A stretch of 40,642 nt of DNA, from NCBI GenBank assembly GCA_903832775.1, contig CAILCX010000142.1, positions 1 through 40,642 on the forward strand, written 5' to 3'. Numbering within the stretch: the first letter of the stretch is position 1; every line of letters starts with the position of its first letter. The notes below the pieces were generated by a model that saw only the letters and a program-made list of their open reading frames with translations, did not search any database and was not told the DNA's origin. Of the stretch, positions 1 through 40,642 are shown one piece after another. The translations under genes and the position numbers were made by a program. This DNA is from an uncultured Methylobacter sp. GTDB lineage: Bacteria; Pseudomonadota; Gammaproteobacteria; Methylococcales; Methylomonadaceae.

Positions 1-1
1 A

Positions 2-358
2 GCGCTCAGTCTGATGCAGATGGATTTGGTTATCTTGGACGAATTGGGTTATCTGCCCTTTTCACAGGTCGGTGGCGCACTGCTATTCCATTTGCTATCC
101 AAACTCTACGAACGGACCAGCGTCATTATTACGACCAATTTAACGTTTTCGGAATGGAGTAGCGTGTTTATCGATGCCAAACTGACGACGGCACTATTGG
201 ATCGCCTGACTCATCATTGCCATATTATCGAAACAGGTAATGAATCATTCAGGTTCAAGCAAAGCAGTGCAACAGCCAAAGAACGGATCAAATCCAGGGA
301 ATCGTCTTTGCGTGTGTCTCCAACCTCAGATACTGCAGAGGTTGATGCAGATGAATAG
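2..358 (+). CDS. istB: IstB-like ATPase of an IS21-family element, C-terminal part (cut by window edge)
   Basis: The frame is open from the first bases of the window, so this is the 3' end of a longer gene. IstB is the AAA+ helper ATPase of IS21-family transposition and works with the IstA transposase. The visible part holds the Walker B region ([12 protein letters not shown]), the sensor-1 segment ([12 protein letters not shown]), and the IstB-typical [13 protein letters not shown] followed by the ESFRFK end. About 115 residues are visible, roughly the last half of a 240-260 residue protein. The tail after ESFRFK (Ser/Asp-rich) looks like a normal IstB C-terminus. istA should lie upstream, outside the window. 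The family is clear; whether the element is intact cannot be judged here. Confidence 0.88.
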
Positions 359-420
359 GATGAATCTTTCTTTATTTCAAAGTGACGGTTCAATAGCAAA
401 AGGGAGGTAAAACTAACTTA

Positions 421-570
421 GTCTGGTCGACTATTTCAATGCTGTAGAGTACGCTATACAGCAATTATCCCTGGTCAATTTTCAATCGGCACCAACAAGG
501 TTCCAGCCTAATTATCAAATAATGGGCACCTTAAAAATTTTGATGTGGGAGGGGGAATTGTTAACTGACA
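421..570. repeat. Probable right-end repeats of the IS21-type element
   Basis: Downstream of istB are two related copies of a motif: CTGGTCGACTATTTCAATG near 423-441 and CTGGTCAATTTTCAATCGG near 471-489. Each is about 20 bp. IS21-family ends are known to carry several copies of a transposase-binding repeat of this kind (ggtcaatttt..atcgg). A GGCACC word occurs at 488-493 and again near 525-530. A possible terminal TG..CA boundary is ACTGACA at 564-570, but I cannot fix the true end or a target duplication from one side only. Confidence 0.45.
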
Positions 571-572
571 CG

Positions 573-625
573 ACTTTTGTCATGCGCACTCAATAAAATG
601 ACAAAAGTGGCAGAAATGACAAAAT
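573..625. repeat. Inverted and direct copies of TTTTGTCAT
   Basis: ACTTTTGTCAT at 573-583 is perfectly inverted as ATGACAAAAGT at 598-608 with a 14-base spacer. A further direct copy, AAATGACAAAA, lies at 615-625. The inverted pair could form an 11-bp hairpin. Its position right beside the IS end repeats suggests either that the IS terminus extends to here or that this is a target-side hairpin. There is no T-run, so it is not an obvious terminator. Confidence 0.5.
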
Positions 626-799
626 ATGTAAAAAGTATCGCCTCTCTCCAACCAACTCCTTCGCGGTAAACTTAAACGTGCTTGTTCCTTATTAGATTTG
701 CCAAATACATGGCATAGCGCAAAATAACTAATAGTTAAGAGGTTTGGTTACGAGCAGTTTTGGCGAAAATATTAGATGATGTTTAATGTTAAATGTTAA

Positions 800-899
800 A
801 TGCCTAATCTTTTGTGAGTAATTATCTATAAAATCAATATCACAATAGTCATGGCATTGCCGGATTAAATCAATAATTACTCGCGAAAATGATTAGCAT
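800..899. repeat. About 100-bp imperfect palindromic element
   Basis: The left arm at 800-825 and the right arm at 873-899 are inverted copies. The inner 10 bp (GAGTAATTAT, 816-825, against ATAATTACTC, 873-882) are perfect. The outer part (ATGCCTAATC against GATTAGCAT) matches with single-base gaps. The central 47 bases are AT-rich with no reading frame. The shape is that of a small palindromic or MITE-like element, or a long hairpin in the leader of the gene that follows. The rest of 626-1068 is AT-rich with no convincing gene. Confidence 0.5.
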
Positions 900-1068
900 A
901 TTTAGGCTATTTTTGTTGAATAGGGAAAAGTGCGAAGCATTATTTTATTGAGAATAATTTAGGTCTGCCAGCCATATATTTTTTTGAAATATTGAATTGG
1001 CAAACAAATTGCATTCATTGAAAAATATAATGATAAATTCATTAAACAATGACAGAGGAAGAATTGAA

Positions 1069-2166
1069 ATGATTGCGAGAAACAAAATACCTTCGCTAAG
1101 ACTGGCAAAACATAGATACATTAAAGTTTTCCAGCTTAGAAATGATAGAAAGCGAATTGCCGCTGAAATAAATTTCTTTAGAAATACTTTATATGGAAAT
1201 TGTAGATGCTCTAATCCTACCCTTAAGAAAAACAGAATGATGACCCCGGCTCTGATTAATTGGACACTGTATACTATTAATCCCCATCAAGACAGTTTCA
1301 CGCCGCCCTATGACATGCTTGAGGTTATTGACCGATTAGACACGCTAACACCTTTATCTGATATCGGAATGAGTATTATGCAATTGGTAAATGCTCCCGC
1401 CGCAGATGTCCATAGATTAGCTGAAATTATTGATCAGGATGCTGTCTTGTCGGCACAAATAATCCGCTTGGCCGGTTCGCCTGTTTATGGTTTCTCGGGA
1501 ACGGATCTTAATGTTCGCGATTCGATTGGTGAGGTTCTGGGCTTTGATTTTGCGTGTAATTTAGCCTTTGCATTGTCTGCATTTCCATCATTAAAGATGT
1601 CTAAATACGGAGCAATTGGCACCCGCCTATATTGGATTCATGCCATTGCCAGTATGCAACTTATGCAGTTGCTGAATAAGCGATTAGCGGTATCAAACAG
1701 ATTTCATGATGCACAATTAATACAGTCAGGATTGCTACATAATATTGGACTGCCACTATTGGCGGATCAATTTCCAACAGAATTTGGCCTTTTAAATGAT
1801 CTGGTAAGTGCAAATCCAACTATGCCAGTGATAGAACTGGAAAAATTCGCCTTAGGCATTGACCATAATATTCTTGGCGCTTGGCTGATGCGGTCATGGA
1901 ACATGCCTAAATCGATTATTGATGTTGTGAATAACCACCACAACCCTCATTATCCTGGCGATAGCTATAAGCTGAATCTGTTGACTTATTTAAGTGATTG
2001 TTTATTAGGTAAGCTTGGTATCGGCTTTGCTGCACAAAAACAAACCTATTCAAATGAGCTATTAGATGACTTGGGCTTGACTGTTGAGGCACTTGAGGAA
2101 TCGATTGATAGTCTTTACGACAATCTTGAAAATATTATTATGATGGCAGAAATGATCACGGAATAA
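1069..2166 (+). CDS. HDOD-domain protein
   Basis: HDOD proteins are a catalytically degenerate branch of the HD phosphohydrolase superfamily. They act in bacterial signalling, often with cyclic-di-GMP, stress or motility circuits; a specific role cannot be assigned here. The HDOD domain spans roughly residues 80-300: LDTLTPLSDIGMSIM, then DQDAVLSAQIIRLAGSP, the GLLHNIG segment, and NHHNP near the end of the domain. No GGDEF, EAL or CheY domain is attached. The first 75 residues are basic and unassigned. I chose ATG 1069, which has AGAGGAAG 7-8 bases upstream. A TTG at 997 and an ATG at 1030 are in frame but have no ribosome site. The gene stands alone behind a long AT-rich leader containing the palindromic element. 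365 residues. Confidence 0.72.
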   Translation: MIARNKIPSLRLAKHRYIKVFQLRNDRKRIAAEINFFRNTLYGNCRCSNPTLKKNRMMTPALINWTLYTINPHQDSFTPPYDMLEVIDRLDTLTPLSDIGMSIMQLVNAPAADVHRLAEIIDQDAVLSAQIIRLAGSPVYGFSGTDLNVRDSIGEVLGFDFACNLAFALSAFPSLKMSKYGAIGTRLYWIHAIASMQLMQLLNKRLAVSNRFHDAQLIQSGLLHNIGLPLLADQFPTEFGLLNDLVSANPTMPVIELEKFALGIDHNILGAWLMRSWNMPKSIIDVVNNHHNPHYPGDSYKLNLLTYLSDCLLGKLGIGFAAQKQTYSNELLDDLGLTVEALEESIDSLYDNLENIIMMAEMITE

Positions 2167-2231
2167 TCAATCGATATATTCTGCGAAATGATGTTCAGAA
2201 CATGCCTGCCAATTACTATCAATGATGATAG

Positions 2232-2546
2232 GGCCTAGAAAAACCCTTATATCAGGGCATTCGGAGGGGGGCTATAGAGAGAATTGCCAATACATGTCTT
2301 GGCAAAGATCCACAATATTTCCTTCAGAATCCCCTTGAAATATCTTCTGAAGAAACACAAAGGCTTCAGAAGAAATACAGAAGAGAGTTGTTGTATCCCG
2401 ACCCCATCATTCGCAAGAATTACACCGTCCCATCTGATTTCAATGGCATTCAGAGATTTTCCTTTTATTCTGAATGGGCAGGCAATTTCAATTGCTCCCT
2501 GGTATTATTGGCGCTTGCAAATCGAATGCTTTTTTTAAATTACTGA
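2232..2546 (+). pseudogene. Open frame without a start codon, unknown protein remnant
   Basis: This frame stays open for 104 codons from the stop at 2229 and contains protein-like text: LEISSEETQRLQKKYRREL (amphipathic, helical) followed by PSDFNGIQRFSFYSEWAGNF. No ATG, GTG or TTG precedes the readable part, so it cannot be translated as it stands. I read it as the remnant of a gene that lost its 5' end. An overlapping frame from TTG 2284 also stays open (84 codons) but has unlikely composition. I do not recognise the family. The remaining bases up to 2682 show no gene. Confidence 0.3.
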
Positions 2547-2682
2547 AAAGAAGCTGGTGCTTTGCGGACATTTTTAATCAAGTTAACTGGCAGACCAAAT
2601 AAAATGGAGTTGGTCAATTACTCATCCCGTTTTATGGTTGGCTTACGGCAACTTACTTTTTCAATTTCTGGGAAACTTCAGT

Positions 2683-3528
2683 TTATTTTATAACCCGCAA
2701 TAAATTGCCGCAAAATAGCTCCTTACCCGTTGTAGACGGGATCCAAAGTTGTTTTATTTCTATTTGATCTTTTAAAAAATGCGCTTCGGTAGCTTGGCTT
2801 AAATCAGTAAGGTCTATTTTGGGCGAGTAGGTGTTTAGCACTAAAAAAGCTCCAGGGTTCATTAAACCGTGAGCGGTTTCCAGCAAACTGGATAAGTGAT
2901 TTTCCAGTTTCCATTTTTCACCTTTCGCACCCAAACCCCAAGCGGGTGGATCCATGATAATGCCATCGTAAAGCTTGCCGCGTTTTAATTCGCGTTGGGC
3001 AAATTTTAACGCATCTTCAAGTACCCATTTGATGTCGGAAAGAGCGCTACGTTCTCTGTTTTCGTTGGCCCAGGTTAGCATTTGTTTGACTGAATCAACA
3101 TGGACAACATCTCCTCCGGCTTGGCAGGCTACTAGTGATGCAGCACCTGTGTAGGCAAATAAATTTATTATTTTTTGACCTGTACTAATCCGCTCTTTGA
3201 TGAAACACCAGTTTGCCTGTTGCTCAGGAAACAAACCGACGTGTTTAAATTTGGTTAGTTTCAAGCCGAAAATTAAATTTTGATAGGAAATGCTCCAGCA
3301 CTCCGGAGCATTTGGCTTGATGTTTATCCAGCAACCTTGCGTTGAAGATTTTTCTTTAAACTCCCAATGTGCTAAGTCTTGCCATTTGCTGGTAGGCCAA
3401 CCCGGTTTGAAATCGGCTTGAAGCTCAGGTCGAATGGTAAGGATGTTGCCCCAGCGTTCCAGTTTCTTGCCATTGCCTGCATCTAGAAGTTCATAATCAG
3501 GCCAAGGTAATCCATATACTCGCATCAT
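2683..3528 (-). CDS. Class I SAM-dependent methyltransferase, RlmI/RlmK-like
   Basis: 281 residues. The Rossmann methyltransferase core occupies roughly residues 110-280. Motif I is INLFAYTGAASLVACQAGG, followed by an acidic end of strand 2 (VVHVDS). The catalytic or substrate motif is MDPPAWG near residue 193. This DPPxxG form and the preceding layout match the COG1092 family, whose known members methylate 23S rRNA cytosine or guanine. Here the N-terminal PUA domain of RlmI is absent, replaced by an about 100-residue beta-rich region (LERWGNILTIRPELQ). The substrate cannot be assigned. It is the last gene of the minus-strand efflux operon, 46 bases after the PII-like gene. Two adjacent ATGs are possible starts. 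Either a bona fide rRNA methyltransferase or a relative with another substrate. Confidence 0.75.
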   Translation of the reverse strand: MMRVYGLPWPDYELLDAGNGKKLERWGNILTIRPELQADFKPGWPTSKWQDLAHWEFKEKSSTQGCWINIKPNAPECWSISYQNLIFGLKLTKFKHVGLFPEQQANWCFIKERISTGQKIINLFAYTGAASLVACQAGGDVVHVDSVKQMLTWANENRERSALSDIKWVLEDALKFAQRELKRGKLYDGIIMDPPAWGLGAKGEKWKLENHLSSLLETAHGLMNPGAFLVLNTYSPKIDLTDLSQATEAHFLKDQIEIKQLWIPSTTGKELFCGNLLRVIK

Positions 3529-3574
3529 TCGTTTATAGTTGATGATTAATAAAATATTTTAAGTCAGGCGACAT

Positions 3575-3901
3575 CTACGCAAGATTACTGCCGCGTTCTC
3601 CTGTACTGATAACAGCACCTTCATCAACATTAATGATATAGACTTTTCCTGCTCCGTGTTGATGAGTATTTGCGATAGTCATGATTGCATTGAAAATACT
3701 GTCCACCAGCTCATCTTGTGCAAAAATTTCGATACGTTTTTTTGGCATAAACGGTGTGTAATTCTGTTGATCGACTACTTTTTCACGGCCAAAGCCTTCG
3801 CAATCAGAGACACTCATGCCAGGAAAATGAGGGATTTCGAGTAATGTCTGTGTCAGTTTGGACAGCATAAAAGGCTGAATATAAGCTCGAATTTCTTTCA
3901 T
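3575..3901 (-). CDS. PII-like signalling protein linked to the metal efflux pump
   Basis: 108 residues, the usual length of a PII protein. It begins MKEIRAYIQPFMLSKLTQ, the typical beta1-alpha1 of GlnB/GlnK. It continues with MSVSDCEGFGRE, the strand KKRIEIFAQDE after the T-loop, GAGKVYIINVDEGAVI (B-loop region) and STGERG (C-loop). The T-loop is short and lacks the uridylylated tyrosine of GlnB, so control by GlnD is unlikely. A subgroup of PII proteins encoded next to CzcCBA/CusABC genes has been described (PII-NG); this gene fits it by sequence and position. It starts 9 bases after the stop of the RND pump gene and is probably cotranscribed. Inferred role: sensing a small ligand or metal and modulating the pump. 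Confidence 0.85.
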   Translation of the reverse strand: MKEIRAYIQPFMLSKLTQTLLEIPHFPGMSVSDCEGFGREKVVDQQNYTPFMPKKRIEIFAQDELVDSIFNAIMTIANTHQHGAGKVYIINVDEGAVISTGERGSNLA

Positions 3902-3910
3902 GACAATGCC

Positions 3911-6900
3911 TCAGGTTTCGTGTTGTTCTTCAAAATGACGGTAAAGTGCCGGTAGCATCGTTAAGGTTAATAATGTTGCTGTTATAAGTCCACCAATAAT
4001 AACCACAGCGAAAGGTTTTGCTGTTTCGGATCCTACGCTGGTCGAAATGGCTGCCGGTATCAATCCCAATATCGCCATCAATGCTGTCATTACTACAGGA
4101 CGTAAACGGCTAACGGAACCTTGCAAAATAGCTTCCTGTAACGGTACACCTTCACGCCTTAGGTGATTTATTTGTGTCAAGAGAATAACACCGTTTTGAA
4201 CGGCAATGCCAAATAAGGCAATAAAACCAACCGCAGCCGATACGCTTAAATGAATACCTGTCACCAATAAGGCTACTAAGCCGCCAATCATCGCAAAAGG
4301 TACATTCATAACGATCAATGTTGCGCTTTTTAATGATTGGAAGGCCCAGAATAATAAGATAAAAATCAGAACTAAGCTGATCGGAACAATAAATGCCAAG
4401 CGTTTCATTGCACGTTGCTGGCTTTCAAATTGGCCGCTCCAGACAACTCGGTATCCAGGTTCCAACACTATTTGTTCAGACACTTTCTGCTGCGCTTCGG
4501 CCACAAAACTACCTTGGTCACGACCTATTAGATTACATTTGATTGCGATTCTGCGCATGTTATCTTCACGGCTGATACGCGATGCTCCTTGGTTGATTTT
4601 AATCTCAGACAATTCAGCCAACGGAATGCGACTGCCATCTGGCGCTAACACAGTAATATCCTCAATCGCTCCGACCGAGTCCCGAGCCGCACCGGTTAAC
4701 CGAACAGTAATATCAAATCGGCGTTCACCTTCCAGCATTTGTGTTGCGGTTTTGCCGCCCACTGCCATGGAAATCACACTTTCCACATCATCAACATCAA
4801 TGCCGTAACGGGCGGTTTTAAATCGATCAATTGCTATCACCATCTGCGCCAAGCCTGATTGCTGCTCGGCGGCCACATCGGTTGAACCTTCAATAGAGCG
4901 TAAAATTCGGGTAATTTGATTGGCTTTTTCCTGAAGGACTTTAAGGTCTTCTCCAAAGATTTTGATCGCAATTTCACCTTTGACGCCAGAAATAGCTTCT
5001 TCCACGTTATCCTGAATTACCTGTGAAAAATTGAACTGTAAACCCGGATAAACCGCCAGGCGTTTTTGCATGGCTTCTACCAGTTTATCCTTGTTTTTAT
5101 AATGCCAGGTTTCCTTGGGTTTGAGATCAATGAGGATTTCAAGATTATTAAAGCCTTTGGGATCGGTGCCATCCTCGGGTCTTCCCAGTTGGGTTAGTAT
5201 CGATTTGGCTTCGCTAAATTCGCGTAAACGGCCCCTGATATCTTGTTCCAGTACTTTGGCCTTTGCCAAAGATACAGGTGTTGGCAAGGTAATGGTTAAC
5301 CAGATATTTCCCTCATCAAGCTTGGGCATAAACTCAGTGCCGATTAATAAGGTAGTGCCCAGCGATAATGCCAGTGACAAACCTGCTGAAATGAATAGTT
5401 TACGAGGGTGGCGCAGCACCGCTTCCAATATGATGCGGTAATATTTTTCCATGCCGTCGACAAGTGGATTGTGCGACTCAATTAGACGCGGCCCAATCAG
5501 GTAGCTCAACAATACTGGTACTAACGTTAAGCTGATAATCAAGGAACCTAACAGTGCAAAACTCAGTGTAAAGGCCATCGGTGAAAATATTTTGGCTTCA
5601 ACCCGTTGAAAAGTAAAAATGGGTAAAAAAGCAATAATGATGATAGCTTTAGAAAATAAGATAGGCCGGGCCAGATCCACCGCTGTCATCAGCATGGATT
5701 GACGCATATGCGCTACACTGGCTTTCTGGCTCATCTCTAAAGTCACTTTAACCATGATGGCTTCGACCAAGACTACGGCGCTGTCGACGATAATTCCAAA
5801 ATCAATCGCGCCTAGTGAAATCAGGTTGGCGGAAACATGTTCGGCATCAATCAAAATAAAAGCAAATAACAGTGATAACGGAATAACAGTGATAACAACG
5901 GCCGAAGCTAGGGCACGGCGCAGAAAAATGACAAGAATGGCTAAAATCAGGGCGGCGCCTTCGAGCATATTGTGCTCAACAGTATGGACAGTATGCTGTA
6001 CAAGTTCAGTACGATCGTAAATTGGAACTATCTTGACTCCGGGCGGCAAGGCGTGGCCATTAAGACCTTCAATTTTTTCTTTTACGCCTTGTAACACGTC
6101 AATTGCATCGCGGCCTTTAATCAGTAAAACGACGCCTTCAACCACATCATCACGCTCATTGTAGCCAACGATGCCATTACGTGGCTGCGGACCGATAACG
6201 ACATTTGCAATATTTTTAACCAGTATCGGTACACCATCCTGGCTGGAAATGACAATATTACCTATTTCGTCAGCAGACTTTAATAAACCCGCACCACGAA
6301 CGACTAAAGCCTCATAGCCGTGCTCAATATAACCACCGCCCGTATTGGCATTATTTGACGCAACTGATTGATAAACATCAGGTAGCGTTAATTTATAATC
6401 TCTTAATTTATCCGGATCAACTTCAATCTGGTATTGCTTTACACCCCCACCAAAAGCGACCACGTCAGCCACGCCCTGAACCGAGCGTAAAGTGCGTTCA
6501 ATAACCCAATCTTGTATGGCTCGTTGCTCAACCAGCGGGTAAGTTGGTGCTTCAATGCGATAGCGATAAATTTCACCAACACCGGTTGATAAAGGTCCCA
6601 GTACCGGACTGACTGAACTCGGCAAACTGACAGCACGTAATCGTTCTAGTACCTGCTGCCGTGAAAAATAATCTTCGGCGTCATCATCGAAAGTGAGCGT
6701 TACAACAGATAGCCCGAAAATGGACACTGAGCGCATATTTATCAAATGCGGCAAGCCATTCATCTCCTTCTCGATTGGCAAACTAATCAGCTTTTCGACT
6801 TCCTCAGGAGCTTGGCCCGGATATTGGGTCACAACTTGAACAAAAACATTCTGGACATCTGGAAAAGCTTGTACCGGCAGACGTTCAAAAGAAATAACAC

Positions 6901-6979
6901 CAACTACCGCCAGTAGCACTGATGCGCCAATAATTAACAGGCGTTGCTGTAAACAAAACGCGATGATTTTATGAATCAT
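3911..6979 (-). CDS. czcA: CzcA-type heavy-metal efflux RND transporter
   Basis: Inner-membrane proton/substrate antiporter of a tripartite pump that expels divalent metal cations from periplasm or cytoplasm. 1022 residues, normal for the family. TM1 is at about 12-30. The first large periplasmic loop starts with RLPVQAFPDVQNVFVQV. The TM4 proton-relay motif is IDFGIIVDSAVVLVEA near residue 390. The two halves repeat the RND fold, with a second membrane bundle from about 870. The DFGxxVD form of the relay is that of Co/Zn/Cd/Ni exporters (HME-RND) rather than the monovalent CusA type, so I favour a divalent substrate; the exact metal is not readable. The usual VDGAVV has Ser for Gly and the usual VEN ends in VEA. 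Its ATG overlaps the stop of the adaptor gene by 4 bp. Confidence 0.93.
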   Translation of the reverse strand: MIHKIIAFCLQQRLLIIGASVLLAVVGVISFERLPVQAFPDVQNVFVQVVTQYPGQAPEEVEKLISLPIEKEMNGLPHLINMRSVSIFGLSVVTLTFDDDAEDYFSRQQVLERLRAVSLPSSVSPVLGPLSTGVGEIYRYRIEAPTYPLVEQRAIQDWVIERTLRSVQGVADVVAFGGGVKQYQIEVDPDKLRDYKLTLPDVYQSVASNNANTGGGYIEHGYEALVVRGAGLLKSADEIGNIVISSQDGVPILVKNIANVVIGPQPRNGIVGYNERDDVVEGVVLLIKGRDAIDVLQGVKEKIEGLNGHALPPGVKIVPIYDRTELVQHTVHTVEHNMLEGAALILAILVIFLRRALASAVVITVIPLSLLFAFILIDAEHVSANLISLGAIDFGIIVDSAVVLVEAIMVKVTLEMSQKASVAHMRQSMLMTAVDLARPILFSKAIIIIAFLPIFTFQRVEAKIFSPMAFTLSFALLGSLIISLTLVPVLLSYLIGPRLIESHNPLVDGMEKYYRIILEAVLRHPRKLFISAGLSLALSLGTTLLIGTEFMPKLDEGNIWLTITLPTPVSLAKAKVLEQDIRGRLREFSEAKSILTQLGRPEDGTDPKGFNNLEILIDLKPKETWHYKNKDKLVEAMQKRLAVYPGLQFNFSQVIQDNVEEAISGVKGEIAIKIFGEDLKVLQEKANQITRILRSIEGSTDVAAEQQSGLAQMVIAIDRFKTARYGIDVDDVESVISMAVGGKTATQMLEGERRFDITVRLTGAARDSVGAIEDITVLAPDGSRIPLAELSEIKINQGASRISREDNMRRIAIKCNLIGRDQGSFVAEAQQKVSEQIVLEPGYRVVWSGQFESQQRAMKRLAFIVPISLVLIFILLFWAFQSLKSATLIVMNVPFAMIGGLVALLVTGIHLSVSAAVGFIALFGIAVQNGVILLTQINHLRREGVPLQEAILQGSVSRLRPVVMTALMAILGLIPAAISTSVGSETAKPFAVVIIGGLITATLLTLTMLPALYRHFEEQHET

Positions 6980-8142
6980 GGCTGGCTTTCTCCGCCTTTT
7001 TGTTCGTCCTGTTCAGCATCTTCCTCAGTTCGTAACAGTAATGCGCCATCAATTACCAGGCGCTCTTCAGGCTTCAAGCCTTCAAGAATAACGGCTCTAT
7101 CCTTAAGACGTAAACCAGCTTTGACAGGTCTTTTTTGGTAATGTCCATCACCAATCGCCACGAATAACCAGTCTGATTCATCTTCGGTGAATAGCGCGGT
7201 TAAAGGAACAACTACGGCTTGATCATTGGGTTCGCTTTGCACTTCAGTGGCTGCGTACATGGCAGGCAGAAGGCGGTTATCCGGATTAGGTAAAATGCAA
7301 CGTACTTTAACGGTACGCGTCGCATCTTCGACCACCTGACTTATATAGCTGACGGTTGCGGCAAATATCTCGGCTGGATAAGCTGGCACACGCACAAGAA
7401 CTTTGGCGCCTACATGAATTAAACCGATATCTTTCTCAAAAACAGACATTTGCACCCATAAATTGCTTAGGTCCGATATAACAAATAGTGGCATTATCAA
7501 GTCTGATCTGACTTCCATGCCAGGATTGATATTACGTTCGGTAATCACGCCGGCGATGGGTGAATGCAGGGAAAATCGATTGTCTGTGCGTCCGGTCGGG
7601 GCGCCAAGATTAACTAGCTTGAGTCTTGCTCTTTCGGCCTCACTTCTGGCATGAGTCAGGTTGTCTTGTGCCTGTTCCTGATCTTTACGTGGTGTTATGC
7701 CATTGTCATAAAGCTCCTGCATGCGTTGGAAAGCGCGATCGGCCAAATTCAAATCGGCCAAAGCATCGGCATAATCTGATTGGGCTTGCCCCAGCTCGGG
7801 GCTATCCAGTTGGGCAAGCGCGTCGCCAATATTGACATGTGCGCCCAGTGCGGCGATAGCTCCTGTCACCCGTCCGGCAATAGGTGACGAAACACGCGCT
7901 GTCCAAGCTTCATCATAAGTGAGGGTTGCTGTTACCGGATCCATCAAGGGGCGGCGGACCAAATCAACAATAGCTTCTTTAATATAAGCACGCTTGGGAG
8001 AATTCTGGCTCAGTATCACTTCATTTTTGGATAGCGTCACGACTGGCTTTTGAGGTTCTTTACTTTCCTTCTGGCAAGCCAGTAATGAGAGCCCCAAAAC
8101 TAGAGTGATCAGCCTGGTTTGCTTGAAAAACTGTGTGTTCAT
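6976..8142 (-). CDS. czcB: CzcB-type periplasmic adaptor lipoprotein of the RND pump
   Basis: Membrane-fusion protein linking the RND pump to the outer-membrane channel. I start at the ATG at 8142. It overlaps the upstream stop as ATGA and gives a clean lipoprotein signal ending LGLSLLAC (Cys23). The in-frame ATG at 8184 would bury the signal behind 14 extra residues inside the upstream gene. In order: a barrel-sandwich half (VSSPIAGRVTGAIAALG), an alpha-helical hairpin (about 115-180, rich in Gln/Ala/Arg), the second lipoyl half (FSLHSPIAGVITERNINPG), a beta-barrel domain, and an acidic tail (RTEEDAEQDEQ). No His-rich metal-binding N-terminus is present. 388 residues. Family and complex membership are secure. 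Confidence 0.9.
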   Translation of the reverse strand: MNTQFFKQTRLITLVLGLSLLACQKESKEPQKPVVTLSKNEVILSQNSPKRAYIKEAIVDLVRRPLMDPVTATLTYDEAWTARVSSPIAGRVTGAIAALGAHVNIGDALAQLDSPELGQAQSDYADALADLNLADRAFQRMQELYDNGITPRKDQEQAQDNLTHARSEAERARLKLVNLGAPTGRTDNRFSLHSPIAGVITERNINPGMEVRSDLIMPLFVISDLSNLWVQMSVFEKDIGLIHVGAKVLVRVPAYPAEIFAATVSYISQVVEDATRTVKVRCILPNPDNRLLPAMYAATEVQSEPNDQAVVVPLTALFTEDESDWLFVAIGDGHYQKRPVKAGLRLKDRAVILEGLKPEERLVIDGALLLRTEEDAEQDEQKGGESQP

Positions 8143-9437
8143 GATTTTGCTTCTTCCCCGTAAGCCATTAATAAATCCGCCCAAGCATTGCTACGGTTTG
8201 CCAAGGTGTTGTAATAATCCAGCATCATTGCTTTGTAATTTCGTTCTGCATCTATCAAGTCGAGTAATCCGACCGCTCCTTTCTGATAGGCTATCTCCTG
8301 AGATTTGCGTAACATTTCAATGCGCTTGATCACATCTGATTCAAAGCGTTGCGAGATGGAGTTTGCACTTTGCCAGGCCGATAAGGCTTTCATAATATCT
8401 GTACGAACACCTTGTTCAACCTGGTTTACTGCTAATTCAGAGGTGCGAAGGGCGATGCGTGCTTTAGAAATTTCACCCTCCTGACGATAGAATAAAGGTA
8501 ACGGCACACTGAAGCCTACGCCGTAACTATCAGTGAAAAAATTGCCGGGGTCTCGTTGATAAAACGTATTCACAGTTACGTCGGGAATGGTTAAACGATT
8601 TGCCAATGTCAGCATTTTTTCGGCCTGATCAATGCGGACTCTGGCAGCTTGCAAATCGGGTCTCTTTTCAATCGCTTGGGCAACTAACTGTTCCTGTCCG
8701 GCTTCTGCAATAGTATTGTTCGCTTGTGCCCAGGTTTCTACAGCCCTAATCTCCAGGCTATTATCGGGCCAGCCCAGCAATAACAGCAGATCGGCCCGTG
8801 CCTGATTTAAGGCTCTATTTGCCTGATCCTGATCGGCTTGAGCTTTGAGGCTTTCAACTTCAATTCGTGTAAAATCAGTTACGGCAATATCACCTACCTT
8901 AAGTCTGATTGCATTGACTCGAAGAATTTCACGATAGCGCTCGTAACTTTCAGTTGCTACTTTTAAAGCTTTTTGCGCTAGCAACAGGCTGTAATAACTA
9001 TGCCGTACTGCGTTGGTGAGTAGTCGAGCCGTGTCTTTCAAATCCAGATTTACAGCTTCGGTAGCAAGGCCACTGCTTTCTATACGTAACCTTCGTTTCC
9101 CTGCTGTTTCTATCAATTGCTGAATCTGCGGCGATATGGCAGGCAATGCGTTCACATTGCTATATTGCTGGCGCGACATGATGGGACTCAGAGACGAAAT
9201 GGTAAAAGTGAATACCGGGTTCGGAATAGCCCCTGAAATAATTTCCTGTGCACGAGCATCATCAATATTGAACTGTGCTGCAATCAAGTTGAGGTTGCGT
9301 TGATAGAATAATGCGATAGCCTGCTGCTCAGAAATGTCTAAAGTCCCTGCTTCGGCAGATAATATTTCAGCTCGCGGCGTTATTGTCCATAAAGTAAAAC
9401 ATAGATAGAATAAAGTTTTAACACTTAATATTTTCAT
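8139..9437 (-). CDS. czcC: CzcC-type outer-membrane efflux protein (TolC family)
   Basis: First gene of the efflux operon. It encodes the outer-membrane channel of the CzcCBA complex. 432 residues with an N-terminal Sec signal (TLFYLCFTLWTITPRAE). Two OEP repeats are visible: one starting EQQAIALFYQRNLNLIAAQF, the other around QAIEKRPDLQAARVRIDQAE, the classic RPDLQAA signature. The C-terminal half has the YQKGAVGLLDLIDAERNY signature that closes TolC-type proteins. Its stop codon overlaps the adaptor start by 4 bp, so the three pump genes are translationally coupled. No regulator (CzcR/S, MerR) is adjacent. The promoter should lie in 9438-9660, but I could not place convincing -35/-10 boxes there. 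Confidence 0.9.
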   Translation of the reverse strand: MKILSVKTLFYLCFTLWTITPRAEILSAEAGTLDISEQQAIALFYQRNLNLIAAQFNIDDARAQEIISGAIPNPVFTFTISSLSPIMSRQQYSNVNALPAISPQIQQLIETAGKRRLRIESSGLATEAVNLDLKDTARLLTNAVRHSYYSLLLAQKALKVATESYERYREILRVNAIRLKVGDIAVTDFTRIEVESLKAQADQDQANRALNQARADLLLLLGWPDNSLEIRAVETWAQANNTIAEAGQEQLVAQAIEKRPDLQAARVRIDQAEKMLTLANRLTIPDVTVNTFYQRDPGNFFTDSYGVGFSVPLPLFYRQEGEISKARIALRTSELAVNQVEQGVRTDIMKALSAWQSANSISQRFESDVIKRIEMLRKSQEIAYQKGAVGLLDLIDAERNYKAMMLDYYNTLANRSNAWADLLMAYGEEAKS

Positions 9438-9810
9438 AACTTATCGCTGTAAAAGTAATGGTGCAAGGGCTTTTTCTTCATTGAGTGTAGTTAAGGCAGG
9501 GGTGACTATCGAATTATCAGCGCAAAAAATCTTTGCCGCGACATAAGTAATTTGAATCTATGTTTGGACATACAATCACATAGCAAGTTATGCGCCATAA
9601 TAGTGCGTGGTGATATTAGCTATTCTGGGGGTGTTTTTTGAATAGAGCCCACTGATTATGGGGGTAAACAACCTATTATCATTGAAAATGATGGTTCAAA
9701 TGAACCCGATTAAATAAGCGATTGTACATAATTTTTGAGGAAAATATTTTAGCTTGGTTAATTCATGATTCACCTAAATCTCATCGATTTAGACTTAGAT
9801 CGATATCTTC

Positions 9811-9826
9811 TTAGTTTTAAAACTAA
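9811..9826. promoter_or_regulatory. Perfect 16-bp palindrome in a divergent intergenic region
   Basis: TTAGTTTTAAAACTAA is perfectly self-complementary. It lies 180 bp upstream of the FAD/Fe-S dehydrogenase start and about 370 bp from the efflux operon start. A looser ATCGA..TCGAT dyad sits just upstream (about 9783-9803). Together they look like operator half-sites for a dimeric regulator, but no family-specific consensus is recognised. The rest of the 570-bp gap (9438-10007) is AT-rich and has no gene I can support. Confidence 0.35.
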
Positions 9827-10007
9827 TTCATATAAACAACATAGCGATAAGATTAGAACTTGATCGCCCCCTTTCTTTGATTGGTTTGCTAATCTTTGTT
9901 GTAGTGCACTTAAATATTAAGATGCCCCTTCAAGATTTAAGATTTTTGCTCGCATCCTCTAGTGTTACAATAAATTTTGTCAACCACGTCATTAAGCAGA
10001 ATATTCA

Positions 10008-13000
10008 GTGGATTCAAATTTTCCTTCCTTGTCTTCAGGTGCGTCGCCAGTTCGGCTACGTGAAATTCCTTATAACTACACCTCTTTTTCAGATCGCGAA
10101 ATTGTTATTCGCCTGTTGGGTGAAGAAAACTGGCTGATTTTGGAATCGCTGCGGGATGAACGCATAACTGGCCGTTCTGCAAGGATGCTGTTTGAGGTTC
10201 TGGGTGATATTTGGGCCGTGCAGCGTAATCCATATCTCGAAGATGATTTGCTCGATAACCGTAAACGTCGTAAAGCACTGCTGGAAGCATTGCGACATCG
10301 TCTTGGACAGATGAGGAAACGCGATAGTGACTATGAAGACGAACATCCCGATCGCACCCGACGAGTTGAGCTGTTAATTGATGCGGCACATCAGGCAGTC
10401 AATGCCTTTGAAGCGCATTTTGTACGCACTCGTGAAATGCGCAAAAAAGTATTAGCGTTATTAAGCAAACATACCCGCAAAGACAATATCTGCTTTGACG
10501 GGTTTGCTCGCGTTTCTCATGTTACCGACGCGACTGACTGGCGGGTGGAATATCCGTTTGTGGTTCTTTATCCATGTACTGAAGATGAAGTGGGTCATTT
10601 GGTGCGCGACTGCATAAAGTTGGGGTTGACGATTATTCCTCGTGGCGGAGGTACCGGCTATACAGGCGGTGCCGTCCCATTAACGATCAATTCAGCCGTT
10701 ATCAACACTGAAAAACTGATTGTTATCGGTCCCGTGGAACATGAAGCCAGTTTGCCTGGAATCGAACAGACCTACGCAACCATCCATACCGGTGCCGGTG
10801 TTGTCACGCGTCGAGTCATGGATGTCGCTGACAATGCCGGACTGGTTTTCGCCTGCGATCCTACGTCAGCCGATGCGTCATGCATAGGCGGCAATGTAGC
10901 GATGAATGCAGGCGGTAAAAAAGCCGTGCTGTGGGGAACCGCGCTCGACAATCTTGCGTCCTGGCGCATGGTAACGCCTGATGGTAACTGGTTGGAAGTT
11001 GAGCGTATCAACCATAATCTCGGCAAAATACACGATCAGGATCAAGTCAATTTTTTATTGAAACGTTTTGACGCGAAAGGTCAAACCTTACTTTCCGAAG
11101 AGCCGCTGGTCATTCCGGGCACACATTTTCGCAAAGGCGAATTGGGCAAGGATGTGACCGACAAATTTTTGGGCGGTTTACCGGGCATCCAAAAAGAAGG
11201 TTGCGACGGTATTATTACCTCGGCGCGCTGGATTTTGCATAAGATGCCGGCTTTTACACGTACTTTCTGCCTGGAATTTTATGGGCAAGTTCGCGAGGCA
11301 GTTCCAGCCATTGTCGAGATTCGCGATTATCTGGCAGCCTTACCCAAAAGCGGCGAAACACGCGTTTTGCTGGCCGGCCTTGAGCATCTTGACGAACGTT
11401 ACGTCAAAGCCGTAGGTTATGCCAGTAAAGCAAAGCAGCACGGTTTGCCTAAAATGGTACTGATCGGAGACATTGTCGGCGATGACGACAAACAAGTCGC
11501 TTTGGCCGCTTCGGAAGTTGTGCGCTTGTGTAATGCCCGCAAAGCAGAAGGTTTTATCGCGGTCAGTCCTGAAACCCGTAAGACTTTCTGGCTGGATCGT
11601 GCGCGCACTGCAGCTATCGCCAAACATACCAATGCCTTTAAAATCAATGAAGACGTGGTTATTCCATTGCCGCGCATGGGCGATTATTGTGACAATATTG
11701 AACGCATCAATATCGAATTATCGTTACGAAACAAGTTGCGTTTATGTTATGCGTTAAGTCATTTTCTGGAAGGTGACCTGCCTTTACGTTCTTATGAAGA
11801 CAGCGTTAACTCCAGTGATCTGATTGGTGATCGTCGCGACCAGGCTTTAGCTGTTTTGGATCAAGTGCGCGAACGCTGGCAGTGGCTGTACGACAATCTC
11901 GATTTACCGTTGCAAGAGGCTGAAGACGCTTTCGATGACTACGAGATTACCGTCAGTGAGTTCACCAATCGCGCGGAACAACCTACTTTGTTTCATCGTT
12001 TACAAGATCATTCGCTACGTGTCTCCTGGAAATTGGAGTTACAACCACGCTTAAAAGAAATTTTTGTGGGTGATAATTTTCGCCAAGTAGTTGAGCGTAT
12101 CGACGCCGTTCATAAAGAGATTCTGCGTGGTCGTGTTTTTGTGGCTTTGCACATGCATGCTGGCGACGGCAATGTTCACACCAATTTGCCGGTTAACTCC
12201 GATCATTACGAAATGCTTCAGGAAGCCAATATCGCTGTGGCTCGTATTATGGCTTTGGCGCGTTCTTTGGGCGGTGTAATCTCTGGCGAACACGGCATCG
12301 GTATTACCAAATACGAATTTTTAAGCGCTGAAGAGCTTGCCAGTTTTCACGCGTACAAAGAGCGCGTCGATCCCGAAGGTCGTTTCAATCGTGGCATGCT
12401 GATGCCGGGTTCTGACATGAGCAAGGCTTACACAACTTCGTTTAGTCTGATGGGTTATGAATCACTTATCATGCAACAAAGCGACATTGGTGCAATCTCG
12501 GATTCCATCAAAGATTGTTTGCGCTGTGGTAAATGCAAGCCTGTGTGTTCGACACACGTGCCACGTGCCAACTTGTTATATTCACCACGTAATAAAATTT
12601 TGGCTACATCTTTGCTGATCGAAGCCTTTCTTTATGAAGAACAGACTCGACGCGGTATTTCCATCACCCACTGGAAAGAATTTGAAGACGTGGCCGATCA
12701 TTGCACCGTGTGTCATAAGTGTTTTAATCCTTGTCCGGTCGATATTGACTTTGGTGATGTGTCGATGAATATGCGTAATCTGTTGCGCAAGATGGGAAAG
12801 CAGAGTTTTAATCCCGTAAAATCAGCGGCGATATTGTTTCTCTCTACCAGTCGTCCCAATAGTATCAAGATCATGCGCAAGTTATTGATCGAATGGTCTT
12901 ATAAAGCACAGAGACTGGGTAATATTTTTCTCAGACCCTGGGGGCGTCAGCAGGTGGCACAGCCGCCGTCTTCGACTGGCAAACCGGCATTGCGGGAATA

Positions 13001-13919
13001 TGTTATTCATTTCACTAACAAGAAAATGCCTGATGACGTGCCATCCAAAACTGCTAGAGCTTTATTGGATGTCGAGAGCGATCAGATTGTGCCCATAATC
13101 CGCGACCGAAATAAAACCCGCGCCGATTCTGAAGCGGTGTTTTATTTTCCGGGTTGCGGCTCAGAGCGCTTGTTTTCACAAGTGGGCTTGGCGACTCAAG
13201 CCATGCTATATGAAATAGGCGTGCAAACTGTCTTGCCGCCGGGTTATTTGTGCTGTGGCTATCCGCAGCGTGCAGCAGGTCAATTTGATAAAGCCCAAAA
13301 AATCACTACGGATAATCGTGTGTTATTTCACCGGGTTGCAAATACCTTGAATTATCTGGATATTAAAACCGTTGTCGTCAGTTGCGGTACTTGTCTGGAT
13401 CAGTTAGTCGATTACGAATTCGAAAAGATTTTTCCGGGCTGCCGGATGATTGATATTCACGAGTATCTGCTCGAAAAAGGCGTAAAACTGGAGGGCGTTA
13501 ACGGCAGTCGTTATTTGTATCATGATCCTTGTCATAGCCCTTTAAAATTGCAGGATCCGATGAAAACGGTCAATGATTTGATGGGTACGTCGGTTGCTAA
13601 ATCAGAGCGTTGCTGCGGTGAGTCAGGTACCTTAGCCGTTGGGCGCCCTGATATTTCAACGCAAGTGCGCTTTCGTAAGACGAGCGAATTGCAGGAAGAT
13701 GCATCCAAACTGCGTGCCGATGGTTTTGATGGGCCGATTAAAATGCTGACTTCCTGCCCGTCTTGCGTCCAAGGTTTGCAGCGTTACAAAGGTGATGTAG
13801 AGCAACTGGAGGTTGATTACATTGTTGTCGAAATTGCACGTCATGTCTTGGGTAAAGACTGGATGAAAACCTATATCAAGCAAGCTTCAAACGGCGGTAT
13901 CGAGCGAGTTTTGTTGTAG
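10008..13919 (+). CDS. DUF3683-type FAD-linked oxidase / Fe-S dehydrogenase (D-lactate or 2-hydroxyacid type)
   Basis: A single 1303-residue polypeptide that joins parts often split into subunits. Residues 1-140 are a DUF3683-like head ([20 protein letters not shown]). A PCMH FAD-binding domain follows at about 180-370 ([17 protein letters not shown]). The FAD-linked oxidase C-domain runs to about 800 ([30 protein letters not shown]). Two 4Fe-4S cysteine sets are [11 protein letters not shown] at about 837 and [12 protein letters not shown] at about 899. Two CCG domains of the heterodisulfide-reductase/glycolate-oxidase type are at about 1045-1085 ([15 protein letters not shown]) and about 1173-1205 (HDPCHSP, CCGESG). 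Relatives oxidise D-2-hydroxyacids and feed electrons to the respiratory chain; the actual substrate is unknown. No signal peptide, so cytoplasmic, possibly membrane-associated. The start is GTG with a weak ribosome site, chosen because the family-like head begins there. Confidence 0.85.
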
Positions 13920-13924
13920 TAAAG

Positions 13925-13953
13925 TGGCCAGGCATACCTTGTATGCCTGGCCA
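13925..13953. terminator. Strong hairpin downstream of the dehydrogenase gene
   Basis: TGGCCAGGCATA and TATGCCTGGCCA form a perfect 12-bp stem around a 5-base loop (CCTTG), five bases after the stop codon. The T-run is weak (TTCCTTGATTTT), so it is a probable, possibly bidirectional, transcription terminator. A minus-strand ORF ends 20 bp further on. Confidence 0.7.
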
Positions 13954-13971
13954 TTCCTTGATTTTAAAGCC

Positions 13972-14178
13972 TCAATTTTGAATAACAAATTTGTTATTCA
14001 ATTCAGCATTACCGCCCGGTAGCTTCTTCTCCTCAAAAAACAGCGATTTATCCATAAAGTACAATCCATCCCATAGCTTGTTTTGTTGATCTTCTTTCAT
14101 AAGCAAATAAATTGCCAGCGCTACATCTGATTTTTTCAGAATAAATCCACCCGTCAACACTTGCCGGAAATGAGCCAT
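13972..14178 (-). CDS. Small hypothetical protein, possibly a gene remnant
   Basis: 68 residues, acidic and basic mixed, with protein-like helical text (KKSDVALAIYLLMKEDQQNK, then LWDGLYFMDKSLFFEE). There is no signal peptide or membrane segment. Upstream of the ATG I see no ribosome-binding site, and the N-terminus begins abruptly, so it may be the C-terminal piece of a larger lost gene. It converges with the dehydrogenase gene and shares the hairpin region. I do not recognise the family. Confidence 0.35.
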   Translation of the reverse strand: MAHFRQVLTGGFILKKSDVALAIYLLMKEDQQNKLWDGLYFMDKSLFFEEKKLPGGNAELNNKFVIQN

Positions 14179-14337
14179 TAATTCAGCATAAAAAATTAAT
14201 GGCTAGGCAAAAAACCATAATTATTTTACATTTTTTTTAAATTTTTAGTTGTACAAATATAAGTTCTTAAAGTTATACAAAATCCATTCACCGTCGCCAG
14301 CCCAATAGATTAGAGGGTCTCATTAATATGATTCTAC

Positions 14338-14371
14338 TCTTGTAATGATAGACTACAAGACATTGTATAAA
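14338..14371 (+). promoter_or_regulatory. Dyad next to a -10-like box upstream of the oxidase locus
   Basis: TCTTGTA (14338-14344) and TACAAGA (14354-14360) form a perfect 7-bp inverted repeat with a 9-base spacer. It is followed five bases later by TATAAA (14366-14371), a reasonable -10 box. No good -35 sits at the right distance, which would suit an activator-dependent promoter bound at the dyad. It lies about 350 bp upstream of the small secreted ORF. Evidence is by pattern only. Confidence 0.3.
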
Positions 14372-14480
14372 ATATTACGTGATTATGCGTATTTTACTGG
14401 ATAAAAGTTAATGATAATTTAATTTAACCCTAATGAAATATTAATGTTTTTTATGGATTTGTCATTTTTATATTTTGAAA

Positions 14481-14528
14481 TATTTATACATATTTTTACA
14501 TATTTTTACATATTTTTACATATTTTTG
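14481..14528. repeat. Tandem 10-bp repeat TATTTTTACA
   Basis: The unit TATTTTTACA occurs three times exactly (14491-14520), flanked by degenerate copies on both sides (TATTTATACA, TATTTTTGTG). The 10-bp period places T-tracts on the same face of the helix, the known condition for intrinsic DNA curvature. It lies about 190 bp upstream of the first ORF of the multicopper-oxidase locus. The rest of 14179-14715 is very AT-rich without a gene. Confidence 0.75.
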
Positions 14529-14715
14529 TGAAAGTAATATTTGACTAATAAATTTTCATTTCAGCATTTAAATATTGTTGTTAATGGTCAATAAAAGGAT
14601 GTCATTAAATATTTTTAAATAATGACTTAAGCAACCAGCTGAACAAGTTAAGAAACATCTCAGTGAAGTACTTCATGGAAAACATTTCTTAAAATTAAAG
14701 TGAAGGATAATTGTA

Positions 14716-14886
14716 ATGAATAAAAATATATTTATATCAGGATTGTCTTTGACAATGCTAGTTTGGCTATGGTTTGGTTGCGAAGTGAATGCTGCGAATA
14801 CCTCCTCTAATAATCTTGAAATAGCTATCGAGACCGATTCTATGTTTGGGGATTACATCTTCTTTGACATGGTTTTCCCTGCTTAA
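14716..14886 (+). CDS. Small secreted protein or truncated leader gene upstream of the oxidase
   Basis: 56 codons starting at an ATG preceded by GAAGG about 9 bases upstream. The N-terminus is a good Sec signal: MNKN, a hydrophobic stretch IFISGLSLTMLVWLWFG, and a cleavage site after EVNA. About 29 mature residues remain. After the TAA the same frame is open again for 43 codons, up to 15016-15018, immediately before the oxidase ATG. This might be a nonsense mutation in a 100-residue protein, or chance in AT-rich DNA. It is in the same direction as the oxidase, 134 bp upstream. Family not recognised. Confidence 0.4.
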   Translation: MNKNIFISGLSLTMLVWLWFGCEVNAANTSSNNLEIAIETDSMFGDYIFFDMVFPA

Positions 14887-15020
14887 TATTTCAAAAAAGT
14901 AATAGGTAGAAATCCAAAACTGACATTAGTTAATTTACCAAAAGGAATTTCCGTTCCTGTATGCAGTTACTGGGTAAGAAGACTGGGTAGTTACAATTTT
15001 TTATTACAGAGGCTTTAAAA

Positions 15021-18000
15021 ATGAATGAAATCAATATTTTTAATCGTACACGAATGTCGATGGCGATTTTGTTGGCACTATCCCCTGTGGCGTTACAAAT
15101 GGCACATGCCGGCGCCGGATTTGGCGATAATACCAGCAGTGTCGGGACTCCAATCAAGGTGCCGACTTTTTATGCCAACAGCCCGTCCGGACTGCGGCCG
15201 GCGGATGACTGTTTTGATACCACCGGAGCAGCGGCCGTTCCAACGCTAAAGGGTCTTTGTGACACTGGTACGCCACTGCAGAAATTTGTCGATACTCTGC
15301 CGGGTCTGGGGTCCTCTGCCGCCAACGATCTCGGTCAGTACATTCCCATCGCGGTCCCGGACACAACTTCTTATCCAGGTTCGGACTACTATGAAATTGC
15401 CGTAGTCGATTATACCGAGAAGATGCATAAAGACTTAGTCAAAGCGACTCATTTGCGCGGTTATGTACAATTGTCCACGGCAATTGTACCCGGAAAAAAA
15501 GTTTCTCTTGCTGTCAAACTCCCCGACGGTACAACAGAAGCCCTTGCCGTTGATAATCCCCATTACCTTGGCCCACTGATTATGGCCACAAAAGGACGGG
15601 CGGTACGTATTAAATATTACAATCTGCTACCCACCGGCGCTGCGGGCAAGCTATTTCTTCCGGTTGATGCAACCTATACCGAAGCGGGTATCCTTCCAGG
15701 TAACGTTAGCAAGTTAACCGAAAACCGCGCCGCCATACATTGGCATGGCGGCGATACTCCGTGGATTAGCGATGGTACGCCGCACCAGTGGATTGCTCCG
15801 GCCACTGAGGTCATTCCCGGTACAACCATTCCTATGGGCAAGGGTGTCAGCGCCGAGCCGGTTCCTGATATGCCGGCTCCGGGTGCTGGCGCACAGACGC
15901 TGTATTTCCCCAACAATATGAGCGGTCGGTTCATGTTCTATCATGACCACACCGCTGGATTGACCCGACTTAACGTCTATGCTGGTATTGCCGCCGGTTA
16001 TTTGCTTACCGATCCGACTGAAACCTCCATGGTGAATGGTACGATTGCGACACCACTTTTAGATTCTACTGGCGCTTCCCAAAAAGATGCGGCTGGCAAA
16101 GTCATCAGTTTTGCAGCCGGCACCTTGCCCGCCGACCAAATCCCTCTGGTTATCCAGGACAAAACCTTTGTGCCCAAAGACATAGCGCAACAGGATTCCT
16201 ACTGGAATCAGGATATTACTGGTAATAAGAACTTGACAGTTTGGGGCTCGGAAGCTGATTTGTGGTTCCCGCATGTCTATGAAACCAACCAAGATCCGTC
16301 TTCCTTGGATGCTACCAATCCGGTTGGCCGTTGGGACTGGGGTCCGTGGTTCTGGCCGGTATTCCCCGCTGCGTACTCGCTACCTTCTGGTTTAGTGGGT
16401 GATGCAAGCAGCACGCCGGAAGCCTTTATGGATACCCCTATCGTCAACGGCACCGCTTATCCCACAACCACAGTACAGCCAAAGGCTTACCGTTTCCGTA
16501 TCCTGAATGCCTCTAATGATCGATTCCTTAACCTGGGCCTGTATCAGGCTACGACTGGCGTATCCCAGATCGCTATATCTGCTAACGGAAGTGGTTACTC
16601 CACTGATCCTCGCTTCCCGCCAAAAGTCGTCATCACGAATGCTGCTGGCGATACCACTGGCCATGGCGCAACGGCGGTTGCAACCGTTGATCCGGGGACA
16701 GGAAGTATTACCCGCATAGACATGACCAATGTAGGCGCCGATTACACTGCACCCGTTTCTTTGTCGGTCTTAGATAACATCTATGTTGCTGATACTACAA
16801 AAACGCCTGCCGTTGTTGCCCATGCAGCCCCAGGTGGTTTTGATTTCGCAGCCTCAGGCAGCATTACTATGGATCAAACCGAAGTCGAGATGGTGGCGTT
16901 CGATGCGACGCAGGCTGCCAAGACTCCATTTCCGACCAGCGGCGGCCTGCAAGGCACTGGCTGGGGAACCCTCGACTCCATGCAGCATCCGTCCGGTGTA
17001 CCCAACCCAACCAAGTTGGGGCCGGACATCATCCAAATCGGTACTGAAGGCGGCTTCCTACCTCACGCCGTGACGATACCTTCCACACCAATCAACTACG
17101 AGTACAACAAGCGCAGCGTTACCGTGCTTAACGTACTGGAACACGGCGTGTGGATGGGACCTGCGGAACGTGTTGACGCGGTCATAGACTTTTCGCAATA
17201 CGCAGGCAAGACGTTGATTCTGTACAACGATGCTCCTGCACCACTGCCAGCAGGCGACCCGCGTATCGACTACTACTCGGGCGCCCCGGATCAAACTGGT
17301 GCGGGTGGTGCTGCTCCGACTTTGGCGGGTTACGGCCCGAATACCAGGACCATTATGCAAATTAAGGTCAGCAGTGGTACACCTAAACCTTTCGACGTAG
17401 TTTCTTTGCAAGCAGCACTGCCTAAAGCCTACGCAGTGGAACAGGTCCCGCCCGTCATTCCTGAAATCGCCTATAACGACGCTTTCGGCACCCATGACGC
17501 CGACAACCTGCTCAAGATCTCCACCGGTTCTATGGCCCAACCCACCCTCAACTTTACTCCGACTGGCCCGATGACCTTGACAGGCGTCAATCTGCAGGGC
17601 GGTGGTACCGGGTATAGAGCGGCTCCTACTGTAACATTTGTTAATGGACTTGGTGCAGCTACTACTGCGTGTCCTATCCCTAGGGCGGCCACTGCGAAGG
17701 CGACCATCGATTTAGGTACGCGCATGGTCACTGGCTTTACCAGCTTTAATGCTGGCTGTGGCTACACCTCAATGCCCACCGTGCAACTTACTGCAACCAA
17801 TGGCGGCACCGGCGCGACAGCCAATGGTGTGTCCAACACCACCAAAACCCTACCGGTCCAGAACAAGGGCATCCAGGAGTTGTTTGATCCGGTCTATGGC
17901 CGCATGAATGCCACCTTCAGCGTCGAATTACCGTTCACCACCGCGACAACCCAGACAACGATTCCGTTGGCCTATATCGATCCGGCCACCGAGAAGATTG

Positions 18001-19745
18001 CTGATGGCGAGACCCAGATCTGGAAGATTACCCATAACGGCGTAGACAGCCATCCGGTGCATTTTCACCTGGTGAATGTACAGGTGATTAACCGCGTTGG
18101 CTGGGACGGCACCATCAAGCCACCTTACGACAATGAGTTCGGCTGGAAGGAAACCCTGCGTATGAATCCGTTGGAAGACGTCTATGTTGCCGCTACCGCG
18201 AAACAACCAAAGACCAATTCTTTCGGCCTGCCGCAAAGCGTGCGTTTGCGGGATCCGTCGCAGAAAGCGGACGCCAACTTGGGCTTCACCCAGATCAATC
18301 CGGTTACCGGTGCTCCCGCTACTGTGGTCAATACTGTTGATAACTACAACAATGAGTATGTCTGGCACTGTCATATCTTGGGCCATGAAGAGAATGACTT
18401 CATGCGTCCGGTAGTGTTTCAGCCGCGTAGTTTTGATTCTGTTGCAAATGCCTGGAAGACGACGCTGGATGCACCTGCGGCGCCGACGCTCCGTTTGACT
18501 AGTGGCGTCCTCAACTGGGTTGACAATTCCGACAAGGAAATCCAATTTAACATCGAACGTGCGCCACTAACTAATGGAGCAACAGGTACCTTTGCAAATG
18601 TTGGCATCGCTTTGGCTAACGCCGGTATGCAAAGTTGGATCTCACCGGTCTCAGGCGTAGGAAAAAATGCTGGTATAATCACCGACGCCACTAGGGTAAC
18701 CGGCCAATCTTACCAGTACCGCGTGGCGGCGGTGGGCGCGGCAGCAACGGGTGCATCGGTCATCGATACGACAACATTATCCTACTCGAATGTCGTCACT
18801 TTTGATGTTGCCCCATTAGCACCGACCTCGCTGACGTTAACCCCCGGGACATGTAGCAGTGCAACCAGCTGTCCGGTAGCGCTGAGTTGGCCAGACTCCT
18901 CCACTAATGAAACTGGATTTGTTGTGGAATACGGCATTGGTGCTACACCAGCTACGTGGACTTCGGCGACAGTCACCATAAGTGGCACGACTACTCGTTC
19001 TGCAACAGTCACTGGTCTGAACGCTTCGACCCAATATTCCTTTCGGGTAAGTGCAGTCAATAGTGCGGCGGTTGCTGGTAAAGCAGGTTCGTTTGTGACC
19101 AAATCGGCTACGACGAATGGTTATGCAGTGGTGCAAACAGCCCCTGCGACTCCAAGCGGTGTATCGATTAAACGGACCAGCATCACGGCAGCGACCTTAG
19201 CCTGGACTGATGCTTCAAACAATGAGACGAGCTTTCAGGTGCAGACTTCATCGGCTACAGGCACTCCAACGTGGACTAACCTCGACGTGGCGATTGCACG
19301 CAATGCGGCTCAGGGTATGGCCACAGGTGGCGGTTTGACTTACGCTGCGGCGGTGACAGCCTCGACCAACTTGTTGTACCGGGTGGAGGCGCTCAATGCG
19401 AGTCCTACTGGGGGCATCTCGGCTTCGGTTACCTTAAATGATACGGTTGCACCGGTGGCTGCCACAGGGGTAACTGGAACCACGACAACATTGAAATTCT
19501 TTGGTTTTACTGTAAGCACTACGGTCACGCTGAACTGGGCTGATGCAGCTAACAATAATGTGAGTTACACGTTCCAGCGCAGCACCAATAACGGTTCGAC
19601 GTGGACGAACGTAAGTACGACTCTTGGGGCCAATGTTACTTCGACATCGCAAACTGTTGGAGGCGCAATCAGCAAAAACCAGTTTCGGGTTCTAGCGGTC
19701 AACTCGGTCGGCTCAACTGCATCTGCTGTTTACACTACACCGTAA
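15021..19745 (+). CDS. Giant secreted multicopper oxidase with fibronectin III tail (MofA/OmpB type)
   Basis: 1574 residues. The Sec signal ends near residue 30 (MAHA/GAG). All four copper-binding segments are present: HWH at 240-242, HDH at 308-310, HPVHFH at 1011-1016, and HCHILGHEENDFM at 1116-1128. C1117 is the type-1 cysteine, and the usual axial position (five after H1122) holds F1127. Two inserted Gly/Tyr/Pro beta repeats interrupt the cupredoxin domains: about 513-595 (GSGYSTDPRFPPKVVI) and about 852-935 (GTGYRAAPTVTFV, then CGYTSMPTVQL). Residues from about 1150 hold about four fibronectin type III-like units (VALSWPDSSTNETGFVVEYG, ATLAWTDASNNETSFQVQ). This size and plan match Leptothrix MofA (Mn oxidation) and Geobacter OmpB (Fe(III) reduction). 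The FKBP and cytochrome c genes downstream support the Mof comparison. Periplasmic or exported; the substrate is inferred, not shown. Confidence 0.87.
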   Translation: MNEINIFNRTRMSMAILLALSPVALQMAHAGAGFGDNTSSVGTPIKVPTFYANSPSGLRPADDCFDTTGAAAVPTLKGLCDTGTPLQKFVDTLPGLGSSAANDLGQYIPIAVPDTTSYPGSDYYEIAVVDYTEKMHKDLVKATHLRGYVQLSTAIVPGKKVSLAVKLPDGTTEALAVDNPHYLGPLIMATKGRAVRIKYYNLLPTGAAGKLFLPVDATYTEAGILPGNVSKLTENRAAIHWHGGDTPWISDGTPHQWIAPATEVIPGTTIPMGKGVSAEPVPDMPAPGAGAQTLYFPNNMSGRFMFYHDHTAGLTRLNVYAGIAAGYLLTDPTETSMVNGTIATPLLDSTGASQKDAAGKVISFAAGTLPADQIPLVIQDKTFVPKDIAQQDSYWNQDITGNKNLTVWGSEADLWFPHVYETNQDPSSLDATNPVGRWDWGPWFWPVFPAAYSLPSGLVGDASSTPEAFMDTPIVNGTAYPTTTVQPKAYRFRILNASNDRFLNLGLYQATTGVSQIAISANGSGYSTDPRFPPKVVITNAAGDTTGHGATAVATVDPGTGSITRIDMTNVGADYTAPVSLSVLDNIYVADTTKTPAVVAHAAPGGFDFAASGSITMDQTEVEMVAFDATQAAKTPFPTSGGLQGTGWGTLDSMQHPSGVPNPTKLGPDIIQIGTEGGFLPHAVTIPSTPINYEYNKRSVTVLNVLEHGVWMGPAERVDAVIDFSQYAGKTLILYNDAPAPLPAGDPRIDYYSGAPDQTGAGGAAPTLAGYGPNTRTIMQIKVSSGTPKPFDVVSLQAALPKAYAVEQVPPVIPEIAYNDAFGTHDADNLLKISTGSMAQPTLNFTPTGPMTLTGVNLQGGGTGYRAAPTVTFVNGLGAATTACPIPRAATAKATIDLGTRMVTGFTSFNAGCGYTSMPTVQLTATNGGTGATANGVSNTTKTLPVQNKGIQELFDPVYGRMNATFSVELPFTTATTQTTIPLAYIDPATEKIADGETQIWKITHNGVDSHPVHFHLVNVQVINRVGWDGTIKPPYDNEFGWKETLRMNPLEDVYVAATAKQPKTNSFGLPQSVRLRDPSQKADANLGFTQINPVTGAPATVVNTVDNYNNEYVWHCHILGHEENDFMRPVVFQPRSFDSVANAWKTTLDAPAAPTLRLTSGVLNWVDNSDKEIQFNIERAPLTNGATGTFANVGIALANAGMQSWISPVSGVGKNAGIITDATRVTGQSYQYRVAAVGAAATGASVIDTTTLSYSNVVTFDVAPLAPTSLTLTPGTCSSATSCPVALSWPDSSTNETGFVVEYGIGATPATWTSATVTISGTTTRSATVTGLNASTQYSFRVSAVNSAAVAGKAGSFVTKSATTNGYAVVQTAPATPSGVSIKRTSITAATLAWTDASNNETSFQVQTSSATGTPTWTNLDVAIARNAAQGMATGGGLTYAAAVTASTNLLYRVEALNASPTGGISASVTLNDTVAPVAATGVTGTTTTLKFFGFTVSTTVTLNWADAANNNVSYTFQRSTNNGSTWTNVSTTLGANVTSTSQTVGGAISKNQFRVLAVNSVGSTASAVYTTP

Positions 19746-19918
19746 GTAAAGCAGGTTGGGTTGCTTCTTTCCCTCGATATGCATTAGGTGGGCAGGCGTC
19801 GCGCAACCCTTGCTTCAAAGCTTCCTCATCCCTGCAATCTCGGGGTGGGGGCCTTAGAAGCCTATGGCTAAGTATCACCAACCGATTAAATTAACTAAAT
19901 CACTACAGGATTTAAATC

Positions 19919-20455
19919 ATGAACAAAAAATTACAACAACTAGCGGGCGCCGCCGTCTTATTGCTGGCGACAACTTCAATTAATGCCTTACCGATAGTGT
20001 TGCCGGATCCGGCTAACAGTTCCAGCGAAACAGGCACCTTCAGTATTGATGCTCATGACAGAATTAATATGACCGGCAATCCGATCAGCTTAACAACATC
20101 CTTACCTGTTAAAGGCAGTCATATTGCCAATGGCGATGGCCGATTTAAAAATGGCGTTATCCAGTATAAAGGATCCGCCAATTTTGATGGCGATATAGCC
20201 AAAGTGACACTTGGCAAGGATTTGCGTAAGGGCATGGTCGTTTATACCTTAAAAGGTTTGGTTTACGGCAAATTAGACAATGCTGGCGAACAGTCTGATG
20301 TCAGCGGAAATTTTGGGGTGACCACCAAGCCCGCACCGGAAGGCACTGCACTGAATAATGCTCAGGTAGAATCCAGCCACTTGGTACTGACGCCGCGTTC
20401 TAATGTAAATAATGTCAATCCATCCAACGCTGATAGTAAAAAAACTAAACGCTGA
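19919..20455 (+). CDS. Small secreted protein of unknown function in the oxidase cluster
   Basis: 178 residues. The Sec signal is clear (KLQQLAGAAVLLLATTSINA/LP). The mature part is beta-rich: GTFSIDAHDRINMTGNPIS, GDGRFKNGVIQYKGSANF, GMVVYTLKGLVYGKLDNAG. It ends in a Ser/Thr/Asn-rich, basic tail (NADSKKTKR). It has no cysteine, no metal-binding histidine cluster and no membrane anchor, so it is probably a soluble periplasmic or exported protein. It lies 173 bp after the oxidase and 209 bp before the FKBP gene, same strand, with AGGAT upstream of the ATG. I know no family for it. Its position suggests an accessory role in the oxidase system. Confidence 0.7.
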   Translation: MNKKLQQLAGAAVLLLATTSINALPIVLPDPANSSSETGTFSIDAHDRINMTGNPISLTTSLPVKGSHIANGDGRFKNGVIQYKGSANFDGDIAKVTLGKDLRKGMVVYTLKGLVYGKLDNAGEQSDVSGNFGVTTKPAPEGTALNNAQVESSHLVLTPRSNVNNVNPSNADSKKTKR

Positions 20456-20664
20456 GAGGTCATTTCCATTAAGAGTAAGTAACAAGTAGTCAGTATGGAG
20501 ATCAGCGGTATAAGGGGCATCGGAAACGCGGATTCCAAAAAACTTCATCCAGGCTACTTGCTTTGCTTAAGGTATAGCGCTTCATTTTATTGCCCACTCC
20601 TGAACAGTGTGAGCAGAAATGACTGTCATATGTAAACCTATTTATAGCTTGATGGGAGGCTATT

Positions 20665-21369
20665 TTGTACGTTAAAAATTTAAGTGTATTTTTCTTAGTC
20701 ATGCTTTTAGCGCAGCAAGCTGTCGCTGAAAAACAACCTGTATTGGTCAATGGTTTCAAATCCGAAAATGATGCCACCAGCTACGCTATAGGCGCATCAG
20801 TCGGGAGAAATTTCAAAAAAGATGATTTTACAGTTAACTCGAAACTTTTTATTCAGGGTTTTGAGAATGGCTTGTCTGGCGCAAAACTTAAAATGTCGGA
20901 ACAGGAGTTTAAATTGATATTGTCGAATATCCAGGTTGAGATGCGAAGTAAGATGGCAGGCAATAGGAGAGACAAAGGTCTGCAAAACAAAAATAAGGAA
21001 GCGGCTTTTCTTGCTGAAAATGCCAAGAAAACAGATGTGGTTAGCTTGCCTAGCGGCGTCCAATATAAAGTATTAAAAGCGGGAAATGGTTCAAAGCCGA
21101 TGGATTCTGATTTTGTCGAAGTGAACTACCGGGGCACGCTGTTGGATGGCACTGAGTTTGATGCCAGCTTACCTGGTAAGCCGGTCAATCTTAAACTGGC
21201 ACAATTAATTTCCGGTTGGAAAGAGGCAATTAAATTAATGTCAACAGGTTCCAAATGGCAGCTTTATATTCCGTCAAGGCATGCTTATTCTGAAAAAGGC
21301 GTGGGTAACGATATTGGTCCCAATGAAATGCTGATATTCGAGGTTGAATTGGCAGGTATTAATAAATAG
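20665..21369 (+). CDS. Exported FKBP-type peptidyl-prolyl isomerase (FkpA/MIP-like; MofB-like position)
   Basis: 234 residues starting at TTG, with GGGAGG 6 bases upstream deciding the start. The Sec signal is SVFFLVMLLAQQAVA. Residues 30-115 form the N-terminal helical dimerisation domain typical of FkpA/MIP (ATSYAIGASVGRNFKKDDF, MSEQEFKLILSNIQVEMRS). The FKBP domain follows at about 125-233: SGVQYKVLKAGNGSKP, VEVNYRGTLLDGTEFDAS, ISGWKEAIKLMSTGSKW, and PNEMLIFEVELAGI. It should catalyse proline isomerisation and act as a periplasmic folding helper. It is the third gene of the cluster and probably assists the oxidase or cytochrome. In Leptothrix the gene after mofA is also an FKBP-type isomerase. 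Confidence 0.88.
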   Translation: MYVKNLSVFFLVMLLAQQAVAEKQPVLVNGFKSENDATSYAIGASVGRNFKKDDFTVNSKLFIQGFENGLSGAKLKMSEQEFKLILSNIQVEMRSKMAGNRRDKGLQNKNKEAAFLAENAKKTDVVSLPSGVQYKVLKAGNGSKPMDSDFVEVNYRGTLLDGTEFDASLPGKPVNLKLAQLISGWKEAIKLMSTGSKWQLYIPSRHAYSEKGVGNDIGPNEMLIFEVELAGINK

Positions 21370-21470
21370 CTGTCGATGAAGATTTTAAGTTGCTTGAAAG
21401 CGATAGCGTTCGATCAAGGAATGTTATCGTTCCTCAACAACATTGATAGTTAAAAAAGCTTAAGGAGTTT

Positions 21471-23192
21471 ATGATGTTAGAAAGTTATTTGCCTTTTTTA
21501 ATCTCCAGGTCTCGCTGTTTTGTTGTATCGTTGGCCTTGCTAGCTTGTGCTCCTTGCCAGGTATGGGCCGATAACGCGGCTCTTGTTGAGCAAGGACGCC
21601 TTATTTACGAGAAAGGCATTATTGGATCAGGCAAGCAGTTGGAAGGCTGGCGCGCGGACAATAACAAAATTGCAGGAAACGAGGCTGCCTGTGTTTCATG
21701 TCATCGACCCAGTGGCATGGGGTCAGTCGAAGGAGATATTTTAGTGGCGCCGATCACCGGCAATTATCTGTTTAACCCGGATAAAGTCCAGCTCGCCAAC
21801 ATGGATCCCCGTAGTGGTAAAAAATTTAATCAAACACATCCTGCTTATACTGAAGCCAGCTTGGCCACAACACTGGTAAGCGGCATGGATAATCAGGGGC
21901 GCACATTGTTTCCGTTAATGCCCCGGTATTATCTTGCGACCAATGATATGGCGGCACTTTCGGCGTATTTGAAACAGCTTTCAATAGCCTGGTCACCCGG
22001 TGTTGATACAGAGACCCTCCATCTGGCAACCGTTATAACACCGGAAGTTGAACCGGAGCGCAGGAAAGCATTTCTGGATACTTTGCACACGGCGGTAAAA
22101 CATAAAAACGGTAATACCTCGACGGCTGCCAATAAAAAGGGCCGCCGTCACATGACTTCAGCTGCGGAAATGGTGTTAGGTACTGAGCGTAAATGGGATC
22201 TGCAAGTCTGGGAGTTGCAAGGAACCCCTGATACCTGGAATGCCCAATTAACTGAAAAATACAAATCCCATCCCGTATTTGCGGTGGTGTCGGGGGTGTC
22301 AAATGCGGACTGGGAACCGGTACATGATTTCTGCGAGAGCAATCATGTACCGGGTTGGTTTCCAAGCGTGATTTTACCGGTAACGACGGGGTCTTTTTAC
22401 TCTTTGTATTTCTCAAAAGGCGTGATTTTGGAAGCTGAGGTATTGGCCAATCAGCTCAAACAGGTTGTAAAGCCAAAACGGCTTGTTCAAATTTTCAGTA
22501 ATGACCCCGTCGCAAAAGTAGCGGCAAAGAACTTGCGTGATGCATTAGCCAAGACTGGCATTGCTTTAGAAGAGCGAGTCGTCAAAGAAGGCGTGGCGAT
22601 TTCAGCCCAGTTGCCCGGCGATTTGACCAACAAAGATGTGGTGATGTTTTGGCTGCGAGATAACGACCTGATTAATTTTGATAATTCGTTACCGCCTAAG
22701 GTTAAGGCATTATATTTTTCCAGTGAATTGGCTGGGAGAACCTTATTGCCAGAAGCTTGGCGACAAAATGCGCAGTTGCTTTATCCTTACCAATTACCTG
22801 ATCAGCGTCAATCCAATTTAACCAATTTTCATGCCTGGCTGGCTATGAATAAACTACCGATAGTAGATGAGTCGTTGCAAGCGGAGGCTTTTTTTGCGGT
22901 GGAATTTTTGACCGAAACGGTGTCTGAAATGCTGGATAATCTTTATCGGGATTATCTTGTAGAAAGAGCCGAAGCCATGTTGAGTCGAAGTGAGTCCATA
23001 AAATCAGAACAACAGGTTCGTGAACGGCAAATAAGAGGTAAAACAGGTCCATTAATTCAGCAACATAGCACCAGCATTTACCCGCATCTGGGTTTAGGCA
23101 TTGGCCAACGATTTGCGTCCAAAGGCGCTTATCTGGTCCATTACGACAAAGATGCAAAGTTGCAGGCCAAATCGGATTGGATCGTGCCGTGA
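21471..23192 (+). CDS. c-type cytochrome fused to a periplasmic-binding-protein-like domain (MofC-like position)
   Basis: 573 residues with a Sec signal ending near QVWA. Residues about 35-175 form a monohaem cytochrome c domain. The haem motif is CVSCH at 74-78, followed by RPSGMGS. A likely axial methionine is in GRTLFPLMPRYY near 149, and the helix MAALSAYLKQLS closes the domain. From about 185 to the end it resembles a type I periplasmic binding protein: HPVFAVVSGVSNADWEPVHD, VPGWFPSVILP, RLVQIFSNDPVAKVAAKNLR. The C-terminal part (MLSRSESIKSEQQVRERQ, YPHLGLGIGQRF) is unassigned. AAGGAG precedes two adjacent ATGs; the second (21474) has better spacing. It is an electron-transfer partner candidate for the oxidase. 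101 bp downstream of the FKBP gene. Confidence 0.82.
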   Translation: MMLESYLPFLISRSRCFVVSLALLACAPCQVWADNAALVEQGRLIYEKGIIGSGKQLEGWRADNNKIAGNEAACVSCHRPSGMGSVEGDILVAPITGNYLFNPDKVQLANMDPRSGKKFNQTHPAYTEASLATTLVSGMDNQGRTLFPLMPRYYLATNDMAALSAYLKQLSIAWSPGVDTETLHLATVITPEVEPERRKAFLDTLHTAVKHKNGNTSTAANKKGRRHMTSAAEMVLGTERKWDLQVWELQGTPDTWNAQLTEKYKSHPVFAVVSGVSNADWEPVHDFCESNHVPGWFPSVILPVTTGSFYSLYFSKGVILEAEVLANQLKQVVKPKRLVQIFSNDPVAKVAAKNLRDALAKTGIALEERVVKEGVAISAQLPGDLTNKDVVMFWLRDNDLINFDNSLPPKVKALYFSSELAGRTLLPEAWRQNAQLLYPYQLPDQRQSNLTNFHAWLAMNKLPIVDESLQAEAFFAVEFLTETVSEMLDNLYRDYLVERAEAMLSRSESIKSEQQVRERQIRGKTGPLIQQHSTSIYPHLGLGIGQRFASKGAYLVHYDKDAKLQAKSDWIVP

Positions 23193-23351
23193 TGAATGTA
23201 ACCTGATTGCTCAATTTAATTTAGTTTTTTAGATCCTTCGTTTTGAAAAAGGCGAGACCAACAATTACAACACTAGTTTCGGAAATATTGAGTGACAAAC
23301 AAAATAACAATACAACTCACGATTATTAAACTATTTATACTCGAGACTAAA

Positions 23352-24115
23352 ATGATGAAACAACAAATCCTTAAAGTTGACTTATTTTTCAAGAAGAACC
23401 TAAACTATTTACGTTGGTCTAATACAGTTACAGCTCAGGACATTCTCAGCCGTATCTTGCGATATGGCAAAAAAATTATCACTATTGGCAGTGCATTGCT
23501 GGCGATAACGCTGTCCGCCCCTGTTTTTGCCAGTCCCTTGTATTCTCAGCCTCCAACAGGTACAGGTATCAGCAATTCATTTGTAACAACCGATCCTAAT
23601 AGCTCTGAATTCGATACTTGGACTTATGATAATTTTGCAGCTACACAGTCCGGTGCTGCTTCCAACATCAGTTGGGAGGGACAAGCCAGTCTTAATACCG
23701 GATTTACTATCCAAATATTGACTGCACAACCTACTACGCCAGATAGTCCAGTCTCTAGCCAAGTCGTCCGGAAAATCAATGTGCCGAATAACTATAGTCA
23801 GGTAGCAAACATTAACGGATGGTCTGATTTTCAGATGGATTTAACAACATCCTTTAGTTGACGGCTGGCACCCAATACTGGTTAACCATCTACTCGACTG
23901 GTACCTTGGAATGGGGTTGGCAAAATGGAACGGGCGGTGACAACCTGTCTAGTCGTTATAATAGAGGTCAATCCCAGTGGTTGCAGGCACCGGGCAACCG
24001 TGCCTTTTCCTTTAATAGTGCCGTGCCATTACCAAGTGCTGTTTGGATTTTTGGTACTGGCTTGATGAGTCTACTTGCATTTAATAAACGTAAAAATAAC
24101 ACAGCTATCTTTTAA
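23352..24115 (+). pseudogene. Secreted protein with VPLP-type sorting signal, disrupted by a frameshift
   Basis: The first frame runs from ATG 23352 to a TGA at 23859-23861. The homology continues one base out of frame to 24115. Compared with the paralogue 400 bp downstream (PFAMIAGTHYWLT), this copy reads TSFS then TAGTQYWLT, which one missing base between AGT and TGACG explains. The shared start MMKQQ supports ATG 23352 over the in-frame GTG 23292. After a 35-residue leader comes a signal sequence (IGSALLAITLSAPVFA). The mature part has SNSFVTTDP, DTWTYDNFAATQSGA and TGFTIQILTAQP. The C-terminus is VPLPSAVWIFGTGLMSLLAF plus NKRK, a PEP-CTERM-like sorting signal. Function unknown. A sequencing error is possible. 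Confidence 0.65.
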
Positions 24116-24130
24116 ATTAAAAAAAGTCGC

Positions 24131-24168
24131 CTGATTGCGTTGTGGATTTTTCGTGGCGCATCAGTTTT
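24131..24168 (+). terminator. Possible terminator after the sorting-signal protein
   Basis: CTGATTGCG (24131-24139) and CGCATCAG (24157-24164) pair with one bulged base around a 17-base loop, followed by TTTTAATTG. The stem is moderate and the loop large, so support is limited. Confidence 0.35.
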
Positions 24169-24234
24169 AATTGTTATTAGCTATTTTATAAGTTACTTAT
24201 GGGGCAATTAATCAATTAACTTTACATATAAAAA

Positions 24235-24918
24235 ATGATGAAACAACAAAAAATGGAAGTTGCCTTCTGCAATGGGTATTACAAAAATAATTTGTCTTGG
24301 ACATCAATAATCATAGTACAGCAATCGCTGGTGACCATAATAGGAATATTGCAAATTGGAAAAAAGCTAGCTGTTCTAGGGGGGGTCCTATCGGCATTGA
24401 CGCAGTCAAGTCCGATATTTGCTGGTTCAGTGTACGCACAGCTACCTCTAGACACAACTACCAGCAACTCATTTGTTACGACCGATCCTGATGGCTCTGA
24501 TGGTGATACCTGGACTTATGATGATTTTATTGCCACGCAGTCCGGCGCTGTTTCTAACGTTACCTGGCAGGGACAAGCTAACCCCAATACCGGATTCACC
24601 ATCCAAATTTTAACTGCGCAACCTTCTACTCCAGATACCATTGGTCCCAGTCAAGTCGTAGAGACGATTAATGTGCTAGATAATGCCAGTCAGATAGCAA
24701 ATAAAAACGGATTGTTTGATTTCCACATAGATTTAACAAAACCCTTTGCGATGATTGCTGGCACTCATTATTGGCTTACCGTTTATTCCAATGGACCAGT
24801 GCCCTGGGGATGGGGAAATGGCAAGGGTGCCAACAACAAATCGATCAGTTTTAATAGAGGCCAAGCCATGTGGTTACCTGCGCCTGGCGATCGAACCTTC
24901 TCCCTAAACTATCAATGA
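24235..24918 (+). CDS. Paralogous secreted protein lacking the C-terminal sorting signal
   Basis: 227 residues, paralogous along its whole length to the frameshifted gene upstream. It has the same MMKQQ start, a signal region (GKKLAVLGGVLSALTQSS then PIFAGS), SNSFVTTDPDGSDGDTWTYD, TGFTIQILTAQPSTPDT, AGTHYWLTVYSNGPVPWG, and RGQAMWLPAPGDRTFSLN. It then stops at TGA where the paralogue has the VPLP membrane/sorting segment. Either it is released as a soluble protein, or the 3' end was lost. The end of the convergent permease gene lies only one base away, which suits a deletion. Tandem duplication is likely. Function unknown; no enzymatic motif seen. Confidence 0.6.
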   Translation: MMKQQKMEVAFCNGYYKNNLSWTSIIIVQQSLVTIIGILQIGKKLAVLGGVLSALTQSSPIFAGSVYAQLPLDTTTSNSFVTTDPDGSDGDTWTYDDFIATQSGAVSNVTWQGQANPNTGFTIQILTAQPSTPDTIGPSQVVETINVLDNASQIANKNGLFDFHIDLTKPFAMIAGTHYWLTVYSNGPVPWGWGNGKGANNKSISFNRGQAMWLPAPGDRTFSLNYQ

Positions 24919-24919
24919 T

Positions 24920-26329
24920 TTATTCGGAATTCCCCAGCTTGCTGTGATTTATGGAATAAGAAAAATATACAATTAAACCGATAACCAACCAGATTACAAA
25001 ACGCAGCCAAGTTAGAGCGGGTAAAAAGGCCATCAGCGCAGCACAAGACAGCATGCCCAGGACCGGAAATAAAGGGCTGAACGGTGAGCGGAAAGGGCGT
25101 TTCATGTCAGGTTTGCTAATTCGTAATACCAGAACTCCCAAGCAAACCAGTACGAATGCTGCTAGAGTGCCAATGTTGACCAATTCGGCAAGATCTCCCA
25201 GCGGTATGAAGCCAGCGGCTACTGCCATAATTAGGCCGCACAAAACAATAACGCGAACTGGCGTTTGGGTTTTGGGATTGACTTCGCTGAAGAATGACGA
25301 GATCAGTCCGTCTCTGGACATCGCGAAGATAATACGCGTTAGTCCATAATATAGTACTAGCATAACCGTGGTCAGTCCGGCTATTACGCCAGTGGATATA
25401 AGTGCTGAAGCCCAGTTGTAACCGAGCAGATTTAAGGCGTGGGCGACAGGTGAGGATACGTTGAGATCGGTGTAGTTGACAACGCCGGTGAGCAAACCGG
25501 AAACCAGAATGTAAATAATCGTACAAAAACCCAGTGAGGTTACAATGCCGAAAGGCAAATCGCGTTGCGGATCTTTAGCTTCTTCGGCGGCCGTAGAAAC
25601 AGCATCAAAACCAACATAGGCAAAAAACACCAGTGAGGCACCGGCCAGGACGCCTGTGGTTTTTCCGTCAGGCAAGGTCTGAAACCAACCGAAAGGCATA
25701 AAAGGAGTCCAATTTTCGGGGTTGATGTTGAACACAGCAACTGCAATAAAGACAGTGATGGTTAATAGCTTAACGAATACCATCGCGTTATTTACTTTTG
25801 CACTGTGCTTCACGCCCATGATCAATAGCAACATTAACAATAAAATGATGGCAGTTGCGGGTAGATTAATAAGTCCGCCCAGTTTGGGGGCTTTGGTAAG
25901 CAGTTCAGGTAACGGCATGCCGATGGCGGTAAGTGCATTATTGAAATAGCCGGACCAGCCATTGGCAACGGTCGCTACGGCAAGGCTGTATTCGAGCAGT
26001 AAATCCCATCCAATCATAAAAGCGAAGATCTCACCAAAAGCCACGTAACTATAGCCATAGGCACTGCCGCAACCACCGACGGAAGCGGACAATTCTGCAT
26101 AAGACAGGGCAGCAAAAGCACAGGCAAATCCGGCAATGACAAATGACAGTACCACCGCGGGTCCGGATTGGGTTGCCGCTGCAATTCCGGTTAATACAAA
26201 AATCCCGGTGCCGATAATTGCGCCTATGCCCAGAAAAGCCAGGTCCCATTTTGATAAACAGCGTTTAAGGCCACTTACCGAGTCTTCATCTGAAGTAATT
26301 TGTTTGGAACGGAAAATTTGTAGGGACAT
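24920..26329 (-). CDS. APC-family amino acid permease
   Basis: 469 residues with about 12 membrane-spanning segments. It imports or exchanges amino acids across the inner membrane by cation or substrate coupling. The family signature at the start of TM1 is LGIGAIIGTGIFVLTG, which holds the substrate backbone site. GPAVVLSFVIAGFACAFAAL follows in TM2. VGFDAVSTAAEEAKDPQRDL is the typical loop after TM6. The closest named groups are the CAT / YfnA-YdgF-type permeases; substrate not assignable. The N-terminal segment FRSKQITSDEDS precedes TM1. It is transcribed away from the L,D-transpeptidase gene and converges with the sorting-signal paralogue. Confidence 0.88.
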   Translation of the reverse strand: MSLQIFRSKQITSDEDSVSGLKRCLSKWDLAFLGIGAIIGTGIFVLTGIAAATQSGPAVVLSFVIAGFACAFAALSYAELSASVGGCGSAYGYSYVAFGEIFAFMIGWDLLLEYSLAVATVANGWSGYFNNALTAIGMPLPELLTKAPKLGGLINLPATAIILLLMLLLIMGVKHSAKVNNAMVFVKLLTITVFIAVAVFNINPENWTPFMPFGWFQTLPDGKTTGVLAGASLVFFAYVGFDAVSTAAEEAKDPQRDLPFGIVTSLGFCTIIYILVSGLLTGVVNYTDLNVSSPVAHALNLLGYNWASALISTGVIAGLTTVMLVLYYGLTRIIFAMSRDGLISSFFSEVNPKTQTPVRVIVLCGLIMAVAAGFIPLGDLAELVNIGTLAAFVLVCLGVLVLRISKPDMKRPFRSPFSPLFPVLGMLSCAALMAFLPALTWLRFVIWLVIGLIVYFSYSINHSKLGNSE

Positions 26330-26371
26330 AAGTTGAATATTTGTAAGTGGGTTGACAGTTCAGGCAGCAGT

Positions 26372-26394
26372 TAATTCGTATTAGTCGAATTATA
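26372..26394 (-). promoter_or_regulatory. Promoter -10 with overlapping dyad upstream of the permease gene
   Basis: On the minus strand a perfect TATAAT lies at 26389-26394, about 60 bp before the permease start. A weak TTGGTC -35 is 18 bp upstream. TAATTCG (26372-26378) and CGAATTA (26386-26392) make a 7-bp inverted repeat that overlaps this -10, a plausible repressor site. A second dyad, TCATTG-T-CAATGA, is at 26402-26414 within the spacer. Pattern evidence only. Confidence 0.4.
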
Positions 26395-26611
26395 GACATA
26401 ATCATTGTCAATGACCAAAACAAGTCGCTGAGGAAAGCAAAATTAGGCATGGGATTGACCGGCATGATATTATTGGCAATTTTTTTTGGATGGGTATTAA
26501 CTTGGATATTTGGATTCCTTTTGGGGCAGATTCATCTCCATCTATAGTCATAAAAACCATCAGGTTAATAAAAAGAGTTTTTTATACTGTGTTTTTGAGA
26601 AATTTAACGTA

Positions 26612-27802
26612 ATGAACATTCGCGCACTACTCGTCTTTATTTTTTTACTGTCAGTCATGGGAAGGCACGCCCAGGCAACGACTTATTCAATGCCAAAAAA
26701 CATTAATGATACCGTAATTACTCAATATCCTGACGGCGTGGCTTTGACTCGCGCAGATCAGGATGAAACCTTATTAGATGTAGCGCGTCGTTTTCTGCTG
26801 GGTCAAACTGAAATAGTCCGATTGAATCCTGATGTTGATCGTTGGTTAGTTAAAAAAGGTGAGATAGTCCGTTTATCCAATCATAGAATTTTGCCTGATT
26901 CTCCGCATAATGGCATTACCTTAAATATTGCAGAATACCGCATGTATTATTATCCGCCGACTAAAAAGGGTGAAACGCCGCAGCAAGTCATGTCATTTGC
27001 GCATGGCGTTGGTCGGCAGGATTGGAAAACGCCTCTGGGTAAAACCAAAGTCGAACGCAAAATCATGAATCCCGAATGGCACCCACCTGAATCAATCAGG
27101 CGTGAACATGCCGCTAATGGCGATCCGTTACCGGTGATTGTGCCACCTGGACCGCATAACCCTTTAGGTACGCGTGCACTCTATCTGGATTTGCCAGGAG
27201 AATATCGGATTCATGGCACCGACATCGACAAGATTAATGGTATCGGCATGCAGATAACCCATGGTTGTGTTCGGATGTATCCTAAAGATGTTGAAGAATT
27301 ATATGATTTGGTTGACGTGGGAACGCCAGTTTATATTGTTAAGCAACCGATCAAAGTTGGCTGGTTGGATAATGTTCTCTATGTCGAATCACATCCCGAT
27401 CTCGAAGGTGAAGAAACAACCCTAGATCAACGCTTTGCAATAGCTTTGGGCTTGATTAAAAAAGCCAATAATAATCAGGAAATCTTTGATTTTGATCAGC
27501 AAGCGCTAAATAAATCGCTTAAAGAGCAAAGCGGTGAACCGATTGCAATTTATGAACGCTTGCCACCCTTGGAAGAAGCTTTAGTTACTCCAGAAACAGT
27601 TCCTGTTCCATTAATTCCGGTGCCTGCGAAGCCTTCAAGACAGCTTACAGGCAAGTCTTCAACGGTAGCAAAGACTTCATCTACAGCCAAGTCTTTGGCT
27701 CCAGCAAAGAATTCAGTTGCAGCGAAAACTTTAGTTCCAGCCAAGACATCTATCAACCCTGGGCGTAAGGGTTCACCCGATGGTTATTATCACGGTAATT
27801 AG
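26612..27802 (+). CDS. L,D-transpeptidase (YkuD / ErfK-YbiS type), exported
   Basis: 396 residues from ATG 26612. This start gives a proper Sec signal (MNIRALLVFIFLLSVMGRHA then QA/TT); the in-frame TTG at 26510 would not. A LysM-like segment follows at about 40-80 (DETLLDVARRFLLGQTEIVR). The YkuD catalytic domain is at about 95-235, with the IHGT histidine (EYRIHGTD) and the catalytic ITHGCVRMYP, whose Cys is the nucleophile. Such enzymes cross-link meso-diaminopimelate residues in peptidoglycan or attach Braun-type lipoprotein. The tail from about 330 is low-complexity Ala/Lys/Ser/Thr (TVAKTSSTAKSLAPAKNSV), perhaps wall- or polymer-binding. Periplasmic. It is 16 bp upstream of the HAD phosphatase gene. 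Confidence 0.9.
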   Translation: MNIRALLVFIFLLSVMGRHAQATTYSMPKNINDTVITQYPDGVALTRADQDETLLDVARRFLLGQTEIVRLNPDVDRWLVKKGEIVRLSNHRILPDSPHNGITLNIAEYRMYYYPPTKKGETPQQVMSFAHGVGRQDWKTPLGKTKVERKIMNPEWHPPESIRREHAANGDPLPVIVPPGPHNPLGTRALYLDLPGEYRIHGTDIDKINGIGMQITHGCVRMYPKDVEELYDLVDVGTPVYIVKQPIKVGWLDNVLYVESHPDLEGEETTLDQRFAIALGLIKKANNNQEIFDFDQQALNKSLKEQSGEPIAIYERLPPLEEALVTPETVPVPLIPVPAKPSRQLTGKSSTVAKTSSTAKSLAPAKNSVAAKTLVPAKTSINPGRKGSPDGYYHGN

Positions 27803-27818
27803 GTTTGTAGGTTGAATT

Positions 27819-28460
27819 ATGAATTTTGATATTATCTGCTTCGATTGCGATAGTACGCTAAGCAAAATAGAAGGCATAGACGAACTGGCCAGGCGCGTGG
27901 GTTTGGGCGAAGAAATGTCCAGGCTGACTGATGCAGCGATGAACGGTGAGGTATTGCTGGAAGAGGTCTATGAGCAGCGCTTGTCGTTGATCAGGCCGGA
28001 TCAAACTAGTATCGACTGGTTGGCTGAGTTGTATATTGAACAGATCGTTGATGGTGTTAAAGACGTGTTTGAGACACTGGCAGCATCAAACAAGGAATTA
28101 CATATTATAAGTGGCGGACTGCGCCAGGCAATTTTGCCGCTGGCACACGCATTGGGTTTGTCTCCAGACAGAGTACATGCCGTTGATGTTATTTTTAATG
28201 TTGATGGCAGTTATCTTGCCTATAATCAAAAATCTCCGTTGGCCAGGTCAGGAGGAAAAGCTGAAATTTGCAGGGAATTGCTCGAATCAGGTGGTTCCCT
28301 GGTCATGATTGGTGATGGCAATACTGATATGGAAGCCAAGCAAGCCGGCGCTTATGTGATCGGGTTTGGAGGTGTGGTTGAGCGCGCAGTAGTTCGTGAG
28401 CAAGCTGATTTCTATAGTGCCGAGTCAAGTTTGGTTTCTGTGCTGGGGCAGCTTTTATAA
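27819..28460 (+). CDS. HAD-family phosphatase, SerB-like
   Basis: 213 residues, close to a phosphoserine phosphatase without its ACT domain. HAD motif I is FDCDST (nucleophile D9, acid/base D11). The cap helix region is SKIEGIDELARRVGLGEEMS, including the E that binds substrate in SerB. Motif II is HIISGGLRQA. Motif III/IV is MIGDGNTDMEA near 163-173, with a lysine upstream (GGKAEICREL). The probable reaction is O-phospho-L-serine to L-serine plus phosphate, the last step of serine synthesis, but other HAD-IB phosphomonoesters are possible. Cytoplasmic. It lies between the transpeptidase and yebC genes, same strand, and is probably cotranscribed. Confidence 0.82.
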   Translation: MNFDIICFDCDSTLSKIEGIDELARRVGLGEEMSRLTDAAMNGEVLLEEVYEQRLSLIRPDQTSIDWLAELYIEQIVDGVKDVFETLAASNKELHIISGGLRQAILPLAHALGLSPDRVHAVDVIFNVDGSYLAYNQKSPLARSGGKAEICRELLESGGSLVMIGDGNTDMEAKQAGAYVIGFGGVVERAVVREQADFYSAESSLVSVLGQLL

Positions 28461-28493
28461 GCGAATGATTTAACAGTTCTTAAGAGAGAGACA

Positions 28494-29240
28494 ATGGCTG
28501 GGCATAGTAAATGGGCTAATATTAAACATCGCAAAGCTGGTCAGGATGCTTTGCGTGGAAAAATTTTCACCAAAATATTACGCGAAATCACCGTGGCGGC
28601 AAAAGCCGGTGGCGCTGATACCGCAAGTAATTCTGCGTTGCGTACTGCAGTTGATAAAGCGTTGGGGGCAAATATGCGTCGCGATACCATTGATACTGCC
28701 GTAAAAAAAGCTGTAGGCGCGCTGGAAGGCGTTAATTATGAAGCCATTCGTTATGAAGGCTACGGCCCTGGCGGTGCAGCGGTGATGGTCGATTGCTTGA
28801 CCGATAACCGTAACCGAACTGTTGGCGAAGTGCGACACGCGTTTACCAAAGCGGGCGGAAACCTGGGTACAGACGGTTCTGTCGCTTATATGTTCAGCAA
28901 GATCGGTATCATTACTTATAACGAATCGGTGGACGAAGATGCGCTGATGGAAGCAGCGTTGGAAGCGGGTGCTGATGATGTCATTACCAATGATGATGGC
29001 TCATTTGATGTCATGACCACGCCTGAAAATTATCTGCAAGTTAAAGAGGCACTGGTTGCCGCAGGCTTCGAACCGGATAATTCCGAAGTTACCATGCAGG
29101 CTGCGACCATGACTGATCTGGATGCCGAATGTGCAGAAAAAATGATGCGTTTGATAGAGCGGTTGGAAGATCTGGATGACGTGCAGAATGTGTATTCCAA
29201 TGCAGACATTAGCGATGAGATTATGGAGGGTTTGAATTAA
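28494..29240 (+). CDS. yebC: YebC/PmpR-family protein
   Basis: 248 residues. It starts with the invariant [19 protein letters not shown] and holds [16 protein letters not shown], the NxRRDTID-type region ([12 protein letters not shown]) and [20 protein letters not shown]. It is the full family length. YebC proteins were long annotated as transcription regulators. Recent work ties members to ribosomes, relieving stalls at proline-rich stretches. The GAGAGAG site upstream fixes the start. It heads the classical yebC-ruvCAB neighbourhood, although 538 bp with a decayed toxin gene now separate it from ruvC. Confidence 0.95.
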
Positions 29241-29310
29241 TAAGCGATCCAACACCAAAAAACAATAGACTAAGCCGTTAAATAAAATTAAGCGGGTTTA
29301 GAAAATATTT

Positions 29311-29480
29311 ATAAAATTTGATTGGGATGAATAGAAAAATCAGGCAAATATTCGCAAGCATGGTATTGATTTTCGTGATACCTGTTATGTATTTTCCGAT
29401 TCTTTCGCATTAAACCTACCTGATAATCAGCATTCAGAAAATGAAGAACGTTGGCTTTTGCTAGGTAAAAAATTGAAAAA
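29311..29480 (+). pseudogene. brnT: BrnT-type toxin pseudogene
   Basis: Read from 29311 the frame gives KFDWDE, stop, KNQANIRKHGIDFRDTCYVF, a gap, then PDNQHSENEERWLLLGK. This is the BrnT signature (K-x-N-x-x-K-H-G-I-x-F near the start, the D-x-R-x...ERW segment later). BrnT is the RelE-fold ribonuclease toxin of the BrnT/BrnA type II pair. Here the initiation codon is ATA, a TAG replaces codon 8, and the last strands are lost. No brnA antitoxin is readable downstream. The whole 29241-29778 gap otherwise holds AT-rich decayed sequence with no intact gene. Confidence 0.6.
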
Positions 29481-29778
29481 TGCCTCAGTACACAGGAAAG
29501 TCTGCAATTATTAGTCAATGATTTATTGCGCAAAGATATTGAAATTGCCAAACGAGTCACTTTGTAGGTTTTGACTAAGAGTTCACCCTGATCAAATAAG
29601 GCAAAAGGGTAACCCAATCATATTAAACTTGAAATTGATAGGTTACGATCTCGCTGGCAATTTGCCTCCAAACAAACATAAGCTGATTGTTGCGCATATG
29701 TAATCGGTGCAATTCTTGATGAAAAACAGCTATAGCAAAATGGTGCGCACAGTGTACCTAACCATTTATTAATATTTG

Positions 29779-30276
29779 ATGAGAATTTTAGGGATAGACC
29801 CCGGTTCAAGAATAACCGGTTACGGCATTATCGAAGATACGACTAATGGCTATAAATACATTGCCAGTGGTAGTATCCGTATTAAAGCTGATTATTTTCC
29901 TGACCGGCTTAAACAAATCTTTGACGGAATCCTGGAAGTTGTCGAACACTATCAACCAGAACAAATGGCCATAGAGCAAGTGTTTATGCATAAAAATGCC
30001 GACTCTGCGCTCAAACTCGGCCAAGCGCGTGGCGCCGCAATTTGCGCAGTACAAACCACCGGTTTGTCGGTGTTTGAATATGCTGCCAGACAAGTCAAGC
30101 AGGCGGTGGCCGGGAAAGGCAGTGCCGATAAAATTCAGGTGCAACACATGGTGAAAATTCTGTTAAATATTCAGGGTGAGTTACAAATCGATGCCAGCGA
30201 CGCGTTAGGCATTAGCATTTGTCATGCGCATTATCAGCAAACTGCACAGCGTTTGCAGCAAGGCTTATTGCGATGA
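29779..30276 (+). CDS. ruvC: Holliday junction resolvase RuvC
   Basis: Homodimeric endonuclease that cuts Holliday junctions after RuvAB branch migration. 165 residues, slightly shorter than E. coli (173). All four catalytic acids are at the E. coli positions: D7 (GIDPGS), E66 (MAIEQVF), D138 and D141 (QIDASDALGISICHAH). The QARGAAICA and AARQVKQAVAGKGSADKIQV segments are typical. I start at ATG 29779; a TTG directly in front (29776) is in frame. Its stop overlaps the ruvA ATG as ATGA. First of three coupled ruv genes. Confidence 0.96.
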   Translation: MRILGIDPGSRITGYGIIEDTTNGYKYIASGSIRIKADYFPDRLKQIFDGILEVVEHYQPEQMAIEQVFMHKNADSALKLGQARGAAICAVQTTGLSVFEYAARQVKQAVAGKGSADKIQVQHMVKILLNIQGELQIDASDALGISICHAHYQQTAQRLQQGLLR

Positions 30277-30875
30277 TTGGTTTTCTGCGCGGCAAGTTGG
30301 TGTCTAAAGCACCACCCATGCTAATGCTGGATGTGAATGGGGTTGGCTATGAGGTTGAGGCACCGATGACGACTTTTTATGATTTGCCAGTCATCGGAAC
30401 GGAGATCTTATTGCACACACATTTGGTGGTTCGCGAAGATGCCCATATTTTGTTCGGTTTTTCGACCGAAGCGGATCGTACGATGTTCAGAACATTGATT
30501 AAAGTTAATGGAGTCGGCCCCAAGTTGGCGTTAACAATTTTATCGGGCCAGAGCGCTGAGGAATTTCATCGTTGTATTCAGAATAACGACACTCAAGCAT
30601 TGGTAAGGCTACCGGGCGTAGGTAAAAAGACCGCCGAACGTTTGGTCATTGAACTGCGCGACCGTTTGCCGGATATGGGCGATTCGGTCGATACCTCATT
30701 GCCGAGTTCTGATACGGTGACACGAGTTAATAATCCCAAACAAGAAGCCATCGGCGCCTTGTGTTCTTTGGGGTATAAACCTTTGGATGCCAGTAAAATG
30801 GTGCAAAATATCAGCGTCGAGGGTAAAAGTTGCGAGGATATCATTCGGTTGGCGCTACAAGGAACAATTAAATGA
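30273..30875 (+). CDS. ruvA: Holliday junction branch migration protein RuvA
   Basis: 200 residues from the ATG overlapping the ruvC stop ([20 protein letters not shown], the canonical N-terminus). RuvA tetramers bind the four-way junction and load RuvB. Visible parts are the OB-fold domain I with [11 protein letters not shown], and two helix-hairpin-helix motifs ([18 protein letters not shown] and [19 protein letters not shown]). A flexible linker ([12 protein letters not shown]) follows, then domain III ([19 protein letters not shown]), which contacts RuvB. An in-frame extension upstream exists but lies inside ruvC. Overlaps ruvB by 4 bp. Confidence 0.96.
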
Positions 30876-31906
30876 TTGAGAGTGATCGTATGGTGACTGC
30901 TCACAGTCATTCCGATGAAGAGAGGCAGGATCGGGCTATTCGACCCAAGCGACTTGCGGAATATATTGGCCAAAAAGAATTGCGAGAGCAAATGGAGATT
31001 TTTATACAGGCGGCAACGGCGCGCAAAGAGGCGCTGGATCATGTGTTGATTTTTGGCCCTCCCGGTTTGGGTAAAACGACGCTGGCGAATATCATCGCAG
31101 CGGAAATGTGTGTTAAAATTCGTCAAACTTCCGGGCCGGTTCTTGATAAAGCCGGTGATCTTGCAGCATTGCTGACTAATCTGGAAGCGCATGATGTGCT
31201 GTTTATAGACGAAATACATCGTTTGAGCCCTGCGGTAGAAGAGATTTTATATCCTGCCATGGAAGATTATCAGCTTGACCTGATGATCGGCGAAGGGCCG
31301 GCAGCACGCTCAATCAAGCTGGATTTGCCCCCATTTACCTTGGTAGGTGCAACTACACGAGCTGGCTTGTTAACCTCGCCTTTGCGTGATCGCTTTGGCA
31401 TTGTTCAGCGACTGGAATTTTACACAGTTGAAGAGTTGACAAGTATTGTAGAGCGGTCAGCGAAAGTTCTTGGGATTTCTATGGAGCCGCGTGGGGCTTT
31501 TGAAATAGCCCGTCGATCCCGTGGGACGCCTCGAATAGCAAATAGATTGTTGCGTCGGGTTCGTGATTATGCCGAAGTAAAAGGCAATGGCACGATTACC
31601 GAAGAGTTGTCGTTTAAGGCGTTGGAAATGTTAAAAGTGGATAATAACGGTTTGGATTCTTTGGATCGCAAATTGCTGTTAGCTATGATTGATAATTTCG
31701 CGGGTGGCCCGGTTGGTTTGGATACCTTGGCAGCGGCGATTAGCGAGGAACGGGGTACCATTGAAGATGTCGTTGAACCGTATTTGCTGCAACAGGGCTT
31801 TATCATGCGTACTCCTCGTGGTCGTGTGTTAACCCAGAATGCTTATTTGCATTTTGGCTTGCAGGCGCCAAAGCAATTAGGAGTATCCGAGGATTTATTC
31901 GAATAA
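30872..31906 (+). CDS. ruvB: Holliday junction branch migration ATPase RuvB
   Basis: 344 residues, an AAA+ hexameric motor that drives branch migration with Ruv[19 protein letters not shown] opens the core. Walker A is GPPGLGKTT (62-70) and Walker B is FIDEIH (to 116). Sensor 1 is LVGATTRAG, the arginine-finger region is [18 protein letters not shown], and sensor 2 is [19 protein letters not shown]. The winged-helix end has [13 protein letters not shown] and [20 protein letters not shown]. The ATG overlaps the ruvA stop; a second ATG six codons on is also possible. Confidence 0.97.
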
Positions 31907-31953
31907 TTGGTGAGTAGGCTGTGCGCACCTTAAGCGGTAACAATTATAAACCC

Positions 31954-32370
31954 ATGAAAGATTTTATTTGGCCGATACGCGTTTATTATGAAGACACCGA
32001 TGCCGGTGGAGTGGTGTTTTACGCCAACTACCTGAAGTTTTTTGAGCGGGCCAGAACCGAAATGCTGAGAGCGCTTGGTTATGAACAGGATCACTTACTT
32101 CGCACCGAAGGAATTATTTTTGCGGTTCGTTCGGTGCAGGTTGACTATTTAAGTCCTGCCCGATTTAATCAGCAACTGCAAGTGTTTACGCAGTTGACGC
32201 TGGTTAAAAAAGCCAGTCTTGTTTTTGAGCAAGTTGTTAAACGAGATGATGATGTATTATGTGAGGGCAGTGTTCGAGTTGCCTGTCTGGATGCACAAAC
32301 CCTTAGACCTAAAGCTATTCCTGAAACCTTATTTAGAGCAATATTAGAGCATACAACAAATGAATACTGA
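31954..32370 (+). CDS. ybgC: Tol-Pal system-associated acyl-CoA thioesterase YbgC
   Basis: Hot-dog fold thioesterase of the 4-hydroxybenzoyl-CoA thioesterase family. 138 residues from ATG 31954. The typical N-terminus is PIRVYYEDTDAGGVVFYANY, with the catalytic Asp in YEDTDAGG, then LKFFERARTEML. VDYLSPARFNQQLQV and the strand CEGSVRVACLD close the fold. An upstream in-frame GTG (31921) adds 11 residues not usual for YbgC. It hydrolyses acyl-CoA thioesters at the membrane and is the standard first gene of tol-pal operons. Its end overlaps the tolQ start by 11 bp. Confidence 0.93.
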   Translation: MKDFIWPIRVYYEDTDAGGVVFYANYLKFFERARTEMLRALGYEQDHLLRTEGIIFAVRSVQVDYLSPARFNQQLQVFTQLTLVKKASLVFEQVVKRDDDVLCEGSVRVACLDAQTLRPKAIPETLFRAILEHTTNEY

Positions 32371-33037
32371 TTTATCGATTTTCCATTTAATTAAAGAAGC
32401 GAGCTTTGTAGTTCAATTCGTCATGCTGATCTTGTTGGGCGCATCGATTTCCTCATGGACGTTCATTTTTACCAAGCGTAAAGAACTTGATCGTGCGGTA
32501 GAAATTACTGATGAATTTGAAAAACAGTTTTGGTCCGGCGTAGTCTTGGCCGAACTTTATAGAAAACTCGCTGCCAAGGATTTTGAACCTGAAGGTATTG
32601 AGAAAATCTTCCTTGCTGGTTATAAAGAGTTTTCCAGAATGCGGCAAGCCGGCAATGTAGAGCCTGGAGTGCAGGTAGAAAGTGCGCAACGTGTTATGCG
32701 CATCGAATTATCAAGAGAGCTGGAAAGACTGGATGAACATTTGGCCTTTTTAGCTACTGTGGGATCGATTAGTCCTTACATCGGTTTGTTTGGCACGGTC
32801 TGGGGAATTATGAATTCTTTTATGTCGCTGGGTAATGTCAAGCAGGCTACTTTGGCGCAAGTTGCACCGGGCATTGCTGAAGCCTTGATTGCAACGGCCA
32901 TTGGTTTGTTTGCTGCGATTCCTGCTGTTATTGCCTATAACCGTTTTTCAACTCGACTGGACAGATTGACGGGTAGATATGAATTGTTTGTTGAAGAATT
33001 CGTCGTATTGTTACAAAGGCAGGCACACCAAAAATGA
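32360..33037 (+). CDS. tolQ: Tol-Pal inner-membrane proton-channel subunit TolQ
   Basis: 225 residues of the MotA/TolQ/ExbB family. TM1 is at about 13-35 (VVQFVMLILLGASISSWTFI). A cytoplasmic domain follows (about 40-130). TM2 and TM3 are in LAFLATVGSISPYIGLFGTVWG and EALIATAIGLFAAIPAVIAYNRF, which include the conserved TVWG and T-A-x-G-L-x-A-x-I-P segments. With TolR it turns the proton motive force into TolA movement for outer-membrane invagination at division. Stop and start overlap with tolR by 4 bp. Confidence 0.96.
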   Translation: MNTDLSIFHLIKEASFVVQFVMLILLGASISSWTFIFTKRKELDRAVEITDEFEKQFWSGVVLAELYRKLAAKDFEPEGIEKIFLAGYKEFSRMRQAGNVEPGVQVESAQRVMRIELSRELERLDEHLAFLATVGSISPYIGLFGTVWGIMNSFMSLGNVKQATLAQVAPGIAEALIATAIGLFAAIPAVIAYNRFSTRLDRLTGRYELFVEEFVVLLQRQAHQK

Positions 33038-33477
33038 GCGCGCCACAGATGGGCAGGAAAAATGGGCGCAGAAAGCCCATGGCAGAAATCAATGTAGTTC
33101 CTTACATTGACGTAACTTTAGTGCTTTTGATTATTTTCATGATTACAACACCTATGTTGCAAACCGGTGTGGAGGTTGAACTTCCTCAAGCTGAATCGGC
33201 AACGGTTGAGTCGGAAGGTGATAATTTACCTGTTGTTGTATCAATTAACCAGCAAAGCCAGTATTTCATTACTATTGACGATAAAGAGCCAGAGCAAATT
33301 CAGCGCGAAGAGGTAGAGGCACGAGTGATGGCCGTTTTAAGCCTGAAGCCGAAAACCCAGGTTCTTATTGGCGCTTATAAAGGTATTGAGTACGGTGTTG
33401 TGGTTACGTTAATGGCGGGTTTAAAAAATGCCGGCGTCTCCAGTGTTGGCTTGATGACCAAGTCAGGCGAACAATAG
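33034..33477 (+). CDS. tolR: Tol-Pal system protein TolR
   Basis: 147 residues of the ExbD/TolR family. A short basic cytoplasmic head (GRKNGRRKPMAEIN) leads to a single membrane helix, VVPYIDVTLVLLIIFMITTP, which carries the proton-relay aspartate (D26). The periplasmic domain contains VVVSINQQSQYFITIDDKE and VLIGAYKGIEYGVVVTLMAG, the strand-helix end typical of TolR. It sits directly between tolQ (4-bp overlap) and tolA (6-bp gap). Works as the stator partner of TolQ. Confidence 0.95.
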   Translation: MSAPQMGRKNGRRKPMAEINVVPYIDVTLVLLIIFMITTPMLQTGVEVELPQAESATVESEGDNLPVVVSINQQSQYFITIDDKEPEQIQREEVEARVMAVLSLKPKTQVLIGAYKGIEYGVVVTLMAGLKNAGVSSVGLMTKSGEQ

Positions 33478-33483
33478 AAGTCG

Positions 33484-34923
33484 ATGCAAAGTAAAAAGAA
33501 ATATTCATGGCCTATCATTCTGGCTTTGGTTTTACATCTTACCATTTTAGGTTTGTTTGGTTTAAGCGCCTTATTTAAACCGGATAAACAAGAACCGGAA
33601 TTTGTGCCCGACATAATTCATGCTGAAATTGTCGATGACAGTAAAGTCAATAGTCCGTCAGATCCAACTGTAGAGCCGGTAAAACAGGAAAAGAATCTGG
33701 CCAAAGAACTAGTCAAGCAGGAAGCCGAAAAAGCATTGCAGCAAGAAAAAGCGACGGCTGAAGCCAAGAAAGTTGAAGTTGCCAAAGCTCAGGCAGAAGC
33801 TGCACAGCAAGCCAAAGAGGCAGAAGTAGTAAAAGAAAAAGCAGAGGCTGCAGCGCAAGCTAAAGCAGAGGCTAAACAAGCTGAAGCAGTCAAAGCAAAA
33901 GTTGAAGCCGCTGCCGAGGCGAAACAGGCTGAAATAACCAAGGCCAAAGCCGAAGCAGCTGAACAAGCGAAGGCTGAAGCTAAACAACAGGAAGTTGCCA
34001 AGGCGAAAGCTGAAGCTGCCGAGCAAGCTAAAGCAGAAGAAGTAGCGCAGGCCAAGGCTGAAGCAAAACAGGCGGAGCTTGCCAAGGCGAAGGCTGACGC
34101 TGCCGAACACGCTAGGGCAGAAGCAGCAAAAATGAAGGCTGAAGAATTAGCGCAGGCCAAGGCTGAAGCAAAACAGGCGGAACTTGCCAAAGCGAAAGCC
34201 GAGGCGGCAGAAGCTGCAAAAGCCAAGGCAGAAGCAGCAGCGCAGGCGAAAGCTGAAGCAAAACAGGCGGAACTTGCCAAAGCGAAAGCCGAGGCTGCAG
34301 AACAGGCCAAGGTAGAAGCTGCCAAAGCAAAGGCCGAAGCAGCCGCGCAAGCCAAGGCTGAAGCAAAACAGGCGGAGCTTGCCAAAGCAAAGGCCGAAGC
34401 CGCAGAGCAAGCCAAGGCTGACGCCGCAAAAGCCAAAGCCGAGGCGGCTGCAAAAGCAAAAGCTGATGCAAAAGAAGCTGAAGTAGCCAAAGCGAAAGCT
34501 GAGGCCGCAGCAAAATCCAGGGCTGAAGCTGCAGAAAAAGCGGAGGCAGCCCGGTTAAAAGCAGAAGCAGAAAATGCTGAAGCTTTAAGAATGGATGCTG
34601 AACAGGCTAAGATGGATGCAGAACAAGATCAAATAGCGATCAAAACCGCCGCCGCCGCGATTCGACAAAAAGTGACGATGAGCTGGATTCGACCGGTATC
34701 AGCCTCGGCGGGATTAAAGTGTACAATTCAGGTTAGATTGATGTCTGACGGTACCGTCATTGATGCGGTAGTCGTTACGACCAGTGGTGATCCGATATTT
34801 GATCGTTCAGCGGAAAATGCTGTGCATAAAGCATCGCCACTGCCAGTGCCTAAAGATAGAGACTTGTCGGCCAGGGAATTCAAGTCATTCAAATTTTTGT
34901 TTGATCCGGATCGTTCCAGATAA
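33484..34923 (+). CDS. tolA: Tol-Pal bridging protein TolA
   Basis: 479 residues. One N-terminal membrane helix (WPIILALVLHLTILGLFGLS) includes the S-H-L-like residues that contact TolQ/R. A very long Ala/Lys/Glu/Gln helix follows (about 65-385), built of KAEAA and AEAKQAELAK units. The globular C-domain is at about 385-479 (CTIQVRLMSDGTVIDAVVVT, PIFDRSAENAVHKASPLPVP). TolA spans the periplasm and touches TolB/Pal. E. coli TolA has 421 residues, so the helical part is extended here. The DNA of the helix is internally repetitive: the sequence AAGCAAAACAGGCGG recurs at about 34061, 34166, 34256 and 34361, at 90 or 105 bp spacing, both multiples of 15 bp. Confidence 0.95.
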   Translation: MQSKKKYSWPIILALVLHLTILGLFGLSALFKPDKQEPEFVPDIIHAEIVDDSKVNSPSDPTVEPVKQEKNLAKELVKQEAEKALQQEKATAEAKKVEVAKAQAEAAQQAKEAEVVKEKAEAAAQAKAEAKQAEAVKAKVEAAAEAKQAEITKAKAEAAEQAKAEAKQQEVAKAKAEAAEQAKAEEVAQAKAEAKQAELAKAKADAAEHARAEAAKMKAEELAQAKAEAKQAELAKAKAEAAEAAKAKAEAAAQAKAEAKQAELAKAKAEAAEQAKVEAAKAKAEAAAQAKAEAKQAELAKAKAEAAEQAKADAAKAKAEAAAKAKADAKEAEVAKAKAEAAAKSRAEAAEKAEAARLKAEAENAEALRMDAEQAKMDAEQDQIAIKTAAAAIRQKVTMSWIRPVSASAGLKCTIQVRLMSDGTVIDAVVVTTSGDPIFDRSAENAVHKASPLPVPKDRDLSAREFKSFKFLFDPDRSR

Positions 34924-35000
34924 TTGGAAACACGGTTATCATCATAAAGATGTCGTTGATGAGTCGGCGCCAATTTTTTATAAGTTAGTGAGGGGAAAGC

Positions 35001-36284
35001 GTGAAATTTTTTAGAAAAGTTTTGTTGATCGGTCTGGTGAGTTTTTATTTGCCCATTTGCCATGCAGAGATGACGATTGAAATTACTGAAGGTATTGAAA
35101 GCGCTCTGCCCATTTCAATTGTTCCTTTTGGCATGCAAGGGGCTTCCGGGGTTCCGGTAGATGTAAGTTTTGTGGTTGATGCAGATCTGGCGCGTAGCGG
35201 TTATTTTAAAACCCTGGATAAGCAAAGTATGCCAGGCAGACCTAATACACCGGAAGCGATTCAGTTTAAGGATTGGCAAGCTTTAGGTCAGAATTATATG
35301 GTTATCGGTCAGGTCATCGAAGATCACGGTCAATATAATGTCCAGTTTCAGTTGTTTGATGTTTATAAAGGCGAGCAACTGATGGGTTACCGGATGACCT
35401 CCTCAGCTGATGACTTGCGCAGAACGGCTCATCATATCAGCGACCTGATTTTTGAGAAACTAACCGGCAAGAAAGGCGTATTCAGTGGTCGGATTGCCTA
35501 TATCACCAGCAGCAGGCAAGGCAAGCAAAGTAATTACAAACTGCAGATATCCGATGCGGATGGTTTTAACGCGCAAAACATAGCTTCCTCTTACGAGCCT
35601 TTGATGTCGCCTTCATGGTCGCCGGATGGCAGAAAGATCGCCTATGTTTCCTTTGAGAAAAAAGTCGCATCCATTTATATTCAGACTTTGGCTACCGGTG
35701 AACGAGTCAGTGTCGCGGAGTTTCCCGGAATTAATGGTGCGCCGTCCTGGTCGCCTGATGGCGGAAAGCTTGCGATAACCTTGTCCAAAGATGGCAATCC
35801 AGATATTTTTATTTTAAATCTGGTCAATCGCTCCTTAACAAAATTGACAAGAAGCATGGCTATAGATACCGAGCCAACCTGGTCGCCGGATGGAAGCAAT
35901 ATTGTTTTTACTTCTGACCGGGGTGGAAAGCCGCAGTTATATATTATGTCGAGTCAAGGTGGCGAAGAAAAAAGACTGACCTTTTCGGGTAATTATAATG
36001 CCCGGGCCAGTTTCTCGCCGGATGGCAGAAGCCTGGCCATGGTACATGGGAATGGTAGCGATTTTAGAATTGCGGTGATGGACATGGCGACCAAGTCGGT
36101 CACTGTTTTAACTGATGGCCGGTCAGATGAATCACCAAGTTTTGCGCCGAATGGCAGCCTGATTTTGTATGCGTCGCGAAAAGGCGGCTCAGGTTATTTA
36201 TCGGCAGTGTCATTGGATGGTAAAATGCAACAGAAGTTGGTTTTTAACGGCAGTGAAATTCGCGAACCAGCCTGGTCACCCTAG
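35001..36284 (+). CDS. tolB: Tol-Pal periplasmic beta-propeller TolB
   Basis: 427 residues starting at GTG with GAGGGG upstream. Sec signal MKFFRKVLLIGLVSFYLPIC to HA/EM. The mature N-terminus holds the strand that contacts TolA. The alpha/beta N-domain (about 25-160) includes GYFKTLDKQSMPGRP. The six-bladed propeller carries repeats of the form SPSWSPDGRKIAYVSF, APSWSPDGGKLAITLS, EPTWSPDGSNIVFTSD, ASFSPDGRSLAMV and SPSFAPNGSLILYAS. TolB shuttles between Pal and TolA. It follows tolA by 77 bp and precedes pal by 61 bp. Confidence 0.96.
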   Translation: MKFFRKVLLIGLVSFYLPICHAEMTIEITEGIESALPISIVPFGMQGASGVPVDVSFVVDADLARSGYFKTLDKQSMPGRPNTPEAIQFKDWQALGQNYMVIGQVIEDHGQYNVQFQLFDVYKGEQLMGYRMTSSADDLRRTAHHISDLIFEKLTGKKGVFSGRIAYITSSRQGKQSNYKLQISDADGFNAQNIASSYEPLMSPSWSPDGRKIAYVSFEKKVASIYIQTLATGERVSVAEFPGINGAPSWSPDGGKLAITLSKDGNPDIFILNLVNRSLTKLTRSMAIDTEPTWSPDGSNIVFTSDRGGKPQLYIMSSQGGEEKRLTFSGNYNARASFSPDGRSLAMVHGNGSDFRIAVMDMATKSVTVLTDGRSDESPSFAPNGSLILYASRKGGSGYLSAVSLDGKMQQKLVFNGSEIREPAWSP

Positions 36285-36345
36285 GCTTGTGTGGATGCAA
36301 TACGATTTTTTGTAAAATTAAATTAATATTTTTGGGAATAAAAAG

Positions 36346-36921
36346 ATGAAATTGAATAAAACTATGATGGCTTTGGCAATCAGCGCGGCAATCCTGTCAG
36401 GTTGTAGTGAAGATGAAAAAGATGCGAGTCTTACTGATGGTACGCAAACAGCTGCCAGCGGTATAAACGATGCGTCAACTAGAGGTTTAAATAACGGTTC
36501 TGGTATGAACGGTTCAGAACTGAGTAATTCAGGAATGTACCCCAATGCTGGCATAGGTCCTGAATTCAGCGATCCAAACAACCCGCTGTCAAAAAGCACA
36601 ATTTATTTTATGTTGGATAGCAGCCAGGTTCAGACTGATTTTGTTCCTGTGATTGCTGCCCATGCACAATATCTGGTAGCACACCCTAGTCAACGTGTTG
36701 TTATGCAAGGTCATGGCGATGAGCGTGGTACACGTGAATATAATATAGCCCTGGGCGAGCAACGTGCAAAATCGGTAGCCAACATGATGAAAGTCCAAGG
36801 CGTTACTGATGGCCAGTTGGATGTAGTTAGCTATGGCGAAGAAAAGCCAGCGTCATTTGGTCACGATGAAGCTTCCTGGGAGCTTAATCGTCGTGTTGAG
36901 TTGATTTATCAGGCTAAATAA
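36346..36921 (+). CDS. pal: Peptidoglycan-associated lipoprotein Pal
   Basis: 191 residues. Lipoprotein signal with lipobox LSGC (Cys20), so anchored in the outer membrane. A Gly/Ser/Asn-rich linker runs to about 80. The OmpA-like peptidoglycan-binding domain follows: TIYFMLDSSQVQTDFVPVI, then VVMQGHGDERGTREYNIALG with the diaminopimelate-binding D/R residues, AKSVANMMKVQGV and NRRVELIYQ. The first beta strand reads YFMLDS where YFDxDS is common, a mild departure. Its stop is immediately followed by the cpoB ATG. Confidence 0.95.
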   Translation: MKLNKTMMALAISAAILSGCSEDEKDASLTDGTQTAASGINDASTRGLNNGSGMNGSELSNSGMYPNAGIGPEFSDPNNPLSKSTIYFMLDSSQVQTDFVPVIAAHAQYLVAHPSQRVVMQGHGDERGTREYNIALGEQRAKSVANMMKVQGVTDGQLDVVSYGEEKPASFGHDEASWELNRRVELIYQAK

Positions 36922-37755
36922 ATGAAAGCAGCTCTTATCCTGTTACTGTCTGCTTGTGGTGTCGTTAATGCGGAAATGGCCCCTATTGTCGACACATCAA
37001 TGAACCCGACTGCTGAGGTTAGTGCTAAGCCTGCAGCACCCAATGCGCTGTTTGAAGTAATGGGGCGGTTGGAACAATTACAGGTTGAGGTTCAGCAGCT
37101 TACAGGTCAGGTTGAAGAGCAGGCTAATCTCATTACCGAAATGAAAAAGTCTCAAGCGACCATGTATTCGGATATGGATGCCCGACTACAAGGTCTTGAG
37201 AAAAAACCTGAGGGCGTTAAGCCTCCTGCTGGTGCGGAGAATTTACCAGTGCAGGATGGTTCGATTCAGCCAGACACCAAATCGGTTGAAGCGACTGTTT
37301 CTGCGCCGGTCGCAGCGCCTGAAGCCAAGCAAGCGCCTACTCAGAAGACTGAAATAACTCCATCTTCTGCAGACGAAAAACAGAAATATCAGCTGGCTTA
37401 TGAAGCACTTAGAAATGGCCATACAGCCCAGGCAATTGCTGAGTTTACCAGTTTGCTGAGCAATAATCCCAAGGGTGAGTTTGCCAATAATGCCCAATAC
37501 TGGCTAGGTGAGGCTCATAGGGTTAATCAGGATACTGATTCAGCGCGCAAAGCCTTTAATAGCGTGATTGTAAATTATCCGGGTAGTGCAAAAGTACCGG
37601 ATGCGTTATTAAAACTGGGTATTATTGAAACCGAACAAAAAAATACCCAAAAAGCACGTGAGTATTTAACTCGTGTTACTGTGGATTTTCCCACTTCAAC
37701 TGCGGCGCGTTTGGCGGCAAAAAAATTATTGTTACTAGATGACGTTAAGCAGTAA
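36922..37755 (+). CDS. cpoB: Cell division coordinator CpoB (YbgF)
   Basis: 277 residues. It joins outer-membrane constriction to PBP1B activity in species studied. The N-terminal signal MKAALILLLSACGVVNA/EM gives a Sec-exported form; it also contains an LSAC lipobox-like word after only 11 residues. Residues about 40-95 form a trimerising coiled coil (LFEVMGRLEQLQVEVQQLTG). A Pro/Ala/Lys linker follows. Three TPR units start at about 155: YQLAYEALRNGHTAQAIAEF, FANNAQYWLGEAHRVNQDTD, and VPDALLKLGIIETEQKNTQK. It starts at the base after the pal stop codon, so coupled translation is likely. Confidence 0.93.
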   Translation: MKAALILLLSACGVVNAEMAPIVDTSMNPTAEVSAKPAAPNALFEVMGRLEQLQVEVQQLTGQVEEQANLITEMKKSQATMYSDMDARLQGLEKKPEGVKPPAGAENLPVQDGSIQPDTKSVEATVSAPVAAPEAKQAPTQKTEITPSSADEKQKYQLAYEALRNGHTAQAIAEFTSLLSNNPKGEFANNAQYWLGEAHRVNQDTDSARKAFNSVIVNYPGSAKVPDALLKLGIIETEQKNTQKAREYLTRVTVDFPTSTAARLAAKKLLLLDDVKQ

Positions 37756-37764
37756 TTAACGGTT

Positions 37765-38400
37765 ATGTTGCGTATAACTGAGATTTTTTATTCCTTGCAG
37801 GGTGAGTCGAATACCGTAGGTTTACCTACTGTGTTCATTAGACTGACCGGCTGTCCTTTAAGATGCACCTATTGCGATACGGCTTATGCCTTTACCGGCG
37901 GTGAGAAAATTGCAATTGATACTATCATTGCCCAAGTTGAACAGTTCGGCACTTTCTATGTGACTGTTACCGGTGGAGAACCCTTGGCACAGCACGGTTG
38001 TTACCGCTTATTGACAAAGCTGGCCGATAAAGGCTTTTACGTGTCACTGGAAACCAGCGGTGCGCTTGATGTTTCAGAAGTCGATCAACGCGTCGTTAAG
38101 GTTATGGATCTTAAAACACCGGGTTCTGGTGAATTGAGTAAAAACCTTTATCAGAATCTTGACTACCTGGACTCAAAAGACCAGGTTAAATTTGTAATCG
38201 GAAATGATGAAGATTATGAGTGGTCAAAAGAAACTTTAATCCGATATGATTTGCCCAATCGCTGTGAAGTTTTGTTTTCACCGGTGATGGGCCGGCAAAA
38301 TCCAGGCGAGCTAGCCGATAAAATTCTTAAGGACAGATTGCCTGTCCGTTTTCAACTTCAATTACATAAACTACTTTGGGATGATGCCCGGGGTAAGTAA
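37765..38400 (+). CDS. queE: 7-carboxy-7-deazaguanine synthase QueE
   Basis: Radical-SAM enzyme converting 6-carboxy-tetrahydropterin to 7-carboxy-7-deazaguanine in queuosine/7-deazaguanine synthesis. 211 residues. It opens with [10 protein letters not shown] (substrate-binding E). The cluster motif [10 protein letters not shown] has C30, C34 and C37, the CxxxCxxC spacing that binds 4Fe-4S and [13 protein letters not shown] is the SAM-contact GGE motif. SLETSGA and [11 protein letters not shown] complete the family text. 9 bp after cpoB and 20 bp before queC; probably the same transcript. Confidence 0.95.
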
Positions 38401-38420
38401 GTCAAACATTCGTTAGGCTC

Positions 38421-39110
38421 ATGACCAGCATACAAAAAAAAGCCATAGTCCTGCTTTCGGGGGGATTGGATTCAATTACCGTACTCGCCCTTGCAAAAAA
38501 ACAAGGCTACACCTGTTACGCCTTAAGTTTTGATTATGGGCAGCGCCATAACGCCGAACTGATTGCGGCGGCGCAAATAGCAAAAGATTATCAGGTTGAA
38601 GATCATAAAATCATCAAGTTGGGCTTAAGTTCCATTGGTGGTTCTGCCTTGACTGACGAGCATATTGCCGTCCCAAATACCCCGCAACAAGGAATACCGG
38701 TCACTTACGTGCCAGCAAGAAATACAATTTTCCTGTCGTTTGCGCTGGGTTGGGCTGAAGTTTTAGATCTGACTGATATTTTTATTGGTGTTAATGCCGT
38801 TGATTATTCGGGGTATCCTGATTGCAGGCCGGAATTTGTTGCAGCATTTCAGCAATTAGCCAATCTTGCTACCAAAGCCGGTGTCGAAGGTGAGTCTTTT
38901 ACAATACACACACCACTTATCGCTTTGAGCAAAGCTGAAATCATCAAGCAGGGCATAGCGTTGGGAGTTAATTATCAACAGACAGTTTCTTGTTATTCTG
39001 CCGATAATCAAGGTCAGGCATGCGGTGTTTGCGATGCCTGTCGATTAAGAAAAACCGGGTTTATGGATGCGGGAGTTACTGATCCAACGAGATATTCAAA
39101 CACAGGTTGA
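38421..39110 (+). CDS. queC: 7-cyano-7-deazaguanine synthase QueC
   Basis: 229 residues. ATP-dependent enzyme making preQ0 from 7-carboxy-7-deazaguanine and ammonia. The PP-loop SGGLDS is at residues 13-18, followed by [35 protein letters not shown] and [19 protein letters not shown] are family signatures. The zinc site near the end has four cysteines in [20 protein letters not shown]. It follows queE directly and closes the plus-strand run. Downstream are 124 bp before the convergent leuB-like gene. Confidence 0.96.
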
Positions 39111-39186
39111 ACTCTACTAATTAAAGCCAATATATAAATTTTGTCTATCTTGCAATTGGTTATGGTTGTGGATTTTCTGAATTAAG

Positions 39187-39215
39187 TCGGGCTGCCATGC
39201 TTTTCTGCAACCCGA
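39187..39215. terminator. Possible bidirectional terminator between queC and the convergent dehydrogenase
   Basis: TCGGGCTGC (39187-39195) can pair with GCAACCCGA (39207-39215) with one mismatch around an 11-base loop. No clear T-run follows on either strand. It sits between two converging genes, where a terminator is expected. Confidence 0.35.
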
Positions 39216-39234
39216 TGTTTCGCTAAGTTTTAAA

Positions 39235-40341
39235 TCAAACGCGTGGCATTTGTATCAGCTTTTCGACAACCTTGTCACCAAATTCTTCAGTGCTGATCAT
39301 CGTTACGCCAGTGCCGGGTTTGGAAAGATCGGCAGTTGAGTAACCATCACCAAATACGCCTTGCATAGCATCCCAGACGTTTTTCGCTTCTGCGGCCATA
39401 TCAAAACTGTTTTCCAGCATCATCGCCACCGAACCGATCATCGAATAAGGATTAGCGATATTTTTACCGGCAATATCCGGTGCAGAACCATGTGAAGGTT
39501 CGTAATAGGCTTTCTCATCACCAATACAGGCAGACGGCATCAAGCCCAGCGAACCTAACAGGCCGCCGCCCTGGTCACTCAAGATGTCGCCAAACATGTT
39601 TTCCATGACCATCACGTCAAACTGGGTAGGCTTTAGGCACAGATTGGTCGCGGCTGAATCAACCAATTGATGAATCACTTCCACGTCAGGATAGTCTTTA
39701 GCCACTTCATCTAAAATTTCATTCCACAACACGCTGGATTTCAACACATTGCTTTTGTGTATATTGTGTAATACCTTTTTACGTTTGCTTGCCAACTTAA
39801 ATGCCTGATGAAGAATTTGGCTGATTTGCTGTTCATCATATTCCAGCGTCTCTTTCACATAACGTAAGCCTTGCTCGTTAATCCCTGTTTCTTTATTGCC
39901 AAAATACAGGCCGCCAACAAGTTCGCGCACCATAATAATATCGATACCTTCACCAATGATTTCAGCTTTTAACGGCGAGAAATGGGCCAACGCTTTAGGC
40001 AAAAAAACCGGTCTAAAGTTTGCGTAAGTATTGTAACGACGACGCATCGGCAACAAGGCGCCGCGTTCTGGTTGTTTATCGATGGGGATTAATTTAGATT
40101 GCTCGTGGCTCAAACCAATCGGGCCTTTCAATATCGCATCGGCCTGATCACAAATGTCGATAGTCGATTGAGGGAATGCATCGCCAAATTCAAAATAAGC
40201 GCAAGCGCCAAACGCTGCGGGCATCAACTCGAAATTAACATCGTTACGTTCTTCGATAAGTTTAAGAACTTTAACGGCTTCCCGAGTAATTTCAGGACCG
40301 ATGCCGTCACCTGCCAACACTGCGATTTTATAATTCTTCAT
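39235..40341 (-). CDS. leuB: Isocitrate/isopropylmalate dehydrogenase family protein, probably LeuB
   Basis: 368 residues. It begins YKIAVLAGDGIGPEITREAV, the family nucleotide/substrate motif. The arginine region RYNTYANFRPV, VRELVGGLYFG, LVDSAATNL and the metal-binding signature VMENMFGDILSDQGGGLLGS follow. The adenosine-binding EPSHGSAPDIAGKNIANP shows NAD preference (no NADP-type Lys/Tyr pair seen). LeuB oxidises 3-isopropylmalate in leucine synthesis, and VRELVGGLYFG is LeuB-like. The GALLPMRRRYNTY stretch differs from typical LeuB, so a related decarboxylating dehydrogenase is possible. No leuA, leuC or leuD is adjacent. AAGG lies 7 bases upstream of the ATG. Confidence 0.8.
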   Translation of the reverse strand: MKNYKIAVLAGDGIGPEITREAVKVLKLIEERNDVNFELMPAAFGACAYFEFGDAFPQSTIDICDQADAILKGPIGLSHEQSKLIPIDKQPERGALLPMRRRYNTYANFRPVFLPKALAHFSPLKAEIIGEGIDIIMVRELVGGLYFGNKETGINEQGLRYVKETLEYDEQQISQILHQAFKLASKRKKVLHNIHKSNVLKSSVLWNEILDEVAKDYPDVEVIHQLVDSAATNLCLKPTQFDVMVMENMFGDILSDQGGGLLGSLGLMPSACIGDEKAYYEPSHGSAPDIAGKNIANPYSMIGSVAMMLENSFDMAAEAKNVWDAMQGVFGDGYSTADLSKPGTGVTMISTEEFGDKVVEKLIQMPRV

Positions 40342-40426
40342 TAGCTACCTTTGAATGTTTGCTTAATATCTACAGAGATATATTTTAAAAAAAGCTATTT
40401 TACCAAGCCCCTATCAAAAGCGTGTT

Positions 40427-40443
40427 GATATTTTGTAAATATC
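40427..40443. promoter_or_regulatory. 17-bp dyad upstream of the leuB-like gene
   Basis: GATATTT-TGT-AAATATC is a perfect inverted repeat with a 3-base centre, 86 bp upstream of the minus-strand start. It may be an operator, but the AT-rich surroundings make chance dyads common. Confidence 0.25.
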
Positions 40444-40470
40444 GCAGATTGTTAGTTTTTATTGGTTTAT

Positions 40471-40501
40471 GATGCCAAACTGACGACGGCACTATTGGAT
40501 C
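40471..40501 (+). repeat. 31-bp exact copy of an istB internal segment
   Basis: Bases 40471-40501 are identical to 173-203 inside the istB gene at the left end, in the same orientation. The word GTTTAT precedes both copies, with a one-base difference before GATGCC. Both flanks diverge at once. It is therefore either the scar of a second IS21-type copy or a site of recombination or misassembly. Confidence 0.8.
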
Positions 40502-40608
40502 ACTGCATAGATGCAGCGTAAGTCAGCCGGAGGAATGTGAGAGGCTGTAAAGCCGATTGCAGTGGCGAGAGAGGCTATTGTCTCTCTGCCTAATACTTTG
40601 TATATCAT
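40492..40608 (-). CDS. Short reading frame cut by the istB fragment, prophage-protein-like N-terminus
   Basis: ATG at 40606-40608 is preceded by GGAGG at an 8-base distance. The 38 codons read MIYKVLGRETIASLATAIGF, then TASHIPPADLRCIYAVIQ, and stop inside the istB fragment. The text resembles the start of small prophage-region proteins (K-V-L..SIASL..A.GFTA..IP..A.RA), which run to about 80-100 residues. I infer that the 3' part was lost when the IS fragment arrived. The resemblance is from memory of the family pattern, so support is modest. Confidence 0.4.
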   Translation of the reverse strand: MIYKVLGRETIASLATAIGFTASHIPPADLRCIYAVIQ

Positions 40609-40642
40609 TTCTCATACCTCCATGATAATACATATAATAAGC

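Follow-up and report, generated by a model that had tools for sequence, protein, structure and literature searches.

Four genes read in one direction on a 40,642-nt stretch of DNA from an uncultured Methylobacter sp. (the whole stretch is referred to here as the window) raise the question of whether a methanotroph carries a mof cluster, a type that has been linked in sheath-forming rust bacteria to the oxidation of manganese or iron, and what such a cluster would do there. The host is taken to be a methanotroph because pmoA is present. Our reading is that the window holds the mof cluster of this methanotroph, built around an exported, O2-using oxidase that would take electrons from Mn(II), Fe(II) or a similar donor, and we put its probability at roughly 0.6. 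Among the matches listed in a search of the open-licence literature we found no published report of mof genes in a methanotroph, and the accessible part of an article on extracellular electron transfer in Methylobacter (PMC13322032) makes no mention of a multicopper oxidase, OmpB or mof.

Gene content and layout of the cluster

The first gene (Table 1) encodes a giant multicopper oxidase with a Cu-oxidase_2 match (Pfam, E 3.7e-9), a single fn3 domain in its C-terminal part (Pfam, residues 1278-1349, E 1.3e-7) and four copper-binding motifs, intact and in order; alignment places Phe 1127 at the axial position of its type-1 copper. After it, on the same strand, come a small protein with no Pfam family, an FKBP isomerase (Pfam: FKBP_C, 1.2e-26; FKBP_N, 7e-23) and a MofC-type protein, in which a one-haem cytochrome c (Cytochrom_C, 2.9e-6) is fused to a type-1 periplasmic-binding domain. 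Across 11 aligned homologues, the two Cys residues and the His of its one CxxCH motif do not vary. The second domain appears as a Peripla_BP_6 match at 2.7e-5 (24.5 bits, under the cut-off of 31.7), and the predicted model matches type-1 periplasmic-binding proteins in a fold search (best E 4.8e-7); MofC-like proteins are described as carrying this domain (PMC5566968). The original prediction of an exported multicopper oxidase with a fibronectin domain, an additional secreted protein and an exported FKBP isomerase in the same direction held up, whereas its exported c-type cytochrome was right as to the haem domain but had overlooked the periplasmic-binding domain, a published mark of MofC. Export signals of all four proteins were judged by eye rather than with a prediction program, and point to probable export; the oxidase is predicted to lie at the cell surface.

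Separated by spacers of 173, 209 and 101 nt, the four genes are likely to form one transcript, and the cluster probably runs on beyond 23192 to about 24918. Terminator-like hairpins occur at 11 sites, against 12.4 expected in shuffles. A small exported ORF stands upstream of the oxidase in some relatives. At E 0.01 the window's own 56-aa ORF (14716-14886) has no match among those that were compared, and a conserved upstream ORF was rejected as a part of the cluster. HDOD genes were also rejected as a conserved partner: they lie on the oxidase strand at none of 80 named loci and, among the loci compared, the window's genome is the only one in which they adjoin the oxidase.

Table 1. Features of the mof-type cluster and its surroundings (positions in the window).
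Feature	Position	Strand	Remarks
Terminator-like hairpin, 15 pairs	13923..13955	+	upstream of cluster
MofA-type giant multicopper oxidase, 1574 aa	15021..19745	+	ORF; export signal by eye
Copper motif I, HWHGG	15738..15752	+	oxidase residues 240-244
Copper motif II, FYHDH	15936..15950	+	oxidase residues 306-310
Copper motif III, HPVHFH	18051..18068	+	oxidase residues 1011-1016
Copper motif IV, HCHILGHEENDF	18366..18401	+	starts at residue 1116; its final codon encodes the type-1 axial residue
178-aa beta-rich protein	19919..20455	+	ORF; export signal by eye
MofB-type FKBP peptidyl-prolyl isomerase, 234 aa	20665..21369	+	TTG start; export signal by eye
MofC-type protein, 573 aa	21471..23192	+	ORF; export signal by eye
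Haem-binding motif CVSCH	21690..21704	+	MofC residues 74-78
Second exported family, first copy	23292..24115	+	two overlapping frames, 23292-23861 and 23858-24115
Terminator-like hairpin, 11 pairs	24136..24160	+	after first copy of second exported family
Second exported family, second copy, 227 aa	24235..24918	+	DUF7901 match just under cut-off

Phylogeny of the oxidase and conservation of its neighbours

Phylogeny, a test set in advance for the original prediction, groups the oxidase with published MofA homologues by way of proxies. In two trees it falls into a MofA clade with the oxidases of Ferriphaselus sp. R-1 (L135) and Ca. Ferrigenium straubiae KS03 (L185), a clade of 28 rows (SH-aLRT 99) in one tree and of 20 rows (100/99) in the other. 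The name of the clade goes by these two members, the oxidases of Ferriphaselus sp. R-1 and the culture-KS Gallionellaceae having been published as MofA homologues (PMC5566968), with Leptothrix MofA, GSU1394 (the OmpB of Geobacter sulfurreducens) and MnxG outside the tree set. The 98-row tree includes 78 named loci out of 80 (all but L146 and L190, with no copper motif in one frame) along with the window and 15 loci from other genomes, the rest either lacking a usable full-length oxidase frame or not being entered; L193 was admitted without motif I, L050 and L095 repeat L117 and L115, and the 41-row tree is a hand-picked subset of the 98 rows. No plasmid relatives of the oxidase matched at E 1e-20.

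The genes that follow the oxidase are conserved with it. Across the 80 loci, a same-strand FKBP gene is present at 17 of 21 clade loci compared with 12 of 59 others (L146 and L190 are counted among the 59, though unplaced in the tree), and MofC at 13 of 21 compared with 6 of 59. When only loci whose downstream sequence spans at least 5 kb are counted, FKBP is found at all 12 within the clade and at 9 of 38 outside it, MofC at 10 of 12 and 3 of 38 respectively. All these counts rest on loci fetched by the oxidase alone, an earlier set fetched partly by MofC being biased. Clade and conserved FKBP/cytochrome linkage together bear out the mofABC-like locus that had been proposed. The 3.86-Mb host genome has only five FKBP_C genes, two of which lie at oxidase/MofC loci. 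The spread of the cluster is patchy, a point against our reading: MofC-like genes turn up in 19 of the order's 151 genomes and are missing from all nine further genomes of the genus. An order-wide oxidase search (36 of 151 genomes) was left out of the counts, as it took at most three candidates per genome and also catches ordinary multicopper oxidases.

Two further exported proteins appear to be tied to the mof cluster. The 178-aa family occurs in 3 of the 151 genomes, each time at a mof locus between oxidase and FKBP; its model, of moderate confidence (pLDDT 63, built from 3 sequences), has no fold match at E 0.001 or better. The second exported family is seen again at other mof loci and is a probable accessory of the cluster. 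Both offer new handles on the accessory parts of mof.

Proposed function and its alternatives

Under the reading we prefer, the giant oxidase would be exported, its folding aided by the FKBP, and would act as an O2-using enzyme, either on the outer membrane or beyond it, presumably with a high redox potential. Mn(II), Fe(II) or a similar small donor would pass electrons to the type-1 copper with Phe at its axial position, and O2 would be reduced to water at the trinuclear copper site. The MofC fusion, whose role may be non-catalytic, would serve as a periplasmic partner, either carrying electrons between oxidase and respiratory chain or loading copper, in the latter case together with a SCO1-type chaperone encoded elsewhere in this genome. 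The 178-aa protein would be a dedicated small exported accessory.

Possible, if doubtful, is that MofC and SCO1 act as a pair in maturing extracellular multicopper oxidases, with the FKBP as third factor, rather than carrying electrons for a metal reaction. Of 56 MofC genes, 37 have a SCO1-type gene no more than 2.5 kb away, as do 34 of the 45 not cut by a contig end (two loci present twice are left out), this proximity holds also beside oxidases of another class, and the host's own C18 locus has such a gene, confirmed by Pfam as SCO1-SenC. However, neither the window nor the 2.5 kb on either side of its mofC yielded a SCO1 gene, which tells against our preferred reading too, none lies within that distance of C23 and nine other uncut MofC genes, and copper loading needs no haem domain. 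Within the MofA clade SCO1 is not universal, being present at 7 of 21 loci.

We think it rather unlikely that the enzyme is a laccase or cuprous oxidase that a methanotroph with a high demand for copper would use to oxidise phenols, humics or Cu(I) outside the cell, with the MofC binding domain sensing or binding an organic ligand. Its closest solved relatives are indeed CotA laccases: that of Bacillus (PDB 1gsk) has the same copper motifs and is matched at E 5.1e-52 with the family profile and at 2.6e-32 with the window protein alone. Among the 50 fold matches listed for MofC, several are proteins that bind aromatic acids (4ey3, 4f8j, 4q6w), and the host has particulate methane monooxygenase (PmoA), a copper enzyme. 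Yet, of the clade members on which notes have been published, the nearest ones oxidise iron (PMC5566968), and FKBP and MofC are linked to the oxidase as they are in the mof cluster. CotA itself has 513 residues, carries Met rather than Phe at the axial position, and is without the fn3 domain, the long insertions and the neighbouring FKBP and MofC genes of the window oxidase. Against our preferred reading, a sequence with these marks would be expected just as well of an enzyme for laccase-like or cuprous oxidation.

An outward path as proposed for Geobacter OmpB, from the respiratory chain through MofC and the oxidase to Fe(III) or Mn(IV) minerals, is improbable. The likeness to OmpB that had been pointed out is real as far as the giant exported oxidase, the fn3 domain and the MofC-like neighbour go, all of which the G. 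sulfurreducens cluster has (PMC5566968), and in a tree set without GSU1394 the Geomonas oxidases L133 and L136 lie inside the window's clade. In the same set, however, the Geobacter-type oxidases (L144, L148, L157, L194) group outside it, and an EXXE motif occurs nowhere in the 1574 residues (about 0.8 expected by chance); on these two grounds OmpB membership was not adopted. The four copper motifs are kept, fitting O2 reduction, and the published G. sulfurreducens cluster, in the accessible description, has SCO1 and no FKBP (PMC5566968), the reverse of the window. That four unrelated exported proteins merely happen to be neighbours, for which one could cite spacers of 101-209 nt, wide for an operon, is ruled out for practical purposes by the neighbour survey, because the same gene order recurs in many other genomes, and the 178-aa gene takes this position in each of its 3 genomes.

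Should the mof cluster of this methanotroph indeed oxidise Mn(II) or Fe(II), bacteria that live on methane would have a direct share in manganese and iron cycling, a matter of interest for sand filters, lake sediments and methanotrophs that form sheaths. The host has five giant oxidase paralogues, with Phe (window), Leu (one) or Met (three) at the axial position, and such a set in one genome makes the question of the MofA substrate testable by comparing paralogues. One might speculate, though we doubt that the whole picture holds, that the five are a graded set tuned by this residue to donors of differing potential at the methane/oxygen boundary, with Mn(II) falling to the Phe enzyme, that the mof apparatus includes two dedicated new parts, the 178-aa protein and the second exported family, and that extracellular multicopper oxidases generally have MofC and SCO1 as a pair of partners.

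Relation to published mof clusters

Clusters of mofABC, some with extra genes, have been described in the culture-KS Gallionellaceae, Ferriphaselus R-1 and Leptothrix cholodnii SP-6 (PMC5566968) and in Rubrivivax A210 (PMC8218464), so that the original view of such a module as not usually annotated is only partly true. In the accessible text of these and related papers, MofA is named among known Mn oxidases (PMC13386937), which favours our reading. Against it, the roles of MofA, MofB and MofC and their link to Mn(II) oxidation are given as unproven (PMC5566968), the action of MofA on Fe or Mn as unsettled (PMC11412304), and such oxidase genes as out of step with the Mn-oxidation phenotypes of their hosts (PMC13386937).

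In Leptothrix discophora SS-1 and its homologues, as in the window, the gene for a giant exported oxidase comes first, and those for an FKBP and a cytochrome c/periplasmic-binding protein come after it on that strand; the comparison with the Leptothrix and A210 clusters is by published description. The window differs in its methanotroph host and in having no SCO1-type gene at the locus; in Ferriphaselus R-1 such a gene is placed before the oxidase. Further differences are the 178-aa gene, which separates oxidase from FKBP, and the second exported family, which comes after mofC; the Rubrivivax A210 operon also includes an exported unknown. The type of cluster is already published, and the window's cluster is, on the sequence evidence, a further member of it, in a methanotroph.

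Gene content of the mof cluster

All four genes named in the original prediction lie on the forward strand between positions 15021 and 23192, and the multicopper oxidase has the length, copper motifs and fibronectin domain expected of it (see table). The FKBP contains both FKBP_N and FKBP_C, while a Pfam scan of the 178-aa protein gave no match. The 573-aa cytochrome is c-type as predicted, with a single CxxCH, but also carries a periplasmic-binding domain that had been missed: the Pfam match is below cut-off, and the predicted fold (model pLDDT 64.6) matches periplasmic-binding proteins at a best E of 4.8e-7, with target-normalised TM of 0.52 or less and rmsd of ∼6 Å and up among the 50 matches listed. 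Export signals of the cluster proteins were read by eye. The oxidase gene has a GC of 0.535 (GC3 0.54) versus 0.385-0.481 for the other measured genes of the window; a giant oxidase paralogue on contig C18 of this genome is also high (0.516), and GC alone therefore does not show recent transfer.

Features of the window, with strand where assigned
Feature	Position	Strand	Remarks
HDOD-type gene	997-2166		Pfam; 49% identical to the C18 copy
RND-type efflux set	3911-9437	opposite to oxidase	pump, membrane-fusion and outer-membrane protein; upstream of oxidase; substrate possibly a metal
FAD-oxidase/Fe-S/CCG fusion	10008-13919		1303 aa; DUF3683 and DUF3400 (Pfam); between efflux set and oxidase
MofA-type oxidase	15021-19745	+	1574 residues; four copper motifs in order; one fn3 domain, residues 1278-1349 (Pfam)
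178-aa protein	19919-20455	+	
FKBP (MofB)	20665-21369	+	
Cytochrome (MofC)	21471-23192	+	
Second exported family, first copy	23292-24115		split over two overlapping frames; short tail at end resembles PEP-CTERM-type sorting signal (by eye)
Second exported family, second copy	24235-24918		end without PEP-CTERM-like tail

Oxidase phylogeny and conserved neighbours

An alignment of the oxidase core served to retrieve loci for comparison, and the best 80 of 433 relatives were kept. A quick tree, with 98 rows including 78 of these 80 loci and rooted with E. coli CueO, placed the window oxidase inside a 28-row clade (SH-aLRT 99); in a careful one, built from 41 selected rows with the outgroup left out, it fell in a 20-row clade with support of 100/99. 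Clade members include the oxidases of Ferriphaselus sp. R-1 (L135) and Ca. Ferrigenium straubiae KS03 (L185), the latter being the Gallionellaceae organism of culture KS. The window oxidase thus groups, as the original prediction proposed, with published MofA homologues, which PMC5566968 reports for Ferriphaselus R-1 and the Gallionellaceae of culture KS. Geomonas oxidases (L133, L136) also fall within the clade, and a Geobacter-type group (L144, L148, L157, L166, L194), likewise with Phe at the type-1 axial place, falls outside it.

The predicted linkage of FKBP and cytochrome genes to the oxidase was borne out by their enrichment beside clade oxidases, counted at loci retrieved by the oxidase alone (21 clade loci versus 59 others, n = 80). 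A same-strand FKBP was present at 17/21 clade loci versus 12/59 others and MofC at 13/21 versus 6/59 (Fisher tests over all 80 loci, treated as independent despite their kinship, 1.4e-6 and 8.4e-6 respectively). Where at least 5 kb of downstream DNA was available, these figures became 12/12 versus 9/38 for FKBP and 10/12 versus 3/38 for MofC; both such clade loci lacking MofC are from Geomonas, in which the FKBP precedes the oxidase. Only five FKBP_C genes occur in this genome, so that by our own arithmetic a chance FKBP is expected in ∼3% of 20-kb stretches.

The 178-aa family was found in three of the 151 genomes of the order, always at a mof locus, and at two of the compared loci (L115 and L145). 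The second exported family, with no further copy elsewhere in this genome, occurs at 5/80 loci (4/21 in the clade, 1/59 outside), and in Ferriphaselus R-1 and L118 it is placed between FKBP and MofC.

Paralogues, the type-1 copper site and the MofC-SCO1 pairing

Five giant oxidases are encoded in this genome (3.86 Mb, 215 contigs). The type-1 axial residue (Cys + 10) is Phe in the window oxidase, Leu in the paralogue on contig C23 and Met in those on C7, C18 and C116; CotA has Met at the place aligned with the Phe. Type-1 potential in laccases is raised by Phe and lowered by Met. In the 41-row tree the window clade is all Phe, except for Leu in C23 and its relative L060; the three Met paralogues fall in a different clade. 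C23 pairs its oxidase with MofC, and the C18 row reads oxidase, HDOD, FKBP, MofC, SCO1, which means that the linkage of FKBP and MofC reaches beyond the MofA clade to a Met-type oxidase. HDOD-type genes follow the C18 oxidase (L011) and flank the C116 oxidase on both sides (L012); none was found on the oxidase strand at the 80 loci. At the end of the C116 contig, a 150-aa open frame (L012, 16756-17208) resembles, as judged by eye, the tail of another giant oxidase in tandem, and had no match at E 1e-5 to a reference set including the C18 oxidase.

SCO1-type genes (copper-chaperone type) occur at 7/21 clade loci and 7/59 others, with none detected within the window. Of the 56 MofC genes left after removal of duplicates, 37 have an SCO1-type gene no more than 2.5 kb away, as do 34 of the 45 uncut by a contig end. 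This pairing, which extends to loci whose neighbouring large proteins differ in kind, speaks for MofC and SCO1 working with extracellular copper oxidases in general, be it as redox partner or in maturation. Four such large proteins were scanned: those of L059 and L063 have a Cu-oxidase_3 match and cadherin-like domains, in agreement with a remark on S. lithotrophicus in PMC5566968, and those of L105 and L106 gave no copper-oxidase match. Distant MofC genes adjoin clusters of large exported proteins in other genomes (L059, L063, L064, L105, L106).

Distribution and probable function

The host is a methanotroph, since its genome encodes PmoA. Within the order, 19 of 151 genomes have a MofC-like protein, some by weak or partial matches, as have 17 of 369 in the class (this genome counted in both) and none of the nine other same-genus genomes; with this spread, the protein is an accessory trait.

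The putative oxidase, with its copper motifs intact, is likely to reduce O2. We regard the cluster as a mof family member and, at a probability of roughly 60%, as encoding a cell-surface, O2-linked oxidase of Mn(II) or Fe(II). In the literature, the MofA substrate, Fe or Mn, is called unclear (PMC11412304), MofA is counted among known Mn oxidases without known action on iron, in a source in which Mn-oxidase gene content and phenotype disagree (PMC13386937), and the roles of MofABC are described as unproven (PMC5566968). A comparable arrangement is the five-gene mof operon of Rubrivivax A210, which, according to PMC8218464, includes a metallochaperone and an exported protein of unknown function.
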